This document shows positions 1-64,000 of a stretch of 64,000 nucleotides of DNA, in pieces. How positions within the stretch are numbered: position 1 is the stretch's first letter; the number at the start of each line of letters is the position of its first letter. Below the pieces are notes generated by a model, which did not search any database, was not told the origin of the DNA, and saw only the letters and a list, made by a program, of their open reading frames with translations. The translations under genes and the position numbers were made by a program. Origin of the DNA: Streptomyces sp. NBC_00289 (GTDB lineage Bacteria; Actinomycetota; Actinomycetes; Streptomycetales; Streptomycetaceae). The DNA lies in the NCBI RefSeq assembly GCF_041435115.1, contig NZ_CP108046.1:9424001-9488000 (forward strand). Direction: 5' to 3'.

Positions 1-1
1 C

Positions 2-679
2 ATCCGCACCGGTGTCCTCGAAGAACTGGTGGGCCGGCAGACGGGGAAGGAGGCCGCCGAGGTCCGGCTGCTCCTGCTGGACGCCGTGCTGGGGCAGCAT
101 GACGCGCCCTGGCTCGCCGCGTTCGCCACAGACGGAGGCCCGCTCGACGGAGTGGCGGCGGTGTGCCGCAGCGCGGGCTGGTGGTGGCCGTACGACCGCG
201 TGGCGGTGGTGTGCGAGCGACCCGTGGCCCTGCACCGGGACGAGGCGGGCAGACTCGACCACGGAGACGGCCCGGCGCTCGCCTATCCCGACGGTTTCGC
301 CCTGCACGCCTGGCGCGGCATGCCCGTGCCGGCGGACTTCCTCGCGGAGCTGCCGACGCTCACACCGGAGCGGATCCGCTCCGAGGAGAACGCCGAGCTG
401 CGCCGGGTGATGCTGGAGTACTACGGCTACGACCGCTACCTGACGAACTCCGGCGCCCGGCCCGTGAACCGGGACCGGACGGGCACCCTGTGGCGGATCG
501 ACCTGCCCGACGACGAGCCGGTCGTGATGGTGGAGGTCCTCAACTCCACTCCGGAGCCGGACGGGACCCGGCGCACGTACTGGCTGCGGGTGCCCCCCTC
601 GACCCGGACCGCGAAGGCGGGCGTCGCCTGGACCTTCGGGTTGCAGCCCGAGGTGTACGAGCCGGTCCGGGAGACCTGA
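2..679 (+). CDS. DUF6745-type protein, 3' part
   Basis: The reading frame is open to the left edge, so the true start lies outside the window. The first internal start is GTG at 29. The visible 225 residues are acidic and rich in Trp and Tyr. They contain the segment YGYDRYL near the middle and end in a tract reading WRIDLPDDEPVVMVEVLNST, which is typical of the C-terminal part of DUF6745 proteins found beside STM4015-like genes in Streptomyces. No catalytic function is known for the family. No signal peptide or membrane segment is visible in the part seen. Confidence 0.7.
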   Translation: MRTGVLEELVGRQTGKEAAEVRLLLLDAVLGQHDAPWLAAFATDGGPLDGVAAVCRSAGWWWPYDRVAVVCERPVALHRDEAGRLDHGDGPALAYPDGFALHAWRGMPVPADFLAELPTLTPERIRSEENAELRRVMLEYYGYDRYLTNSGARPVNRDRTGTLWRIDLPDDEPVVMVEVLNSTPEPDGTRRTYWLRVPPSTRTAKAGVAWTFGLQPEVYEPVRET

Positions 680-1500
680 GGCGGAGGCTCGCGTGAATGC
701 ACAGGGACGAGGGACACCAGCCCTGCGCCGGCTGTGGACCCGGCCTGGTGACGCGACGTGTCACGGACTCGGCACCCACCGGGCTGTGGCCACCCGGCGG
801 CCCAACAGGTGCCCGATCACACAGAGTTGACGACCGAGGTCCGGTGCGGTCCGAGTCGAACGGCGCCGACAAAAACGTTGCCCGTCGACCCCGTTGACAC
901 CCTGCGGTGCGCCTCTTACTGTCTCGCCAACGTTCCGAACACATCACGAGATATCGAACAGCTGAGAGGCAACCGCCCTGCCCACCAACGGAATCAGCAC
1001 GCGTGTGGCCCGGAACGCCATGCCACAACCGGGAGCACGTCCAGGTGCACACCGGCAAGGGGCTCGTGTCAGTCGGAAGAACCCGGGTGCCGGGCCGCAC
1101 AGACGCACCGACCGGTGCACCGCGAGGCACCGAGGCTCCTGACCGCCGACACGCGGCACGGGGTCGCGATCCAGGCGATCGGCCACTTCGCCGGTTCCCG
1201 CCGGCAGTTCACCTCCTGGAGACGCCCGCCAAGATCACAACGACTTCGGCGGCCGCGTCGGGATTGTCCAGGTTGCCGAGCTGGCCGGCGGTGCTGCACC
1301 TTCCGTCCGGAAGTTCAGGCCGACCTCGGCATCCGAGATCTCCGCGCGACCGCACCCACTGGTGGGAGCAGCGCTCGTGCAGGGGACGGACAACGCACCA
1401 CGGCCTGATCGCCGGCCACCTGGCCCCGCCGGCCTCCCCGCAAAAATCCGCTACGCCGTCACCACTTTCTCAACGACGAGAAGAGCAAGGAACGATCACC
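680..1500. other. Long intergenic region upstream of the sugar-binding protein
   Basis: No convincing gene is seen in these 820 bases. The reading frame of the downstream lipoprotein stays open back to 907, but the upstream residues have no lipoprotein character and no ribosome-binding site supports an earlier start. The region holds one good vegetative-type promoter (894-922), which would leave a leader of about 570 nt. No clear hairpin terminator was found. Confidence 0.5.
894..922 (+). promoter_or_regulatory. Candidate sigma-70-type promoter
   Basis: TTGACA at 894-899 and TACTGT at 917-922 are separated by 17 bp. This is a perfect -35 and a TAnnnT -10, so transcription would start near 929. 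The only gene downstream in this direction is the sugar-binding lipoprotein at 1501. Confidence 0.5.
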
Positions 1501-2592
1501 ATGCGTAACCGAAGAGCCGTCACCGCCGGAGCTGTCACCATCGTCTTAACGCTGTCCGCCTGCGGCCAGGACACCGACAGCGGCTCCGACGGGCTCCTCA
1601 AGGGCGGCACTGTGGGCATCGCCATGCCGACCCGGGCCTCCGAGCGCTGGATCGCCGACGGCAAGAACGTTGTCGAGGATCTGCGGGGCCTGCGGTACAA
1701 GACCAAGCTGGTGTTCGGTGACGACGACCCGAACCGGCAGGTCGCACAGATCCGGGAGCTGATCAAGCAAGGCGTCGACGCGCTGGTCATCGCGGCCATC
1801 GACAACCGGTCCCTGAACGGCGTGCTCCAGCAGGCCGCCGAAGCCAAGATCCCGGTGATCTCCTACGACAGGCTCATTCTCGGCACCAAGAACGTCGACT
1901 ACTACGCTTCCTTCGACAACGAGCAGGTCGGCCGCCTCCAAGCCCGCTACATCATCGACAAGCTGGGGTTGGACGACGGCGCGGGCCCCTTCAACGTCGA
2001 GCTGTTCGCCGGCAGCAACGACGACAACAACACCACGTACTTCTTCAGCGGCGCCATGAAGCTCCTCCAGCCGTACCTGGACAACAGGCAGCTGGTCGTT
2101 CAGTCGGGACAGACCAAGCTCAGTCAGGTCACCACCCAGCGCTGGGACGGTGCCACGGCACGCAAGCGCATGGACGAGATCCTCAGCACGTCGTACGGGA
2201 GCGGGAAGGTCGACGGGGTTCTGTCGCCGTACGACGGGATGTCCATCGGTATCCTGGCCGCGCTGAAGGCGGCCGGCTACGGCTCCGACAGCAAACCCCT
2301 GCCGGTTGTCACCGGTCAGGACGCCGAGCTGGCCTCGGTGAGGTCGATCATCGCGGGTCAGCAGACGCAGACCATCTACAAGGACCTCCGCGAACTCGCC
2401 CAGATCGCCTCGCGACTGGTCGACGACATACTCAACGACAGGCGCCCCACGGTCAACAACACCACGACCTACGACAACGGCGCCAAGGTCGTGCCCGCTT
2501 ACCTGCTGCAGCCGACGAGCGTCGACAAGAGCAACTATGAGGACATTCTGGTCGCAGGTGGTTTCTACACCGACGCCGAGCTCAAAAAATAG
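1501..2592 (+). CDS. Sugar ABC transporter substrate-binding lipoprotein (ChvE/XylF-like)
   Basis: This is a 363-residue periplasmic-binding-protein-fold lipoprotein that would capture a sugar outside the membrane for an ABC importer. The N-terminus is a lipoprotein signal with lipobox LSAC (lipidated Cys21). The mature protein carries type 1 binding-protein signatures such as QVAQIRELIKQGVDALVIAA and PVISYDRLI, as in ChvE/MglB/XylF proteins. The ATG is preceded by AAGGAA at 1487-1492, so it is preferred over the longer frame. Codon 16 (1546-1548) is TTA, which suggests dependence on the bldA tRNA. No permease or ATPase gene follows; the next gene is convergent, so the binding protein is orphaned here. 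Confidence 0.88.
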   Translation: MRNRRAVTAGAVTIVLTLSACGQDTDSGSDGLLKGGTVGIAMPTRASERWIADGKNVVEDLRGLRYKTKLVFGDDDPNRQVAQIRELIKQGVDALVIAAIDNRSLNGVLQQAAEAKIPVISYDRLILGTKNVDYYASFDNEQVGRLQARYIIDKLGLDDGAGPFNVELFAGSNDDNNTTYFFSGAMKLLQPYLDNRQLVVQSGQTKLSQVTTQRWDGATARKRMDEILSTSYGSGKVDGVLSPYDGMSIGILAALKAAGYGSDSKPLPVVTGQDAELASVRSIIAGQQTQTIYKDLRELAQIASRLVDDILNDRRPTVNNTTTYDNGAKVVPAYLLQPTSVDKSNYEDILVAGGFYTDAELKK

Positions 2593-2800
2593 CCGCACGA
2601 GCATGACGGCATCGCCCCGTCCCGATCCGGACCGCACATCGTCCGGCTCAGGACAGCCACTCACCGGTTCGTCCTGAGCGGCAACCGCGGCGCTGCGCCG
2701 TGGCGACGGGCGCGACCCGGCGTCCGGTGCGCGGGGTCACCCTCAGACGGCGGCACATCCGACGGCGTCGGGGCGGGTGGGCGGCCTGCGCGGACGTGGT

Positions 2801-3337
2801 CTACGTGGTGGCGGGCGGTCGGGCCTGTGCCGAATCCTTCTCCGTCGTCGCGTCGAGCGGAATGAGGAACTCCAGCTCGGGGCGGTCCCATGCGACGGCG
2901 GGCGGGTTCGCGGGCGCGGTCCCGGTGCGCAGCGCACCCACGCTGCGGTAGAAGCCCTCGGCGGGAGGATGGGACACCACTCGGACGCGGTCGAGCCCGG
3001 CGGCGCGGGCCTCGGCCTTCATATGGGCGACGAGCAGCCGTCCGATTCCACGCCCCTGTGCTGTGTCGGTGACGAACAGCAGGTCAAGCTCGGCTGGGTC
3101 GAGGACGAGGGAGTAGAACCCGAGGACATGCCTTTCGTGCTCGTCAGCGCCGACGGCGACGAAGACGCGGTGGGTTTCGATGTAGGAGGGACCGACCCGG
3201 TAGTCCGCGACCATGGCCGCGTACTGCCCTTCGTAGGCGTGTGAGCCACGCACGAGCCGAGTGAGCCGTTTGGCGTCCCGCGCGACGGCCCTCCGTATCG
3301 TGATCGACCCACTCCCGGGGGTAATGCCTGCTTTCAT
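2801..3337 (-). CDS. GNAT-family N-acetyltransferase
   Basis: About 178 residues with the GNAT acetyl-CoA loop (TDTAQGRGIGRLLVAHM) preceded by a beta strand (LDLLFV) and followed by GFYRSVGA, a normal C-terminal GNAT layout. It would transfer an acetyl group from acetyl-CoA to an unknown amine. Two in-frame ATGs are possible (3355 and 3337). The second gives a more typical N-terminus (MKAGITPGSGSITIRRA), but neither has a strong ribosome-binding site, so the mRNA may be leaderless. The start codons lie inside an imperfect palindrome, which suggests tight transcriptional control. It is convergent with the sugar-binding protein. Confidence 0.8.
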   Translation of the reverse strand: MKAGITPGSGSITIRRAVARDAKRLTRLVRGSHAYEGQYAAMVADYRVGPSYIETHRVFVAVGADEHERHVLGFYSLVLDPAELDLLFVTDTAQGRGIGRLLVAHMKAEARAAGLDRVRVVSHPPAEGFYRSVGALRTGTAPANPPAVAWDRPELEFLIPLDATTEKDSAQARPPATT

Positions 3338-3351
3338 AAGGCAAGTATTAC
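3321..3351. promoter_or_regulatory. Imperfect palindrome over the GNAT start
   Basis: The outer arms are GTAAT and ATTAC and the inner half-sites are TGC and GCA, with 22 of 31 positions symmetrical. The dyad covers the GNAT start codon region and is likely an operator for an unidentified regulator. Confidence 0.45.
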
Positions 3352-3720
3352 GCATCCCGGCGGCCCGCAGGTCGGCATCGGAACCCGGCCTGTAGGGGCT
3401 GCGGACGACGAAGTCAATTCTGTCCTCGGCGCCGTTCAACGGTCCGAACCAGGTCACACTCCGGTGAGAGCGCCTTGCGCGCATGGGGTGAACGGGCCTG
3501 CGGGTGGCCGAAGTTGTCGCTGTCCCTCACATGTTCCAGCCGTGTAAAGGCGCACGTGATCACAGTCGGCCTCCAGAGATCGACGCTCAGGCAAGATCGG
3601 ATTCAGGTCAATCAACTGTTCGATCGCTGACAACGCGCACAGGCCACTGACAGGATCTCCACACCGCACGGCAGCCGTTGCCCCACATGACCACCACGAA
3701 CGGTCAGAAGGAGAGCCGGA
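3352..3720. other. Intergenic region between divergent GNAT and protease genes
   Basis: No gene is supported here. It must contain the divergent promoters of the GNAT gene and the protease. The only clear signal is the GAAGGAG ribosome-binding site just before the GTG at 3721. Confidence 0.4.
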
Positions 3721-6507
3721 GTGACAAGCTCCTTACGTGCCCGCGATTCCCGACCCTCCCGGATCAGACGCCTTGTGGCAGCCGCATGTGTCGCCGCGAC
3801 CGCGGTGACGGCCGCCGGTCTGTCCGCCGTCGGCGCCCAGGCCGCACCGGATCCCACGCGAAACCCCCCGAAGATCACGCCCACTCTGCGGCCCGGTACC
3901 AAGCCCGTCGACCTCACCGCCTCCCGGCGTGGCGCGTTGCTGAAGTCCGCCGCCAACGCCAGTGCCCGCACAGCCGGTTCGCTCGGGCTGGGCGCCAAGG
4001 AGAAGCTGCTCCCCAAGGACGTCGTCCAGGATTCCGACGGCACGGTGCACACGCGCTACGAGCGCACCTTCGCGGGGCTGCCAGTCCTCGGCGGCGACCT
4101 GGTGGTCCATGAGCGGGCCGGCGCTCGGACCGTGAACAAGGCGACGGGCGCACGGATCGCGGTCCCCACCACCAGCGCCAAGGTTTCCGCCGGCGTGGCC
4201 GAGAAGAGCGCGCTTCGCATCGCCGAATCCGAGGGTGGCAACCAGGCGGAGCCGGACGGGGCACCGCGCCTGGTGATCTGGGCCGCCGACGGGACGCCGA
4301 CTCTGGCCTGGGAGTCCGTCATCACCGGTCTCCAGGAAGACGGTGGCCCCAGCAGACTTCATGTGATCACCGACGCGACCTCGGGCAAGCAGCTCCAGAA
4401 GTTCGAGACCGTCCTCCCGGGCGTCGGGCACGGCCAGTTCAACGGCACGGTCAACCTGCAGACCGTTCGCGACAACGATGTCTACGCACTGCGTGACGCC
4501 CAGCGCAACAACTCGGTGTTCGACGCCCATCACAGCGAGGCGGGCGCGACAACCCTGTTCACGGATGACGACGACATCTGGGGCGACGGAAAGCCGGAGA
4601 ACGGCCAGACCGCGGCAGTGGACGCGGCCTACGGGGCGCAACAGACGTGGAACTTCTACCACGACCAGTTCGCCCGCAACGGCATATCCGGGGACGGCAG
4701 GGAGGCGAAGTCCCTCGTCCACTTCGGCGACGAGGTCGTCAACGCCTACTGGGACGACGACTGCTTCTGCATGCTCTACGGCGACGGCGAGGACAACCTC
4801 AACCCGCTGACCGCCCTCGACGTCGCCGGTCACGAGATGACCCACGGCGTCACGTCCGCCACCGCGGACCTCATCTACGCCGGCGAGTCGGGCGGCCTCA
4901 ACGAAGGCACCAGCGACATCATGGCCGCCGGCGTCGAGTTTTTCACGCACAACCCGAACGACGTTCCCGACTACGAGGTCGGCGAGCTCATCGACATCAA
5001 CGGTGACGGCACGCCGCTGCGTTACATGGACGAGCCCTCGAAGGACGGACTCTCGCAGGACTACTGGTCGCCCGAGACCGCCGGCATCGACCCGCACTTC
5101 TCCTCCGGTGTGGCGAACCACTTCTTCTACCTGTTGTCCGAGGGCAGCGGCAGGAAGTCCGTCAACGGAGTGGCGTACGACAGTCCCACCTACGACGGGC
5201 AGCCGGTGGCCGGCCTTGGCCTGCACAACGCGCAGAACGTCTGGTACCGGGCGTTGACCACGTACATGACGTCGACCACCGACTACGCGGACGCCCGTGA
5301 GGCCACTCTTCAGGCGGCCGCCGACCTGTTCGGCCGGTCCAGCGAGGCCTACGAGGCCGTCGGCAACGCCTGGGCGGCCGTCAACGTCGGCACGCGTTTC
5401 GTCAACCACATCGCCCTGACCGTTCCGGAGACGCAGACCTCGGCCGTCGGCCAGCCGGCCGAGGCGCGGATCGAGGCGACGAGCAGCCGACCCGGGAGGA
5501 TCTCCTACTCGGCCACCGGCCTGCCGGAAGGGCTGTCCGTCGACCCCACCACCGGCGTGATCTCCGGCCTCCCGGAGAAAGCGGGTGACTACACGCCGAC
5601 GGTCGAGGCGACCACCTCCGACGGGCAGTCGACCGGAAAGACCATCGACTGGACCGTCGTGCCCTCCGGCGGCGACTTCTTCGTCAATCCCGGTGACGTC
5701 GCGATCGCCGACGCCGGGGCACCGGCCGAGTCACGGCTGATCGTGACCGGTCGTGACGGTAACGCCCCCGCAGCGCTCGACGTCTCCGTCGACATCGTCC
5801 ACAGCTACCGCGGCGACCTGGTGATCGACCTGGTCGCCCCCGACGACAGTACGTACCGGCTCAAAGACCAGAGCGCCACCGACAGCGCCGACGACGTCCA
5901 CGCGACGTACACCGTCGACGCCTCCGCCGAACCGGCTGACGGCACGTGGAAGCTTCGTGTCCAGGATGTCTACAGCGGTGACGTCGGGTACATCGACTCC
6001 TGGAAACTCATGTTCGGGTCTATCAGGATTCAGGTGTGGTTCGTCTGTTTGGCCTACAGGTTTTTCGGTGGGCTGGTCGGCCTACACTCGTCCGGCGGTA
6101 AGGCGGCCGTCGAAGAGAACGTCGAACTCGTTCAAAGCGCTTTTCCAGCGGTTGTTCCAGCGCTGGCGGCCGCGGCCGGTGGGGTCGAGTGCGAGGGTGG
6201 CGAGGTAGAGGCGTTTCAAGGCGGCGGTCTCGTTGGGGAAGTGTCCGCAGGCCTGGGCCGCGCGCCGGTAGCGGGCGTTGAGGGACTCGATCGCGTTCGT
6301 GGTGTAGACGACCTGCCGGATCGCGTCGGGCAGACCGAGGAAGGGCACGAATTCGCTCCAGGCCCGCTCCCAGGTCCCGGCGATCGACGGATAGCGCTTG
6401 CCCCACTTGTCGTCGAAGTCGGTCAGCCGTGCCCGGGCCTCGTCCTCGTTGACAGCGGTGTAGACGGGCTTGAGGTCGCGTGCGACGTCGGCCCAGTCGC
6501 GGCGTGA
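3721..6507 (+). CDS. Secreted M4-family (thermolysin-like) neutral metalloprotease, C-terminus fused into an IS
   Basis: The first 765 residues are a complete secreted zinc protease: a Tat/Sec-like signal peptide with RRLVAAACVAATAV and AQA cleavage, an FTP/PepSY propeptide (about 60-200), and an M4 catalytic domain with HEMTH at 371-375 and the third zinc ligand in NEGTSD (Glu395). A putative Ig-like domain (about 562-648) and a proprotein-convertase P domain ending SWKLMF follow. The start is GTG with GAAGGAG upstream. Codon 5 is TTA (3733-3735), a bldA signature. Native coding stops at about 6015, where the left end of an IS256-type element begins. The frame then continues for about 163 residues of antisense transposon sequence to 6507, so only the last few native codons and the stop are lost. 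The catalytic domains should be unaffected. Confidence 0.9.
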   Translation: MTSSLRARDSRPSRIRRLVAAACVAATAVTAAGLSAVGAQAAPDPTRNPPKITPTLRPGTKPVDLTASRRGALLKSAANASARTAGSLGLGAKEKLLPKDVVQDSDGTVHTRYERTFAGLPVLGGDLVVHERAGARTVNKATGARIAVPTTSAKVSAGVAEKSALRIAESEGGNQAEPDGAPRLVIWAADGTPTLAWESVITGLQEDGGPSRLHVITDATSGKQLQKFETVLPGVGHGQFNGTVNLQTVRDNDVYALRDAQRNNSVFDAHHSEAGATTLFTDDDDIWGDGKPENGQTAAVDAAYGAQQTWNFYHDQFARNGISGDGREAKSLVHFGDEVVNAYWDDDCFCMLYGDGEDNLNPLTALDVAGHEMTHGVTSATADLIYAGESGGLNEGTSDIMAAGVEFFTHNPNDVPDYEVGELIDINGDGTPLRYMDEPSKDGLSQDYWSPETAGIDPHFSSGVANHFFYLLSEGSGRKSVNGVAYDSPTYDGQPVAGLGLHNAQNVWYRALTTYMTSTTDYADAREATLQAAADLFGRSSEAYEAVGNAWAAVNVGTRFVNHIALTVPETQTSAVGQPAEARIEATSSRPGRISYSATGLPEGLSVDPTTGVISGLPEKAGDYTPTVEATTSDGQSTGKTIDWTVVPSGGDFFVNPGDVAIADAGAPAESRLIVTGRDGNAPAALDVSVDIVHSYRGDLVIDLVAPDDSTYRLKDQSATDSADDVHATYTVDASAEPADGTWKLRVQDVYSGDVGYIDSWKLMFGSIRIQVWFVCLAYRFFGGLVGLHSSGGKAAVEENVELVQSAFPAVVPALAAAAGGVECEGGEVEAFQGGGLVGEVSAGLGRAPVAGVEGLDRVRGVDDLPDRVGQTEEGHEFAPGPLPGPGDRRIALAPLVVEVGQPCPGLVLVDSGVDGLEVACDVGPVAA

Positions 6508-7490
6508 GGCATACCGCAGACTCGCGCGCAGGAGATGAACCACGCAAGTCTGCACCACAGTCCGGGGCCAGACGGCGTTCACCGCGTCGGGCAGGGCGCT
6601 GAGCCCGTCGCAGACCAGCATCAGCACATCACGGACGCCTCTGTTCTTGATCTCGGTGAGCACCGTCTGCCAGTACTTGGCGCCCTCGCCGCCGTCGCCG
6701 GCCCACAGGCCGAGGATCTCGCGGTAGCCGTCGGCGGTGACCGCGATGGCCACGTAGATGGGCCGGTTGGCGACATGACCGTCTCGGATCTTGACGTGCA
6801 CGGCATCGATGAAGACGACCGGGTAGACCGCGTCGAGCGGGCGGGTGCGCCATTCCGCCATCGATTCCAGGGCCTTGTCGGTGATCGTGGAGATGGTCTC
6901 CTTCGTTGTCGTCATCCCGTACGTCTGGGCGAGATGGGAGACGATCTCGCCGGAGGTCAGGCCCTTTGCGGTCAGCGAGATCACCAGGTCGTCCAACGCA
7001 CCAGTGCGGCGGGCGTACTTGGGCAGCAGCCGGGGCTGGAAGGTGCCCAGACGGTCTCGCGGGATCTGCACCGTGACGGCGCCGACCTCCGTCATCACCT
7101 TCTTGCTCCGGTAGCCGTTGCGGGTGTTGCCGCCCGAGCGCGACCCGCGCCCGCCGACGCGGCCGACCCCGTCGGCCAGGTGCTGGTCCATCTCTGCTTC
7201 CAGCGCGGACTGCATCAGGTGCTGAGCGAGCTCGGGCAGCAGGCCGCCCTCGCCCATCAGCCGCAGTCCCTCTCCGCGGACCTTCTCGGCCGCGAGCGCG
7301 GCCAGCTCCTCCAGCAGCTCACTGGACAGACCATTCTGCGACACCGGCATCGACTTCACGTCGGCACCCTCGACGCCACCGCCGACCTCGGCAAGCGACA
7401 CGCCCTCCACGGTCTCGATCAGGTGACCAGTCGTCGTACTCATCAGGCTCACTCCTTCGGGGAGATCCACACCTGATTCATGACACTCCC
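6016..7490. mobile_element. IS256-family insertion sequence
   Basis: An element of about 1475 bp bounded by imperfect 24-bp inverted repeats (6016-6039 and 7467-7490) that match at 19 of 24 positions and share the inner core TCAGGTGTGG. It encodes one Mutator-type transposase on the minus strand. The 8 bp on the left (TCATGTTC, in the protease gene) and on the right (CCACCTGG, in an IS1182 remnant) do not match. There is therefore no target duplication, and the present flanks are not those of a simple insertion. Confidence 0.85.
6082..7443 (-). CDS. IS256-family (Mutator-type) transposase
   Basis: A full-length transposase of 453 residues for cut-and-paste or circle-type transposition of the surrounding element. 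It shows the Mutator signature regions: an N-terminal GGNTRNGYRSKKV with PRDRLGTFQPRLLPKYARR, the DDE core with VVFIDAVHVKIRDG and MLVCDGLSALPDAV, and the C-terminal block VYTTNAIESLNARYRRA. Start ATG at 7443 is preceded by GAAGGAG at good spacing, which rules out the longer upstream frame. It appears intact, with no stop or frameshift. Confidence 0.95.
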   Translation of the reverse strand: MSTTTGHLIETVEGVSLAEVGGGVEGADVKSMPVSQNGLSSELLEELAALAAEKVRGEGLRLMGEGGLLPELAQHLMQSALEAEMDQHLADGVGRVGGRGSRSGGNTRNGYRSKKVMTEVGAVTVQIPRDRLGTFQPRLLPKYARRTGALDDLVISLTAKGLTSGEIVSHLAQTYGMTTTKETISTITDKALESMAEWRTRPLDAVYPVVFIDAVHVKIRDGHVANRPIYVAIAVTADGYREILGLWAGDGGEGAKYWQTVLTEIKNRGVRDVLMLVCDGLSALPDAVNAVWPRTVVQTCVVHLLRASLRYASRRDWADVARDLKPVYTAVNEDEARARLTDFDDKWGKRYPSIAGTWERAWSEFVPFLGLPDAIRQVVYTTNAIESLNARYRRAAQACGHFPNETAALKRLYLATLALDPTGRGRQRWNNRWKSALNEFDVLFDGRLTAGRV

Positions 7491-7492
7491 CC

Positions 7493-7939
7493 ACCTGGAG
7501 CAACCGGCTTTCCCAGCGCGGACAGCCCGTGCTCCGCGTGACCTTCTCGGTCAGCGACTGCCGTCCCTGCCCCATGCGCGGCACATGCATCAACTCACCC
7601 ACCAGCAAACGCCCCCGCGAACTGCGGCTGCGCCACCACGACGAGCACCACGCGCTCCACGCGGCCAGAGCCGAGCAGCAAAGCGACGCCTGGAAGGAGC
7701 GCTACAAAATCCGGGCGGGGGTCGAGGGCACCATCGCCCAAGCCGCCCAACGTTGCGGCCTGCGCAGATCCCGCTACCGCGGCCTGGCCAAGACCAGCCT
7801 CCAACACCAGCTCACCGGCGCCGCGATCAACCTCGCCCGCATCGATGCCCACCTCACCGGCACACCCCGGGCCCGCACCCGCACCAGCCACTTCGCAGCA
7901 CTTCGCCCCGCCGACCAAACGATCGACAGGGCGAGGTAG
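7493..7939 (+). pseudogene. IS1182-family transposase, C-terminal remnant
   Basis: About 148 codons that match the end of IS1182-type transposases: the Cys pattern DCRPCPMRGTC followed by ERYKIRAGVEGTIAQAAQRCG and the terminal GLAKTSLQHQLTGAAINLARI. No start or catalytic N-terminal half exists, because the sequence begins directly at the right end of the IS256 element. It is a relic, probably part of the same rearrangement that cut the protease gene. Confidence 0.85.
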
Positions 7940-8051
7940 GCAGCCCCCGAATTAACCAACAGCGTCCGATCACGGGCGGGGCCGCACCCCTGACGGATGC
8001 GACTCGACGGCCTCCCCGCAGCTGTTCGGATCGACCGGTTGTTGCGGGCCA

Positions 8052-8423
8052 TCACGGTGTCGGCAGGTCGGCGAGTTCGGTCTGGTGGTCGGCCGCCCAG
8101 CGTGCGAGCTGCGCCAAGGGCCCGTTCGCGAACGATTCGCCGAGCGGTGAGAGTTGATAGACCACGCCGGGTTGCTCCGACGACTGACCGGTGTTGCTCG
8201 CTTTGCTGACGAGGCCACGTGCCAGCAGGCGTTGGAGCGCCTGAGTCAGAACCTTGTCACTGACTCCCGCGATGCGCGCAAGGAGTTCGCTGCGTCGGGT
8301 CGGTCCGAGGCGCAGCGCGGAGAGCACGACGGGATCCCAGGTGTGGCGGACGAGTTCGGTGGCCGCGCGCACATGGCAGTCGGAGACGAACGTCTGGCAG
8401 GACTCCTCGTTCACGAAGTCCAT
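8052..8423 (-). CDS. HxlR-family winged-helix regulator
   Basis: A 123-residue MarR/HxlR-type DNA-binding protein: a conserved Cys near the N-terminus (FVSDCHVRAATELV), then WDPVVLSALRLGPTRRSELL and the recognition helix region VSDKVLTQALQRLLARGLV, and the wing with VVYQLSPLGES. Proteins of this family usually sense redox or electrophile stress and repress a divergently placed oxidoreductase gene. That is the arrangement here with the gene at 8510, and a perfect palindrome lies in the shared intergenic region. Confidence 0.88.
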   Translation of the reverse strand: MDFVNEESCQTFVSDCHVRAATELVRHTWDPVVLSALRLGPTRRSELLARIAGVSDKVLTQALQRLLARGLVSKASNTGQSSEQPGVVYQLSPLGESFANGPLAQLARWAADHQTELADLPTP

Positions 8424-8435
8424 TCTCCCCTCGTC

Positions 8436-8455
8436 TTCCTACCGAACGGTAGGAA
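8436..8455. promoter_or_regulatory. Perfect palindrome, likely HxlR operator
   Basis: TTCCTACCGAACGGTAGGAA has 8-bp perfect arms around GAAC. It lies 12 bp upstream of the HxlR start and 54 bp upstream of the divergent reductase, the expected place for a shared autoregulatory operator. Confidence 0.65.
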
Positions 8456-8509
8456 TCGCGTTCGTAGCGTTTTCGGAGACATCGTTTTCCAGACGAGGGA
8501 GAAGACGCC

Positions 8510-9190
8510 GTGAACGTAGGCATCCTGGGCACCGGAAACCTGGCCGTGGCACTCGGTCGCGCCTGGGCCGCTTCCGGCCATGCGGTCGTGGTGACGGGGC
8601 GTGACCCGCGGCATGCCGACGGGGCCGCCGACCGGATCGGCCCCACAGCGGAGGCCGTCGCTCCGGCCGACTTCGCGGGGCGGACCGACGTGGTCGTGGT
8701 CGCGGTCTCCTGGGAAGGGCTGGAGGCTGCCCTCCAACTCATCGGCGGCCCGGCGGGGACCCTGGCCGGCAAGACCGTCCTCGACTGCACCAACCCGGTC
8801 GACTACGCGACCGGTGCGCTGAAGCCGACATCCGGCTCCGCGGCACAGCGTGTGGCTCGCTTGGCCGCCGGTGCGGACGTCGTCAAAGCACTTCACCTGT
8901 TCGCGGGGACCTCCTGGCCGTACGTGGGGCCGCAGAAGGCGGAGCCGGTCGTGGCGATCTGCGGTGACGAACGCAAGGCCCTGGACCTCGCCGCAGCTCT
9001 CATCGGGGACCTTGGCGGGCAGACGGCCGTGATCGGTGGGCTCGACAGCGCCCGGCAGTTGGAGGAGGCCGCGGGGTTCGTCATCAGGGTTGTCGCCTCC
9101 GGGCACAATCCGAGGTTCGCCGTGCCCGACGTCGACCCGGCGCCGCTCAGCGCAACGAGCACGGCGGCCCGCCCTCCACGTAGGCTCTGA
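8510..9190 (+). CDS. NADPH-dependent F420 reductase-like oxidoreductase
   Basis: A 226-residue Rossmann-fold protein of the F420:NADP oxidoreductase-like family (NAD(P)-binding, dinucleotide motif GILGTGNLAVALG at the N-terminus, VVTGRDPRH for the NADP phosphate, then VVVVAVSWEGLEAAL and DCTNPVDY). It likely moves hydride between NADPH and a flavin or F420-type cofactor, or is a related reductase. Start is GTG at 8510 with GAGGGAGAAG upstream. It is divergent from an HxlR regulator and probably controlled by it. The C-terminal 20 residues are low-complexity. Confidence 0.8.
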   Translation: MNVGILGTGNLAVALGRAWAASGHAVVVTGRDPRHADGAADRIGPTAEAVAPADFAGRTDVVVVAVSWEGLEAALQLIGGPAGTLAGKTVLDCTNPVDYATGALKPTSGSAAQRVARLAAGADVVKALHLFAGTSWPYVGPQKAEPVVAICGDERKALDLAAALIGDLGGQTAVIGGLDSARQLEEAAGFVIRVVASGHNPRFAVPDVDPAPLSATSTAARPPRRL

Positions 9191-9217
9191 TCCTTCGGGA
9201 GACGAGAGCAGGTCGTG

Positions 9218-9448
9218 ATGTCGGCGGACGAGCCGTTACGGATGACGGTCGACGGTGAGGTGTTCGAGGTCAGCCGGCCGGACGACGGCCCGGGCAGCTA
9301 CCACTTCGCCTGGCTGACGGGGCCCAACCCCCAGTACGGTTTCGGGTTGCGCAGCCACCCGCCTGCGCCCCTCGGCACGGCCGATCTCGAGGAGGCGATA
9401 CGGGACTTCCTCTCCCAGGTGGACCCCGACACCGGATTCATCGAGTGA
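9218..9448 (+). CDS. Small conserved-type hypothetical protein
   Basis: About 76 residues. GTG at 9215 and ATG at 9218 are both in frame; ATG has the better spacing to the AGCAGG upstream. The sequence reads like a compact beta-rich fold (VDGEVFEVSRP, YHFAWLTGPNPQYGFGLRS) with an acidic C-terminal helix (DLEEAIRDFLSQVDPDTGFIE). There is no signal peptide or known motif, and I do not recognise the family. It follows the F420-reductase-like gene by 27 bp in the same direction and may be co-transcribed with it. Confidence 0.6.
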   Translation: MSADEPLRMTVDGEVFEVSRPDDGPGSYHFAWLTGPNPQYGFGLRSHPPAPLGTADLEEAIRDFLSQVDPDTGFIE

Positions 9449-9506
9449 TCGCCGGCTTGTGGGGCTGCGTCGACGGACGGTAGCCCGGTCACTGCTTCTG
9501 GCAGGA

Positions 9507-9521
9507 CATAGGCCAGCTATG
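9507..9521. promoter_or_regulatory. Inverted repeat upstream of PadR gene
   Basis: CATAG-GCCAG-CTATG lies 12 bp before the PadR start and overlaps a possible -10 (TATGTA at 9519-9524). It is a plausible autoregulatory operator. The short distance to the ATG also suggests a leaderless mRNA. Confidence 0.4.
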
Positions 9522-9533
9522 TAGAGTACGAGT

Positions 9534-9890
9534 ATGGGTATGCCGCGTATGACCCTGCAGACTCAACTGGTCTTGCGGGCTTTGCTGGAGGATCCCGGTC
9601 GGCAGCGCTACGGCCTTGAGCTGTGCGAGCTTGCCGGACTGCCCTCGGGCACGATCTATCCGATTCTCGCCCGTCTCGAGCAGGCCGGCTGGGTGGAGAG
9701 CACCTGGGAGGACCCGGCTGTGTACGAGAAGTCCGGCCGGCCACGCCGACGCTTCTACCGGATCACTCACGAGGGCGCCGAACAGGCCCGCGAGGCGCTC
9801 GCGCGCACCTACCGGTCGAGGAGGCAGCCGCTCCCGGGATGGGTGGCGGTCCGCCCGGCCGCGGAAGGACCAGACCGGTTCGAGGGGTAG
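9534..9890 (+). CDS. PadR-family transcriptional regulator
   Basis: A 118-residue winged-helix regulator of the PadR type with LQTQLVLRALLEDPGRQRYGLEL, the recognition region LPSGTIYPILARLEQAGWVES and the wing RRRFYRITHEGAEQA. It lacks the long C-terminal coiled coil, so it belongs to the short PadR-s2-like group. No ribosome-binding site is visible and the putative -10 is about 9 bp from the ATG, so a leaderless transcript is likely. No obvious target gene is adjacent; it may only autoregulate or act elsewhere. Confidence 0.85.
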   Translation: MGMPRMTLQTQLVLRALLEDPGRQRYGLELCELAGLPSGTIYPILARLEQAGWVESTWEDPAVYEKSGRPRRRFYRITHEGAEQAREALARTYRSRRQPLPGWVAVRPAAEGPDRFEG

Positions 9891-9920
9891 CTCCGACTGT
9901 GAGCCGGTGCGTTGCCGCGG

Positions 9921-10517
9921 TTACCCGGGTCCGGGTTCACCGGGGCCCGTGCCGGGTCCTCGACCGGATGCCCGCACCGATCCCGTCCCCGTGGGGGCGC
10001 ACGGTTCGCTCGGCGAGTCTCCGTCGGTCTCCGAGCGGAGGGCGTCTCGCAGCCTGCGCAGATCGTCGGCGGGCCTGCCCAGCCCGTTGAGGCACAGCCG
10101 GGCCGCCTCGATGCGTGGCTGGGGACGTGAGGTGAAGGCCAGGTCCATGGCCTGGCGCACCATCCACTGGTCGTAGGCCAGCAGCCGTCCCGCGTACTGC
10201 TGTGCGTGGACGAGGTCGGTCTCCGTCAGCACCAGATCACGCATTCGCCCGTGCAACCGGTGCAGAACCCTGCTCTGCCGTCCGGCCTCCTGGGCGGCCT
10301 GTCCGGAGAGGGGGCCCGGTTCGCCGCAGGCGGCCACCGCCCGGTCGGCCGGCGACTGTGCCGCGACCGCTTCGTCCAGCAGTGTTGTGAGAGCTCGCAG
10401 TTGGGAGGCGCGCGAGGGGCGGACCGGTACAGGCCGGCGGTGCAGCCTGGCCAGGAGCCGCAGGGCGTGCCGATGCAGTGCGGTCGGCTGCGGTCCGAGG
10501 GCCGTGCCTGGGGTCAT
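9921..10517 (-). CDS. Hypothetical helical protein
   Basis: A 198-residue Arg- and Ala-rich protein with no family I can name. The central part is predicted helical (LRALTTLLDEAVAAQSPADRAVAACG, RLLAYDQWMVRQAMDLAF, IEAARLCLNGLGRPADDLRRLRDAL), and the last 35 residues are Gly/Pro/Ser-rich and likely disordered. The ATG is preceded by GGGAGG at good spacing, which supports a real gene. It lies 143 bp downstream of the DUF3068 gene on the same strand and may be co-transcribed. Confidence 0.55.
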   Translation of the reverse strand: MTPGTALGPQPTALHRHALRLLARLHRRPVPVRPSRASQLRALTTLLDEAVAAQSPADRAVAACGEPGPLSGQAAQEAGRQSRVLHRLHGRMRDLVLTETDLVHAQQYAGRLLAYDQWMVRQAMDLAFTSRPQPRIEAARLCLNGLGRPADDLRRLRDALRSETDGDSPSEPCAPTGTGSVRASGRGPGTGPGEPGPG

Positions 10518-10660
10518 GGCGCCTCCCGGTCTGTGCCGCAGGACCCGGCCGCCGTTGGGTGGCTTCCTCCGCCATAGCGAAGAGCCTCAGCGGCGCACCC
10601 CGGTGGGGAGTGCCCCTCCAGTGTGCGCCCACCGCGCTGTTCGAGGCAGCTGCCGTCGGA

Positions 10661-11644
10661 TCACGTCGCGAGCGTGGGGGAAGAGCTCGCGGTCGTACGA
10701 GGGCGAGGTCTGCTCCTCGCCAGCAGGACGCCGCTCGCGGCCGTGAGAACGCACCCCGCCGCACCCGCGTCGATCGGCAGTGTCCGCCCCACCAGTCGCA
10801 GTTGTCCACTCTCCTTCCTCGCCTGGCTGACCTGGGACTTCTGGGTGGCCTGGGTGAAGGCGAGCTTCCTGCTGTCCAGGAGTACGACGGCGTCCCGCGT
10901 GGCGGCCGGTGCACGGAGTGTCCGGCGCGGGCCGACCTGTGCGTAGAGTGAACGGCCGGTGCTCTGGTCGACGACCAGTCGGATGCCGTGGTTGGCGTAC
11001 CACTCCTCGGCGAACAGCTGGGCGGCCTCCGGTTTCCCGACGAGACCCCCTGGCACCAGACGTGTGCCGATCCTCGTCGGGGGGACGGTGCCCGTGAAGA
11101 CGTAGCCCCGGTATCCCTGGATCTCCTCGGTGCCCCGGTAGGAGAGCACGACAGTGGCGCCGAGAGTGTTGTCCCACCAGGTGTAGGCGCGTTTTTGCAC
11201 GTCGAAGGGGAACTTCAGATAGGCCTCGCCCTCGTGGTGGCCCCGCTCCTGGCAGCAGTGCACGGGCTTGTTCGTCCTGCGGTCGGTGACCCAGCGGCCG
11301 GTGACGAACTCCAGCGCGTCACGGGGGTCGGCGGCTGGAAGCGACTCGTCCGTGTCCACCGTGGTCACCACGTCCCAGACCGCCGCTCCGCTGCGCTCAC
11401 TGGCGACGACGTCACCGCGCACACGTTGCGTCACGGTGATCCGTCGGTCGTGGACCGTCCTGGCCTCCTCGCTGTCGAAGACGCTGCCGGTGCCGGTGTA
11501 GACGGCGGTCACGTCGATGTCGACGGGGTTCACCGCGGCGTGTGGCCTGACGTACCAGACGAGCATCATCGCCAGGACGAGCAGGAAGACCCCGAGACCG
11601 AGCAGGAACAGGGCAGGCGCAGAGGGCAGGGCGGTGCGGCGCAT
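10661..11644 (-). CDS. DUF3068 (PorA-like) membrane-anchored protein
   Basis: A 327-residue protein of the DUF3068 family. An N-terminal membrane helix (ALFLLGLGVFLLVLAMMLVWYV) is followed by a large extracytoplasmic beta-rich domain starting with PVDIDVTAVYTGTGSVFD. A short second hydrophobic segment (AAGCVLTAASGVLLA) near residue 300 precedes a cytoplasmic Arg/Ser tail. Cys-Cys and His-rich residues occur at HCCQERGHHEGE. The family occurs in actinobacteria and is linked to the cell envelope, but no reaction is known. ATG has a GGAG upstream. Confidence 0.8.
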   Translation of the reverse strand: MRRTALPSAPALFLLGLGVFLLVLAMMLVWYVRPHAAVNPVDIDVTAVYTGTGSVFDSEEARTVHDRRITVTQRVRGDVVASERSGAAVWDVVTTVDTDESLPAADPRDALEFVTGRWVTDRRTNKPVHCCQERGHHEGEAYLKFPFDVQKRAYTWWDNTLGATVVLSYRGTEEIQGYRGYVFTGTVPPTRIGTRLVPGGLVGKPEAAQLFAEEWYANHGIRLVVDQSTGRSLYAQVGPRRTLRAPAATRDAVVLLDSRKLAFTQATQKSQVSQARKESGQLRLVGRTLPIDAGAAGCVLTAASGVLLARSRPRPRTTASSSPTLAT

Positions 11645-11904
11645 CCGACACTCCAGACTTTGGCCGCCCGGCTCGCGGGCGGCGCGGCGACGTGGGGACA
11701 GCGCGCACAGGTACTGGCGGGGGACGGTAGACGCGCTCTCGGCGGGTCGTCAATGGGCTTGGCTCGCGGGTGCGAGTGCGTCGTCTCGCGAGCCGTGGCG
11801 CCGGGGGGCCGGCCACAGAGGGAGGTAAATGCCCGGCCGTAAGGCCTGCCCTGCTGTACATCCCGGTCGTGAAGCCCGGTCGTAGCGCCGGTGGTGCCGG
11901 TCGC

Positions 11905-12522
11905 TCAGCGGCTGGCGGCGAGGGCCGCGAGGACCGCGCGGGTGACGCGGGCGACGTAGGCGTCGTCGGTGGGGCCGCCGACGGCCAGCATCCTGAAGTA
12001 CAGCGGGGCGCCGAACAGATCCACCGCCAGGCCCATGTCGATGTCGGCGGGCAGCTCGCCCCGCTCGATCGCCTGGTGGAGCAGTGTCGCCACGGCGGCG
12101 CGCCGGGGGGCCAGGACCGCGTCGTGGAGCGCGGCGCTCAGTGAGGGATTGCGCGCCGACTCGGCCACCAGGTCGGGGATGATCCGGCCGACGAGCGGGT
12201 GACGGAGGTCGGCCACGGTGTCCCGGACGAAGCGTTCGACGTCGTCGTGCAGTGATCCGGAGTCGGCGGTCGCCGGGAGGTGCGCGGCGGCGGCCTCGGA
12301 GACCAGGTCGACCACCATCGCCTCCTTCGCGGGCCAGCGGCGGTAGAGGGCCGCCTTGCCGACGCGGGCCCGGCGGGTCACCGCCTCCATCGACATGCGG
12401 GCGAACCCCGTCTCGGCCAGCTCCTCGAACACCGCCCGCCTGATCGTCTCGGTCACGGATTCGCGCAGGACCGCGGAGCCCGTGGGTCTGCGGTCTGCGT
12501 CGTCGCGGCTGGTCGATTCCAC
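11905..12522 (-). CDS. TetR/AcrR-family repressor
   Basis: A 205-residue TetR-type regulator with an N-terminal HTH (MSMEAVTRRARVGKAALYRRW, about residues 43-63) and a C-terminal ligand domain of the TetR_C type (VERFVRDTVADLRHPLVGRI). Start is GTG at 12522. A TAATCT -10 on this strand (12529-12534) sits 6 bp before it, so the mRNA is probably leaderless. Two identical-type 20-bp operators lie just upstream, one over its own -35 region and one before the divergent MFS operon. It therefore probably represses both itself and the transport/catabolic operon. Confidence 0.88.
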   Translation of the reverse strand: MESTSRDDADRRPTGSAVLRESVTETIRRAVFEELAETGFARMSMEAVTRRARVGKAALYRRWPAKEAMVVDLVSEAAAAHLPATADSGSLHDDVERFVRDTVADLRHPLVGRIIPDLVAESARNPSLSAALHDAVLAPRRAAVATLLHQAIERGELPADIDMGLAVDLFGAPLYFRMLAVGGPTDDAYVARVTRAVLAALAASR

Positions 12523-12541
12523 GGCGGGAGATTAGCACCGG

Positions 12542-12561
12542 ACGGAACGGTTGCGTTCCGT
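12542..12561. promoter_or_regulatory. TetR operator 1
   Basis: ACGGAACGGTTGCGTTCCGT is a palindrome with outer 8-bp perfect arms. It covers the -35 region of the leaderless TetR gene. It is the same 20-bp type (ACGGAAC-N6-GTTCCGT) as operator 2. Confidence 0.75.
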
Positions 12562-12596
12562 TGAGGCCGGGTGTACGTTCCGGGCCGAGACGTGAG

Positions 12597-12616
12597 ACGG
12601 AACGGACCTGTTCCGT
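12597..12616. promoter_or_regulatory. TetR operator 2
   Basis: ACGGAACGGACCTGTTCCGT has perfect 7-bp arms identical to those of operator 1, with centres 55 bp apart. It sits directly before the small ORF and MFS operon and would block its transcription. Confidence 0.75.
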
Positions 12617-12640
12617 TCTGTTTTCGGAATGGGGGTCCTG

Positions 12641-12808
12641 GTGACGTTCCTCTTCGACGACAAGCCGTACTTCTTCCCCGGACTGTGTACGGCCGGGTGC
12701 GCCGCCTACGAGGACGTGGATCCGCACGCGGCCGCGGCCTCGGCCCCGGCCCCCGAGCTCCACCCGCGCGTTCTCGACCGGCTCGGCGAACGACCGGTCC
12801 GCGCATGA
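12641..12808 (+). CDS. Small unrecognised protein coupled to the MFS gene
   Basis: About 55 residues from GTG 12641 (an in-frame ATG at 12629 is also possible; GGGGGT precedes the GTG). The N-terminus reads VTFLFDDKPYFFPGLCTAGC with two cysteines four residues apart, followed by an Ala/Pro-rich linker. Its TGA overlaps the MFS ATG as ATGA, which is good evidence for translation and coupling. I do not recognise the protein. It could be a small metal- or substrate-binding protein, or the remnant N-terminus of a lost gene. Confidence 0.5.
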   Translation: MTFLFDDKPYFFPGLCTAGCAAYEDVDPHAAAASAPAPELHPRVLDRLGERPVRA

Positions 12809-14283
12809 GCGTCGGGGCGGACACCCGGCCGGACGCGGCGGACGGCACCCGTCGGCGGGCTCGCACCGTTCTGGTGGTGCTGGCCCTGTTCATCGTGGTC
12901 AATGCCGCCGACAAGGCCGTACTCGGCCTGACAGCGGATCCCATCAAGGCCGAACTCGGGCTCTCCGCAACCGAGTTCGGCACCATCGCCAGCAGCTTCT
13001 ACCTCCTGTTCAGCCTCTCCGCGGTATCGGTCGGCTTCCTGGGCGACCGCATCCGCCCCCGGCCCCTGCTCGCCGTGCTCGCCCTGGTCTGGGCGGCGGC
13101 GCAACTGCCGATCCTCCTCCCCGCCACGGGATTCGGAGCGCTCGTCGCCACCAGGGTCGCGCTCGGTGCGGGCGAGGGGCCGGGCTTTCCCCTGGCCAAC
13201 TACACGGCCTTCACCTGGTTTCCCGAGAAGCGGCGCGCCCTGCCCTCCGCCGTCGTGGTGGCGGGTGGCGCCGGAGGCACCGTCCTGGCCGCGCCGTTGG
13301 TGGTCCTGGTCAGCAACACCCTCGGCTGGCGGGCCGCGTTCGGCATGCTGGGGGCTGCCGGACTGGTGTGGACCCTGGTCTGGCTGCGGGTCGGTGGCGG
13401 TGGGCCGTACGCCGCACACCTGGGCCCCGGCCCGGCGGACGACGAAGCGTCGGTGGACGGCGAACTGCGGGCGGACGACGTACCGGCTGCCCGCGCCGAC
13501 GACGAACGTCCCACTGCCGTCCCCTTCTTGCGTGTCATCACCACCGGCACATGGCTGGGGGCCACCTTCTCCACCTTCGCGGTCATGTGGACGCTCTCCC
13601 TGGGATTCGCCTGGCTGCCACTCTTCCTGGAGGAGCAGGCCGGCTTCAGCGACGCGCAGGTCAGCGGGATCGTCGGGCTCCCTGCCCTGTCCATGGCCGT
13701 CCTGGTCCTCTCCACGGGAGCCGTCGCGCACCGGCTGCTGCGCGGAGGGGTGACCGCCCGGGTCGCACAGGGACTTCTCGGCGCGCTGCTTCCGCTGCTC
13801 GCCGGAGTCTGTCTGCTGCTCGCGACCCGGGCGGGTCCCACCGCGCTTCTGCTGCCCCTGCTGGTCCTGGCGTTCTCCGCGGGCAACGGCCAGACCCCGC
13901 TCATCAATGCGGCCATCGCCGACATCTGTCCGGCCGGCCGGCGCAGCGCCGCACTGGGGCTGTCGTACGCCCTCGCAGCCCTCTCCAGTCTGTTCGCCCC
14001 CTATGTCACCGGGCGGATCATCGACGCGGCGCCGACCGAGGCCGTCGGCTATGGCCGGGCCTTCGATCTGGCGGCCTGCCTGCTGGTCGCCGGTGCCGTG
14101 CTCTCGGCCCTCCTGATCCGGCCCGACCGGGACGCCCTCGGTCTGCTCGCCGCGCACCCGGCGCCGTCCGCCGCGTCCTGCCCGTCACCCGCGTCCTCCC
14201 TGTCGCCCGCGTCCGGCACGTCCCCTGCGCCACCTGCCGCCAGCGCGTCCGGACCGGACGCGGAGCCCTCAGCCAAGGAGTGA
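12805..14283 (+). CDS. MFS transporter (anion/aromatic-acid symporter-like)
   Basis: A 492-residue major facilitator protein with about 12 membrane segments. Motif A-like GFLGDRIRPRPLL follows TM2, and the region AADKAVLGLTADPIKAELGLS with GAGEGPGFPLANYTAFTWFPEKRRA resembles the anion:cation symporter group that imports organic acids. A hydrophilic acidic loop (DDEASVDGELRADDVPAARADDE) separates the halves. The C-terminal 50 residues are a Ser/Pro/Ala-rich tail. It starts by ATGA overlap with the small ORF and ends 4 bp before the thiolase, whose ribosome-binding site AAGGAG lies in its last codons. It probably imports the acid used by the downstream enzymes. Confidence 0.85.
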   Translation: MSVGADTRPDAADGTRRRARTVLVVLALFIVVNAADKAVLGLTADPIKAELGLSATEFGTIASSFYLLFSLSAVSVGFLGDRIRPRPLLAVLALVWAAAQLPILLPATGFGALVATRVALGAGEGPGFPLANYTAFTWFPEKRRALPSAVVVAGGAGGTVLAAPLVVLVSNTLGWRAAFGMLGAAGLVWTLVWLRVGGGGPYAAHLGPGPADDEASVDGELRADDVPAARADDERPTAVPFLRVITTGTWLGATFSTFAVMWTLSLGFAWLPLFLEEQAGFSDAQVSGIVGLPALSMAVLVLSTGAVAHRLLRGGVTARVAQGLLGALLPLLAGVCLLLATRAGPTALLLPLLVLAFSAGNGQTPLINAAIADICPAGRRSAALGLSYALAALSSLFAPYVTGRIIDAAPTEAVGYGRAFDLAACLLVAGAVLSALLIRPDRDALGLLAAHPAPSAASCPSPASSLSPASGTSPAPPAASASGPDAEPSAKE

Positions 14284-14287
14284 TCCG

Positions 14288-15463
14288 ATGCTCGTAGACA
14301 TCGCCGTCGTCCAGGGAGCGCGTACCCCGATCGGCCGGTACAAGGGCGCGCTGGCTTCGGCTCCCGCGCACCGGCTGGGCGCGCTCGTGATCCGTGAGGC
14401 GGTCGTCCGCGGCGGGCTGGGTCTCGATGCCGTGAACGAGGTCGTCCTCGGGTGCGTGGGCCAGGTGGGCCCCGACGCGTTCAACGCCCGGCGTGCGGCC
14501 CTGGCCGCCGAACTGCCCGTGACGACGACCGCGTACAACGTCAACAGGCTGTGCGGGTCCGGGCTGCAGGCCGTCTGGTCGGCCGCCCAGAGCCTCACCC
14601 TCGGCGACGTGGACGTCGCGGTCGCGGGCGGCAACGAGTCGATGACCCGTCAGCCGCTGCTCGACTACAGCGAACGGGCCCCCGACGAGATACCGGGACC
14701 GCCGACCCTCGACGGAACGCTCTCCCTGGTCACCGACCCCTTCGGGGGCTACCCGATGGGCATGACCGGCGAGGTGGTGGCGGACCGGTGGCGCATCTCG
14801 CGGCTGCGCCAGGACCGGTGGGCCGCCGAGAGCCAGCGCCGGGCCGCCGTCGCCGTCGACGAGGGACGGTTCGACCAGCAGATCGTGCCAGTCGAGCTCC
14901 CGGGCGGCGTCGTCGCACAGGACGAACATCCCCGCCCCGGCACCACGGCGGAGAAACTCGCCGGACTGGCCCCGGTCTTCTCGGCGAACGGCACGATCAC
15001 CGCCGGGAACTCCGCCGGCATCAACGACGGAGCCGCCGCGGTGCTGCTCCTGCGCGCGGTCGATCTCACCCCCGGCACGGCACCGCTGTGCCGGCTGCGC
15101 GACGTGGTCGTCACCGCGCTGGAGCCGGAGATCATGGGCGTCGCCCCTGCCGAGGCCATCCGCAGCCTGGTGCGGCGCAACGGCCTCACCCTCGACGCGA
15201 TCGACGTGATCGAACTCAACGAGGCGTTCGCGGCCCAGGTCCTGGCCGTCATGGACGAACTCAAGCTCGACCCGGACCGCGTCAACCCCAACGGCGGGGC
15301 GATCGCCCTGGGCCATCCCGTCGGTGCCACCGGAACCGTCCTGTTGCTCAAGGCGGCGCACGAACTGCGCCGCACCGGAGGCCGGTTGGCCGTGATCGCC
15401 CTGTGCATCGGCGGCGGTCAGGGCATCGCCGCACTGATCGAGAACCCGGGCCACACCCGGTGA
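14288..15463 (+). CDS. Thiolase (acetyl-CoA C-acyltransferase)
   Basis: A 391-residue thiolase that would cleave or form beta-ketoacyl-CoA. All catalytic parts are present: nucleophile Cys89 in NVNRLCGSGLQAVWSA, NEAFAAQ, the His of GGAIALGHPVGATG, and the C-terminal Cys of CIGGGQG. The length is normal. The gene sits between a transporter and an acyl-CoA synthetase in one tightly packed operon, which suggests degradation of an imported acid through a beta-ketoacyl-CoA. A biosynthetic acetoacetyl-CoA role is the alternative. Confidence 0.92.
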   Translation: MLVDIAVVQGARTPIGRYKGALASAPAHRLGALVIREAVVRGGLGLDAVNEVVLGCVGQVGPDAFNARRAALAAELPVTTTAYNVNRLCGSGLQAVWSAAQSLTLGDVDVAVAGGNESMTRQPLLDYSERAPDEIPGPPTLDGTLSLVTDPFGGYPMGMTGEVVADRWRISRLRQDRWAAESQRRAAVAVDEGRFDQQIVPVELPGGVVAQDEHPRPGTTAEKLAGLAPVFSANGTITAGNSAGINDGAAAVLLLRAVDLTPGTAPLCRLRDVVVTALEPEIMGVAPAEAIRSLVRRNGLTLDAIDVIELNEAFAAQVLAVMDELKLDPDRVNPNGGAIALGHPVGATGTVLLLKAAHELRRTGGRLAVIALCIGGGQGIAALIENPGHTR

Positions 15464-17667
15464 ACGGGTACGTCTGGCATCCGACACCGGAGTTCACCGA
15501 GCACGGCAACGTCGCGGCCTTCTGCCGCGCCCACGGCATCGACGGCGGCTACCGCGCCCTACAGGCCAGGTCGGCCGCCGACCCCGCGTGGTTCTGGGAG
15601 CGGGCCGCGGTCGACATCGGCATCGTCTGGCACACCCCGCCGTCACGCGTGTGCGACGACACCGCGGGCATCGCCGCCACCCGTTGGTTCCCCGGCGGAC
15701 ACACCAACCTCGTGGACTCCTGTCTGCACCGTCACCTGCGCCAGGGACGCGGCCTGGAGCCCGCGCTGCGCTGGGAGCGGGAGGAGGGCACGAAAGGCGT
15801 CCTCACGTACGAGGAGGTCGCCGCCCGCAGCGCACGGGTGGCGGGCGGACTCCGCGCTCTCGGGGTGGTGGTCGGTGACCGGGTGGCCGGGTATCTGCCC
15901 CCCGGTCCCGAGGCCTTCCTCCTACTGTTCGCCTGCGCGCGCATCGGCGCCGTACTGGTGCCGCTGTTCTCCGGGTTCGGCGCCGAGGCCGTCGCGGTAC
16001 GGCTCGCCGACGCCGACGCCCGCGTCCTGGTCACCGCCGAGGCCACCACCCGGCACGGGCGCAGGCACGACATGCGGTCGGTGGCCCGTGCGGCGCTGAG
16101 GAAGACCAAGTGCGTCACGCATCTCGTGGTCGCCCGCGAGGACCCGGGCCCGTTGCCCAGCCCGTTCGAAGGCGGCGCCCACGACGCGCGGCCCGAGGTG
16201 GGGCGGCCGGGTGCACCGGATCGCGTGGGGTCCGAGGTGGGGCGGCAGGGCGCAGCGGCTCACGTGGGGCCCGGGACCGTGCGGCCGGGCGCAGCGGACC
16301 GCGTGGGGTCCGAGGTGGGGCGGGCGAGCGGACCGGCTCGCGTGGGGTCCGAGGCGGGGCGGCCGGGCGCACCGGACCGCGCGTCGGCGCCCTCCCCGGC
16401 CGGCGACGCGCTGCCGTGCGAGCCGGTTGTCGCGCAGGGGACGGTGACGATCAGCTGGCAGCGGCTCGCCGAGGCCGAGCCCGTCGACACCGTCTCGCTG
16501 CCCGCAGACGCCCCCTTCCTGCTCCTGCACACCTCGGGCACCACCGGCCGCCCCAAAGGGGCGATCCACACCCACGGCGGCTTCCCGGTCCAGGTCGGCA
16601 GCGAGACCCGGTACAACCTCGACCTGCGGCCGCACGACGTGGTCTTCTGGGTCACCGATCCCGGCTGGATCATGTTCCCGCTCGTCGCCGTCGGCGCGAG
16701 CCTCGCGGGCGCGAGCGTCGTGGCGTACGAGGGGGCGATCGACCAGCCGGACGCCGCCCGCCTGTGGCGGCTGCTCGACGACCACGAGGTCACCGTCTTC
16801 GGCAGCTCGCCCAGTCTGTCCCGCATGCTCATGGCCCGCGAGCAGGAGCAGCCTGCCGCACCGACGCGGCTGCGCCTGCTCGCCTCCACCGGCGAACCGT
16901 GGACCGAGGAGGCGTGGCGCTGGTACTTCGCCGAACTCGGCGGCACACGCTGCCCGGTGATCAACATCTGCGGTGGCACCGAGGTCGGTGGGTCCCTGCT
17001 CGCCTCCGCGCCCACGCTGCCCCAGTCGCCGTGCGGTTTCTCGGGGCCGTGCCTGGGTGTCGACGCCGTCATCGAGGACGACCAGGGCAGGCAGCCGCCC
17101 GAAGGGCAGGCCGGCGAACTGGTCGTACGGCAGGCCTGGCCCGGCATGACCCATGGGCTGTGGCGGGCGGGGGAACGCTTCACCCGGACCTACTTCGCCC
17201 GCAGGCCCGGCCGCTGGTCCCACGGCGACCTCGTCTCCCGGTCCGGGGAGGAGTGGTTCGTCCACGGCCGCCTCGACGACGTCATCAAGGTGGCCGGCAA
17301 ACGCCTCGGGCCCGCCGAGGTCGAGGACGCCGTCGTCGGTGACCCGGCCGTCGCCGAGGTGGCCGCGGTCGGAGTGCCGCACCCCGTCAAGGGTGAGGCG
17401 CTGTGGTGCTTCGCGGTCCCCGCGGCCGGGCGGCTTCTCGGCGCGCGGGAGGCCGAGCGCATCCGTGCCCGGGTGGCCGACGCGCTGGGCCCCGCCTTCC
17501 GGCCGAGCCGGGTGGTGGCCGTCCCCGAGCTGCCCAGGACCCGCAACGGCAAGGTGATGCGGCGGCTCATCCGCAGTCTCGTCACCGGTGAGGCACCCGG
17601 CGACGTGTCCACACTCGTCAACCCGGCCGGCCTCGACGCGATCCGTGCCGCCCTGAAGGACCAGTGA
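15460..17667 (+). CDS. AMP-dependent acyl-CoA synthetase (acetyl/acetoacetyl-CoA synthetase-like)
   Basis: A 735-residue ANL-superfamily ligase that would activate a carboxylic acid as acyl-CoA. The N-terminus (WHPTPEFTEHGNVAAFCRAHG) is of the ACAS_N type. The P-loop is LLLHTSGTTGRPKGAIHTH, and the adenylate motifs are NICGGTEVGG and GRLDDVIKVAGKRLGP. The C-terminal catalytic Lys is in PRTRNGKVMRRLI. GTG start overlaps the thiolase stop (GTGA). Residues 246-310 are five in-frame 13-residue repeats between the N-terminal domain and the P-loop, a Gly/Arg/Val-rich insertion not expected in this family. The substrate is not predictable from sequence alone. Confidence 0.88.
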   Translation: MNGYVWHPTPEFTEHGNVAAFCRAHGIDGGYRALQARSAADPAWFWERAAVDIGIVWHTPPSRVCDDTAGIAATRWFPGGHTNLVDSCLHRHLRQGRGLEPALRWEREEGTKGVLTYEEVAARSARVAGGLRALGVVVGDRVAGYLPPGPEAFLLLFACARIGAVLVPLFSGFGAEAVAVRLADADARVLVTAEATTRHGRRHDMRSVARAALRKTKCVTHLVVAREDPGPLPSPFEGGAHDARPEVGRPGAPDRVGSEVGRQGAAAHVGPGTVRPGAADRVGSEVGRASGPARVGSEAGRPGAPDRASAPSPAGDALPCEPVVAQGTVTISWQRLAEAEPVDTVSLPADAPFLLLHTSGTTGRPKGAIHTHGGFPVQVGSETRYNLDLRPHDVVFWVTDPGWIMFPLVAVGASLAGASVVAYEGAIDQPDAARLWRLLDDHEVTVFGSSPSLSRMLMAREQEQPAAPTRLRLLASTGEPWTEEAWRWYFAELGGTRCPVINICGGTEVGGSLLASAPTLPQSPCGFSGPCLGVDAVIEDDQGRQPPEGQAGELVVRQAWPGMTHGLWRAGERFTRTYFARRPGRWSHGDLVSRSGEEWFVHGRLDDVIKVAGKRLGPAEVEDAVVGDPAVAEVAAVGVPHPVKGEALWCFAVPAAGRLLGAREAERIRARVADALGPAFRPSRVVAVPELPRTRNGKVMRRLIRSLVTGEAPGDVSTLVNPAGLDAIRAALKDQ
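16195..16389 (+). repeat. 39-bp in-frame minisatellite, 5 units
   Basis: Five 39-bp units encode variants of EVGRPGAPDRVGS inside the acyl-CoA synthetase. They keep the reading frame and form a low-complexity linker. Confidence 0.85.
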
Positions 17668-17702
17668 GAGCGGGCCACCCGCTCCATGACCGAGGGAGCT
17701 TC

Positions 17703-18581
17703 ATGCCGACGATCGACATCCTCCTGCCCGGCTTCGCCATCGACACCGACCAGGGCTATCCCGCGTTCTGCGGGGTGTTCCTGGTCCGCGGCCCGGACGC
17801 CGACGGACGGGACCGGAACATCCTCGTCGACGCCGCCCACGTCGGCCGCCGGCCCTTCCTGTGGAACGCGCTGGCCGCCCACGGCCTCACCGCCGGCGAC
17901 ATCGACACCGTCGTCCTCACCCACGCCCACTGGGACCACGTCCAGAACATCGACCTGTTCCCGCAGGCCACCCTCGTCCTTCACCCCGACGAGCGCCGCT
18001 ACGCGCACACCCCGCACGCCAACGACTGGGCCACACCCGCCTGGACGGGCCTGCTGCTCGAACAACTCCCCGTCCGCGAGGTCACGGACGGGGAGGAGAT
18101 CATCCCGGGCGTCGAGGTCATCGCCCTGCCCGGGCACTCGCCCGGCAGCATCGGCGTGGTCGTCCGGACCGACCAGGGCCGCGCGACGATCACGGGCGAC
18201 GCCCTGCACTTCGCGTACGTCGCCCGCACCGGTCGCAACCCCCTGGTCTTCTGGGACGCCGACCAGGCCGCGCAGAGCATCGAGCGGGTCCTGACCGTGT
18301 CCGACGTGGTCTACCCGGGCCACGACCGGCCGTTCAGGCTCACGACGGACGGTGACATCGACTACCTGGAGTCCTTCGCGCTCACCCTGACCGGACTGCG
18401 GCCCGACACCGCGGGACTGAGCTTCGCCGACGGCTCCGCCCGCCCGCTGTGGGTCATGCCCGGCGTCGACGAGCAGCGCACGCTGTACGAGAAGAACGCC
18501 GACGACGTCGCGGGGCGCATCAGCGGGGTGCCGCGGGTGCTGCGCCCGGTTCCGCGAGCAGGCGGGCCAGCGAGGAGTTGA
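17703..18581 (+). CDS. Metallo-beta-lactamase-fold hydrolase
   Basis: A 292-residue MBL-fold protein with the zinc motif HAHWDH (His74, His76, Asp78, His79), the second His in IALPGHSPGSIG, the bridging Asp in TITGDALHFAY and a final His in VVYPGHDRPF. These are the full set of metal ligands of glyoxalase II/lactonase-like enzymes. It may hydrolyse a lactone or thioester. ATG 17703 with GAGGGAG upstream is preferred over the GTG at 17664. It follows the synthetase closely. Its last 62 bp overlap the convergent thioesterase gene. Confidence 0.87.
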   Translation: MPTIDILLPGFAIDTDQGYPAFCGVFLVRGPDADGRDRNILVDAAHVGRRPFLWNALAAHGLTAGDIDTVVLTHAHWDHVQNIDLFPQATLVLHPDERRYAHTPHANDWATPAWTGLLLEQLPVREVTDGEEIIPGVEVIALPGHSPGSIGVVVRTDQGRATITGDALHFAYVARTGRNPLVFWDADQAAQSIERVLTVSDVVYPGHDRPFRLTTDGDIDYLESFALTLTGLRPDTAGLSFADGSARPLWVMPGVDEQRTLYEKNADDVAGRISGVPRVLRPVPRAGGPARS

Positions 18582-19326
18582 GCCGGTCGAAGAACGGGTC
18601 GGGTGCCTCACGCGGAAAGAAGTGGCCGCCGGGGACGGTCGTCATGCGGAAGCGGTGCACGTACTGCCCCCAGGCCCCGACCGCGTCCGGGGTCACGAGC
18701 GGGTCGTCGGCCCCTGCGAAGGCCTCGACGCTCAGCGGCAGCCGGGCCTGTTCGTCGTCCGGGTCCGGCAGCCCCGCCCGGTGACCGGTCGCGCAGATCC
18801 GCAGATCGTCACGCAGGACGGGCAGCAGCACGCGCAGCCAGTCGTCCCGGCCGAGGAACTGCGGACTGAGTCCGCCGAAGTCGACCAGCAGACGGGCCAG
18901 TTCGTGGTCGTCGTACCGGTCGGCCGGCGGCAGCGTCGACGACACGTGCGGGGCCGCGTACGCCCCGAGGAAGAGGGCCTCGGGCGGGCGGCCGCCCGCC
19001 CGCAGCCGGGCCGCCGTCAGAGCGAACGCCACCATCGCGCCCATGCTGTGGCCGTAGGCGGCCCAGGGCCCCTCGTCGAGCCCGGCGGCGAGTTCGCGTC
19101 CGAGGGCCTCGACGACATCGCCCGCGTCCCGGAAGCGGGGCTCGCGGTAGCGCGCCTCGCGGCCCGGCAACTGCACCGGAAGGACGTCCACGTCGGACGG
19201 CAGGCGTCCGGCCCACGAGCTGAAGAACGAGGCGCCGCCGCCCGCGTGGTGAAAGCAGAACAGCCGGAGCCGGGCGTCCTTGCGGGGCGCCCGGCCCAGG
19301 CAGGACACCGTGGTCGTCGCGGTCAT
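18520..19326 (-). CDS. Type II thioesterase
   Basis: A 268-residue alpha/beta hydrolase of the RifR/GrsT type that removes wrong or stalled acyl groups from carrier proteins. It has FCFHHAGGGASFF at the oxyanion strand, the nucleophile in AYGHSMGAMVAF, the Asp in GADDPLV and the His in VPGGHFFPRE. The ATG at 19326 overlaps the stop of the preceding small gene (ATGA). It is the last gene of the nine-gene acyl-tetronate-type operon. Its 3' end overlaps the convergent MBL hydrolase by 62 bp. Confidence 0.93.
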   Translation of the reverse strand: MTATTTVSCLGRAPRKDARLRLFCFHHAGGGASFFSSWAGRLPSDVDVLPVQLPGREARYREPRFRDAGDVVEALGRELAAGLDEGPWAAYGHSMGAMVAFALTAARLRAGGRPPEALFLGAYAAPHVSSTLPPADRYDDHELARLLVDFGGLSPQFLGRDDWLRVLLPVLRDDLRICATGHRAGLPDPDDEQARLPLSVEAFAGADDPLVTPDAVGAWGQYVHRFRMTTVPGGHFFPREAPDPFFDRLNSSLARLLAEPGAAPAAPR

Positions 19327-19565
19327 GCGGGTGCTCCGGCCGAGGTACGGGCCAGGCGGCGACGGGCGCGCAGGACGCGGGCCCGGGCGGCCCGGCGTAC
19401 GCCGCTCGCCGTGCCGGTCATGCCCAGCGCCTGCGACAGCACGCAGGTGGGCGACGCGTCGGCGGCGCGGCCGGGCAGGTCGAGGAGACACCTGGGCACG
19501 CGGAGGCTGTCCGCTCCGTGGGGGAGGGGGTTTTCCGGCCCGCCCACGTCGGCCACGGGGTTCAT
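19323..19565 (-). CDS. Unrecognised 80-residue protein in the biosynthetic operon
   Basis: The protein begins MNPVADVGGPENPLPHG and carries CLLDLPGRAADASPTCVLSQALG in the middle, with two Cys 13 residues apart. It ends in a strongly basic Ala/Arg helix (VRRAARARVLRARRRLARTS). The start overlaps the stop of the upstream 77-residue gene (ATGA), and its own stop overlaps the thioesterase start (ATGA). Such double coupling is hard to explain unless it is translated. No family is recognised. It could be a small helper of the ACP or condensation step, a peptide product, or only a coupling device. Confidence 0.55.
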   Translation of the reverse strand: MNPVADVGGPENPLPHGADSLRVPRCLLDLPGRAADASPTCVLSQALGMTGTASGVRRAARARVLRARRRLARTSAGAPA

Positions 19566-19795
19566 CGCGGCGCTCCCTTCCCGTCGGGGGCACGTGTCTC
19601 TTCCGGGCCACGGTCGGCCGTGGCCGTTCGCCTGTCTCCGCCGGTGACGAGGCGGGCGAGGCCGGCCCGCATCCGCCTGCCGAGGCCGGGGGAGAGGACC
19701 AGGTCCAGCTGGGTGTCGAGGAACAGGGCGTGCAGGTGCACACAGGCCTCGGGTTCGGCCGACGCGTGTGCCGGGTCGGTTCGGGGCGTGGTCAC
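19562..19795 (-). CDS. Unrecognised 77-residue protein in the biosynthetic operon
   Basis: Starts with GTG overlapping the ACP stop (GTGA) and ends overlapping the next small gene (ATGA). The middle segment EACVHLHALFLDTQLDLVLSP is amphipathic and followed by the basic GLGRRMRAGLARLV; the ends are hydrophilic and likely disordered. No domain is recognised. Its position directly after the glyceryl carrier protein suggests a role near that protein, but this is inference only. Confidence 0.55.
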   Translation of the reverse strand: MTTPRTDPAHASAEPEACVHLHALFLDTQLDLVLSPGLGRRMRAGLARLVTGGDRRTATADRGPEETRAPDGKGAPR

Positions 19796-20028
19796 CGGAC
19801 CACCACTTCGTACATCTGCCGGAACGTGCGCGTCTCCAGCAGGTCGACCACCGGGACGCGGCCTCCGAGGAGGGTCTCCACCACGGTCACGAGCCGCAGC
19901 AGCAGTACGGAGTCCCAGTCGGCGAAGTCGTCCAGGGGGCGGTCGAGGTCCTCCGCCTCGACGAGCAGGCCGAGTTCCTCCTGGAGAAGGGTGCGGAACG
20001 CTTCGATGTCGGCGAGGGCGGTGGTCAT
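19792..20028 (-). CDS. Discrete acyl carrier protein (predicted glyceryl-ACP)
   Basis: A 78-residue carrier protein. The phosphopantetheine-accepting Ser is in ADWDSVLLLRLV, preceded by an acidic helix (LLQEELGLLVEAEDLDRPLDD). It overlaps the FkbH-like gene by ATGA. In tetronate pathways the ACP directly after the FkbH-like gene carries the glyceryl unit, and the order KASIII-FkbH-ACP here is the same. It would be activated by the Sfp-type PPTase at 28542. Confidence 0.9.
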   Translation of the reverse strand: MTTALADIEAFRTLLQEELGLLVEAEDLDRPLDDFADWDSVLLLRLVTVVETLLGGRVPVVDLLETRTFRQMYEVVVR

Positions 20029-21959
20029 ACGGTTTCTCCGTCGGACGGGCCGAACGCGGCATGCAGCCGCAGATGGGCGGGGGCGGGGGCGACGTCGCCC
20101 AGGTCGTGCCGGAAGACGACGGCGTTGTGGTCGTCCGGGTCGGTGCCGGTGACGGTGAAGCCGTGCTCGGCGTAGAAGGAGGAGAAGGCGGAGTTGCGCG
20201 GGGAGGGCACGTAGCGGCCCGTCACGGCGTTCGCGCCGGTGTTCCTGGCGAACTCCAGCACCGCCGCCACGCACGCGCTCTCGATGCCCCGGGAGAACAC
20301 CCGGCAGGAGAGGACGAAGTTGTCGATGCGCAGCACCTCTGCCTCGCGCCGCAGGAACAGGGCGCCGACCAGTCCGTGGTCCCCGAACCGGTCGCGCGCC
20401 CGCACCGCGATCACGTGCTGCCCCTGGCGCAGCGTCCGCGCCGCGACCTGAGGCACCTGCAGGCGCTCGGTGGCCAGGTGGAACTGGTTGGTCCGCAGGG
20501 TGAGTTGGGAGACCCGGCCGATCTCCGACTCCCGCGGCGACCGCAGGACGACCTCCAGGCCGATCCCTTCGAGGTAGTCCTGGTAGGAGCCGAAGTCCTC
20601 TCGGAACTCCTGCCGCAGGGCTTCGGTGCGGTAGCGGCCGGCCCGTTGCAGGTCGGCCTCGGTGAGTTCGAACAGGTCGAACCATCCGTCGGCCAGCAGT
20701 GCCGAGGGGTGCAGGGCGGGCTCCTCGTCGACCCGGACGACGGCGACGTCGGGCAGTTGCTCGGCGACCAGCCCGCATTCGAAGAGACTGTCGTCGACGA
20801 AGACGAAGCTGTCCAGGCCGATCCCGAGCCGGTCGGCGATGTCGCGAAGATTGTCGTGCTTGGCCTTCCAGTTGGCGTTGACCCGTACGAAGGCGTCCTC
20901 GCGCAGCACCATGGCCGGATGGGTGCGGAGTGTTTCGCGCACCGTGTCGGAGTCGTTCTTGCTGCTGACAGCCAGCAGCACGCCCTGCGAGGCGAGTTGC
21001 GCGAGCACCCGCTGGAACTCCTGGAAGGCCTCACCTCTGAGGCCGGCGCCGAGTTCCACGCCGGCGGACCCGTCCTCGCCGAGCACCCCGCCCCACAGCG
21101 TGCCGTCCAGATCCAGCACCAGGCATTTGCGGGTGCGGCCCAGCCGGGCGCGCACGATGTGGGCGGCCTCCCGGGCATAGGCGGCGAGCAGCGCGTCCGA
21201 CAGTCGGGCCCGGGCGTACTGCGCGGTGCGTGCGTCCCAGGCCGGAACGCCCTCGGCCACCAGTGGATCGAGGTCCACGGTGACCACCCCGGGATGCTTC
21301 TCGGCAAGGAGCAGCAGTCCGCGGTTGAAGTCCCGCCACACCGCGCCGAGCCGTGCCCGGGAGCGCAGGTCGACCAGTTGGTGGCTGTAGCGGCGGGGCA
21401 GGGGGACGGTGTTCACCACGAGCAGGCCGCGCCCGGCCTCCTGGTGGGCGCGCACGGCGCCGGCGACGAGGGAGAGCCGGGCGCGTGCGGCGGCCTCGAC
21501 GTCCTCCACCCGCCAGGGCACGGTGACGTCGTCGAACACCGTGTGGGCGTCGAGCAGGCAGAGCGTGACCTGCGGTTGGTCCTCGCCGGGCGTGGCGGGC
21601 CGCATCAGATCCTGAAGATAGGAGCCGTACGGGGCGACCTTGGGCTCCAACAGCAGTCCGTGCCGGGCCAGTTCGGCGGTCAGGGGAGCCACGAGCGGGG
21701 CCACCGTGGAGTGTCCCGTGACGCTGACGGCGACGACCGGCACGTCGGTGTGGCGGCAGACCTCCCGGGGATCGAGCCGGGCCAGCAGCTGCCCGGCGGC
21801 CGGCAGGTCGCTCGCCGGCATGCGGGTCAGCAGGGCCCGCACCCGCCCGTACCGGGCGGTGAGGGTGCCCTCCCGGTGCAGCGCGCGCAGGGTGGCGAGA
21901 GCCTGCGGGGCGTGCCAGGTTCCGGCCGGGTCGGCGACGCGGTTCTCGGTCTCGGTCAT
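20025..21959 (-). CDS. FkbH-like glyceryl-ACP synthase
   Basis: A 644-residue protein with three parts: an N-terminal SGNH-like region (about 1-270, with VTLCLLDAHTVFDD), a HAD domain with LDLDGTLWGG (Asp283, Asp285), SSKN (Lys334) and FVFVDDSLFEC, and a C-terminal GNAT-like region (TLRTNQFHLATERL, FVLSCRVFSRGIESA). The family dephosphorylates 1,3-bisphosphoglycerate and loads the glyceryl group onto an ACP. None of the genes needed to turn glyceryl-ACP into methoxymalonyl-ACP are nearby, so a tetronate role fits better. It overlaps its neighbours on both sides by 4 bp. Confidence 0.92.
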   Translation of the reverse strand: MTETENRVADPAGTWHAPQALATLRALHREGTLTARYGRVRALLTRMPASDLPAAGQLLARLDPREVCRHTDVPVVAVSVTGHSTVAPLVAPLTAELARHGLLLEPKVAPYGSYLQDLMRPATPGEDQPQVTLCLLDAHTVFDDVTVPWRVEDVEAAARARLSLVAGAVRAHQEAGRGLLVVNTVPLPRRYSHQLVDLRSRARLGAVWRDFNRGLLLLAEKHPGVVTVDLDPLVAEGVPAWDARTAQYARARLSDALLAAYAREAAHIVRARLGRTRKCLVLDLDGTLWGGVLGEDGSAGVELGAGLRGEAFQEFQRVLAQLASQGVLLAVSSKNDSDTVRETLRTHPAMVLREDAFVRVNANWKAKHDNLRDIADRLGIGLDSFVFVDDSLFECGLVAEQLPDVAVVRVDEEPALHPSALLADGWFDLFELTEADLQRAGRYRTEALRQEFREDFGSYQDYLEGIGLEVVLRSPRESEIGRVSQLTLRTNQFHLATERLQVPQVAARTLRQGQHVIAVRARDRFGDHGLVGALFLRREAEVLRIDNFVLSCRVFSRGIESACVAAVLEFARNTGANAVTGRYVPSPRNSAFSSFYAEHGFTVTGTDPDDHNAVVFRHDLGDVAPAPAHLRLHAAFGPSDGETV

Positions 21960-22978
21960 GCCCGCTCCAGCGCGAAACCGGACTTGATCCACTTGCTGGA
22001 CTCGATGGCGACCGCGATCGCGCGCCCGGGGCCGTTCCACTGCCGCAGCAACTCGTCGAGCTGAAGGAAGGGCAGCGCGTTGCCGTTGTTGCCGACGGTG
22101 CGTACGACGTTGACGCGGCGGGCGTCCGGCGCGGGCATGTCCGCGGAGATGCGGTCGCTCATCCGGCCGGAGAGCTGTGGCGGCAGCAGGAAGTCCACGC
22201 CGTCGGCGCCCCAGCCGAGGTCGTCCACGAGCTCCCAGAACATCTGCCGCGCCATGACGGGCACCGCCTCCTCGATCGCCTTGTAGTCCTCGAAGACCGC
22301 CGCGCGGTCGCTGTGCCGGTCGCCGAGTCCGAACCAGTCGATGACCTGGCCGGGCTCCCGGCCCAGGCCCACCAGCCGGTTGAGGATCTGACGGATCTCG
22401 ATGCCCTGGCCCAGAGCCTCGGCGCTCAGCACGGCCGCGCCGGCTCCGTCGCCGAAGAGCACGTAGTTGACGAGCTCCGCCGAGGTGCGACTGCCCGGGT
22501 CGAAGTCCGTCTCCAGATGCTTGGCGCACACGTCGCCGCCGATCACGAGCACGGTGGCGCAGCGTCCGGCCAGCAGCAGGGTGCGGGCTATGTCCAGGGC
22601 CTGTACGGCACCCGCACAGCCGGACTGGAGCTGGTAGGTGGGCACGTTGTCGATGCCGAGCCGGTCGGCGACCACGTTCACGGTGGCGGGCATCAGATGG
22701 TCCGGGGTGGCTGTGCCCATGACGATGCAGTCGATGTCACCCGGCTCCAGGCCGGCCTCGGCCAGCGCCCGGTCGGCGGCGGTCGTCGCGATGTCCGCCA
22801 GGCTGTGCCGTACCTGGCCGGTGGCCAGGTCGACGGCGAAGTACCGGCTGGTGTTGCCGATGAACATCTCGGCCCACGTCGGGTCGACGCCGACGAGTTT
22901 GGCCAGGGTCGCGTTGTCCACAGGGTCCCCGGGCAGGCAGGTGCCGACCGAGGCCAGATACGCGGTGGGAGGGGCCAT
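21956..22978 (-). CDS. KASIII-like condensing enzyme (tetronate-forming type)
   Basis: A 340-residue protein with the FabH/KASIII fold. The nucleophile is Cys121 in QLQSGCAGAVQALD and the Asn region is TVGNNGNALPF. The usual catalytic His of the HQAN motif is replaced: the aligned stretch reads LLPPQLSGRM with Pro at that place. Tetronate pathways use a KASIII-like protein to join the C-C and C-O bonds between a beta-ketoacyl thioester and glyceryl-ACP. The gene is followed directly by FkbH and ACP genes, the same order as abyA1-A2-A3-type cassettes. Start ATG overlaps the PKS stop by one base (TGATG). Confidence 0.88.
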   Translation of the reverse strand: MAPPTAYLASVGTCLPGDPVDNATLAKLVGVDPTWAEMFIGNTSRYFAVDLATGQVRHSLADIATTAADRALAEAGLEPGDIDCIVMGTATPDHLMPATVNVVADRLGIDNVPTYQLQSGCAGAVQALDIARTLLLAGRCATVLVIGGDVCAKHLETDFDPGSRTSAELVNYVLFGDGAGAAVLSAEALGQGIEIRQILNRLVGLGREPGQVIDWFGLGDRHSDRAAVFEDYKAIEEAVPVMARQMFWELVDDLGWGADGVDFLLPPQLSGRMSDRISADMPAPDARRVNVVRTVGNNGNALPFLQLDELLRQWNGPGRAIAVAIESSKWIKSGFALERA

Positions 22979-25900
22979 CAGCGTGTTCCTTCCGCAGTCA
23001 CGGGTACGGCAGAGGCGCCGCCGTCGGCGAGTTGGCCGCGCAGGTATGCGACGAGGTCGGCCACGGTGCGCAGGCTGGCGAGCAGGTCCTCGATCGGGAG
23101 TTGGCCCAGCTGCGGCAGCGCGTCCTCGATACGCGTCTTGAGTTCCATGACCCGGATGGAGTCGAAGCCCAGGTCCTCGTGCAGCCGGTCGTCGTCGTGC
23201 ACCTGCCGCGGGTCGTGGCCGCCGATCCGGCACACCAGACGGCGTGTCAGGGCGTCGAGGGAGTCGGGGACGTCGCCCGCCGGCACCGGCGGGCGCCGCT
23301 CCCCGTGGTCCGCGCCGCTGGGTACCGCGGTGGTGTCCGTGTCGAGGGGGACGGCCGGCGCGGACGATTCGGGTCCTGCCGGGGCGGCTCCGGAGCGCCA
23401 GGAGCGAAACGACTCGTCGAACAGGTACGGCGGCAGCCGACGGGGAACCCGGTCCGTGTCGGCGTACAGCAGGTTCCAGTCCGGTGTGAGACCGGCGCAC
23501 CACAGTTCCCCGAACAGCTGCTGGGGGCGGTGGCCGGGGGCGTGCTCGCCGGGGTGCGCGCTGTGCAGGCTCACCGCGTGGCCTCCGTCGGCCCGCAGTC
23601 GCGACAGCAGCGGGGTCAGCACGGCGCGCGGGCCGATCTCCACCACATGGGTGACGCCGGAGGCCAGGAGCGCGCCGGCGGCCTCGGCGAACCGAACCGG
23701 CTCGGTGATCTGCCGTGCCCAGTAGTCGGCGTCCATGGTCTCCTCGCCGGTCAGTCCTCGGCCGTGCACGGTCGAGAAGACCGGGAGCGCGGGGCGCCGG
23801 TCGGACACCTCCGCGCACTCCCGGCGGAACTCCTCGACCACGGGCCGCATCAGCGGCGAGTGGAAGGCATGGGAGACGGCCAGCCGGCGTACCGGCACTC
23901 CGCGCTCGCCCAACAGCGCCTCCAGCGAGCTCAGTTCGGCGAGGTCGCCGGAGACCACCGTGCCGCGCGGGCCGTTCACCGCGGCGACGGAGAGCCGCTC
24001 CCGCCCCGCCAGCAGCAGTTCCACTTCCGCGGCTTCCAGGCTCACCGCGAGCATTCCGCCGTCCTCGGGCAAATCGTCCATCAGAGCCCCGCGCCGGGCC
24101 ACCAGCCGTGCCGCGTCGGCCGGGTCCAGCGCCCCGGCCGCGCACGCGGCGGCGAACTCCCCGATGCTGTGGCCGATCACGGCCGACGGGATGATCCCGG
24201 CCTCGGTCAGGGTGGCGGCCAGTGCGTAGCCGACGGCGAACAGGGCGGGCTGGGCCAGCCGGGCGCGGGCCGCGTCGGCGTCGCCGTCGAGTACCGCATC
24301 GCGCACGGATGTGTGGACGTGCGGGGCGAGCAGCTTGTCGATCTCGTCGAGGTGGTGTGCGTAGGCGGGGCACGAGCGGTACCACGACGCGGTCATCCCA
24401 GGGTGCTGTGATCCCTGCCCCGTGAACGCGAACGCCACCGAGGGCCCCCGGCGCCCGCCGTCCGCCCGAGCGGTCTGCTCCGCGCGTTCCGCGGCCCTGC
24501 GCAACTCTGCGATCAGGGCGGGCAGATCGGCCGCGGACGCGGCTGCTCGGTACGGCATCCGCGACTTGACGCGGTTGCTGGTCCAGCACAGCTGGGCCAG
24601 CTGGCTCTCGGGGCGGCGGGCCAGCGCGTCGGCCTGCGCCAGCAGATTGGCGCGCAGCCGCTCGGGGGTGCGGGCGGAGAGGGTGAACACGCCCGGCGCC
24701 GGGTGCCGGCCGTGGTGGACGGAGCGGGGTGCGGAGGCCAGTACCGCGTGGGCGTTGCTGCCGCCCATGCCGAAACTGCTGACCGCGGCGTGCACGGTGC
24801 CAGACGGCAGCCTCAGCGGCGATTTGAGCAGGGACAGCCGGCGCCCGGGCAGGTCCAGCTTCGGGTTCTCGTCGTCGGCGAAACGGCTCGGTGGCACCGT
24901 GCGGTGGTGCAGTGCGAGGACGACCTTGATGAGCCCCGCGATCCCGGCCGCGCCCTCCGCGTGTCCGAAGTTGCTCTTGACCGAGCCGAGCGCGACGCTG
25001 CCGCCACTGCGGCCACTGGTCAGCTCACCGAGCGCCTGGGCCTCGATGAAGTCGCCGAGCAGGGTTCCGGTGCCGTGCGCCTCGATGAAGCGGATGTCGT
25101 CGGCGGTGACGCCGGCCCGCCGCCACACGGACTCGATCAGCTGTTGCTGCGCGAAGCGGTTGGGCGCGGTGATGCCGTTGCTGCGCCCGTCCTGGTTGAT
25201 TCCGGTCTCCTTCAGCACGGCGTACACCGGCTGGCGGTCCGCCAGCGCGTCGCTGAGCCGGCGCAGCACGAGCACCGCCACGCCCTCGGCCCGGCCGATT
25301 CCGTCGGCGGCGGCGCTGAAGGGCTTGCAGCGGCCGTCCGGTGCCGAGAGTCCGGCCTGTGTGTAGAAGATGTTGATGACCGGCGTCATGATCAGGTTGG
25401 TGCCGGCCGCGAGCGCGTGGTCGCACTCTCCCGCGCGCAGTGAGTTCACCGCGAGGTGGACGGCGACCAGCGAGGAGGAGCAGGCCGTGTCCACCGCCAG
25501 GCTGGGGCCTTTGAGGTCGAGGTGGTAGGAGACGCGGTTCGCGCCCATGAAGTAGCCGTTGCCGGAGCCGTGGCGGGCGGTGATCCGGTCGTAGTCGGCG
25601 AGTTGCAGGAACGCCCACTCGTTGGCCATCACGCCGACGAACACGCCGGTGTCGGTGCCGGCCAGGTCCTGCGGGGCGAGCGCGGCGTCCTCGATGGCCC
25701 GCCACGAGCTCTGCAGCAGCAGCCGCTGCTGGGGGTCCATGGCGGCGGCCTCGCGCGGTGCGATCCCGAAGAAGCCGGGGTCGAAGGCGTCGGGGTCGGT
25801 GATGAAACCGCCGCGCACGGTGTTGCTGCGGCCCGCCGGCCGGGCCTCGGGGGCGGTGTGCGCGGCATCCGGCACGGCGGCGTGATGGCGGTCGGCGTCC

Positions 25901-26031
25901 CAGCGCTCCCGGGGCACCCGCTGGGTGCCGTCACGCCCGTCCATGAGGAGCGACCAGTACTCCTGGGCGTCGCGGGCACCGGGGAAGCGGCAGTCCAGGC
26001 CGACGACCGCGATGGGTTCGCGTACGGTCAT
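22978..26031 (-). CDS. Type I polyketide synthase, single non-reducing module KS-AT-ACP
   Basis: A 1017-residue single module. The KS has DTACSSS (Cys184), EAHGTGT (His319) and KSNFGH (His357). The AT has GHSIGE (Ser622) and AFHS at 722-725, the signature for malonyl-CoA. The ACP has LGFDSIRVMEL (Ser958). There is no KR, DH, ER or TE domain, so one cycle would give a beta-ketoacyl-ACP. That is the substrate needed for a 3-acyl tetronate, fed by the FAAL-loaded ACP upstream. It starts by ATGA overlap with that ACP gene. Confidence 0.95.
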   Translation of the reverse strand: MTVREPIAVVGLDCRFPGARDAQEYWSLLMDGRDGTQRVPRERWDADRHHAAVPDAAHTAPEARPAGRSNTVRGGFITDPDAFDPGFFGIAPREAAAMDPQQRLLLQSSWRAIEDAALAPQDLAGTDTGVFVGVMANEWAFLQLADYDRITARHGSGNGYFMGANRVSYHLDLKGPSLAVDTACSSSLVAVHLAVNSLRAGECDHALAAGTNLIMTPVINIFYTQAGLSAPDGRCKPFSAAADGIGRAEGVAVLVLRRLSDALADRQPVYAVLKETGINQDGRSNGITAPNRFAQQQLIESVWRRAGVTADDIRFIEAHGTGTLLGDFIEAQALGELTSGRSGGSVALGSVKSNFGHAEGAAGIAGLIKVVLALHHRTVPPSRFADDENPKLDLPGRRLSLLKSPLRLPSGTVHAAVSSFGMGGSNAHAVLASAPRSVHHGRHPAPGVFTLSARTPERLRANLLAQADALARRPESQLAQLCWTSNRVKSRMPYRAAASAADLPALIAELRRAAERAEQTARADGGRRGPSVAFAFTGQGSQHPGMTASWYRSCPAYAHHLDEIDKLLAPHVHTSVRDAVLDGDADAARARLAQPALFAVGYALAATLTEAGIIPSAVIGHSIGEFAAACAAGALDPADAARLVARRGALMDDLPEDGGMLAVSLEAAEVELLLAGRERLSVAAVNGPRGTVVSGDLAELSSLEALLGERGVPVRRLAVSHAFHSPLMRPVVEEFRRECAEVSDRRPALPVFSTVHGRGLTGEETMDADYWARQITEPVRFAEAAGALLASGVTHVVEIGPRAVLTPLLSRLRADGGHAVSLHSAHPGEHAPGHRPQQLFGELWCAGLTPDWNLLYADTDRVPRRLPPYLFDESFRSWRSGAAPAGPESSAPAVPLDTDTTAVPSGADHGERRPPVPAGDVPDSLDALTRRLVCRIGGHDPRQVHDDDRLHEDLGFDSIRVMELKTRIEDALPQLGQLPIEDLLASLRTVADLVAYLRGQLADGGASAVPVTAEGTR

Positions 26032-26363
26032 GAGGGGTCCCGGCGGTGCTCGGCCCTGTCGGCCAGGAGTTCTGCGAGGTGGTCGGCGAGCGCGTGGACG
26101 GTCGGGAAGTCGTAGGCGACGGTGGGGGCGACGGCGAGCCGGTGGCGCTCCTCGATCTCTCCGCAGAGGCTGATCGCTGTGACCGAGTCGATGCCGTAGT
26201 CCGCGAGCGGGGTGTCGGGGTCGATCTCGTGGGGTGCCCGGTGCAGGTGGAAGGCCACCCGCTCGGTCAGCCACTCCTCGAGGTCGTGGTCGCCGTCCTG
26301 CGGCAGGAAGCCGTTCAGGGGGCGGGGGGACGGCGCGGTACGTGTTCCGGGGGCGAGGCTCAT
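26028..26363 (-). CDS. Stand-alone acyl carrier protein (FAAL partner)
   Basis: 111 residues with one PP-binding domain: LADYGIDSVTAISLCGEIEE carries the Ser. A 30-residue N-terminal extension precedes it. It lies between the FAAL and the PKS and overlaps the PKS start by ATGA. It most likely accepts the fatty acyl group from the FAAL and hands it to the KS. The sequence type (YGIDSV, PTVAYDFPTVHALA) is that of polyketide loading ACPs. Confidence 0.92.
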   Translation of the reverse strand: MSLAPGTRTAPSPRPLNGFLPQDGDHDLEEWLTERVAFHLHRAPHEIDPDTPLADYGIDSVTAISLCGEIEERHRLAVAPTVAYDFPTVHALADHLAELLADRAEHRRDPS

Positions 26364-26380
26364 GACGTGCTTCTCTCTTC

Positions 26381-26461
26381 GGGTCTCGAGGGCGGATCTC
26401 GAAGCGGATCTCGGTGGCGGGTCTCGGTGGTGGGTCTCGGTGACGGACGCCGGGGCGGATC
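26381..26461. repeat. 12-13-bp imperfect tandem repeats between FAAL and ACP genes
   Basis: Six to seven imperfect copies of a GGGTCTCGGTGG / GGATCTCGAAGC-like unit fill the 98-bp spacer, the only sizeable gap in the nine-gene operon. The function is unknown; it could be slippage-born spacer. Confidence 0.6.
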
Positions 26462-28297
26462 TCAGGGACGGGTCGACCCGGCGGCGGTGGGCTCGGCGGC
26501 GGTGGGCTCGGGCGCCGGGCCCGGTGCGGGCAGCAGGGCGGCGACCGCGGGTTGCAGGCGCTGGTGCAGCACGGGCAGGGCGCCGTCCAGGAACAGCCGC
26601 CGCATGAGCGTGCGCTGCGTCTTGCCGCTGGTGGTCTTACGGATCACTCCCTGCCGTACGAACACCACGTTCACGGCCGCCAGTTGGAACTGGCGGCTGA
26701 GCAACGCCTGTACCGAGGAGGCGAGTGCGGCCAGGGACTCCGCGTCACCGCCGGCCCGGGCCCTGATCTCCTGCACCACGACCACGTGGGCGCGGTCGGA
26801 GCTCTCGTCGGTGACACCGAACACCGCGCCGCCGCCACGCCGGAACGCCTCACCGGACTCCTGGACGGCCTGCTCGATGTCCTGCGGATAGAGGTTGCGG
26901 CCGTGCTGGATGAGCATCTCCTTGATGCGCCCGGTGACATACAGCTGTCCGTCGAGCAGCGCCCCGAGGTCGCCGGTGCGGAAGTGTCCGGCCCGGCCGT
27001 CCGCCGTCGCCGCCTGGAAGGTCTCGGCGGTGAGCGCGCTCCGGTTCCAGTAGCCGGCGGCCACCGACGGGCCACGCAGCCAGATCTCACCGACCTGCCC
27101 GCTGGGCAGTTCGCGCAGGGTCATCGGGTCCACGATCAGGATCTCGGTGTCCTTCGGGCGGCCGCAGCTGACCAGGGTGCGGCTGGGCCGGTCGGTGCGG
27201 GTGGGCCGCAGTTCGTCCTGCTCCAATGCCTGGGCGTCGACGGTGAGTTCCAGGTATGGCGCGTCGGGGTCGTCGCCGGACACCAGCAGCGTGTTCTCGG
27301 CCAGGCCGTAGCAGGGCAGTACGGCCTCGGGGCGCAGTCCGTTGCCCGCGAAGCGCCGGATGAAGGCGCGCAGGGTGTCGGCGCGCACCGGCTCGGCACC
27401 GTTGAGCGCCACCCGCAGGCTGGAAAGGTCCAGCCCCGCCGACTGCTCCTCGCTCACGCGCCGTACGCACAGTTCGTAGCCGAAGTTGGGGGAGGCGGTG
27501 CCCTCCACGCGGTAGTCGTGGATCATGCGCAGCCAACGGCTGGGCTGCTTGACGAACGAGATCGGCGACATCTGCACACTCGTCCCGCCCACCCACAGCG
27601 GCTGCAGTGTCATGCCGATGAGCCCCATGTCGTGGTAGAGCGGCAGCCAGCTGCCCGCCACGACGCCCTTCGGTGTCTTCATGGCCGAGCGGATGGCCTC
27701 CTGGTTGGCGGCGAGGTTGGCGTGGGTGACCATCACGCCCTTGGGCTCACTGGTGGAGCCCGAGCTGTACTGGAGGAAGGCCATGTCGCCGCCGCGCACC
27801 TTCGGCGGGGTCCACAGGTCGGGGTCGACGCCGTCGTCCTCGCCCGGGCCGGTCGCCAGGCACGCCACGTCCTGCTCCCCGGAGGCGACCAGCCAGGCAC
27901 CGATGGCCTGCCGGTACTGGGGCAGGGTCAGGACCGCGCCCACCTTGGCGTCCTGCAGGATGCCGCTGACCCGGGCCAGTCGTTCGCCGGGCTCGTCGGG
28001 CAGCGGGGCCGGGATGGCGGTGCGGCCGGCGTAGAAGCAGCCCAGGAAGGCCGTGACGAAGTCCAGGGTCGGCGGATAGAGCAGCAGGACCGGGCGTGAA
28101 GGGTCGCCCTTGGAGGCGTGGCGCAGCCGGGCGGCCACGACCCGGGCCCGCCGGTCCAGTTCCGCATAGCTGAGCTCCTCGGGTCGCATGCCCAGGCCGT
28201 CCTCGTGCAGGTACACGAAGGCGGCGCGGTCGGGATGGTGGTCGGCGCCGGTGCGTACGGCGTCCGTCAACGTTCGGGGATCAGGCTGGTGCGGCAC
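26462..28297 (-). CDS. Fatty acyl-AMP ligase (FAAL)
   Basis: A 611-residue ANL enzyme of the FadD32/FAAL group. It activates a fatty acid as acyl-AMP and transfers it to a carrier protein rather than to CoA. Visible motifs are FLQYSSGSTSEPKGVMVTH, SWLPLYHDMGLIG (typical of FAALs), PCYGLAENTLLV, HFRTGDLGALLDGQLYVTGR and the C-terminal Lys in KTTSGKTQR. Start is GTG with AAAGGA upstream. It is the first gene of the nine-gene operon and shares a promoter region with the divergent PPTase; a 15-bp palindromic site lies 50 bp upstream. Confidence 0.94.
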   Translation of the reverse strand: MPHQPDPRTLTDAVRTGADHHPDRAAFVYLHEDGLGMRPEELSYAELDRRARVVAARLRHASKGDPSRPVLLLYPPTLDFVTAFLGCFYAGRTAIPAPLPDEPGERLARVSGILQDAKVGAVLTLPQYRQAIGAWLVASGEQDVACLATGPGEDDGVDPDLWTPPKVRGGDMAFLQYSSGSTSEPKGVMVTHANLAANQEAIRSAMKTPKGVVAGSWLPLYHDMGLIGMTLQPLWVGGTSVQMSPISFVKQPSRWLRMIHDYRVEGTASPNFGYELCVRRVSEEQSAGLDLSSLRVALNGAEPVRADTLRAFIRRFAGNGLRPEAVLPCYGLAENTLLVSGDDPDAPYLELTVDAQALEQDELRPTRTDRPSRTLVSCGRPKDTEILIVDPMTLRELPSGQVGEIWLRGPSVAAGYWNRSALTAETFQAATADGRAGHFRTGDLGALLDGQLYVTGRIKEMLIQHGRNLYPQDIEQAVQESGEAFRRGGGAVFGVTDESSDRAHVVVVQEIRARAGGDAESLAALASSVQALLSRQFQLAAVNVVFVRQGVIRKTTSGKTQRTLMRRLFLDGALPVLHQRLQPAVAALLPAPGPAPEPTAAEPTAAGSTRP

Positions 28298-28346
28298 AGA
28301 CAGTCCTTTCTGCGATCGGGGACCGGTGCGGCACGGAACCTCTGGG

Positions 28347-28361
28347 AGGCACCGAGTGCCA
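28347..28361 (-). promoter_or_regulatory. Palindromic site upstream of the FAAL operon
   Basis: Read toward FAAL it is TGGCACTCGGTGCCT (dyad GGCAC-N3-GTGCC). An identical site in matching orientation precedes the divergent PPTase. Two identical sites, one per gene, indicate a shared regulator. Confidence 0.6.
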
Positions 28362-28502
28362 ACCGGTGGGCTCAGCCTTTAGGTGCGGTGAAAAGGCGAC
28401 GTAAAGCGGAAATTGGTGCGCACGTCACGGGTTTGGGGTTCCGTGGACGGCCGCCGCCGCAGCGGATACAACGGTGAGTGCACGGAACGGGACAGTCAGT
28501 GC

Positions 28503-28517
28503 TGGCACTCGGTGCCT
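28503..28517 (+). promoter_or_regulatory. Palindromic site upstream of the PPTase gene
   Basis: TGGCACTCGGTGCCT, identical over 15 bp to the site before the FAAL operon, lies 24 bp before the PPTase ATG. Confidence 0.6.
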
Positions 28518-28541
28518 TTCGATGCGACGAAGGAGGCCGTG

Positions 28542-29573
28542 ATGACGGATGCGGACAGGGCATGGGAGGGGGAGCCGGGACCCGGGGAGCGCGCGCCCCA
28601 CGGGAGTCCGCCGCCCGGGAGGCGCGGGCCCGACGGGAGCCCGCCGACCGGGGATCGGGCCGCCGACGGCAGCCCGCAGCCCGGGCATCCCGGCTCCGAC
28701 GGGACCCCGCCGACCGGGGATCGGGCCGCCGACGGCAGCCCGCAGCCCGGCCATCCAGCCTCGGACGGGACCCCGCCGCTCGGGGATCGGGCCTCCGAGG
28801 GAAGCCCGCTCGCGGTGGCCCTGTCACCCGCGGCCGGTCGGCGCGCGCTCCAGGAGGCCGTGCGGCGCCACGGCTACGCGGTCTGCTACGGCCGGCTCGA
28901 CGACTGGGGCGGGGAAGCGGGCGCCGAACCCGACGTACGCGAGATGCTCGGTCCGGACTGGCCCCGCTACCGCACGGCCCGTGAACCCCTCGTACGGGCA
29001 CGCCTGCTGGGCTCCCGACGCCTGCTGCGGTACGCCGTAGCCGTCGCGAGCGGGATCGAACCGGACCGGGTGGCCGTGGGCCGCGACGGCCGTGGCCGGC
29101 CCTTCCTGCACCGGCCCGCCGGGCTGGACGTGGGCATCAGCCATACGACGGACATGCTGGTGGTCGCGGTCGCCCGCGGCCGCCGGATCGGGGTGGACGT
29201 CGAGGCGTCGGACCGCCCTCTGCTGGCGGCCGGACTCGCCGAGAGGTTCTGCCACCCGCGGGAACTGGCGGAGTTGCGCGGACTGCCGCCCGCCGAGCGG
29301 AATCTGCGGCTGGTACGCCTGTGGACCCTGAAGGAGGCGTACACGAAGGCTCTCGGCGTGGGCCTGGCACACGACTTCTGCCGTCTGCGCCCGCGACGCG
29401 GGCCTCGGGACGACAGCTGGCGGCTGGGCCGGACGGCACCTGGCTGGCTCCTGCGCTGCGACCGGGTCGAGGGGGGCTTTCTGATCGCCAGCGCGCTCGG
29501 CCCGCGAGACGGGCGGGACGACGGGACACCGGAGGAGGGCAATCGAGTCAACCATGTATCGATACACCGTTGA
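28542..29573 (+). CDS. Sfp-type 4'-phosphopantetheinyl transferase with repeat N-terminus
   Basis: A 343-residue PPTase that would attach phosphopantetheine to the carrier proteins of this locus. The Sfp signatures are GRGRPFLH, DVGISHTTDMLVVAVA, RIGVDVEA and LWTLKEAYTKALGVGL (Mg and CoA-binding acidic residues present). The ATG has a strong GAAGGAGG site, so the N-terminal 100 residues are part of the gene. They are a Pro/Gly/Asp-rich tail with three 22-residue repeats (34-99), unusual for a PPTase. The stop codon lies inside the long palindrome that controls the next operon. Confidence 0.92.
   Translation: MTDADRAWEGEPGPGERAPHGSPPPGRRGPDGSPPTGDRAADGSPQPGHPGSDGTPPTGDRAADGSPQPGHPASDGTPPLGDRASEGSPLAVALSPAAGRRALQEAVRRHGYAVCYGRLDDWGGEAGAEPDVREMLGPDWPRYRTAREPLVRARLLGSRRLLRYAVAVASGIEPDRVAVGRDGRGRPFLHRPAGLDVGISHTTDMLVVAVARGRRIGVDVEASDRPLLAAGLAERFCHPRELAELRGLPPAERNLRLVRLWTLKEAYTKALGVGLAHDFCRLRPRRGPRDDSWRLGRTAPGWLLRCDRVEGGFLIASALGPRDGRDDGTPEEGNRVNHVSIHR
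28641..28838 (+). repeat. 66-bp in-frame tandem repeat, 3 units
   Basis: Three copies start at 28641, 28707 and 28773, the first two nearly identical and the third diverged. They encode about PPTGDRAADGSPQPGHPGSD per unit in the PPTase N-terminal tail. Confidence 0.88.
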
Positions 29574-29580
29574 CTCGATT
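29541..29580. promoter_or_regulatory. 40-bp nested palindrome, TetR-type operator
   Basis: The outer arms AATCGAGTCAAC and GTTGACTCGATT are perfect 12-bp inverted repeats. The centre TGTATCGATACA is itself a perfect 12-bp palindrome. The dyad covers the -35 of the exporter promoter and the PPTase stop codon. It is the likely operator of the TetR at 31276. Confidence 0.8.
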
Positions 29581-29598
29581 GCTGCGCGGGTCTAGCTT
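29570..29598 (+). promoter_or_regulatory. Promoter of the exporter operon
   Basis: TTGACT (29570-29575) and TAGCTT (29593-29598) have 17-bp spacing. The -35 is inside the right arm of the long palindrome. Confidence 0.65.
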
Positions 29599-29662
29599 CG
29601 AAGGACACGGCACAAGAACGGCACCGGCTCACGACCCCTCTTCCTTCCGAGGAGCGGAACCC

Positions 29663-31270
29663 GTGACAACTCAGCCCCGCCTCAAGCACGCCGAGCAGCT
29701 CCCGCAGTCCGTCCACCCGCACCGGTGGCGTGTCCTCGCGGTCCTGCTGGTGAGCCTCTTCCTCGTCGTCCTGGACACGTCGATCCTGAACGTGGCCCTC
29801 AAGACGCTCGCCGAGCCGGCACCCGCCGGCCTCGGGGCCACGCAGAGCGAGCTGCAGTGGTCGATCGACTCCTACACCCTCGTCTTCGCCGCCCTGCTCT
29901 TCACCACCGGCGTCCTCGCCGACCGCTGCGGCCGCAAACGCACACTGCTGGCCGGACTGGTCGTCTTCGGCGGCTGCTCCCTGTGGTCCGCCCACGCCCA
30001 CAGCGCCGGCGAACTGATCGTCGCCCGGGCCGGACTGGGGGTGGGCGGCGCGCTCGTGCTGCCCGCCACCCTCGCGATCATCGTGGCCGTCTTCCCGCCC
30101 GCCGAACGCGCCAAGGCCATCGGCGTCTGGGCCGGAGCGGCCGGGCTCGCCGTCGCCCTGGGGCCCATCACCGGCGGCGCCCTGCTCGAACGGTTCTGGT
30201 GGGGCTCGGTGTTCCTGATCAACCTGCCCATCGTCGTGATCGGCGCCCTCGCCGCCCTGTTCGTCGTACCGGAGTCCCGGGACCCCCGGCGCACCGGATT
30301 CGACCCGGTCGGCGTCGCCCTCTCCATCGCGGGGCTGACCGTCCTGGTGTACGGCGTGATCAAGGGCGGCGAATCGGACGACTGGGCCGACGCCAGGGTC
30401 TGGGGACCGATCCTCGCCGGCCTGGCGGTACTGGCGCTCTTCACCCTGTGGGAACGCCACTCCGCACGCCCCGCGCTGGACCTCGCCCTGTTCCGCAACC
30501 GCCGCTTCTCCGCCGCCGTGACCGTGATCGGCCTGATCTTCTTCGCCCTGCTCGGCGCGACCTTCTTCCTGGTCTTCTACCTGCAGAGCGTGCGGGGGTG
30601 GAGTCCGCTCGAAGCCGGCTGCCTGCTGCTGCCCCTGGCCGTGGCCCAGTTGGCGTTCTCGCCCCCGGCCACGCTCGCCGCCAAGCGCATCGGGGCGCGG
30701 CCGGTGTGCACCGGCGGCATGTTGCTGACCTCGCTGGCGTTCCTCGTCGTGGCCACCGTCGACCAGCACACCGAGGTCTGGGTCATCGAGTCCGTGCTGT
30801 TCGTGATGGGCGTCGGCATCGCCTGCGTGATGCCCCCCGCGACATCCGCCGCGATGTCCGCCGTGGCCCAGGACCGGGCCGGCACCGGGGCGGCGGTCAA
30901 CACCACCTTCCGGCAGGTGGGCGGCGCCCTCGGGGTCGCGGTCCTCGGCTCGGTGCTCTCCGTCGCCTACCGCTCCCGCATCGACGACCACCTCGCGCCG
31001 CTGCCCGCCCCGCTCCGCGACACCGCGCAGGAGTCCGTCGCTGCCACCCTCACCGTCGCCGAGAAACTGGGAGCGCCCGGCTCCGCGCTCGCGGCCCGCG
31101 CCGTCGACGCGTTCGTGTCGGCCATGCACCTCACGGCTCTGGTCGCCGCAGGTGTCACCTTCGCCGGGGCCCTCGTCTGCCTCCTGCTCCTGCCCTCCCG
31201 TACGGCCGCCGGGCTCCCCGGCGCCGAGGAGGCCACCGCCGCCAAACAGGTCCACACCACGGAGGTCTGA
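29663..31270 (+). CDS. DHA2-family (EmrB/QacA-like) MFS exporter
   Basis: A 535-residue drug/H+ antiporter with about 14 membrane segments. Motif A is GVLADRCGRKRTLL, the DHA motif is LVVLDTSILNVAL in TM1, and motif C-like GPITGGALLERFWWGSVFLIN is in TM5. It would export the product of the adjacent pathway or a related lipid. Start is GTG with GAGGAGCGG upstream. It is first in a three-gene operon with its TetR and a hydrolase. Confidence 0.92.
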   Translation: MTTQPRLKHAEQLPQSVHPHRWRVLAVLLVSLFLVVLDTSILNVALKTLAEPAPAGLGATQSELQWSIDSYTLVFAALLFTTGVLADRCGRKRTLLAGLVVFGGCSLWSAHAHSAGELIVARAGLGVGGALVLPATLAIIVAVFPPAERAKAIGVWAGAAGLAVALGPITGGALLERFWWGSVFLINLPIVVIGALAALFVVPESRDPRRTGFDPVGVALSIAGLTVLVYGVIKGGESDDWADARVWGPILAGLAVLALFTLWERHSARPALDLALFRNRRFSAAVTVIGLIFFALLGATFFLVFYLQSVRGWSPLEAGCLLLPLAVAQLAFSPPATLAAKRIGARPVCTGGMLLTSLAFLVVATVDQHTEVWVIESVLFVMGVGIACVMPPATSAAMSAVAQDRAGTGAAVNTTFRQVGGALGVAVLGSVLSVAYRSRIDDHLAPLPAPLRDTAQESVAATLTVAEKLGAPGSALAARAVDAFVSAMHLTALVAAGVTFAGALVCLLLLPSRTAAGLPGAEEATAAKQVHTTEV

Positions 31271-31275
31271 ACCGC

Positions 31276-31962
31276 ATGCCGTCACACGTCGACCCGCCGG
31301 CGGCCGCCCCGGGACACACTCCCCGGGGCGGCCGCCGACGCGACCCCGCCGCGGACCGGGCGATCCTGGACAGCACGCTCGGTCTGCTCGGCGAGGGACG
31401 CAGCTTCGGGGACCTGTCCATGGACCTGGTCGCGCAGCGTGCCGGTGTCGCCCGCGCCACCATCTACCGCCGCTGGCGCAACAAGGAGGAACTGGTGCTC
31501 GCCGCCCTGAGCACCCTCGACCTCCCCGTCCCGACGCTCGACGGACTGGGCCTGCGGGACCAGCTGGTGGCGCTCGTGGACCAGCTGCGCCACCGAGGCC
31601 AGGACACCAACCTGCACCGCCTGATCGGCAGCCTGCTCGGTGAGGCGGTACGCCGGCCCCAGCTGGTGGAGCAGTTCGAGGACACCGTCGTCGCGGCCCG
31701 GCGCGACGCCATCGTGCGGGCGCTGCGGGACGGCATCGCCGGCGGTGAGCTGCGCGCCGACCTCGACCTGGACGACGCGGTCGAGCTGCTCACCGGGCCG
31801 ATGGCCGCCCGGCTGATTCTCCGTCAACGGCCGGTGAAGTCACGGGCGTTCGCGGAAACCATCGTCGACACCTTCCTGAACGGAACCCGCATCACTCGTG
31901 CCGGGACAGGCCTCGGCACGGCACCGGAGCACCTTCCACCTCCCCAGGAGCCGCTGTCATGA
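31276..31962 (+). CDS. TetR-family repressor of the exporter operon
   Basis: A 228-residue TetR protein with HTH at SMDLVAQRAGVARATIYRRW and the C-terminal domain typical of regulators next to EmrB/QacA pumps (TetR_C_16-like; DTNLHRLIGSLLGEAVRRPQL). It begins 5 bp after the exporter stop and ends in an ATGA overlap with the hydrolase, so all three are one transcript. The nested palindrome upstream of the exporter is its probable site; the ligand may be the exported compound. Confidence 0.9.
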   Translation: MPSHVDPPAAAPGHTPRGGRRRDPAADRAILDSTLGLLGEGRSFGDLSMDLVAQRAGVARATIYRRWRNKEELVLAALSTLDLPVPTLDGLGLRDQLVALVDQLRHRGQDTNLHRLIGSLLGEAVRRPQLVEQFEDTVVAARRDAIVRALRDGIAGGELRADLDLDDAVELLTGPMAARLILRQRPVKSRAFAETIVDTFLNGTRITRAGTGLGTAPEHLPPPQEPLS

Positions 31963-33176
31963 AATTCCTCTTCGACGACCCCGCCTTCGACTACCAGGCA
32001 CTGCGCACCGCCGGATACGCCGACTACGGCGGTGCGCAGCTCGGCGAGGTCGTCGCGGTCGCCGCGCACATCGCCGACGGCGACACCGAAGCCTGGCGGC
32101 ACGCGTGGTCCACCCTCGCCGAGCGCGTCCACCGGCTGGGCACCACGGCCCGTGACGAGGGCCGCACCGTCGACGCGCGTTACGCCTTCCTGCGGGCCCA
32201 CAACTACTACCGGACCGCGGAGTTCTTCCAGCGCGAGCAGCAACGCGATCCCGAGGCCCTGCGGCTGATGCGGCTGTCCACGGAGTCCTTCGCCGACGCG
32301 GCCGAACTCATGGACCGGCCACCGGAGTTCATCCGTATTCCCTACGAGGACACCTCTCTGCCCGCCTACTTCTACCGGGTGGACGACTCGAACGAGCCCA
32401 GGCCGACGATCATCCACCACGGCGGCCTCGACTCCACAGTGGAGGAGGGCTACTTCTTCGTGGCGGAGGCGGCCCTCGCCCGCGGCTACAACTGCCTGTG
32501 CTTCGAGGGGCCCGGACAGGGCTCGGTCCTGCGTGAGCAGCAACTGGTCTTCCGCCCCGACTGGGAGAAGGTGGTCACACCGGTCGTGGACCACGCGCTG
32601 TCCCTGCCCGGCGTGGACCCCGACCGTCTGATGCTGGTCGGCACGAGCCTCGGCGGCCTGTTCGCGGTGCGGGCGGCGGCGTTCGAACACCGGCTGGCCG
32701 GCTGTGTCGCCCATGACGCGGTCTGGCAGCTGGGTGACGTCGTGGGACTGCCGCCGTTCGTGCTCGAGTGGGTCGAGCAGGGCTGCGACGACTTCGCCGA
32801 TCCGGTGATGTGGGGCATCGCCGCCCAGCAGACCTTCACCCGCTGGCTGCTGCGGCAGACGATGTGGACCTTCGGCGTCGACACGCCCTCCCAACTGCTG
32901 CGCCGGCTACCGGCGTTCGGCCTGTCGGACGTGATCGGCCAGGTGCGGTGTCCCGTGCTCGTGCTCGACGCGGAGGAGGACTTGTTCTTCGCCGGCCTGG
33001 AACACGCGAAGAAGGTCTACACGGGGCTCAACTCGGCCAAGACGCTGCATGTCTTCACGGCCGACGAGGGCGGCGGGGCGCACTGCCATTCGGGGGCGAT
33101 GAGGCTCTACCACGACCGGCTCTTCTCGTGGTTGCAGGAGACACTCGCGGCGGCCGACCGGCCGGCGGCGGCCTGA
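31959..33176 (+). CDS. FrsA/DPH-type alpha/beta hydrolase
   Basis: A 405-residue alpha/beta hydrolase with an N-terminal helical domain (about 1-130) as in FrsA/Ayg1/dihydropseudooxynicotine hydrolase-like enzymes. The oxyanion segment is HHGGLDSTVEEG, the nucleophile Ser230 lies in LVGTSLGGLFAV, the acid Asp lies in VLVLDAEEDLFF, and the His lies in EGGGAHCHSGA. The family hydrolyses C-C or ester bonds. In some tetronate pathways an alpha/beta hydrolase-fold enzyme (AbyA5 type) eliminates acetate, but its partner acetyltransferase is not present. It is coupled to the TetR gene by ATGA. Confidence 0.82.
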   Translation: MKFLFDDPAFDYQALRTAGYADYGGAQLGEVVAVAAHIADGDTEAWRHAWSTLAERVHRLGTTARDEGRTVDARYAFLRAHNYYRTAEFFQREQQRDPEALRLMRLSTESFADAAELMDRPPEFIRIPYEDTSLPAYFYRVDDSNEPRPTIIHHGGLDSTVEEGYFFVAEAALARGYNCLCFEGPGQGSVLREQQLVFRPDWEKVVTPVVDHALSLPGVDPDRLMLVGTSLGGLFAVRAAAFEHRLAGCVAHDAVWQLGDVVGLPPFVLEWVEQGCDDFADPVMWGIAAQQTFTRWLLRQTMWTFGVDTPSQLLRRLPAFGLSDVIGQVRCPVLVLDAEEDLFFAGLEHAKKVYTGLNSAKTLHVFTADEGGGAHCHSGAMRLYHDRLFSWLQETLAAADRPAAA

Positions 33177-33247
33177 ACGACGGGCGGCAGCGACAGCGGC
33201 GGCAGCCCGAGCGGCGGCGGCCACGCGCACGATCCCGGCCCGGACAC

Positions 33248-33273
33248 CCCGGCCCGCTCACCGGCGGGCCGGG
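33248..33273 (+). terminator. Hairpin terminator behind the hydrolase
   Basis: A 10-bp perfect stem CCCGGCCCGC/GCGGGCCGGG with a 6-nt loop and no U-tract, as is common in Streptomyces. Confidence 0.6.
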
Positions 33274-33423
33274 CTCCTGGCCGAATACCATTCGGCGGCC
33301 CGGTTCACGGCGGCAGATTTACTGCCCACCCGTATCCGGGCCGTCGGATTTTCATTCTCCTTAATGGCGGTGTAACGGAACGGACTGGCATCATGCATCG
33401 ACCTCGCATAGGCTGCACGTCAT

Positions 33424-33437
33424 AGCAGTAAACTGCT
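33424..33437. promoter_or_regulatory. Dyad upstream of the SARP gene
   Basis: AGCAGT-AA-ACTGCT, about 85 bp upstream of the SARP start. A possible operator for a higher-level regulator; no match to a known site is claimed. Confidence 0.35.
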
Positions 33438-33519
33438 GTCCATATGGGGCCTCAAACCTGGGGTCGGACGGGGGAACCAGAATTTAGTTGAATGCGTTTC
33501 GTGCATTCGGGGGGTTGTC

Positions 33520-34335
33520 GTGTCCCTGTCCTGTTTACCGCCTGATCATGCGCTCCGCTACGAGCTGCTGGGCCGGCTGCGGGTGACCCGCGGCGGAGTC
33601 GACCTCACGCCGGAGCAGCCAAAGCTCGCCAAACTACTCGCCCTGCTCCTGATCAGGGCGGGCGAGACCGTGCCGGGGGAGAAACTCGTGGCCGAACTCT
33701 GGGAACAGGGCCCGCCGCGCTGCGCCTTCGCCAGTCTGCGCGTATACGTTTCCCAATTGCGGAAAGTGCTCAACGGTCCCAGGGGAGCGTCTCCGATCGC
33801 TACGACATCACCGGGTTACATCCTCGACGTGAGCAGTGCCACAACAGACGTCAAGGATTTCGAGTCGTTGTACATTCGTGGCCGAGAACGCTACGGCGCC
33901 GCCGATTTCCTGCAGGCCTCAGAACTTCTCCGCCGAGCCCTGTCACTGTGGCGGGGCCCGGTTCTGGAGGGAATTCAAAGGCCGCTGAACATCGAATCAT
34001 TCCTGGCCGTGCAGGAGGAAAAACGGCTGAATTGCACCGAGCTGAGCATCGACTCCGCGCTGGCACTCGGTCGCCATCACGAGGTGATCGAGGACCTGAA
34101 GGGACTCCTCGTCCAGCATCCTCTCCGGGAGCCCTTCTACCGCCAGTTGATGGTCGCCCTGTACCGGGCGGGTCGTCAGGGGGACGCGCTGGGGACGTAC
34201 CGCAACGCCCGCCGGGTCATCAGGGAGGAACTGGGTGTCGAGCCGGGGCCGACCCTGCGCCTGGCCCAGGAGGCCATACTCCGGGCCGACCCGGTCCGGC
34301 TGGAGGCCGCCGGCGTCGTCCCCGCCATCCACTGA
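33520..34335 (+). CDS. SARP/AfsR-family pathway activator with TTA codon
   Basis: A 271-residue SARP: an OmpR-type winged helix (YELLGRLRVTRGGVDL ... SLRVYVSQLRKVL, about 13-90) followed by a bacterial transcriptional activator domain (DFESLYIRGRERYGAADFLQASELLRRALSLWRG to the end). Such proteins switch on antibiotic operons. Start is GTG with GGGGGG upstream. Codon 6 (33535-33537) is TTA, so translation should depend on the bldA tRNA. It sits between the acyl-tetronate-type locus and the carbazole-type locus and could serve either. Confidence 0.92.
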   Translation: MSLSCLPPDHALRYELLGRLRVTRGGVDLTPEQPKLAKLLALLLIRAGETVPGEKLVAELWEQGPPRCAFASLRVYVSQLRKVLNGPRGASPIATTSPGYILDVSSATTDVKDFESLYIRGRERYGAADFLQASELLRRALSLWRGPVLEGIQRPLNIESFLAVQEEKRLNCTELSIDSALALGRHHEVIEDLKGLLVQHPLREPFYRQLMVALYRAGRQGDALGTYRNARRVIREELGVEPGPTLRLAQEAILRADPVRLEAAGVVPAIH

Positions 34336-34413
34336 TCGCGGCAGCCGTCCACCCGCACGCGCTTTACCCGGCGACTGCGGCTGCTTAACCGCCCACGGAT
34401 AGCGTGCAGATGA

Positions 34414-34430
34414 CCCCGCGTCCCGCGGGG
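34414..34430. terminator. Short GC hairpin downstream of SARP
   Basis: CCCCGCG-TCC-CGCGGGG, a 7-bp stem. It may help end transcription from either side. Confidence 0.4.
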
Positions 34431-34467
34431 GAGCTCGATGCCGTTCTCAGCCGTGTACGGACGTGTA

Positions 34468-34495
34468 CGGGCCACGGTGCCGTGACCGTGGCCCG
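34468..34495. terminator. Bidirectional terminator hairpin
   Basis: An 11-bp perfect stem CGGGCCACGGT/ACCGTGGCCCG with a 6-nt loop, between the convergent SARP gene and the PLP enzyme gene. Confidence 0.65.
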
Positions 34496-34585
34496 GCGCA
34501 GCCCTCGGAAGACCGTCGGACCCGCGCCGGGTCCCACCTGATCCGGCGGCGTCACGCCTGCGTGGTTCACCACCGTGGCACCGGC

Positions 34586-35548
34586 TCAGGTGCGGATCCA
34601 GCGGTGGTAGGCGCCCAGGTCGACGTTGCTGCCGCAGATGATGGTGGCCACATGGCGGCCGGCGAAGCGGTCACGGTCTTCCAGGACGGCCGCGATGCCG
34701 AGGGCCGCTGAGGGTTCGACGACCAGACCCGCGCGCTCCAGGAGCATGCGCATGCCCGCGACGATGGACGCCTCGTGGACCAGGACGGCGTCGTCGGCCA
34801 CCCTGAGAAGGTCGTCCAGGACCTCGGGGATGGGGTACCGGCCGGCGACGCCGTCGGCGATCGTGTCGGTCGAGTCGGTGGTGACGACCCGGCGCCGGTG
34901 CCAGGATCGGGTCATCGCGGGTGCGCCGAGGGGCTGCACGCAGATCACCTCGACATCCGGCGAAAGGGTCTTCAGGACGTAGCCCACGCCGGTGGCCAGC
35001 GCGCCGCCGCCCAGAGCGATCAGGACGGCGTCGAAGGAGGAGGCACCGCTCGCCAGTTCCAGGCCGATGGTCGCCGCGCCCTCGCAGGTCTCGATGTCGA
35101 GACTGTCCTCGACCAGCCGGACACCGCGCCGCTGCGCGATACTCACGGCCCGTTCGCGGGCCATCTCGAAGTCGCCGTCCACCAACTGCAACTCGGCGCC
35201 CAGCGCGCGGATCCGATCGAGCTTGACAGCGGGCGCCCTACGCGATGCCACCACCGTCACATCGAGGCCACGGCGACGACCGGACCAACCGAGTGCCTGG
35301 CCGAGGTTCCCGGCACTGGCGCACACCGCGGCCGTGCGGCCCTGCTGGGTCAGCAGGCCGGCGACACGTTCGGTGCCGCGGGCCTTGAAGCTGCGCACCG
35401 GGTTCGCCGTTTCCAGCTTGATACTCACCGTGCACCCGAGCTCGCGTCCCAACGCGTCGCACTGGTACAGCGGAGTGTCGAGAAAGACCGGGTCGATGTC
35501 CCGGCGTGCCGCGCGGATCCGGGCAAGATCGAGGCGCGTCGTGAGCAT
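34586..35548 (-). CDS. PLP-dependent threonine/serine dehydratase-like enzyme (fold II)
   Basis: A 320-residue tryptophan-synthase-beta-family enzyme. The PLP Lys is Lys55 in NPVRSFKARG, Asn is in CASAGNLGQALGW, and the phosphate loop is ALGGGALATGVG. These are typical of threonine/serine dehydratases and related diaminopropionate-type or hydroxyaspartate enzymes. It would deaminate a hydroxy-amino acid to a keto acid or carry out beta replacement. It lies 38 bp after the methyltransferase on the same strand and is probably co-transcribed. Whether it belongs to the neighbouring pathway is unclear. Confidence 0.82.
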   Translation of the reverse strand: MLTTRLDLARIRAARRDIDPVFLDTPLYQCDALGRELGCTVSIKLETANPVRSFKARGTERVAGLLTQQGRTAAVCASAGNLGQALGWSGRRRGLDVTVVASRRAPAVKLDRIRALGAELQLVDGDFEMARERAVSIAQRRGVRLVEDSLDIETCEGAATIGLELASGASSFDAVLIALGGGALATGVGYVLKTLSPDVEVICVQPLGAPAMTRSWHRRRVVTTDSTDTIADGVAGRYPIPEVLDDLLRVADDAVLVHEASIVAGMRMLLERAGLVVEPSAALGIAAVLEDRDRFAGRHVATIICGSNVDLGAYHRWIRT

Positions 35549-35586
35549 GACCGGCAACGTACCGCAGGGTGGGCAGCGCCTGAGGG

Positions 35587-36234
35587 TCAGCTCCCGGTCT
35601 CGTCGCGGCGGCAGTGCACGAAGAGGTGGGGTTCGGGTTCGGCGTCGGGGTGGTTCGGGGCGAAGGTGGAGCTGTGCCGGGACAGCACCACCAGTCCCGC
35701 CGTCTCCAGCATGCCGGTGATGTCCTCCTCGGCGAAGCTGGTCGCGCGGACCGGTTGGCCCATGAAGGCCACCTCGACGTCCTCCACGTCCGCGGGCACG
35801 GTGGCCAGCACCAGATGCCCGCCGGGCCGCAGGGCCAGGGTCAGTTGCCGCATCACTGCCGACTGCTCGGCGCGGGTCATCTGCAGGAGCGAGAAGAACA
35901 CGCACACGCCGTCGAACGAGTCCGCCTCGAGCGGGAGATCCCGGATGTCGGCGCAGCGGAACTCGGCCTCGGGTACCTGGCGGGCGGCGAGTTCGACCAT
36001 GACGGGGGAGATGTCGACGCCCAGTACCGAGTGCCCCGCGTCGTTGAGCGCGGCCGCGGTGGGCCGCCCGGTGCCGCTGCCCACGTCGAGCGTCCGCGCG
36101 GCGGGCGGCAGCCGCTCGATCAGCCACTCCAGCGCGGACAGGTGCGCGGGGGCATGAGCGAACGCCTTCTCGTAGTCGGGGCCCAGCGCGTCGAACAGCA
36201 CGGCGGCGGGCGGCCGTTGGTCCTCGTGACTCAC
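35587..36234 (-). CDS. SAM-dependent methyltransferase (class I)
   Basis: A 215-residue methyltransferase with the SAM motif LDVGSGTGRPT (about 49-59), the acidic residue in VLGVDISPVMV, and CADIRDLPLEADSFDGVCVFFSLLQM followed by LRPGGHLVLATVP. The start is GTG at 36234 with GAAGGGA upstream. The substrate is unknown. As a tailoring enzyme it could methylate the product of the adjacent aminotransferase/ThDP/KASIII operon. The shared upstream region holds a perfect palindrome. Confidence 0.85.
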   Translation of the reverse strand: MSHEDQRPPAAVLFDALGPDYEKAFAHAPAHLSALEWLIERLPPAARTLDVGSGTGRPTAAALNDAGHSVLGVDISPVMVELAARQVPEAEFRCADIRDLPLEADSFDGVCVFFSLLQMTRAEQSAVMRQLTLALRPGGHLVLATVPADVEDVEVAFMGQPVRATSFAEEDITGMLETAGLVVLSRHSSTFAPNHPDAEPEPHLFVHCRRDETGS

Positions 36235-36356
36235 GTCGGTGTCCCTTCGCTCGCAAGGCTGCATCGTCGCACCCGCCGGTCGGATTCCACAACGACCGCC
36301 CGGTGCGGCGGACGGCGGAGAACGCGGGCCGTACTCGACGAAGGTCACATTCCTGT

Positions 36357-36368
36357 TGTCGTACGACA
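36357..36368. promoter_or_regulatory. Perfect 12-bp palindrome
   Basis: TGTCGTACGACA lies in the 270-bp region between the methyltransferase (minus) and the small ORF at 36505 (plus). Possible operator. Confidence 0.4.
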
Positions 36369-36504
36369 GGGTGGTGGACCGCTGGAGTTCCGCGGCGGGT
36401 TCGCCGATCGGCCCGGGAGTGTGGCCGGTCGGCCGACGCGGTGTCGCGGCGGGCACGCCTAGCGTGGTTCCGGCCACGTCACCGCACCGCAAGGGGGATG
36501 TTCG

Positions 36505-36837
36505 ATGGATCAGCAAGGGACGACCGGAACACACGCCGACGCCACGGCCATGGGCGGACCGACCACGGAGTTCGAACCGGACGTCATGGACCTGCTGGTG
36601 GAGACACTGCGTCGCGCGGTGAGGCGTGAGTTGCCGTCCGTGGGCACGGACGCTGTGCTGGGCGAGCTCGTGATGGGGGACACGGGTGACGTGTGGCGCG
36701 TGCTCACTCCGCACGACGTGGTTCACTGCCGTAGAAGCCGAGACGGCTGGGTTCGCTGCCGAACGCCTCGCATGGCCGGCCGGCTCCCGCCAGTGCGGCG
36801 CGCACGGCGTCGTTGGCCTGTCGGCTGCCGACGGTGA
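36505..36837 (+). CDS. Doubtful small ORF, possibly a decayed ACP
   Basis: 110 codons with ATG after an AAGGGGGA-like site. The N-terminal half contains DVMDLLVETLRRAVRRELP and GTDAVLGELVMGDTGDVWRVL, whose spacing resembles an acyl carrier protein (helix 1, then LGEL-x-x-DS-x-DV). The modified Ser would be Thr here. The last 45 codons are read from the antisense of the aminotransferase 3' end and look like junk (Arg-rich). It may be the 5' remnant of an ACP gene cut by a deletion that also extended the aminotransferase tail. Low certainty. Confidence 0.35.
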   Translation: MDQQGTTGTHADATAMGGPTTEFEPDVMDLLVETLRRAVRRELPSVGTDAVLGELVMGDTGDVWRVLTPHDVVHCRRSRDGWVRCRTPRMAGRLPPVRRARRRWPVGCRR

Positions 36838-37771
36838 GCCGGAGGCCCTCGCCGGGGTAGTGGCGTGCCTGGACACCGGCGGCGGCGAGTGCGCCGGCCG
36901 CGTCATCGACGGGGTCGGGCGCGGCCAGCCAGAGCGAGTTGGTGTGGCTCTGGCCTATGTGCCAACCGAGGTCGACGAGTTGCCGCCGCAGCCGTGTCCG
37001 TTCGGCGACCACCGTCCGCACGCGCCGGCCCAGCTCGCTGCCGGCCCGCAGCGAGGCCTCCACGGCCGCACTCGCCACCGCGTTGATGCCGAACGGCAGT
37101 TGCTGCCGGCGGACGCGCGCCACCAGGTCGGGCGCACCGATTCCGTATCCGACCCGCAGGGCCGCGAGGCCGTAGGCCTTGGAGAAGGTGCGCAGGACCA
37201 GCAGGCGGGGATGGGCGTCCAGGAGCGTGAGCGTGTCCGGCAGGCCGGGGTCGCGGGCGAACTCCACGTACGCCTCGTCGAGGAGGACGGTGACCTGTGG
37301 GGGGACACGGCGCAGGAACGCGACCAGTTCGTCCGCGGTGATCAGGCTTCCGGTCGGGTTGTGCGGATTGCACAGGACCACGACGCGGGTGTGGTGGTCG
37401 AGTGCCGCGAGGATGGCGTCCAGGTCCTGTCGTCCGTCCGGGGACAGGGGCACGGGAACGGGTCGGGCGCCGACCATGCCCGCCAGCAGGGGATACGCGT
37501 CGAAGGTGCGCCAGGCGTGGACCATTTTGTCGCCGCGTTCGACCACCGCCTGCAGCAACTGCAGGGCCACGCCCACCGATCCGCTGCCGACCGCGACGCG
37601 CGCGGGAGGCACCCCGACCCAGGCCGCGATCCGCTCCGTGAGGTCGTCCGGGTGGAACTGCGGGTATCGGTGGGCCTGTTCGACGGCTCGTCGCATCGCC
37701 TCGCGCACCGAGGGCAGCGGAGGGTACGGGCTCTCGTTGAGGGCCAGGCGGTGCAGCACGGGGACGTCCAC
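36704..37771 (-). CDS. HisC/aromatic amino acid-type aminotransferase
   Basis: A 355-residue fold-I aminotransferase of the histidinol-phosphate/aromatic group. It has RLALNESPYPPLPSVREAM at the start, VVVLCNPHNPTGSLI, the PLP Lys198 in LRTFSKAYGLAALRVGYG and the substrate Arg near the C-terminus (GLRLTVGS). It would convert an aromatic amino acid such as tryptophan to its keto acid. The GTG start is 3 bp after the KASIII-like gene. The last 25 residues (after AALAGAGRPCEAF) look non-homologous, consistent with a 3' rearrangement. In the carbazole model it supplies indole-3-pyruvate. Confidence 0.87.
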   Translation of the reverse strand: MDVPVLHRLALNESPYPPLPSVREAMRRAVEQAHRYPQFHPDDLTERIAAWVGVPPARVAVGSGSVGVALQLLQAVVERGDKMVHAWRTFDAYPLLAGMVGARPVPVPLSPDGRQDLDAILAALDHHTRVVVLCNPHNPTGSLITADELVAFLRRVPPQVTVLLDEAYVEFARDPGLPDTLTLLDAHPRLLVLRTFSKAYGLAALRVGYGIGAPDLVARVRRQQLPFGINAVASAAVEASLRAGSELGRRVRTVVAERTRLRRQLVDLGWHIGQSHTNSLWLAAPDPVDDAAGALAAAGVQARHYPGEGLRLTVGSRQANDAVRAALAGAGRPCEAFGSEPSRLGFYGSEPRRAE

Positions 37772-37774
37772 CGG

Positions 37775-38794
37775 TCAGCCCCGCCCGCCGTGCCAGCGGA
37801 CGGCGAGGGCGCCGGCGAAATCGCCCGCGTGGGCGAAGCCCCCGAGTACTACCAGGTCACCGTCCTCGACCTGCCGTGTGCGGATCGCACGGTCCAAGGT
37901 GATCGGGATCGCCGCGCCGAACAGGTTCCCGTACTGGTCGAAGGTGTTGAGGTGCCGTTTCGCGGGCAGCTGCAGCGCCTCTCGCCAGTTCCGCAGGAAG
38001 GTTCGGTTGGGCTGGTTGGTGATGAGGGCGTCGATGTCGGCGGTCGCCACGCCCAGGCGCCGGCACAGCTCCGTGACCACCTCCGGTACCAGGCGGTTTC
38101 CGCGGGCCAGCACCTTGGCGACACTGGCGTCGGTGAAGCCGATCCGCAGTTGGGACTGCCCCGGCTCCCAGTACTTGCGGCCGTCGTCGAGCGCCACCGT
38201 CATGTCCCCGGCGTACGCGCCGATATGCCGCGTCTCCACGTCGAGGACCGGGGCCTCGGCCGACGTCGTCACATACCCCACGCCGCAACCGTCACCCGGG
38301 ATCGCGGCCTGCGCGAGCCCGCGCACCTCGGACTGGGTGAAGCACTGGCCCGCAGCGCTCTGCGCGTTGCAGATGAGCGCGGTCCTCGCGTCGGTGGTGG
38401 TGAGGATCTGGCGGGCCAGCTTCACCATGTACACGAAGGACGCGCAGCCGGCGTTGGCCACGTCGACGAGCCACTCCGGATTCAGTCCCAGCCGGCGTGC
38501 CACCTCGGTTCCGGCGCCCACGAACGGCAGGTCCGGCAGCTGGCTGTGCACCAACAGCACGTCGACACCGCGGATCGCGTTGCCGCCGTGCCGTTCGATC
38601 AGCGGCTGTACGGCACGCTCCACCATGTCCGCGTTGGTCTCGTCGGCGGCCACGTGGTGCCGTGACGGCGGCACCTTGAACATGGGGTGGTCACGGAGCT
38701 TGTCCTCGGCTCCGGGATAGTCGGTGTAGAACTCGGCGGGGATCGGCTCGCCGGGCAGATAGCTCGCGACGTCGGTGAGGCTGACCGTGGTCAC
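37775..38794 (-). CDS. KASIII-like enzyme (CqsB3-type candidate)
   Basis: A 339-residue thiolase-fold protein of the FabH-like group. Cys117 is in DVANAGCASFVYMV, and Asn290 is in FDQYGNLFGAAI. The place of the catalytic His is Asn (Asn260 in ALITNQPNRTFL). It is translationally coupled to the SRPBCC gene by GTGA. The set ThDP enzyme - ARO/CYC-like protein - KASIII is that of carbazole alkaloid assembly, where this protein joins the acyloin product to an acyl unit carried on an ACP. Other His-less KASIII-like proteins act as acyltransferases, so the exact reaction is open. Confidence 0.8.
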   Translation of the reverse strand: MTTVSLTDVASYLPGEPIPAEFYTDYPGAEDKLRDHPMFKVPPSRHHVAADETNADMVERAVQPLIERHGGNAIRGVDVLLVHSQLPDLPFVGAGTEVARRLGLNPEWLVDVANAGCASFVYMVKLARQILTTTDARTALICNAQSAAGQCFTQSEVRGLAQAAIPGDGCGVGYVTTSAEAPVLDVETRHIGAYAGDMTVALDDGRKYWEPGQSQLRIGFTDASVAKVLARGNRLVPEVVTELCRRLGVATADIDALITNQPNRTFLRNWREALQLPAKRHLNTFDQYGNLFGAAIPITLDRAIRTRQVEDGDLVVLGGFAHAGDFAGALAVRWHGGRG

Positions 38795-39444
38795 CGGCCC
38801 ACCGCCTTCGCCGGTGCCACGCTGACGGGCAGACCGTTGCGGTGGCGGTGTTCCAGGATCGCCTTGAGGTTGTTCATCTCCACGGTGTGTCCCGCGTAGA
38901 AGAGCTCCCAGAAGTCGCCCACCCAGGCCCGGTCCGGGCGCGGAGCCTTGTCGGGGTGGGGGTTGTCGTCGTAGTAGGGGTGGCGGCAGTTGGTCCAGGT
39001 GATCACCGACCCCGGCTTGTCGAGCACCAGGGCCGCCGGCACGACACGCATCAGGTAGATCATCCACAGGGTCTCGCCCTGGTCCCAGGAGCAGTGGTAG
39101 TCCACGGTCAGGGCCTCGGCGTTGGCGACGACCTTGCAGTAGATCGTCGTGTCGTCCTCGAGCCGGTCCTGGCCCACCCACAGGCCGGGTGTGCCGCTGG
39201 GCGCGAAGTCCCGCAGGCTGCAGGTCCATTCCTCCAGGTGGTGCCCCTGGCGCAGGTAGTCGAAGGCCTGCTCCGGAGGGCAGTCCACGTGGGCGTGGAT
39301 CGTGCAGTACTGCCCGTAGACCTGGTGGTGCGGATAGACGGCGTGGGTGAGCTCCATGCAGTGCGCGGTCAGCTCCTCCTTGCCGAAGTTCTCGATCCGC
39401 ATCAGACCGGGGATGTCAGCCAGTGTGGACGACGCCTCGCGCAT
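38791..39444 (-). CDS. SRPBCC (ARO/CYC-like) protein, CqsB2-type cyclase candidate
   Basis: A 217-residue START/Bet v1-type protein: after an N-terminal extension comes YCTIHAHVDCPPEQAFDYLRQGHHLEEWTCSLRDF, the usual opening of a polyketide cyclase/SRPBCC domain, and later GDFWELFYAGHTVEMNNLKAILE, the C-terminal helix. ATG at 39444 has AAGGAG upstream, although it overlaps the ThDP stop by 29 bp. Between a ThDP enzyme and a KASIII-like enzyme it matches the ring-closing CqsB2-type protein of carbazole pathways. A lipid-binding role cannot be excluded. Confidence 0.75.
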   Translation of the reverse strand: MREASSTLADIPGLMRIENFGKEELTAHCMELTHAVYPHHQVYGQYCTIHAHVDCPPEQAFDYLRQGHHLEEWTCSLRDFAPSGTPGLWVGQDRLEDDTTIYCKVVANAEALTVDYHCSWDQGETLWMIYLMRVVPAALVLDKPGSVITWTNCRHPYYDDNPHPDKAPRPDRAWVGDFWELFYAGHTVEMNNLKAILEHRHRNGLPVSVAPAKAVGR

Positions 39445-41287
39445 GGTGGCTCTCCTTGCTCTCGGGTGCTTCAGGGGTGGCGGTGGCTTCGATGGTTGCG
39501 GTGGCTTCGGTGCTGCGGGGTGTTGCGGCCGTTTCGGTCACTTCGATGGCCTCGGCGGCCTGGGCGGCCTCGGCGACCTCGGCGGTGAAGGACTGGAAGG
39601 GAAGGAACGGGGGGATCTCATGGGGGTCGCAGTCCAGCGCGACGAACGCCGGGCCCGGGCCCGTGTTGCCCCGCAGGAGTGCCTCGCGCAGCTGCGCGGC
39701 GTCGGCGGCACCGGAGACCATCAGGGACGGGAAGGCGGCCGCAACGGCGGCGGCGATGTCGGTCCGGGCGAACAGGTCGTCGCTGCGGACACCGCCCTGG
39801 AGGAACTCCTCCCGCACCGCGCACATGGCATGCGCGTTGTTGTTGAAGATCACGAAGGTGACGGGTGCGGCGTGCTCCACGGCGGTGTGCACCTCCATCC
39901 CGTGCATGAAGAAGGCTCCGTCGCCGGCGAGTACGTAGGTACGGCGGCCGGTGGCGAGCGCGGCGCCGATGCCGGCGCCGAAGGTGTAGCCCATGCCGCC
40001 CATGCCGAGCGCCACCACGAAGCGGCCGTCTCGCGGCGCGGGGAGGAGATGGATCGCGCTGGCGCCCGCGTTGCCGGCGTCGACGAAGACATGTGCGTCC
40101 TGGGGGAGTGCCGCCGCCACGGCGGCGACCGCCTGGGTGTAGGGGACGGTTCGCCCCGGGACGCGGGAGACCGGGCCGGGTGTGGGTGTGGGGAGGGGGC
40201 CGGCGTGCTGGGGGCAGGACCGGGCGAGCGGTGGGAGCCGGTCGGTGACCGCCCGCAGCGCCTCCCGCAGATCGCCGCCCAGCGCGGTGCAGTCCACGAA
40301 GGGCGGCTCGGGCCCCAGGCACACGACCTCGGTGTCCGCCAGGGACCGGTCGAGGCCGCCGCGCGCCAGCAGCGGCAGCCGGGTACCGGCCAGCACGCAC
40401 ACGTCGGCCCGCCGCAGACAGTCCTCGACGTTGGCATGGCCCATCACCCCCGCCACGCCCGCGAATCGCGGATCACGGTTGTCGAAGACGTCCTTCGCGT
40501 CGGGGGTGACCGCCACCCACGCCCCCAGGCGCCTGGCCAGTTCGGCCAGCTCCGCACGCGCGTCGGCGGAGGCGATGTCCTCACCGGCGATGACGAGCAC
40601 CCGGTCGGACCCGCGAAGGGTCTTCGACACGGAGGTGAGGGCCTCGGGGTCCGGCCGCGCCGCCGGTGCCGTAGGCGCCGGAGTCGGCGCCTGCCGTGTC
40701 GGTGCCGGGACGCGGCGGGGCAGGTGGAGCGGCGCCTGCTGCACGTCCTTGGGCAGCAGCAGCACCGCCGGCCCTCGCGGATCGGCCTGGGCCGCCGCCA
40801 GGGCCCGGGCCAGCAGCTCCGGCAGCGAGTCGGCGTCCTCCACCCGGGCGCAGAACTTCGAGAGCGGTGCGAAGACGTCTCGGGCGTCGAAGGACCCCGC
40901 CTTGCCGCTGGTGTCCTGGAACGCCCCGTGGCCCTCCTGACCGGTCGGCGGCTGCCCCACCAGGGCCAGCACGGGCACCCGGGAGGCGTACGCCTCGGCC
41001 AGGCCCGGAAGGAGGTTCATCGCGCCGCCACCCGACGTGGCGGCGACCACGCCCAGACGCCTGGTGGTGCGGGCGTATCCGTCGGCCATCGTGGCGGCGG
41101 CGAACTCGTGTTTGGCGACGACGCCGCGGACGACGCCGCCGCGGTGAACGGCGTCATACAGGTCCTCGATGTTCGCGCCGCCGACGCCGAACATGTGGGT
41201 GACGCCCGTCCTGGCGAGCTCTCCCGCCAGGTAGTCGACCAGGCGTATCGCTTCTGCCTCGGGTGTGTCCGAGGGCGTGTCGGTCAC
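39416..41287 (-). CDS. ThDP-dependent acyloin/acetolactate synthase-like enzyme (CqsB1-type candidate)
   Basis: A 623-residue ThDP enzyme with the three acetolactate-synthase domains. The activating Glu61 is in VVAKHEFAAATMADGYAR, and the ThDP/Mg motif is VLAGDGAFFMHGMEV with VIFNNNAHAMC 22 residues later. The expected reaction is decarboxylative coupling of two 2-keto acids, in the carbazole model indole-3-pyruvate with pyruvate. Start is GTG overlapping the regulator stop (GTGA). The last about 60 residues are a Thr/Ala/Glu-rich repeat tail absent from relatives. It overlaps the SRPBCC start by 29 bp. Confidence 0.85.
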   Translation of the reverse strand: MTDTPSDTPEAEAIRLVDYLAGELARTGVTHMFGVGGANIEDLYDAVHRGGVVRGVVAKHEFAAATMADGYARTTRRLGVVAATSGGGAMNLLPGLAEAYASRVPVLALVGQPPTGQEGHGAFQDTSGKAGSFDARDVFAPLSKFCARVEDADSLPELLARALAAAQADPRGPAVLLLPKDVQQAPLHLPRRVPAPTRQAPTPAPTAPAARPDPEALTSVSKTLRGSDRVLVIAGEDIASADARAELAELARRLGAWVAVTPDAKDVFDNRDPRFAGVAGVMGHANVEDCLRRADVCVLAGTRLPLLARGGLDRSLADTEVVCLGPEPPFVDCTALGGDLREALRAVTDRLPPLARSCPQHAGPLPTPTPGPVSRVPGRTVPYTQAVAAVAAALPQDAHVFVDAGNAGASAIHLLPAPRDGRFVVALGMGGMGYTFGAGIGAALATGRRTYVLAGDGAFFMHGMEVHTAVEHAAPVTFVIFNNNAHAMCAVREEFLQGGVRSDDLFARTDIAAAVAAAFPSLMVSGAADAAQLREALLRGNTGPGPAFVALDCDPHEIPPFLPFQSFTAEVAEAAQAAEAIEVTETAATPRSTEATATIEATATPEAPESKESHHARGVVHTG

Positions 41288-42363
41288 GCGGGGCTCCTGT
41301 CCGTCTCGTGGTGTCGGTCGGTGAGGCCGGACGGTGAGATGAGCTGAAAGCGGTGCCGGTACTGCTTCGGGGTGAGCCCCAGAGTTCGCCCGAAGGAGCG
41401 GAAGAACGTCTCGGGGGCCGCGAATCCGCAGCGTCGCGCTATCTGGGCGATCGTCAGGTCGGTGGTTTCCAGCAGTTCGCGGGCGCGGGCGATGCGCTTC
41501 CGCTCGACGTACTGCCCCGGGGTGGCGCCCACCTCGCGGCGGAAGACCCGGGCGAAGTTGCGCAGGCTCATGTTGGCGCGTCGGGCGATCTCGGCCACGG
41601 GCAGCGGATTGTGCAGGTTGTGCAGGATCCACTCCTGTGCGGCCCGGATCGGCGGATCGTCGGCCAACTGGGCGTCGAGGACCGCGCTGAACTGGGGTTG
41701 CCGTCCGTGCCGCTTGAGGGGCAGTACCAGAAAGCGTGCCGCCTCCAGTGCGAGCGGCGCTCCGTGGTCGGCCTCCACCAGGGCCAGCGCCATGTCGATC
41801 CCGGTCGACACGCCCGCGGAGGTCACATAGGGGCCGTCCCAGACGAAGATCGGCTCCGCGTCCACCCGCACGTCCGGATAGCGGCAGGCCATCGCCTCGG
41901 TGTAGGCCCAGTGGGTGGTGGCGTGTCTGCCGTCGAGGAGGCCGGCCTCGGCCAGCAGAAAGGATCCACCGCAGACGGAGGCGACTCGGCGGGAGCGGGC
42001 GGCCGCCCGGCGGATCCAGGAAACCAGCGCCCGATCCTGAAGGGCGCTGTTGAGACTCCATCCTCCCGGCACGAGGAGCGTGTCGATCGGTCCGTCGCCC
42101 GCTTCCAGGGGCGAGGCTTCCACGATCACCCCGGAACCCGTGCGCACCCGTGGTCCGTCGGCGGAGACGAGGTCGATCCGGTAAGGCCCGCCCGGCGGGG
42201 CGAGGAGTCGGTTGGCGGTATCGAACACTTCAATCGGTCCGGTGATGTCCAGGGCCAGTGCGCCCGTGTACATCACCACAACAACACGTCGCTCGAACAC
42301 GATCACACCCTGTATCGGGCGTGGCACTGGCTGCAATGCCGGATTATTGACGTATCCGGCCAA
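41284..42363 (-). CDS. GlxA-type regulator (DJ-1/PfpI domain + AraC HTH)
   Basis: A 359-residue activator-type protein. The N-terminal DJ-1/PfpI-like domain carries ALDITGPIEVFDTANRLL and a Cys in VASVCGGSFLLAEAGLL; the C-terminal AraC HTH pair is ARRANMSLRNFARVFRREVG and IARRCGFAAPETFFRSFGRTLGLTPKQYR. It is the first gene of the five-gene operon and is coupled to the ThDP gene by GTGA, so it is made together with the enzymes and probably autoregulates. A GTG start at 42303 is an alternative. Confidence 0.9.
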   Translation of the reverse strand: MAGYVNNPALQPVPRPIQGVIVFERRVVVVMYTGALALDITGPIEVFDTANRLLAPPGGPYRIDLVSADGPRVRTGSGVIVEASPLEAGDGPIDTLLVPGGWSLNSALQDRALVSWIRRAAARSRRVASVCGGSFLLAEAGLLDGRHATTHWAYTEAMACRYPDVRVDAEPIFVWDGPYVTSAGVSTGIDMALALVEADHGAPLALEAARFLVLPLKRHGRQPQFSAVLDAQLADDPPIRAAQEWILHNLHNPLPVAEIARRANMSLRNFARVFRREVGATPGQYVERKRIARARELLETTDLTIAQIARRCGFAAPETFFRSFGRTLGLTPKQYRHRFQLISPSGLTDRHHETDRSPA

Positions 42364-42445
42364 TGCTCAGTCGGCGGGTCCGCGAAAGGCGAACTGACCA
42401 GGCATTTCGAGTACCTGCCCGAAAAGGGGTGGGTGAGGCGGCTCA

Positions 42446-42461
42446 CAAGCCCTCGGGCTTG
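42446..42461. promoter_or_regulatory. Perfect dyad CAAGCCC-TC-GGGCTTG
   Basis: 7-bp perfect arms with a 2-bp centre, 83 bp upstream of the GlxA start; a candidate operator or small hairpin. Confidence 0.4.
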
Positions 42462-42494
42462 ATTTCCGGAAACTGTCCGGATGCAGTATTCAGT

Positions 42495-42507
42495 TTCAAC
42501 AGTTGAA
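42495..42507. promoter_or_regulatory. Perfect dyad TTCAAC-A-GTTGAA
   Basis: 13-bp palindrome between the GlxA operon and the ATPase gene; a candidate operator for either. Confidence 0.35.
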
Positions 42508-42727
42508 TGGTGACGCTATTTGGCGCGGCCGGGGGTTTGCTATCGGCGGCGCGAAATAGACGGTGCCCCTCGGCGACCCTGCCTTCACGAGATCTCCCGA
42601 ACAGCTTCGACCAAAAGGTGGTGCAACCTGGTTAAAGGGGTAACCGACAGTTTCGGGACGCTGGTCGCGGACAGCCCGGCCGCGCTCGGCAGGCCAACGG
42701 CAGCAACGGGCAGCGGGGAGGAACCCC

Positions 42728-43135
42728 ATGAACACGAAATCGCCCGTCGCCCAGTGTGTTTCCCGCTTCCCGGCAGTCTCCGCGAGCATCGCCGCGGCCC
42801 GGGACTGGGCCCGAGCCTGTGTGTACGACTTCGACGGCCCACTGCGCCAGCACCGCTTCATGGAGACGGCGGAACTGCTGGTCTCCGAACTGGTCACCAA
42901 CGCGATCAGGCACGGCACCGGCTCGCCCGTACTCAGGCTGACGTGGAACGGCAGGACGCTGCGCATCGCCGTCAGTGACCTCAGCGCCCGCCGGCCCCGA
43001 CCACGCACGGCCGACTCTGCCGAGCCCGGCGGCTTCGGCGTCCGGATCGTGGAGCAACTCACCCAGCGCTGGGGCGTCACGCCCCACCACGCCGGCAAGA
43101 CGGTCTGGGCCGAACTCAGCCCTACCGCACATTAG
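42728..43135 (+). CDS. RsbW-like ATP-binding protein (HATPase_c_2)
   Basis: A 135-residue GHKL ATPase domain of the anti-sigma/serine-kinase type abundant in Streptomyces. The N box is LLVSELVTNAIRHGTG, the G1 box is LRIAVSDLS and the G2 box is GGFGVRIVEQL. It has no sensor or membrane part. It may phosphorylate an anti-anti-sigma partner or bind a sigma factor; no partner is adjacent. ATG is preceded by GGGGAGG. Confidence 0.9.
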   Translation: MNTKSPVAQCVSRFPAVSASIAAARDWARACVYDFDGPLRQHRFMETAELLVSELVTNAIRHGTGSPVLRLTWNGRTLRIAVSDLSARRPRPRTADSAEPGGFGVRIVEQLTQRWGVTPHHAGKTVWAELSPTAH

Positions 43136-43158
43136 GCGTACTTGCGCTCCCTGACGCT

Positions 43159-43190
43159 GATCCCGCCTCCTGAGCCACCCGGGCGGGATC
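43159..43190. terminator. Hairpin terminator between convergent genes
   Basis: A 9-bp perfect stem GATCCCGCC/GGCGGGATC with a 14-nt loop, 24 bp after the ATPase stop. Confidence 0.6.
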
Positions 43191-43331
43191 TTCGTGCGTG
43201 CGGACCCTGTACGGCAGTCGCCGGGAGGCCGTCGCGTTCGCTCGCCGTCCTGGCGTCGTCCCCTCGGCCGCCGCGCCGTCCGTCTTCGCGCGGTGCGCGG
43301 TGCGCGGTTTCGCCGTGTCGGCCGGGCTGGT

Positions 43332-43706
43332 CTATCGGCCGGGGACGGTGAGGGTCACGGTGGCGCCGGACGTCAGTGGCGTACCGGGCGCTGGGGATTG
43401 GGCGGTCACCTTGAGAGAGTCGTCGCCGATCTCGGAGTCGTCGGTGAAGGCCATGCCGTAGTCCAGATCGGCGAGTTGGTCGCGCGCGTCGGCGACGGTG
43501 ATTCCGGTGAGATCGGGGACGGTGCCCTGCGTGGGGGAGGGGTCTGCTTCCTCGTCCGATGTGGGGGAGGCGGTGGCCGTGGTCGGTGCGGGTGAGGGCG
43601 TGCCGTCGTCGATGCTTTGGCAGGCGGTCAGTGGGGCGAGCGCGAGCAGCAGTGCGGCGGCGGACAGGGCCGCGCGGCGGGCGGCGTGACAGCGGTCGTG
43701 GCGCAT
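43332..43706 (-). CDS. PASTA-domain lipoprotein
   Basis: A 124-residue exported lipoprotein: basic N-terminus, hydrophobic segment and lipobox LTAC (Cys29), a Ser/Thr/Pro-rich linker, then one PASTA domain (VPDLTGITVADARDQLADLDYG ... APGTPLTSGATVTLTV). PASTA domains bind muropeptides or related cell-wall parts. ATG 43706 has GGGAG upstream and gives a clean signal peptide, so the longer frame is rejected. Confidence 0.88.
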   Translation of the reverse strand: MRHDRCHAARRAALSAAALLLALAPLTACQSIDDGTPSPAPTTATASPTSDEEADPSPTQGTVPDLTGITVADARDQLADLDYGMAFTDDSEIGDDSLKVTAQSPAPGTPLTSGATVTLTVPGR

Positions 43707-44156
43707 ATGAGGGCTCCCGGTGGATGCGCCCCATGGACGCGGCAGGGTGTGCTGGACCCAGGGTGACGAGCGGCGATCGCCTGGCGCCATACGTTGGGCG
43801 GCGTAATCCTCGGTCAGCCCGGTCGGGTCCATGCGCGTGCGCACCGTCCTGCGCTACGGCACCGTCGTCGCGTCGCGTCACGTCGGCGTGGCCCATCGGC
43901 GTCGCGGCCGACGTGGCGCCGCTCGCCGGAAGGCGGCGGCGCAGGCGGTCGGGGTGCGGCTGACCGAGTGTCACGACGGGACCCGTAGCTGGGTGGCGGG
44001 CGGGCAGAGGGGACCCGAGAGCGTGACGGTGGTGGGTGATCGACTCACCGGGGCTGCGGTCCGCATCAGCCCTTGACGTACGGGGGCCGTCTCCGTAGCG
44101 TCGCGCAACGTACCTACATATGACCGGAGTTCACATCCTAGGACGAGAGGTGAGTC
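43707..44156. other. Intergenic region before the SDR gene
   Basis: No gene is supported in these 450 bases, although several open frames cross it. Its only clear element is a promoter at 44073-44101. Confidence 0.45.
44073..44101 (+). promoter_or_regulatory. Promoter of the SDR gene
   Basis: TTGACG (44073-44078) and TAGCGT (44096-44101) have a 17-bp spacer and would give a leader of about 50 nt to the GTG at 44157. Confidence 0.6.
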
Positions 44157-44906
44157 GTGACCCAGCGACGCGTGGTGGTTTCCGGCGGCGGGACCGGGAT
44201 CGGGCTGGCGACGGCACGGCTTTTCGCCGCGGAGGGGGAGCGGGTCGTGCTGCTCGGCCGCCGCGAGGACGTGCTGCGCAAGGCCGGGGAAGAGCTCAAC
44301 GACCGCCACGGCGCGGGCACGGCCACCTGGTACGCGGCGGACCTGTCAGTGCCCGAAGACGTGCGGAAGGCGACGGAGTTCATCGTCGCCGACGAAACGC
44401 CGCTGGACGTCGTCGTCGCCAACGCCGGTGGAAACGTCGCTCCCGCGCACGACGGAACCCTGGAATCCGTCGCCGACAGCTACCGCGCCAACTTCGACGC
44501 CAACGTCCTGACCGCGGTACTGCTGACGGAGGCCTTGCTGCCCCACGTCCGACGCCCGGGCGGCCGCATCGTGCAGCTCTCCTCGATCGCCTCGCTGCGT
44601 GGACCCGGCTCGTACGGTGGATCCAAGGGCTGGATCAACACGTACACGTATGACCTCGCCCAGCGCCTCGGGCCCGAGGGGATCACCGTGAACGCGGTCG
44701 CTCCCGGATTCGTCGGCGACACGGAGTTCTTCGGCGACCGGGCAACCCCGGAGTTCGTCGCCTCCCGCGTGGGCCAGACACTGACCGGACAGCCGGGCCG
44801 TCCCTCCGACGTGGCGGCCGCCATTCACTACCTCGCCTCGTCGTCGGCGGCATACATGACCGGCCAGCTGCTCCACCTCAACGGAGGCGCCGCGCTGGGC
44901 CGTTGA
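44157..44906 (+). CDS. Short-chain dehydrogenase/reductase
   Basis: A 249-residue classical SDR with VVSGGGTGIGLATARLF (NAD(P)-binding), NAGGN, catalytic Ser in VQLSSIASL and YGGSK, and the C-terminal GQLLHLNGGAAL. Arg after the second strand (LLGRRED) suggests NADPH. The substrate is unknown. GTG start with GAGAGGTGA upstream. It stands alone between convergent and divergent neighbours. Confidence 0.9.
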   Translation: MTQRRVVVSGGGTGIGLATARLFAAEGERVVLLGRREDVLRKAGEELNDRHGAGTATWYAADLSVPEDVRKATEFIVADETPLDVVVANAGGNVAPAHDGTLESVADSYRANFDANVLTAVLLTEALLPHVRRPGGRIVQLSSIASLRGPGSYGGSKGWINTYTYDLAQRLGPEGITVNAVAPGFVGDTEFFGDRATPEFVASRVGQTLTGQPGRPSDVAAAIHYLASSSAAYMTGQLLHLNGGAALGR

Positions 44907-45157
44907 GTGGACGTCTGCCCGGCCGGACTTCATCTGCCCACCGCGGCCGGCTCGACGTTCATGTGTCTGTACGGCTCAGAGGCACACCGCGACGCGCCGG
45001 TATGCAGCGATGGGCGGTGAAGCGCATACGAGGTCGTTGCCGCCTGTTGTCCCCGTGCTGCCACTTCGACGCCGACGGCTTCGACTGGCTCTGCCCGCAG
45101 CGCCAAGGCGGCGGACCGGGGCCCTCACCCTCCCGGAACGTCGGGAGACCAAGAACA

Positions 45158-45838
45158 TCACGCTCGGTTCCGGCGCTGGTCGCCGCTGTGTCGGCGGAGC
45201 CGGTTGGTCTGGCGGGAGATGTCATCGACGCGCGCCGCGAGATCGGGGTGGTCGGATGCCAGATACGGATGGGTCACCGTCAGGGGGCCGATGAGGGCGG
45301 CCGCGTCGTTGTCGCCGAGGGCGGTGGAGAGCTCGAGGAGGGGGGTGCGGGCGGCTGCGGGGAGGTCGGTGAGCGCGGTGATCTGGCCGGCGAGCCGGCG
45401 CAGGTCCGCGGCGTTGGCGCGAGCCCAGTCGGTGACGGTGCGGTCGGCGGCGCGGCGGTCGCGGGTGGCCTGCACCCGTTGCTCGCCCGTTGACCCCGGG
45501 TTTCCGGGGCGAATGCGCAGGTAGCGGCGTTCGGCGGCCTGGCGGCTGGATACCCCGAGGGGGTGGGCGAGGTCGGCCCAGCTGGCCCCCGCCTCCCGGG
45601 CCGCTTCGATCAGGCCCGGTTCCCACTCGGCGAGTTGGTCGCGCGCTTCGCGCAGCAGCAGCAGTGCGGAGAGTGCCTCTTGCGAGCCGGCCTGGCCCGC
45701 CTCTGGGTTCTCTCCTCCCTCCTGCGAGGCCCGGGCGGTGCGCAGGGCCTCATGGATCGTGCTCAGCGCGGCGGCGGCGAGGAAGGACGCCGGGGTGAGA
45801 CCCCGGGTGCCGGGAGTGGGTTGATCGTCGAGGGTCAT
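45158..45838 (-). CDS. HSP18 transcriptional regulator-type protein
   Basis: A 226-residue protein with a helical N-terminal half (LSALLLLREARDQLAEWEPGLIEAAREAGASWADLAHPLGVSSRQAAERRYLR), in which ASWADLAHPLGVSSRQAAERR reads as an HTH. Proteins of this kind are regularly found divergent from hsp18 in Streptomyces and are named HSP18 transcriptional regulator. The intergenic region with hsp18 contains the RheA-type operator. The C-terminal half is helical and of unknown ligand or partner. Confidence 0.75.
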   Translation of the reverse strand: MTLDDQPTPGTRGLTPASFLAAAALSTIHEALRTARASQEGGENPEAGQAGSQEALSALLLLREARDQLAEWEPGLIEAAREAGASWADLAHPLGVSSRQAAERRYLRIRPGNPGSTGEQRVQATRDRRAADRTVTDWARANAADLRRLAGQITALTDLPAAARTPLLELSTALGDNDAAALIGPLTVTHPYLASDHPDLAARVDDISRQTNRLRRHSGDQRRNRA

Positions 45839-45878
45839 GGGACCTCCACCAGTGTCGTCGTATGGATGACGTTCTGCT

Positions 45879-45897
45879 TGTCATCGTTTGGATGACA
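45879..45897. promoter_or_regulatory. RheA-type heat-shock operator
   Basis: TGTCATC-N5-GATGACA, the form I recall for the RheA operator of hsp18 in Streptomyces albus. A further half site GGATGAC lies at 45864-45870. Confidence 0.75.
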
Positions 45898-45966
45898 TGT
45901 TACAACGGTGGCAGGTGAACGCATTGGCGGCAACGTGCCTGACCTGACCACTGGAGGTGTTTCACG

Positions 45967-46401
45967 ATGTTGATGCGCACCGACCCGTTCCGTGAACTCG
46001 ACCGGCTCACCCAGCAGCTCCTGAACGCGAACGGCACCTGGTCGCGGCCGACGGCGATGCCGATGGACGCGTACCGGCAGGGCGAGGAGTATGTGATCGC
46101 CTTCGACCTGCCCGGCGTCTCCACTGACGCGATCGACATCGACGTCGAGCGGAACATGCTGACCGTCAAGGCCGAGCGGCGGCCCGTCAACAAGGCCGAC
46201 GACGTGCAGATGGAGCTCTCCGAGCGGCCTCTGGGCGTCTTCTCCCGCCAGCTCGTACTGGCGGACACCCTGGACACCGAGCACATCAAGGCCGACTACG
46301 ACGCGGGTGTGCTGACCCTGCGTATCCCGATCGCCGAGCGCGCCAAGCCCCGCAAGGTCGCCATCAGTGGCGGCCTGGCGCACAAGGAGATCAGCGGCTG
46401 A
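45967..46401 (+). CDS. hsp18: Small heat-shock protein HSP18 (Hsp20 family)
   Basis: A 144-residue alpha-crystallin-domain chaperone that binds unfolding proteins without ATP. Domain signatures: [40 protein letters not shown] and the C-terminal [25 protein letters not shown] with the IPI motif. GGAGGTG lies before the ATG. The gene is divergent from its regulator, and the operator lies between them. A strong hairpin follows. Confidence 0.95.
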
Positions 46402-46418
46402 ACCCTTCCGGCCGCGCC

Positions 46419-46460
46419 GAGGACGGGGGACGAATCTCCCTGGGGCCGTCTCCCGTCCTC
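46419..46460 (+). terminator. Terminator hairpin behind hsp18
   Basis: A 14-bp stem (46419-46432 with 46447-46460) with 13 of 14 pairs and a 14-nt loop. Confidence 0.65.
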
Positions 46461-46491
46461 AGCCCGCCTCCACACACACAAGGGAGCAGCG

Positions 46492-46887
46492 ATGGCCATG
46501 CGATGGGAGGCGTTCCTGGACCAGGTCAAGGAACGCGGTGATTACGGGACCACGGAGGAGGCCCAGCGGGCGGCCCGCACGGTGCTGGCGCTGCTGGGCG
46601 CGCACGTGGTGGGCCAGGTACGGGGCGAGCTGGCCGCCCGCCTGCCCGAGGAACTGGCACTCGTCCTGCTCAATCCACTCCAGGCCCACGAGCCGCTGTC
46701 CCCCGAGCGGTTCGTACGGGCCACCGCGGCGTGGATCGAGGGAGCCACGGAGCAGACCGCGGCCTGGGACGTGAGCGCTGTGCTCAGCGTGGCCGCGGAC
46801 GCCGCGGGCGACGAGCTCACCAACCGGGTCCTGCTCCAGCTGCCGACCGGCTACGACCTGCTGTTCGGCCGTCCCGAACGCATCTAG
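46492..46887 (+). CDS. DUF2267 protein
   Basis: A 131-residue helical DUF2267 protein (WEAFLDQVKERGDYGTTEEAQRAARTVLALLG ... LAARLPEELALVL ... LLQLPTGYDLLFG). The family occurs with stress and heat-shock genes in Streptomyces. No biochemical role is known. It follows hsp18 and precedes a second DUF2267 gene, so it is probably part of a stress regulon. Confidence 0.85.
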   Translation: MAMRWEAFLDQVKERGDYGTTEEAQRAARTVLALLGAHVVGQVRGELAARLPEELALVLLNPLQAHEPLSPERFVRATAAWIEGATEQTAAWDVSAVLSVAADAAGDELTNRVLLQLPTGYDLLFGRPERI

Positions 46888-46999
46888 GCCACATCCAGGC
46901 CCTGTCGCCAACGCAGCGACAACCATCCCCTGAGCGACCGGTGGCCGGCGGACGAGCCCCGGCCACCCCTCGCGACCACCTTCGACGAGAAAGGCAACC

Positions 47000-47443
47000 G
47001 TGTCACCAATGATTGTCCAGCAAGAGCCCTGCCCCTCCACCGCGGGCATGACCTTCGAGGAGATGGTGGAAACGGTGCGGTACGAAGGCGCATACCGCAC
47101 TCGCGCACAGGCCGAGAAGTCCCTGAGTGCCGTGCTGGCGGCCCTCGGGCGCCAGCTCACGGGCGAAGAGCGTGTGGAACTCGCGGCGAGGCTGCCACAC
47201 GAGGTTGCCGGCACCTTCGTCTCCGCGATTCCCGCCACCGAACCCCTGACCGGCTGGGCCTTCGTGAAGGACCTGGCCTCCCGCACGGGGGGCACGATGG
47301 CCGTCACCCGCTGGGACACCGGCACCGTCCTGCGCGTCGTGGCCCAGCTGGCCGGCGAGGAACTGCTCTGCCGTATCCTCGCCCAACTCCCGTCCGGCTA
47401 CGCGCTGCTCTTCGGCCGCGCCCAACTCACCCAGGCCGCCTGA
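47000..47443 (+). CDS. DUF2267 protein, second copy
   Basis: 147 residues with the same fold as the preceding gene (FEEMVETVRYEGAYRTRAQAEKSLSAVLAALGRQL ... LAARLPHEVAGTFV ... ILAQLPSGYALLFG). Start GTG with GAGAAAGG upstream. It diverges strongly from its neighbour, so it is an old duplication rather than a recent one. Confidence 0.85.
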   Translation: MSPMIVQQEPCPSTAGMTFEEMVETVRYEGAYRTRAQAEKSLSAVLAALGRQLTGEERVELAARLPHEVAGTFVSAIPATEPLTGWAFVKDLASRTGGTMAVTRWDTGTVLRVVAQLAGEELLCRILAQLPSGYALLFGRAQLTQAA

Positions 47444-47712
47444 CGTGCGGTGAGGTGGTGCTCGGCTGCCGCACAGAAATACCTTCCACGCACCGCAATT
47501 GAGGACCTCGGAGACACCCGGAACGGGGTCGTACGCGGCTTCGGCGGCCCCACGGACACGCTCCGGGCTTGATGCCCGGCACCTGGACCGACCGCTTTCC
47601 GACACGCCCTCACCCGCCTGTCCGCGGCCTCGGCAAAACGGCCGTGACCTGGTGTTTTCCTGGATTCCGCCTAGGCTTGGGACGTCTGCCGGAGCACATG
47701 GGAGGGGTCCTT

Positions 47713-48882
47713 GTGAGTGGAGAAGGCACGGTGTACGACGCTGCCCGGATCGAGGTGCTGGAGGGGCGGGAAGCCGTTCGGAAGCGGCCGGGAATGTGGG
47801 TCGGCTCGACCGGCGAACGCGGTCTGCATCACATGGTGTTCGATGTCGTCGGCCGGGCGGTGAACCAGGTCCTGGCCGGCCGTGGCGGCTCGGTCGACGT
47901 CACGCTCACGCCAGATGGTGGCGTGCGGGTCGCCGACGACGGGTCGGGGGGTCCCTTCGAGGCCGCCGGAGACACCGGCGGCCCGGGCCTCGAAGCGCTG
48001 CTGACCAGCTTCCACGCCGGGTCCGGACCGGGCGACCGGACCATCGTCGCCGTGGGCCACTTCGGTGTGGGGCTCTTCATCGCCAACGCCCTGTCGAGCC
48101 GGCTGACGGCCGAGGTGCGGTGGGAGGGGGTCCGCCGCGTCCAGGAATACGCCCGCGGTGTCGCGGTCGCCCCGCCCGCCACCGTGGGGCCGGGGACCGG
48201 AAGCGGGACGACCATCACCTTCTGGCCCGACGCCGAGATCTTCGAGACGACGCGGTGCTCGTTCGCCGTGCTGGCGGAGCGATTCCGGCAGGTGGCCTTT
48301 CTCAACCGGGGCCTGAGGATCTCGCTGACCGACGAACGCCCTGCGGGCGCGGCCCGGGCGGTGCTGTTCCGGTTCCCCGAGGGGGTGCGGGACTTCGTGG
48401 CCGCCCTCGACGCGGAGGTCGGCGGGGCGGCCCTCCATCCGGACATCATCAGCTTCGAGCGGGAGGACCCGCGGATGGCGGGAACGATGGAGGTGGCCCT
48501 CCTGTGGAGCGGCCTTCGGGGGGAGAGGACACGCGGCTTCGCCAACAGCCAGGCCACTGTCGAGGGTGGCACGCACGTGGACGGCTTCCGCGACGGAGTG
48601 GCGGCCGCGGTCACGGCATACGCGCGGGAACGGGGGCTGCTGACCGGAGCGGACCCCGATCCCGAAGCTCACGGGATCGCTGGGGGCTGCACCGCAGTCG
48701 TGTCGGTGAAACTCGACCGCCCCGAATTCCTCGGGGCCACCTCTGAGCTGCTGGGCAACAAGGACGTGCGGGTCTGCGTCGCGGAGGCCGTCCAAGACCA
48801 CCTCAGCACCTGGTTCGAGACGCGGCCGGAGCGGGCCGCGGAGATCGTCGACCGAATCGTCCGCGGCACGCACCAGGACTGA
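47713..48882 (+). CDS. GyrB-like protein lacking TOPRIM and key ATPase residues
   Basis: 389 residues that cover only the ATPase and transducer parts of a type IIA topoisomerase B subunit. The opening matches GyrB well (IEVLEGREAVRKRPGMWVGSTGERGLHHMVFDVV). The N box, however, reads DVVGRAVNQ instead of EVVDNAIDE: the catalytic Glu is Asp44 and the Mg-binding Asn is Arg48. The QTK loop is also lost (GATSELLGN instead of GQTKTKLGN). The Asp of VADDGSGG remains. There is no TOPRIM or tail. ATP turnover is therefore doubtful; it may act as a regulator or binding partner of gyrase. Start GTG has GGGAGGGG upstream. Confidence 0.85.
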   Translation: MSGEGTVYDAARIEVLEGREAVRKRPGMWVGSTGERGLHHMVFDVVGRAVNQVLAGRGGSVDVTLTPDGGVRVADDGSGGPFEAAGDTGGPGLEALLTSFHAGSGPGDRTIVAVGHFGVGLFIANALSSRLTAEVRWEGVRRVQEYARGVAVAPPATVGPGTGSGTTITFWPDAEIFETTRCSFAVLAERFRQVAFLNRGLRISLTDERPAGAARAVLFRFPEGVRDFVAALDAEVGGAALHPDIISFEREDPRMAGTMEVALLWSGLRGERTRGFANSQATVEGGTHVDGFRDGVAAAVTAYARERGLLTGADPDPEAHGIAGGCTAVVSVKLDRPEFLGATSELLGNKDVRVCVAEAVQDHLSTWFETRPERAAEIVDRIVRGTHQD

Positions 48883-48927
48883 ACTGCAGCGGACGGCTCC
48901 GACAGTGCTGCGCGAAAGGCCGTGAGC

Positions 48928-49338
48928 TCAGATGCCGAGCTCGGCGAGCAGGCCGCGTACGCGCTGTTCGATCGCGTCCCGGATCGGGCGGACGGCGTCG
49001 ACGCCTTGGCCGGCGGGGTCGTCGAGCTGCCAGTCGAGGTACCGCTTGCCGGAAAAGACCGGGCAGGTGTCCCCGCATCCCATGGTGATGACCACGTCGG
49101 ATGCCTGGACCGCTTCGGTGGTGAGGATCTTCGGGGTTTCGGCGGAGATGTCGATGCCCCTCTCCTTCAGGGCCTCCACGACAGCCGGGTTCACCGTGCC
49201 GGCGGGAGCGGATCCGGCGGAGCGGACCTGGACCCGGTCACCGGCGAGGTGGGTGAGGAAGGCGGCGGCCATCTGGGAGCGGCCGGCGTTGTGGACGCAG
49301 ACGAACAGCACGGAGGGAGGCTGGGCGGCGTTGCTCAT
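48928..49338 (-). CDS. arsC: Arsenate reductase (thioredoxin-linked ArsC)
   Basis: A 136-residue low-molecular-weight phosphatase-fold ArsC that reduces arsenate to arsenite. The P loop is VCVHNAGRSQM (Cys14 to Arg20), and the two relay cysteines are in MGCGDTCPVF (Cys88, Cys92). DWQLDDP has the catalytic Asp. It is the last gene of arsR-aquaporin-arsC, 34 bp after the channel gene. Confidence 0.94.
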   Translation of the reverse strand: MSNAAQPPSVLFVCVHNAGRSQMAAAFLTHLAGDRVQVRSAGSAPAGTVNPAVVEALKERGIDISAETPKILTTEAVQASDVVITMGCGDTCPVFSGKRYLDWQLDDPAGQGVDAVRPIRDAIEQRVRGLLAELGI

Positions 49339-49372
49339 GGCAGGTGTCTGTCCTTGCGGGCGGGTGGGGTGG

Positions 49373-50104
49373 TCAGGAGGAGGCGAGTTCGGGCTCGCCG
49401 TGCGGGACGACGACGTCCGCCGTGCGAGCTGGACGTTCGTACACCACCGCCACGGCGCCCAGCCCGAGTGCGGCGCCGAGCAGTTGGGCCGCGATGAAGG
49501 GGGCGACGGAGGCGGGGGCGATGCCCGCGAAGGTGTCGGTGAAGGCGCGGCCGACGGTCACGGCGGGGTTGGCGAAGGAGGTGGAGGAGGTGAACCAGTA
49601 GGCGGCCCCGATGTATGAGGCCACGGCGGCCGGGGCCAGAGCGGCACGGCCGATGCGCTCCAGGCCGAAGATCACCAGGATCAGCCCGGCAGTGGCGACG
49701 ACTTCACCCGTCCACAGGTGCCCGGCGAACCGGTCGTGGGTGGAGAACCGCACGAGTGGTCGGGCGAACATGCCGTCGGCCAGGACCGCGCCGCCGATCG
49801 CCCCGACGACCTGCGCGGGCACGTACGCGGCGACCTCGCGCAGGGTGGGGCCGGTGCCGTCGCGGCGGCCGGTCAACCACGCGGCGAGGGTGACGGCGGG
49901 GTTGAAGTGCGCGCCGGAGACCGGCCCGAGCAGTGTGATCAGCACCGCAAGGCCGAGCACGGTGGCGAGCGAGTTGGCGAGCAGCTGCACGCCGACGTCG
50001 TGCGACAGCTCGGTGGCCTGGATACCGGAGCCGACGACGACCGCCACCAGGAGGCCGGTGCCCACGGCCTCGGCGGCGACACGGCGGCCGAGGGTGGCCG
50101 TCAC
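49373..50104 (-). CDS. Aquaglyceroporin-type channel (AqpS-like)
   Basis: A 243-residue MIP-family channel with six membrane segments and both NPA boxes (AHFNPAVT and SFANPAVT). In an operon between arsR and arsC it most likely lets arsenite leave the cell, in place of an ArsB/Acr3 pump, as in the AqpS-ArsC arrangement. Its GTG start overlaps the arsR stop (GTGA). Confidence 0.9.
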   Translation of the reverse strand: MTATLGRRVAAEAVGTGLLVAVVVGSGIQATELSHDVGVQLLANSLATVLGLAVLITLLGPVSGAHFNPAVTLAAWLTGRRDGTGPTLREVAAYVPAQVVGAIGGAVLADGMFARPLVRFSTHDRFAGHLWTGEVVATAGLILVIFGLERIGRAALAPAAVASYIGAAYWFTSSTSFANPAVTVGRAFTDTFAGIAPASVAPFIAAQLLGAALGLGAVAVVYERPARTADVVVPHGEPELASS

Positions 50105-50475
50105 GCGGCGGCCGCAGCGGTCTGCGGCGAGGTCAGGAACGCGCCGAGCCGGTCCAGGGTGCCGGGCAGCACCCAGTAGTACACCCACGTCCCGCGGCGC
50201 TCGCAGTCGATGAGGCCTGCCTGACGCAGCAGCTTCAGGTGGTGGGAGATCGTCGGCTGGGACAGCTCGAAGGCCGGGGTCAGCTCGCAGACACATACTT
50301 CGCCGCCCTCCCCGCGTGAGGCGATCATCGACATCAGCCGCAGCCGTACCGGGTCGCCCAGCGCCTTGAACACCTTCGCCAGCTCCCCGGCGCGTTCCTC
50401 GTCCAGCGGCGCGGCAGTCAGCCCCTCGCAGCAGGCGGGGTCCCGGCCGGTCACCTCGAGCTCGTGTTGTGGCAT
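50101..50475 (-). CDS. arsR: ArsR-family arsenic-responsive repressor
   Basis: A 124-residue winged-helix repressor: FKALGDPVRLRLMSMIASRG, the recognition helix in FELSQPTISHHLKLLRQAGLID and the wing RRGTWVYYWV. Cysteines at 15, 16, 61 and 63 (ACC and CVCEL) are candidate As(III) ligands; the CVC pair near the HTH matches the classical ArsR site. It leads the ars operon and is divergent from arsM, so it probably controls both. Confidence 0.93.
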   Translation of the reverse strand: MPQHELEVTGRDPACCEGLTAAPLDEERAGELAKVFKALGDPVRLRLMSMIASRGEGGEVCVCELTPAFELSQPTISHHLKLLRQAGLIDCERRGTWVYYWVLPGTLDRLGAFLTSPQTAAAAA

Positions 50476-50515
50476 GCCTCTATGTTGACGTTTTTCGATC
50501 CAAGGCGCAAGGTTG

Positions 50516-50532
50516 CATCAATGAACATCAAT
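50516..50532. promoter_or_regulatory. Direct repeats between arsR and arsM
   Basis: Two CATCAAT copies are spaced by exactly 10 bp (one helical turn) in the arsR-arsM intergenic region, a plausible ArsR binding site. Confidence 0.45.
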
Positions 50533-50580
50533 ACAGGCCGTTCCGGGGCGCCGCCATACCCCGTCACTCAGGAGTGAGTC

Positions 50581-51474
50581 ATGAACGAACAGTCCACCGA
50601 ACTGCGCGAAACCGTCCGCCGGCGGTATGCCGAGGCGGCCAAGAAGGTCACCGGAGGAGGTACCGCCTGTTGCGGTCCGCAGCCGGTCGAGGTCGACGAG
50701 AACTTCGGTTCGACCCTCTACGCCGCCGCCGACCGCGACGCTCTGCCCGCCGAGGCGGTGGCCGCATCGCTCGGCTGCGGAAACCCCACCGCCGTCGCCG
50801 AACTGCGCGTCGGCGAGCGCGTGCTCGACCTCGGCTCGGGGGGCGGCATCGATGTGCTGCTCTCCGCCCGCAGGGTCGGCCCCACCGGCAAGGCCTACGG
50901 CTTGGACATGACCGAGGAGATGCTCCAACTCGCCCTGGCCAACGTCGAGAAGGCGGGCGCGACGAACGTCGAGTTCCTCAAGGGCAGCATCGAGACCATC
51001 CCACTGCCCGCGAACACCATCGACGTGGTCATCTCCAACTGCGTGATCAACCTGTCCGTCGACAAGGCCGCCGTGTTCGCCGAGACCTTCCGTGTGCTCA
51101 AGCCCGGTGGCCGGATCGGCGTCTCCGACGTCGTCGCCGACGACACCCTCACCCCGAACCAGCGGGCCGAGCGCGGTGACTACGTCGGCTGCATCGCGGG
51201 CGCACTCTCCTTCGCCGAATACCGTGCGGGTCTGAACGCCGCCGGATTTACCGACGTCGAGATCACGCCCACCCACTCCGTCGCCGACGGCATGCACTCG
51301 GCCATCGCCCGCGCCACCAAGCCGCGGCCCACCGGCGACTCCCCGAAGGAGGCGGAGTCGGCCGGCACCTGCTGTGGCGTCCACGCCTGCTGCACACCGA
51401 CCGAGACGTCCGTCGACTCCGCCCTGACCGTCACGGGGGCCAAGGCCGCGGCAGGCTGCGGCTGCCAGTACTGA
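50581..51474 (+). CDS. arsM: Arsenite S-adenosylmethionine methyltransferase
   Basis: A 297-residue ArsM that methylates arsenite to volatile or less toxic forms. The SAM motif is [12 protein letters not shown]. The three As-binding cysteines are Cys66 (SLGCGN), Cys154 (ISNCVINL) and Cys204 (YVGCIAGAL); the extra pair Cys30/Cys31 also matches the family. A Cys-rich tail ([10 protein letters not shown] and GCGCQY) extends the C-terminus and could bind metalloid or metal. It is divergent from arsR. Confidence 0.95.
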
Positions 51475-51649
51475 CGTCTCAGGCGCGAAGTTCTGTCCCC
51501 GGGCCCCACCTGTCGGCCGGACCCGAGATCCGGTCCGCCTCGAAGTAGCCAGGAGCAGACCGTGACCAGTCAGGCCGCCACGCCGTGCTCGACCGCCCTG
51601 CAACCGCACGGGCCCGTACGGAGTCGTGATCACGTGGCTGAGAAAAGGG

Positions 51650-51679
51650 TTGGACGGGTGCTGGTCGGGCTTGTAGCTT
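51650..51679 (+). promoter_or_regulatory. Candidate promoter of leader ORF and monooxygenase
   Basis: TTGGAC (51650-51655) and TAGCTT (51674-51679) have an 18-bp spacer and would give a leader of about 140 nt containing the 17-codon ORF. Confidence 0.5.
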
Positions 51680-51715
51680 GCATTGACCGCGACACCACCC
51701 GAGGAGGTGAGACCC

Positions 51716-53369
<1,654 letters not shown>

Positions 53370-53418
53370 CTTCGCTTCTGGTTCCACCTCGTCCTCGCCG
53401 TGTGGCGCGCTCGCGTGT

Positions 53419-53434
53419 TCGATTATGTGTTCGA
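53419..53434. promoter_or_regulatory. SOS (LexA) box candidate
   Basis: TCGATTATGTGTTCGA matches the actinobacterial TCGAAC-N4-GTTCGA at 10 of 12 defined positions and lies 25 bp before the Y-family gene. Confidence 0.6.
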
Positions 53435-53459
53435 TATCGTGGTGGGGGAGGTGGGTGCG

Positions 53460-54479
53460 ATGAGTACGCAGGTGGCAGGTCGTGATCCGGGTGGCGCGAC
53501 GGGTGTGGTGATGCACGTGCGCTGCCCGGACCGGCTGCCGGACGAGACCTACCGGCAGATCCTGGAAGAGCTGTCCGGCCTGTCGCCGGTGGTGCAGGCG
53601 CTCCCGCCCACCGCGGCCCTGGTGGACCTGCGGGGCGCGCTGCGCTTCCACGGTGTCGGCGCCCACCGACTGGGGGAGGTGCTCCGGGTGCGGACGATCT
53701 CCCGTCTGGGCGTCGACGTCCGGGTGGGTATCGGTCCGACCATCGCGGTTGCGGCCACTGCCTCCGGCGAGGTCTGCCTGCCGGGCGGTGTCCTGACGAT
53801 CAGCGCCGAGCAGGTCGCCGACTGGCTCGCGCCTCTGCCCGTACGGAACCTGCACGGGATCGGCCCCCGGCAGGCCGCGGCCCTCGAGGACTACGGCATC
53901 CACAGCGTGGGCCTGCTCGCTGCCGTCCCGACCGCCACCGTGCAACGCCTGCTGGGAGGCAAGGCCGGTCGCCTGGCCGCCGACCGGGCCCGCGGCATCG
54001 ACCCCCGCCCGGTCGTCCCCCGCCTCCTGCCCGCCTCAGCGGTCGTGCGGCGTGTCTTCGACCGGCACATCCTGGACGGCGCCACCGTGCGCGCCGCGCT
54101 GCTGGACATGGTGGTGCGGCTCGGCATACGGCTGCGGCAACGTGACCAGGTGGCCCGCGCCCTGACACTGACCCTGAAGTTCGCCGGTGGGACCTCGTGG
54201 GAGAGGACACGCCGTCTGCCGGAGCCGTCCGCGCACGACGACGACCTGCGCCGACTGGCCTACCAGCTGATGGACGCCGCCGGTCTCCAGCGGGGACGCC
54301 TGATCGCACTGGCCCTCAAGGGCGAGGACCTGGTCGACGCCGACCGGGTCGCCGAGCAGATCAGCCTGGACAGCGCCCGTGAGGCCCGCCTGATCGCGGA
54401 GACGGCCATAGACCGTGTCCGGGCCAAATTCGGCCCCGGCGTCATCGGTCCCGCCGCCGTATACCGACGCGTCTCATGA
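53460..54479 (+). CDS. Y-family DNA polymerase-like protein, catalytic residues missing
   Basis: 339 residues related to DinB. The palm and thumb layout is kept (VDVRVGIGPTIAVAATAS, LPVRNLHGIGPRQAAALEDYGIHSVGLLAAVPTATVQRLLG as the helix-hairpin-helix, then the little-finger domain). The catalytic DxD near the N-terminus and the SIDE motif are absent: the stretches read MHVRCPDRLPDE and TAALVDLRGALRFHG. It therefore looks like an ImuB-type non-catalytic partner in mutagenic repair. ATG has a GGGGGAGG site. The SOS-like box upstream supports DNA-damage control. Confidence 0.82.
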   Translation: MSTQVAGRDPGGATGVVMHVRCPDRLPDETYRQILEELSGLSPVVQALPPTAALVDLRGALRFHGVGAHRLGEVLRVRTISRLGVDVRVGIGPTIAVAATASGEVCLPGGVLTISAEQVADWLAPLPVRNLHGIGPRQAAALEDYGIHSVGLLAAVPTATVQRLLGGKAGRLAADRARGIDPRPVVPRLLPASAVVRRVFDRHILDGATVRAALLDMVVRLGIRLRQRDQVARALTLTLKFAGGTSWERTRRLPEPSAHDDDLRRLAYQLMDAAGLQRGRLIALALKGEDLVDADRVAEQISLDSAREARLIAETAIDRVRAKFGPGVIGPAAVYRRVS

Positions 54480-54530
54480 TGGCGCCCACTGTTGGCGAGG
54501 GAGCTTCTCCCTTCGGTCGAGAGGTGTTCC

Positions 54531-54584
54531 GCCGATCCCGCCGATCCTGCCGTTCCCGCCGATCCCGCCGATCCTGCCGTTCCC
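54531..54584. repeat. 27-bp perfect tandem duplication
   Basis: Two identical 27-bp units (54531-54557, 54558-54584), each built of 9-bp GCCGATCCC-like subunits, lie in the gap between the Y-family and SpoIIE-type genes. Confidence 0.9.
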
Positions 54585-54757
54585 GCCGGTACCGCTCCGT
54601 GATCGTCGACGGCTCGACGAAAGGGGCTTCTTGTCCCGATCAGGGAGATAGTTGAGAGGTGGGTTTCGCGCCGTCCCGCCGGAGCGGCGTTGCGGCGCCG
54701 CCAAGCGGCGGGACGGCCGGCCCCTGCGGTACGTCGTCCGTCTTCCGGGGAGGCAGT

Positions 54758-56893
54758 GTGAGCCGGACAAGCGAGCTTGGCACCGCGTCCGGGGCGGTGG
54801 ATGCGGCGCTGCTGGACGTGGTGCGCGACAGCGGTGCCTCCAGAGGCATGCTCTACGTGCTGCTGCCTGACGCACTGTGGTTGCTGGCGATGACGGGGGC
54901 GCCGCGCGAGATGGTTGTCCCCTGGACGAGGGTGGGGCTGTCGGAGCCGACGCCGGTGGCGGACGCGGTGCGTGAAGACCGCCTGGTGTGGGTTGCTGGC
55001 ATGGAAGACATGGCCCACCGCTACCCGCGCACGTCACTCGTGCTGCCCTACGCGTTCACGTTGGCGGCCGCTCCCATCCGCGACAACGGCGTGATCCTGG
55101 GCGGACTGGTGCTGCTGTGGCCAGGTTCCCATTCGCCACAGCTCAGTGACAGCGAGCGCCAGGCGATCGACGTCGGCTGCCGTCGACTGGGCCGCCTACT
55201 GCGGCACGCGGACGAGGGTGACCTGCGCCCTCCCGAGGAGCCGCGCATGCTGCAGCCCCCTTCCCCCGGCGCCCGTCACCTCCCGGCCGAGGCGAAGGAG
55301 CTCGCCGCGTTCATCGCACGGCTGCCAGGAGGGGCATGCGCCCTGGACGTCAACGGCCGCTTCACCCTCGTCACGCCTGAGGCCGCGGACCTGCTGGGGG
55401 TGGATCCCGCCGGTCTGCTGGGTGCTCTGGCGTGGGAGGCCCTGCCGTGGATGGACGTGCCGGAAGTCGAGGACCGCTACCGGTCGGCCGTGGTCAGCGA
55501 GCAGCCCGTCGCCTTCACGGCCCTGCGCCCACCCGACAGCTGGCTGAGCTTCGAGCTCTACCCGGATCCGTCCGGCATCAGCGTCCGGATCGCCCCCACC
55601 GCCCCGTCCGACTGGCTCTCGCCAGGCGGACCAATGTTCCCTTCCACAGGCCCTGAGGTGGCCAAACCCGCGGCCGCAGGGCCTGGCCGCGCCAGCACCC
55701 TCTACCATCTGATGCACCTTGCTGCCACGCTCACCGAAGCCGTCGGCGTCCAGGACGTCGTCGCGCAGGCCGCCGACCAGCTCATGCCGGCGCTCGGTGC
55801 GAGCGCCATGGCCCTCATGGCGGTGGAGGAGGGCCGACTGAGAATGCTCGGTCACCGCGGCTACAGCACCACGCTCATGGACCGGTTCGACAACCTGCCC
55901 CTCACCACGGACACCCCCGCCGCCCGGGTGACGGCCAACTGCGCCGCGCAGTTCTTCAACAGCTTCGAAGATCTTCGGCTGACCTACTCCGACGCGGTCC
56001 ACATGGACGACAAGGCGTCCTGGGCGTTCCTGCCGTTGCTTGCCTCAGGCCGTGCCATAGGCTCGCTCGTCCTGGCCTTCGACCGGCCCCGTCACTTCCC
56101 GCCGGCCGAGCGTGCCGTGCTGACGGCGCTGGCCGGACTGGTCGGCCAGGCCATCGAGAGGGCCCGTCTCTACGACACCCAGCACGCCGTCGCGCGTCAG
56201 CTTCAGGCCGCGCTCCTGCCCCGGCACCTGCCCACCGTTCCAGGCCTACAGGTCGCCGCCCGCTATCGGCCGGCCGACCGCGGGGTCGAGGTCGGCGGTG
56301 ACTTCTACGACCTCATCCGCCTGGACGACACCACCGTGGCCGCTGTGATCGGCGACGTCCAGGGGCACGACATCGACGCGGCGGCACTGATGGGGCAGGT
56401 GCGCACCGCCATGCACGGCTACGCGACCGTCGAAGCGTCTTTGGATGATGTGCTGGCAAGAACCAATCGTCTGCTCATCGACCTGGATGCGGATCGCTTC
56501 GCCAGCTGCCTCTACGTACATCTGGACCTCGCCGACCAAACAGCCTTCCTGGCCAGCGCCGGCCATCCACCGGCCGTGCTGCGGCACCCGGACGGACGCA
56601 CCGAAGTGCTGCGTCCCCCACCCGGCCTCCTCCTCGGCATCGAGAACCAGACCCACTACCTCGCCATCGAGTTCCCCATGCCGCCCGGATGCGTCCTGGT
56701 CCTCTACACCGACGGACTGATCGAGCAGCCGGGCGTGGACCCCGACGACGCCACCACCGCACTCGCCACGCTGGTAGCGCACACCGACCCCGGCGACCTG
56801 GACGCCATGGCGGACACCCTGATCCGCCACTCACCCGAGCCCCACGACGACGTCGCCCTCCTCCTCATCCGCTCAACCCAGACGGCCGAATGA
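54758..56893 (+). CDS. SpoIIE-type serine phosphatase with GAF and PAS sensor domains
   Basis: A 711-residue cytosolic PP2C-like phosphatase, expected to dephosphorylate an anti-anti-sigma factor. Order: GAF-like domain (about 10-150), PAS (about 190-300, PGGACALDVNGRFTLVTPEAADLLG), second GAF (about 315-470, DQLMPALGASAMALMAVEEG), then SpoIIE (about 490-705) with VEVGGDFYDLI, VIGDVQGHDIDAAALMG, LYTDGLIEQPG and HDDVALLLI carrying the metal-binding Asp residues. GTG 54758 has GGGGAGG upstream. No kinase domain is attached. Confidence 0.92.
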   Translation: MSRTSELGTASGAVDAALLDVVRDSGASRGMLYVLLPDALWLLAMTGAPREMVVPWTRVGLSEPTPVADAVREDRLVWVAGMEDMAHRYPRTSLVLPYAFTLAAAPIRDNGVILGGLVLLWPGSHSPQLSDSERQAIDVGCRRLGRLLRHADEGDLRPPEEPRMLQPPSPGARHLPAEAKELAAFIARLPGGACALDVNGRFTLVTPEAADLLGVDPAGLLGALAWEALPWMDVPEVEDRYRSAVVSEQPVAFTALRPPDSWLSFELYPDPSGISVRIAPTAPSDWLSPGGPMFPSTGPEVAKPAAAGPGRASTLYHLMHLAATLTEAVGVQDVVAQAADQLMPALGASAMALMAVEEGRLRMLGHRGYSTTLMDRFDNLPLTTDTPAARVTANCAAQFFNSFEDLRLTYSDAVHMDDKASWAFLPLLASGRAIGSLVLAFDRPRHFPPAERAVLTALAGLVGQAIERARLYDTQHAVARQLQAALLPRHLPTVPGLQVAARYRPADRGVEVGGDFYDLIRLDDTTVAAVIGDVQGHDIDAAALMGQVRTAMHGYATVEASLDDVLARTNRLLIDLDADRFASCLYVHLDLADQTAFLASAGHPPAVLRHPDGRTEVLRPPPGLLLGIENQTHYLAIEFPMPPGCVLVLYTDGLIEQPGVDPDDATTALATLVAHTDPGDLDAMADTLIRHSPEPHDDVALLLIRSTQTAE

Positions 56894-57048
56894 GCGGATG
56901 GGCTCGGCCTCCTGACCGGGATGAGCGCACGCCGGGCTTCGTCCACTGCCTCCGTCACCCACGCGAGATCGGTGCCGGCCAGTCGGTACTCGACGAGGAA
57001 GGCAGCGACGGCGTCCTGGTGACAACCGTCCACTCCGCGCCTGGCGGG

Positions 57049-57405
57049 CTACCAGGCGCCGTGATGGGCCAGGCCCAGAATCAGGGCGGCTACCGCGGTG
57101 GCGAGGAACACGATTCCCCCCACGACGTTGCGGGAGCCCACCCGCAGGTGGGCGATGATCGCGCCGATGAAGTACAGCACGAGCCCGGAGGCGGCGAGGG
57201 TTCCCAGGAGTGGCACGGCGAGCCCGGCCAGCAGCCCCACGGTGCCCGCTGCCAGCAGCATGCCCAGCACCGGTACCCACTTGCGGGGCAGGCCCTTCAT
57301 GTCCGCCTGGGTCTTGGGGTATTCGTGGCCGATCAGGTAGGTGACGGCGGCGGCACCGTTGAAGAGCGCACCGAGGATGGTGACTGTCACGTAGGCGGCG
57401 AACAA
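57049..57405 (-). CDS. DoxX-like small membrane protein
   Basis: 118 residues with four membrane segments (FAAYVTVTILGALFNGAAAVTYLIG, WVPVLGMLLAAGTVGLLAGL, LLGTLAASGLVLYFIGAIIAHL, NVVGGIVFLATAVAALILGLA), a DoxX_2-type layout. The likely start is TTG at 57405 with GGAG seven bases upstream. The function is unknown; relatives are linked to redox or thiol stress in membranes. Confidence 0.8.
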   Translation of the reverse strand: MFAAYVTVTILGALFNGAAAVTYLIGHEYPKTQADMKGLPRKWVPVLGMLLAAGTVGLLAGLAVPLLGTLAASGLVLYFIGAIIAHLRVGSRNVVGGIVFLATAVAALILGLAHHGAW

Positions 57406-57805
57406 GAGTTTCTCCGTTTATGTAAGGGAAAGTGCTGTTGGGCGCCCTGTTGGGGATGCCGTTCTCCTGGATGACGATCCGTCGACTGGGTTTTGTGACA
57501 TCGGAGCCATCGAGGCAGCCCGCAACTCGATGTGGAGGGCGAGGAGACGCTGAGCGTCGCTGGAACGCCCACGTCGCTGCGACCGGGAGGCAGTTCTACG
57601 ACACCGTCCGCGCCCGGGGCCCGGAGCCAACCTGTACGTCGACGGCGGCGAGAACCAGGTCTGACCCGCGGGCGACATCCGTCGCGCGATCACCAGCGGC
57701 GCCGTCCTGAGGGGGCGAACCGTGACGGACTGAGAAGCGACAAACTCGCCGTCCGCTACGAGGCGACCAGCTCGATCTGGCCCGCGGTGTTCGATGCTGT
57801 GGGAG
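57406..57805. other. Intergenic region with decayed coding sequence
   Basis: No intact gene. Short stretches look like former coding DNA, for example a frame ending ANLYVDGGENQV before a TGA near 57664, which resembles the C-terminus of an SDR. Frames are broken on both sides, so it is best read as degenerate sequence. Confidence 0.35.
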
Positions 57806-58243
57806 TCAGCGAGTGCCCAGCAGGCCCGCGAGCAGTTGGAGTCGCTCGGCGTCGGGGCTGCCCTCGGCGGCGGTGCAGGCGATGAGTACGGGGCCGGGAG
57901 CACCTGGTATCGGGTAGGCGTCCCAGTCCAGGTTCAGTTCCCCGACCAGAGGGTGGTTGACGCGCATTCCGCCGCGGGTCGGTTCCTCCACGTCGTGGCG
58001 GGCCCATAGGGCAGCGAACTCGTCGCTGCGGACCGCGAGTTCACCCACCAGCTCGATGGCGCGCGGGTGCCCCGGGTCGGCGGCGACCTGTATCCGCAAC
58101 ATCCCGACCAGCTCGGCGACCGTGGCTGCCCGTTCGGGACAGGTCTGGTCGGCCTCGGGGTGCAGGAGCAGCGCCAGCAGGTTGCGTGCTGCCGGGGGCT
58201 GTCGGGTGAACTCGCCCAGCAGGGCGCCGATGTCGCGGGCCAC
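57806..58243 (-). pseudogene. MmyB/XRE-type regulator, 5'-truncated
   Basis: The 145 codons left encode the C-terminal ligand-binding domain of MmyB-like XRE regulators (NLLALLLHPEADQTCPERAATVAELVGML, RSDEFAALWARHDVEEPTRGGMRVNHPLVGELNLDWDAYPIPG). The DNA-binding HTH and first half of the domain are missing. The homology stops at about 58243, exactly where the truncated oxidoreductase begins on the other strand. A GTG at 58243 could start a fragment, but no HTH remains. Confidence 0.8.
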
Positions 58244-58246
58244 CGG

Positions 58247-58951
58247 GTCGGGGACCGGGTGTGGGGCATGGTGCATCCCCGGCAGCGGCACATCACCGCT
58301 GGGGCAGCCGAGTACGTCGTGGTGCCCGCGGGCCGTATCGCGCATGTCCCGGCGGACCTCTCGCCGGTCGATGCGGCGTCCCTGGTCGTCGGGGGCGCCA
58401 CGGCGCTCATCGCGCTGCGCGACAGCGTGCACCTCGCGGCCGGGGAAAGGGTCCTGGTCCGGGGCGCGGCGGGCGGAGTCGGCACAGCCGCCGTGCAACT
58501 GGCACACGCCATGGGCGGCCATGTGACCGCGCTGGCCCGCGACCGCCACGCCCCGATGCTCACCGACCTCGGTGCCGACGAAGTCCTCGACTACGGCGCC
58601 ACCACCTCGGACCGGATCGGCCCCTTCGACGTCATCGTCGACACCGTGGGCACGGAACTGAACTGCTACCGGAGTCGGTTGGGCAGGGGCGGACGTATGG
58701 TCACGGTCGGACTGTCCGCCTCCGCCCTGGCGGCGATCGCCGCGTCGAGCGTGTACGGCGCCCGCCGCATCCGCACCTTCAGCGCCAACCCCGACAGCGC
58801 CGTGCTGCGTGATCTGGCCGAGCACGTCACTTCGGGGGCGCTGCGCCCGGTGATCCACAGCGTGTACCCGATGGAGGACATCACCGCGGCGCACCAGGCC
58901 TTCGAACGGGGCGGTGTCGTGGGCAAGCACGTGGTCGCGGTGTCCGCGTAG
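58247..58951 (+). pseudogene. Zinc-type quinone oxidoreductase (MDR family), 5'-truncated
   Basis: The frame from VGDRVWGMV to the stop is the C-terminal two-thirds of an NADPH:quinone reductase-like MDR enzyme: GAAEYVVVPAGRIAHVPADLS, the cofactor motif VLVRGAAGGVGTAAVQLA, and GKHVVAVSA at the end. The N-terminal about 80-90 residues and start region are absent. Upstream of 58247 the same frame is only the antisense of the regulator fragment. It was probably divergent from that regulator before a deletion removed both 5' ends. Confidence 0.8.
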
Positions 58952-59021
58952 CTCCGTCGTTCTCGTGACCACCGTGCGCACCCGTGAGGTCGGATCCCCC
59001 TCACGGCAGAGTTCGCCCCAC

Positions 59022-59888
59022 TCATCGACGCAGCAGCCCGTGCCGATCCGTCCAGGAGGAGATTGCCGTGGCGATCACGGCGGGATGGTCCTCCGGGGTG
59101 TGGTGCCCGGCCGGGACGTCGTGATGCTCGATCTCGAGGGCGGCCATCTCCTTCGCGCACCAGGCGACGAGGTCCGGGCTCGTCATGGAGCCGGGGCCGC
59201 GTGCGAAGTCGATCAATAGCTTGGGGACGTCCGTGCTGTTCGCGAGCCACGTGTCGTACGCCTGGACGCGGGCGACGACATCGGCAGGCTCGCCCCCCAG
59301 CGGCATCGCGCGCGGCCACTGCAGCAGCGGCCGGCGACTCTCCCGGGTGGGGTAGGGCTGGAGGTATGCCTCCAGGTCGGCGGGGGCGAGGGGGGAGACG
59401 ACGGTACCGGGCAGGCCCTCCTCGATCATGAGGTTGTCATCGAGGATCATCGCCTCCCCCACGCCCTCCGTCTTGATCGCCCGGAACAGCTCGCGGCCGC
59501 CCTCGGGGAACTCCTCCCAGGCCATCGGCTTGACGATGGTTTCGGTGAAGGCGATACCCCGGACGCGGCCGGGGTGGCGGGCGGCGAAGTCGAAGGCGAG
59601 CGCGCCGCCCCAGTCGTGGCCCACCAGCACGACGCTGTCGAGGCCGAGCGCGTCGAACCAGGCGTCGAGGTAGCGGGCGTGGTCGTCGAAGGTGTAGTCG
59701 ATGGCGGGTTTGCCGGAGTCGCCCATGCCGATGAGGTCGGGAGCGAGCCGCCGTCCCCGGCCGACGGCCGGTAACACGTGCCGCCACAGGTACGAGGAGG
59801 TGGGATTGCCGTGCAGAAAGACGATCGGCGCGCCGGAGCCGTGCTCGCGGTGGACGATCGTGGAGTCGAGTACGGGGGTGGTCGGCAT
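59022..59888 (-). CDS. Haloalkane dehalogenase-like hydrolase
   Basis: A 288-residue alpha/beta hydrolase of the LinB/DhaA group. The nucleophile is Asp92 in VGHDWGGALAFDFA, the halide-binding pair is Asn28 (LHGNPTSSYLWR) and Trp93, the acid is Glu116 (FTETIV), and the base is His in VPAGHHTPEDHP. All parts for cleaving carbon-halogen bonds are present. It follows the NmrA gene by 57 bp on the same strand and probably shares its TetR control. Confidence 0.9.
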   Translation of the reverse strand: MPTTPVLDSTIVHREHGSGAPIVFLHGNPTSSYLWRHVLPAVGRGRRLAPDLIGMGDSGKPAIDYTFDDHARYLDAWFDALGLDSVVLVGHDWGGALAFDFAARHPGRVRGIAFTETIVKPMAWEEFPEGGRELFRAIKTEGVGEAMILDDNLMIEEGLPGTVVSPLAPADLEAYLQPYPTRESRRPLLQWPRAMPLGGEPADVVARVQAYDTWLANSTDVPKLLIDFARGPGSMTSPDLVAWCAKEMAALEIEHHDVPAGHHTPEDHPAVIATAISSWTDRHGLLRR

Positions 59889-59945
59889 GCGGCTTCTCCT
59901 GGGGTCTGCGGTGAGTGGTGGGGGAGTACGGCGCGCTCCGCCGGG

Positions 59946-60764
59946 TCAGCGGAAGGCGGCGGCGCTGCGGGCGGCCCAGTCACCGAACGGGCGCGGAGCA
60001 CGGCCCAGGACCCGCTCGACGTCGGGACTCACCCGGCGCTCGGCGGGCAGCGGCTCGCCGAGGATCGCGAGAGTGCCTTCTGCCACCGCCTCCGGCATGA
60101 ACGCAAGCATCTGCTCCAAGGCCTCCTGGCGGGGCTGCTCGACGAAGCGGACCGGCTCGCCGAGCGCGACGCCGATGGCCGCGGCCCGCTCGCGCGGGGT
60201 GGTCAGGGCAGGGCCGGTGAGCTCGTACACGGCGCCTGCGTGGCCGGGCTTGAGCAGTGCGGTGGCCGCCACCTCCGCGACGTCGGCCGGGTCGACCATC
60301 GGCAGGCCGATGTCGCCGAACGGGGCGGCGGCCACGCGGTGGGTGCGGATGGACTCGGTCCAGGCGAAAGCGTTGGAGTCGAGTCCGCCGCAGCGCAGCA
60401 CGGTCCACTCCAGGCCGCAGCCGCGCAGGGCGGCCTCGAAGGCGGCGGGGTGGCGATAGGAGTCGGGTCGGGTGCCGACGCCGAGAGTGGAGACCAGGAC
60501 GACGCGGCGGACGCCTCCGGCCTTAGCGGCGTCGAGGATCCCCTGCGGATCGTCACCGGCCACCAGCAGGAACAGTGCGTCGGCGCCGTCGACTGCGGGG
60601 CGCAGGCTGTCGGGGTCGGCGAGGTCGGCCCGCACGTGGCGCGCGTCGGCGGGGAGGCCGTGCGCCTCGCCGCGCGAGATCGCGGTCACCGCCTCGCCCG
60701 CTCCGACGAGGATGCGGACCAGTTCGCGGCCGACGTTGCCGGTGGCTCCAGGCACTGCGATCAC
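59946..60764 (-). CDS. NmrA-like NAD(P)-binding protein
   Basis: A 272-residue atypical SDR of the NmrA type: N-terminal VPGATGNVGRELVRILVG, VRADLADPDSLRPAV, LFLLVAGDDPQ and VVLVSTLGVG without a classical YxxxK. It may be a quinone- or NADPH-sensing reductase. GTG start with CTGGAG upstream. The 22-bp TetR operator lies 15 bp before its start, so it is repressed by the divergent TetR. Confidence 0.87.
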   Translation of the reverse strand: MIAVPGATGNVGRELVRILVGAGEAVTAISRGEAHGLPADARHVRADLADPDSLRPAVDGADALFLLVAGDDPQGILDAAKAGGVRRVVLVSTLGVGTRPDSYRHPAAFEAALRGCGLEWTVLRCGGLDSNAFAWTESIRTHRVAAAPFGDIGLPMVDPADVAEVAATALLKPGHAGAVYELTGPALTTPRERAAAIGVALGEPVRFVEQPRQEALEQMLAFMPEAVAEGTLAILGEPLPAERRVSPDVERVLGRAPRPFGDWAARSAAAFR

Positions 60765-60778
60765 GGGGTACTCCAGGT

Positions 60779-60800
60779 GTTAGTGAGTTGACTGACTAAC
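60779..60800. promoter_or_regulatory. TetR operator before the NmrA gene
   Basis: Arms GTTAGTnAGT and ACTnACTAAC form a 22-bp dyad. A second copy (19 of 22 identical) lies at the TetR start. Confidence 0.7.
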
Positions 60801-60840
60801 TTCGGGCAGACCGTAGCACGCCCTCTGGTGGATCTCTATA

Positions 60841-60862
60841 GTTGGTGAGGTGACTGACTCAC
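60841..60862. promoter_or_regulatory. TetR operator over the TetR start codon
   Basis: This copy begins GTTGGTGAG and ends GACTGACTCAC. It covers the GTG at 60850, so the repressor would block its own transcription start region. Confidence 0.65.
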
Positions 60863-61452
60863 TGAAGCCCAAGGCGCGGGCGGCCGACAAACGCCGACGG
60901 CTCACCGCGGCGGCGGCCCGGGTCCTGCACGAACAGGGCGTCGAACGCACGACACTTGCCGACATAGCGCGCGTGGCCGAGGTGCCCGTCGGGAACGTGT
61001 ACTACTACTTCAAGACCAAGGATGACCTGGTCCGCGCCGCACTGGCCGAGCACAGCGCGAACCTGGACGAACTCACCCGTTCACTGGACGAGTTGCCCGA
61101 CCCGCGAGACCGCCTCAAGACCCTGATCGAAGCCTGGGTCAGCCGGCGCGACGTCGCTGCCCGCTTCGGCTGCCCCACCGGCACCCTGGCCGCCGAGCTC
61201 GACAAGCGCGCCGACGGCACCCTCGACGTGGAGGCCGGCGTTGTGGTCCGGCAACTCCTGGACTGGGTCGAAGGCCAGTTCCGCGCCATGGGTCTGCCCG
61301 AGCCGGACGACCTCGCCGTCACCCTCGTCTCCGCCTACCAGGGCATGTCGCTCCTGGCCAACGCTCTGCGCAGCCCGGACATCATGGCCCGTGAGGGAGC
61401 CCGCCTCCTCCGCTGGCTCGACTCCCTGAAAGCAACCGACCGGATCCTCTGA
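60850..61452 (+). CDS. TetR-family repressor (AcuR/YxaF-like)
   Basis: A 200-residue TetR protein with HTH TTLADIARVAEVPVGNVYYYFKTKDDLV and a C-terminal domain containing RFGCPTGTLAAELDKRADG, typical of the YxaF/LmrA/AcuR-like group. GTG start lies inside an operator copy; no ribosome-binding site is seen, so the mRNA is probably leaderless. It is divergent from the NmrA-dehalogenase genes and likely controls them. Confidence 0.9.
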   Translation: MTDSLKPKARAADKRRRLTAAAARVLHEQGVERTTLADIARVAEVPVGNVYYYFKTKDDLVRAALAEHSANLDELTRSLDELPDPRDRLKTLIEAWVSRRDVAARFGCPTGTLAAELDKRADGTLDVEAGVVVRQLLDWVEGQFRAMGLPEPDDLAVTLVSAYQGMSLLANALRSPDIMAREGARLLRWLDSLKATDRIL

Positions 61453-61552
61453 CCAGGCCGGTGACCGGTCGGCCGGGCCTACGTGCCCTGGTGGCCGCCG
61501 CCGTCGCTCTCACACCGCACCCGGTACTGGTCCGCGCCGACCTCGCGGCTGG

Positions 61553-62740
61553 TCATGAACTCACGGCCTGCTTCGCCGTGTTCCAGCGAATGCGTGTCGT
61601 GCAGATCGACACGGCGATCGCCGACGCGGCGACGACGGCCATGCCCCAGCTCAGGTCGGCGGCGCCGGACACGAAGCCGATGACGGCCGGGCCTGCCAGG
61701 AGGCCGATGGTTCCCATGGTGGCGACCAGGGCGAGCGCGTCCGAGCCCTGAGCTGCCGCGGCGACGTACAGACATGGCGTCACGGCCGCGATACCCAGGC
61801 CCACGCAGGCGAATCCGATGAGCGCGGGCACCACGCCGCCCACAAGCAGCGCCAGGGCCAGTCCCGCGCCGGCCACCGCGCTGCCGACGCGGACGACACG
61901 GGCGTCGCCCCAGCGGCTGCGCCAGCCGTCGCCGAGGAGGCGCGCCAGGACCATCATGACCGAGACGACGGCGATGCCCAGTGGGGCGAGCCGGTCCGGT
62001 GCGTCGGCGACGTCCTTCATGTAGAGCGCCGACCAGTCGTTCATGGCGCCTTCCGTGACCGTGCCGAACACCATGGCGCAGCCCAGCCACAGCGTCACCT
62101 GCGAAGGCATCGTCAGTCTGCGGCGGCTCTTCTCGTCCTTCTGCTCGGCGGCGGGCTTCTCCTGCCGATTCTGCTGGTCCGCCAGCAACCTGGTTCTGGC
62201 GTAGGCGAGGAGCAGGAGAAGCAGGACGGCCGCGGTCGCGAAGTGCGGCGTCATGGCCGACGTCACCGTGTTGATGCTTGATGCCACGAGCGCCGCGGCG
62301 AACGATCCGCCGCTGAACGTCGCGTGCAGCTGGGTCATGGCGGTGCGCCGGTAGGCGGCCTCCAGGGCGGCGCCCTGCGCGTTTATGGCAACGTTCAGGC
62401 AGCCGACGGCCACGCCGTCGGCACAGATGACCAGCAGGGCCACGGGGTAGTTCGGCGCTGCCGAGAGCCCGAGCAGGATGGCCACCAGGCACAGCGCGGA
62501 CAGCAGAGACAGGGATCTGGAGCCCAGGCGCTTCATCAGGTACGCGACGAGGGGGAAGGAAGCCGCCGCCCCCGCGCCGCAGGCCATCAGGAGCAGGCCC
62601 ACCTCCGTCTCGCTCAGGCCCAGCCGCGTTTTGAGGGCGGGAAGTCGGGAGGCCCAGGTGGCGTACTGGAACCCGAGGAAGCAGAACAGGGCCGCGATGG
62701 CCAACTGCGCGCGCCGGAAATCGTCTAGGACACGGGGCAT
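61553..62740 (-). CDS. MFS transporter (FucP/YbjJ-like)
   Basis: A 395-residue MFS protein with about 12 membrane segments (FCFLGFQYATWASRLPALKTRLGLSETEVGLLLMACGAGAAAS at the start, MNDWSALYMKD in the middle). The pattern resembles the YbjJ group. It overlaps the upstream GNAT gene by 16 bp and is last in the decarboxylase-GNAT-MFS operon. It may export the acylated amine those enzymes make. Confidence 0.87.
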   Translation of the reverse strand: MPRVLDDFRRAQLAIAALFCFLGFQYATWASRLPALKTRLGLSETEVGLLLMACGAGAAASFPLVAYLMKRLGSRSLSLLSALCLVAILLGLSAAPNYPVALLVICADGVAVGCLNVAINAQGAALEAAYRRTAMTQLHATFSGGSFAAALVASSINTVTSAMTPHFATAAVLLLLLLAYARTRLLADQQNRQEKPAAEQKDEKSRRRLTMPSQVTLWLGCAMVFGTVTEGAMNDWSALYMKDVADAPDRLAPLGIAVVSVMMVLARLLGDGWRSRWGDARVVRVGSAVAGAGLALALLVGGVVPALIGFACVGLGIAAVTPCLYVAAAAQGSDALALVATMGTIGLLAGPAVIGFVSGAADLSWGMAVVAASAIAVSICTTRIRWNTAKQAVSS

Positions 62741-63273
62741 GGGAGACCGTCCACCTTCTTCGAGCCGGCGTTGCCGCCTGCGGACAGGGACCGGGACATG
62801 TAGACGGCGTCGTCGCCGTACTCGGGCGGGACGGCGACCCCCTGGTGGGCGCGGAATCCGCGGGACGCCCAGAACGTCGCCTTGCCTTCGACGGCGATCA
62901 GAGAGACGTGTTCGTACGTCGATGTGGCCGTCTCCGCGAGATGGCGCAGTAGTGTGCTGCCCCGTCCTCTGCCGCGCAGGTCCGGCGCGACGACCATGTC
63001 GTGCAGGTGCAGGTTCCGCGAGCGGACGGCGGGCTGCTCCGTACGGGCCAGGTCCGGGTACCGGAACATCGGGTAGGGCAGGGCGAGCAGGTAGCCCGCG
63101 ACGCGTTCGTCGAGGTCCAGCACGAAGCAGGTGGCCGGTGAGGCCCGCCACCGGGATTCCAGCACCGCGCGTCCCTCGGCGAGTCCACCGCCCTCGTAGG
63201 CCTCGGCCTCAAGGGCGGCGATGTACGGCCAGTCGCCGTCGCGGATGGGGCGCATGCGCATCGCGTGGTCCAC
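62725..63273 (-). CDS. GNAT-family N-acetyltransferase
   Basis: A 182-residue GNAT: MRPIRDGDWPYIAALEAEAYEGG, the acetyl-CoA loop VAPDLRGRGRGSTLLRHLAE, and VEGKATFWASRGFRAHQ. GTG start follows immediately after the decarboxylase stop codon. Together they suggest acylation of an amine formed by decarboxylation. Confidence 0.88.
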   Translation of the reverse strand: MDHAMRMRPIRDGDWPYIAALEAEAYEGGGLAEGRAVLESRWRASPATCFVLDLDERVAGYLLALPYPMFRYPDLARTEQPAVRSRNLHLHDMVVAPDLRGRGRGSTLLRHLAETATSTYEHVSLIAVEGKATFWASRGFRAHQGVAVPPEYGDDAVYMSRSLSAGGNAGSKKVDGLPCPVS

Positions 63274-64000
63274 CTAGTTCCCCCTTGCCATGGCTGTCCC
63301 GGCCGGGTACGCGGCGTGTCGCACGCACGTGTACGGGAGCGGGCGGAAGCCGTTGAAGCCCTGGGTCATGTAGCTGGTGGCGTAGGCGCCCGCGGACAGG
63401 ATCCAGACCGGGTCGCCGGAGGTGACGGCCTCGGGCACGGGCACGGGGTGATGTCCGGACCCGTATGCGTCGTCGCTGTCGCACGTGGGCCCCGCGACGA
63501 CCGCGCTCACACGCTTCCCGTCGAAGTGGCCGGGGAAGACCAGCCGGTAGCTCAACTGGTCCATCTCGTAGAGGCCGTTGAACTTGCCGCTGCTCAGATA
63601 CAGCCAGTGGACGCGTTCGCCGTCGGGCTGCCGGCGCGAGGTGAGCCGGTAGACGTGCGCGCGGATGGCGCCGTGGTCGGCCACCAGATGGCGGCCCGGC
63701 TCCATGACGAAGTCCAGCGGTGCGCGGTTGACGGCCCGCAACTGCTCCATTCCGTCGCGGATGACGGCGAACATCTTGTCCAACGGGGGTTCGAGCCTTG
63801 TGCCGTGCCGGTCGAGGTAGCCCAGTGCGGGCAGGCCGCCGCCGAGGTTGATGTGATCCACGACGATCCCCTGCTCGCGGAGGGTCACGAGGGTGTCGGC
63901 GAGGTGGTCGAAGGCCTGCCGCCAGGCCTCGCAAGTCATCTGCTGCGAACCGACGTGGACCGACAGCCCTGCCGGGGTGAGACCGGCCGCGCGCGCCTGA
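63274..64000 (-). CDS. PLP-dependent decarboxylase (ornithine/DAP/arginine decarboxylase fold III), partial
   Basis: The visible 241 codons run off the right edge. Fold-III features are SVHVGSQ, DHINLGGGLPAL, FVMEPGRHLVADHG, and the substrate-binding VAGPTCDSDDAYG followed by ILSAGAYATSYMTQGFNGF. These match group IV decarboxylases (ornithine, lysine, diaminopimelate types). The PLP Lys lies outside the window. It is the first visible gene of an operon with a GNAT and an MFS transporter, which suggests production and export of an acylated diamine or related small molecule. Confidence 0.88.
   Translation of the reverse strand, partial: QARAAGLTPAGLSVHVGSQQMTCEAWRQAFDHLADTLVTLREQGIVVDHINLGGGLPALGYLDRHGTRLEPPLDKMFAVIRDGMEQLRAVNRAPLDFVMEPGRHLVADHGAIRAHVYRLTSRRQPDGERVHWLYLSSGKFNGLYEMDQLSYRLVFPGHFDGKRVSAVVAGPTCDSDDAYGSGHHPVPVPEAVTSGDPVWILSAGAYATSYMTQGFNGFRPLPYTCVRHAAYPAGTAMARGN

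Follow-up and report, generated by a model that had tools for sequence, protein, structure and literature searches.

A putative carbazole operon with a CqsB2-like cyclase and an asparagine-substituted KASIII-like enzyme in Streptomyces sp. NBC_00289

A five-gene operon with a CqsB2-like cyclase

The 64,000-nucleotide stretch of Streptomyces sp. NBC_00289 DNA analyzed here (the window) contains a compact operon that is probably a self-contained unit for the biosynthesis of a simple tryptophan-derived carbazole. The operon is a coupled run of genes (36704-42363) for a regulator, a ThDP enzyme, a cyclase, a KASIII-like enzyme and an aminotransferase. It is not a Cqs- or Nzs-type cluster, as it has no ACP/KASIII pair and the catalytic histidine of its KASIII-like enzyme is an asparagine. 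The operon and the two genes beyond it comprise the following features:

41284..42363, minus strand: regulator with DJ-1/PfpI and AraC HTH domains (Pfam PF01965 and PF12833), which we take to be of the GlxA type; first gene of the operon, unnamed in the first-pass annotation
39416..41287, minus strand: ThDP-dependent enzyme, CqsB3/NzsH-like (TPP_enzyme N, M and C above cut-off, Pfam)
38791..39444, minus strand: CqsB2-like cyclase of the carbazole synthase type, SRPBCC/ARO-CYC fold (recognized by CqsB2)
37775..38794, minus strand: KASIII-like condensing enzyme, CqsB1-like (ACP_syn_III and ACP_syn_III_C above cut-off)
38015..38017, minus strand: AAC codon of Asn260, site of the KASIII catalytic histidine (from sequence and alignment)
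36704..37771, minus strand: HisC-type aminotransferase, CqsB7-like (NCBIfam PRK03321 above cut-off)
about 35587-36264, minus strand: SAM methyltransferase
34586-35548, minus strand: PALP threonine/serine-dehydratase-like gene, unnamed in the first-pass annotation

All five frames from regulator to aminotransferase are intact and tightly packed, with overlaps of 4 bases (regulator/ThDP enzyme), 29 bases (ThDP enzyme/cyclase) and 4 bases (cyclase/KASIII) and a gap of 3 bases between KASIII and aminotransferase; the start of the regulator is ambiguous (TTG at 42363 or an internal GTG). The order regulator-ThDP-cyclase-KASIII recurs in loci L001-L051, referred to here as clade A, with a regulator homologue in 51/51, and cyclase and KASIII co-occur in all 80 related loci. 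Because the order recurs and the cyclase resembles CqsB2 with an E value of 2.2e-50, the gene set is not a chance assembly. The ThDP-cyclase-KASIII trio shares 67-92% protein identity with its counterparts in L001-L026. The aminotransferase adjoins the trio in 24/51 clade-A loci, in some as fragments only, and is absent beside it in 27/51.

The ThDP enzyme, SRPBCC protein, KASIII-like enzyme, aromatic aminotransferase and adjacent methyltransferase named in the first-pass annotation were all found, on the minus strand. As it had also reported, no P450, dioxygenase or prenyltransferase occurs among the genes between 34586 and 42363, an interval which likewise holds no ACP/KASIII pair of the NzsE/NzsF or CqsB6/CqsB5 kind. 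A place for the adjacent methyltransferase in the operon was not borne out: this gene begins about 440 bases beyond the aminotransferase and is absent from the conserved unit. Searches of the 80 related loci (tblastn at E 1e-8 and 1e-20, with flanks of 10 kb at most and less at contig ends) recovered no homologue of either methyltransferase or dehydratase, and both were set aside as pathway genes. The dehydratase would be an attractive source of 2-oxobutyrate, which NzsH takes according to a review (PMC7466098), but it lacks conservation support in this role.

Relationship of the cyclase, ThDP enzyme and aminotransferase to Cqs-type proteins

CqsB2 (PDB) was the sole named protein of a carbazole cluster used in our comparisons, and further reference sequences were taken from five genomes of the window's genus (G219, G181, G102, G069 and G366), whose loci L111-L115 we refer to as Cqs-type because their cyclases are 70-98% identical to CqsB2. 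Identities between window and L111-L115 proteins were 39-43% for the cyclase and 35-38% for the ThDP enzyme, and the window aminotransferase was 52-54% identical to those of L111-L113 and 39-40% identical to those of L114 and L115.

The cyclase has no Pfam or NCBIfam match. In alignment with CqsB2, its residues D93, Y130, Y158, H186 and E189 correspond to E105, Y144, Y172, H206 and E209, so that four of the five cyclase residues are kept. Equivalents of Tyr144, Tyr172, His206 and Glu209 are conserved in 115/115 clade rows, window included, and in 240/240 among the matches listed. The Glu105 site is Asp in 115/115 clade rows and Glu in 6/6 Cqs-type rows, acidic either way, and six more cyclase positions set the clades apart.

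In our phylogenetic analysis of the ThDP enzymes, the 22 trio rows, Cqs-type included, grouped at 100/100 against 8 ThDP paralogues from the window's own genome, and within this joint group the window enzyme belongs to a sub-lineage distinct from CqsB3 and the Cqs-type rows; this tree is one of three in which the window branch stands apart from the Cqs-type rows. The aminotransferase is sister to those of the L111 and L112 clusters (support 95/81), with those of L114 and L115 placed apart.

An asparagine at the catalytic-histidine site of the KASIII-like enzyme

The KASIII-like enzyme has only 24-28% identity to its CqsB1-type counterparts, those of L111-L115. Its aligned triad is Cys117-Asn260-Asn290 in place of Cys-His-Asn. 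Cys-Asn-Asn was found in 114/114 clade rows and Cys-His-Asn in 5/5 Cqs-type rows, and among the database matches listed 120/120 carry Asn at the catalytic-histidine site. His281 is specific to the clade. It may share an ancestor with CqsB1 apart from FabH, a grouping recovered at 93/96 in a tree weakened by long branches and by one outgroup row only 14% filled. Given the missing catalytic histidine and the low identity, the reaction may differ from that of CqsB1, and the substitution across the whole clade offers a natural test of that histidine's role.

The proposal that the operon follows Cqs logic stands in part, for the CqsB2-type cyclase, the ThDP group and the aminotransferase, and falls short at the KASIII-like enzyme. 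The first-pass annotation had also exchanged two names, calling the ThDP enzyme CqsB1 and the KASIII CqsB3; CqsB3 is the ThDP enzyme and CqsB1 the KASIII (PMC7466098).

Proposed pathway and alternative readings

Homology, operon structure, conserved cyclase residues and clade membership are established, and from them we infer the whole of the following route, its substrates and reactions as well as its product. The CqsB2-type cyclase, the ThDP grouping and the aminotransferase sister to those of L111/L112 together make a route from tryptophan through indole-3-pyruvate and an acyloin to ring A the best reading. The aminotransferase would convert tryptophan to indole-3-pyruvate, from which the ThDP enzyme, proposed from its sequence to be acyloin-forming, would make the acyloin. 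The KASIII-like enzyme could be acylated at Cys117 by acyl-ACP or acyl-CoA that the cell already makes, and would join this acyl group decarboxylatively to the acyloin acid; the cyclase would then close and aromatize ring A ahead of rearrangement of the unstable intermediate. The predicted product is a 1-alkyl-2-methylcarbazole-3,4-diol, oxidizing to the quinone as in the carbazoquinocins, with a chain set by host fatty acids.

The same logic might serve another aromatic compound if the ThDP donor were phenylpyruvate, 4-hydroxyphenylpyruvate or another 2-oxo acid, giving a product that is not a carbazole. In its favor, the aminotransferase belongs to the broad HisC type and is often missing beside the trio in clade A, the three trees keep the window branch and the Cqs-type rows apart, and the KASIII active site differs; however, the aminotransferase's position next to those of L111/L112 and the retained cyclase residues argue against this reading, which we regard as unlikely. 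The proposed CqsB2 mechanism moreover draws on the pi electrons of the indole (review, PMC7466098), so a plain phenyl ring would presumably fit it less well. We think it very unlikely that the Asn-containing KASIII forms no carbon-carbon bond and instead transfers the acyl group to oxygen, yielding an indole acyloin ester, while the cyclase homologue does something else. The replacement of the catalytic histidine throughout the clade is consistent with such a reaction, as is the reported spontaneous conversion of the CqsB1 product into indole-containing esters (review, PMC7466098). Against it, cyclase and KASIII occur together in every related locus with the cyclase residues intact, for which ester products would have no need, and Cys117 and Asn290 are also kept.

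A silent or decayed locus in this strain is highly improbable: the aminotransferase is fragmented in several relatives, L006 and L030 among them, which shows that partial decay does occur, whereas all five reading frames of the operon are whole and closely spaced here and its trio proteins closely match those of L001-L026. The most improbable alternative is a hybrid locus in which the window's FAAL/ACP supplies the carbazole side chain, as the first-pass annotation had suggested. The FAAL (26462-28297) and ACP (26028-26363) are nearby on the same strand, but they form part of what looks like a full tetronate set (ACP, KS-AT-ACP, KASIII, FkbH, ACP, thioesterase), which is separated from the operon by 8.4 kb that include genes on the opposite strand. 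Among L001-L051 a FAAL homologue was found in L038 only (38% identity, opposite strand; flanks covered to 10 kb at most), and no ACP within 3 kb after KASIII apart from one chance-like frame; in L008 and L037 an ACP match occurs in another part of the locus, together with PKS matches. The idea does have a counterpart outside the window, in five mycobacterial loci where genes for an ACP, a fatty acyl-AMP ligase (FAAL) and MmpL come directly after the trio.

Distribution of the Asn-KASIII clade

In the literature consulted, the understanding of carbazole biosynthesis comes from a few clusters in Streptomyces, and homologues have been noted in S. cattleya, Sorangium and Scytonema (review, PMC7466098). 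The Asn-KASIII clade is present in five phyla, with relatives in streptomycetes, mycobacteria, planctomycetes, myxobacteria and others; it occurs in 33/392 sampled genomes of the window's genus, and its cyclase in 99/148 genomes of one Mycobacterium-group genus. We tentatively suggest, as a possibility short of an even chance, that the trio represents an old and widespread second carbazole lineage making lipid-tailed, redox-active carbazoles. The histidine might be dispensable here as the beta-keto-acid nucleophile decarboxylates easily, and the tail could be supplied by the housekeeping fatty acid pathway in Streptomyces or, in some mycolicibacteria, by a dedicated FAAL-ACP pair with MmpL export. 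If the relatives' operons make carbazoles, bacterial carbazoles would be far commoner than known compounds imply, and the loci with FAAL, ACP and MmpL suggest carbazole lipids as a direct target for mass spectrometry.

Comparison with known carbazole systems

No characterized member of the clade was found in the literature consulted. A KASIII 94% identical to the window's carries the name Streptomyces avermitilis (P0244), and titles and abstracts yielded no carbazole product from that species. Lipocarbazoles, from Tsukamurella pseudospumae Acta 1857, are carbazoles of an actinobacterial genus (review, PMC7466098); the literature consulted gave no gene cluster for these compounds. Tsukamurella sp. 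8F, a strain other than the producer, encodes a cyclase of the Asn clade (P0127), to which the cyclases of two genomes, G1124 and G1078, are 79% identical.

The predicted product is of the type of carbazoquinocins A-F from Streptomyces violaceus 2448-SVT2, which are 1-alkyl-2-methyl-3,4-carbazoquinones (PMC11350554; review PMC7466098). A literature search mostly of titles and abstracts found no carbazoquinocin gene cluster, so this link is one of inferred chemistry alone. Carbazoquinocin annotations from Micromonospora sp. SH-57 were rejected as a tie to a producer, having low scores and no gene link in the parts of the source consulted (PMC10817652). The chlCz cluster for chlocarbazomycin (S. 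tubbatahanensis and S. diacarni) also encodes a HisC-like aminotransferase, a ThDP enzyme, a KASIII and an SRPBCC protein, a likeness by gene description, and unlike the window operon it has its own ACP and oxidoreductases (PMC10100901).

The closest parallels are the Streptomyces clusters for carquinostatin (cqsB1-B2-B3-B7) and neocarazostatin (nzsJ-I-H), with which the window operon shares a like ThDP enzyme, a CqsB2-type cyclase, a KASIII-like enzyme and a related aminotransferase. In contrast to these clusters, the window operon is headed by a regulator and has no ACP, second KASIII, P450 or prenyltransferase; its gene order is ThDP-cyclase-KASIII rather than the Cqs-type KASIII-cyclase-ThDP, and its KASIII has Asn where the Cqs-type enzyme has the catalytic His.

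Operon Organization and Genomic Setting

The 11.0 Mb assembly encodes a real, conserved and compact operon in the window, whose genes have Streptomyces sequences as their closest named relatives among the homologues listed. In transcription order, the operon and the two genes that follow it are:

ends at 41284, (-): regulator, which we take to be GlxA-type, first
41287-39416, (-): ThDP enzyme, second
39444-38791, (-): CqsB2-like cyclase, third
38794-37775, (-): KASIII-like enzyme, fourth
37771-36704, (-): HisC-type aminotransferase, fifth
36264-35587, (-): methyltransferase, about 440 bases past the aminotransferase
35548-34586, (-): PALP dehydratase-like gene, after the methyltransferase

Successive genes overlap by 4 (regulator/ThDP), 29 (ThDP/cyclase) and 4 bases (cyclase/KASIII), and a 3-base gap separates KASIII from the aminotransferase. 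All genes named in the first-pass annotation (ThDP enzyme, SRPBCC-like cyclase, KASIII-like enzyme, aminotransferase and methyltransferase) were located. Its numbering of ThDP enzyme, cyclase and KASIII as CqsB1-CqsB2-CqsB3 was swapped, since in the Kobayashi and Kuzuyama review (PMC7466098) CqsB1 is KASIII-like, CqsB2 the carbazole synthase and CqsB3 the ThDP enzyme.

Elsewhere in the window, a complete-looking tetronate-type operon (18520-28297, (-)) encodes FAAL, ACP, KS-AT-ACP, KASIII-like, FkbH (TIGR01686 above cut-off), ACP and thioesterase. An MFS transporter, a thiolase and an AMP-binding enzyme with an ACAS_N domain lie in a row at 12805-17667 (+). Assigned by eye were an MBL-like gene after that row (17703-18581), an arsenic-gene-like group (ArsC-like, MIP channel, ArsR-like and ArsM-like; 48928-51474) and, by eye only, a short stand-alone GyrB-like frame of 383 residues (47731-48882, (+)).

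Limits of the Conserved Unit

Two peptide patterns run against 84,980 species genomes gave 528 confirmed places, of which the best 80 from named genomes were examined by tblastn (E 1e-20) with flanks of up to 10 kb, shorter at contig ends. KASIII and the cyclase were found in all of these 80 loci and the ThDP enzyme in 79; 51 (L001-L051, clade A) have the regulator and 34 the aminotransferase. This last gene lies directly 3' of KASIII in 24/51 clade-A loci, where some copies are fragmentary or truncated at the end of a contig. The methyltransferase proposed to adjoin the core is indeed present, but homologues of it and of the dehydratase were found in 0/80 loci at this threshold and flank length. 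The tetronate PKS had 38-40% matches in four loci and the FAAL 33-38% matches in six, five of them mycobacterial (L061, L065, L070, L074, L080); the remaining tetronate proteins had no match in the 80 loci at E 1e-20. ACP-like matches in L008 and L037 lie beside PKS matches, away from the 3' side of KASIII. A second gene order, cyclase-KASIII-ThDP (L052, L054-L057, L059, L063), accompanies the Cqs-like lineage of ThDP enzymes, a pattern suggestive of at least one exchange of the ThDP gene.

Active Site of the KASIII-Like Enzyme

The window KASIII carries Asn260 at the catalytic histidine position (ITNQPN versus ITHQPN). In an alignment of 119 of 120 rows (the cut copy of L067 was too short), several of which duplicate a genome entered twice under different handles (the window also appears as L081), Cys-Asn-Asn occurred in 114/114 rows of the window's clade, the Asn clade, and Cys-His-Asn in all five rows of the small Cqs-type sample. 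Asn also occupied this position in 120/120 database relatives, the closest 120 of 2,341 hits, the named ones all being actinobacteria. His281 was present in 114/114 Asn-clade rows, where 5/5 Cqs-type rows have Ala; from the alignment, His281 is a candidate substitute for the lost histidine.

Distribution and Mycobacterial Loci

Cyclase homologues occurred in 37/392 sampled genomes of the window's genus; identity was 70% or more in 22, 51-60% in 11 (one of these genomes, G366, with a second, Cqs-type copy) and, for the best match, 41-45% in four. Because all 33 genomes of the first two groups have Asn KASIII, the Asn clade is present in 33/392. Cyclase matches were found in 99/148 sampled genomes of the genus of G428, which is the Mycobacterium group, as L141 from this genus matches L069 of Mycobacterium sp. 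URHD0025 at 100% identity. In five of these 99 genomes (G803, G842, G856, G858, G882), three of them only 3.2-3.3 Mb, the cyclase has internal stops or is in pieces. The order of G428 gave 32/298 (one a 42-residue match) and a phylum-wide sample 15/396 (one marginal at 4.7e-4). The named loci, which include many metagenome bins, extend the range to Planctomycetota, Myxococcota, Pseudomonadota and Bdellovibrionota, and the cyclase homologues listed include Tsukamurella, Gordonia, Williamsia, Nocardia and Rhodococcus.

Seventeen of the 80 loci (best 80 of 528) are mycobacterial. In the five with FAAL matches, genes for a carrier protein, a fatty acyl-AMP ligase, an MmpL protein and an O-methyltransferase come 3' of KASIII, with a second methyltransferase in 4/5 and a P450 homologue in 5/5 (38-39% identical to the P450 of L058). 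Domain searches for this version covered L061 or L058; the L061 carrier protein has 84 residues (PF00550, E 2e-9), and its ligase matched NCBIfam PRK09192 best, below cut-off. These loading genes support a putative acyl-ACP donor in this branch and make a lipid-tailed product likely there. Lipocarbazoles are known from Tsukamurella pseudospumae through a title cited in PMC7466098, and Tsukamurella sp. 8F encodes an Asn-clade cyclase, a suggestive overlap but no proof.

A zinc-finger (anti-sigma-like) gene belonging to a single family lies near the trio of ThDP, cyclase and KASIII genes in nine of the remaining 12 mycobacterial loci, and a MarR gene, likewise from a single family, in eight. In several of L062, L066-L068, L071, L072 and L075-L079, the trio neighbors a MarR gene, a pair resembling sigma and anti-sigma factors, and genes like adk and map, mostly named by eye; many mycobacterial loci seem to occupy a common chromosomal place. 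L067 (Mycobacterium shimoidei) has two cyclase copies (10001-10612 and about 20000), just one of which adjoins ThDP and KASIII genes.

Proposed Chemistry and Comparison With Known Carbazole Clusters

The window operon is predicted, by analogy, to work like the carbazole trio. If the established Cqs/Nzs chemistry described in PMC7466098 and, for NzsH, in PMC9822442 carries over, tryptophan would be converted to indole-3-pyruvate, which would form an acyloin with pyruvate; decarboxylative acylation and ring closure would then yield a catechol oxidizing to an ortho-quinone. As the operon has neither a dedicated ACP/KASIII pair nor a conserved tailoring gene, the simplest prediction is a 1-alkyl-2-methylcarbazole-3,4-quinone resembling the carbazoquinocins. 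The NzsH product is described as prone to facile decarboxylation (PMC9822442), and an easily decarboxylated beta-keto acid may make the loss of the KASIII histidine tolerable. The literature searched, mostly open-access titles and beginnings of abstracts, contained no account of the operon, the Asn-KASIII or the mycobacterial version.

The window's compact, conserved, trio-like operon falls outside the Cqs/Nzs type, since the KASIII histidine and the dedicated ACP/KASIII pair, both defining features of that type, proved absent on testing. In contrast to Cqs/Nzs, the window KASIII has Asn in place of the catalytic His, the operon has no such pair, and Glu105 of CqsB2 is Asp in the window cyclase.
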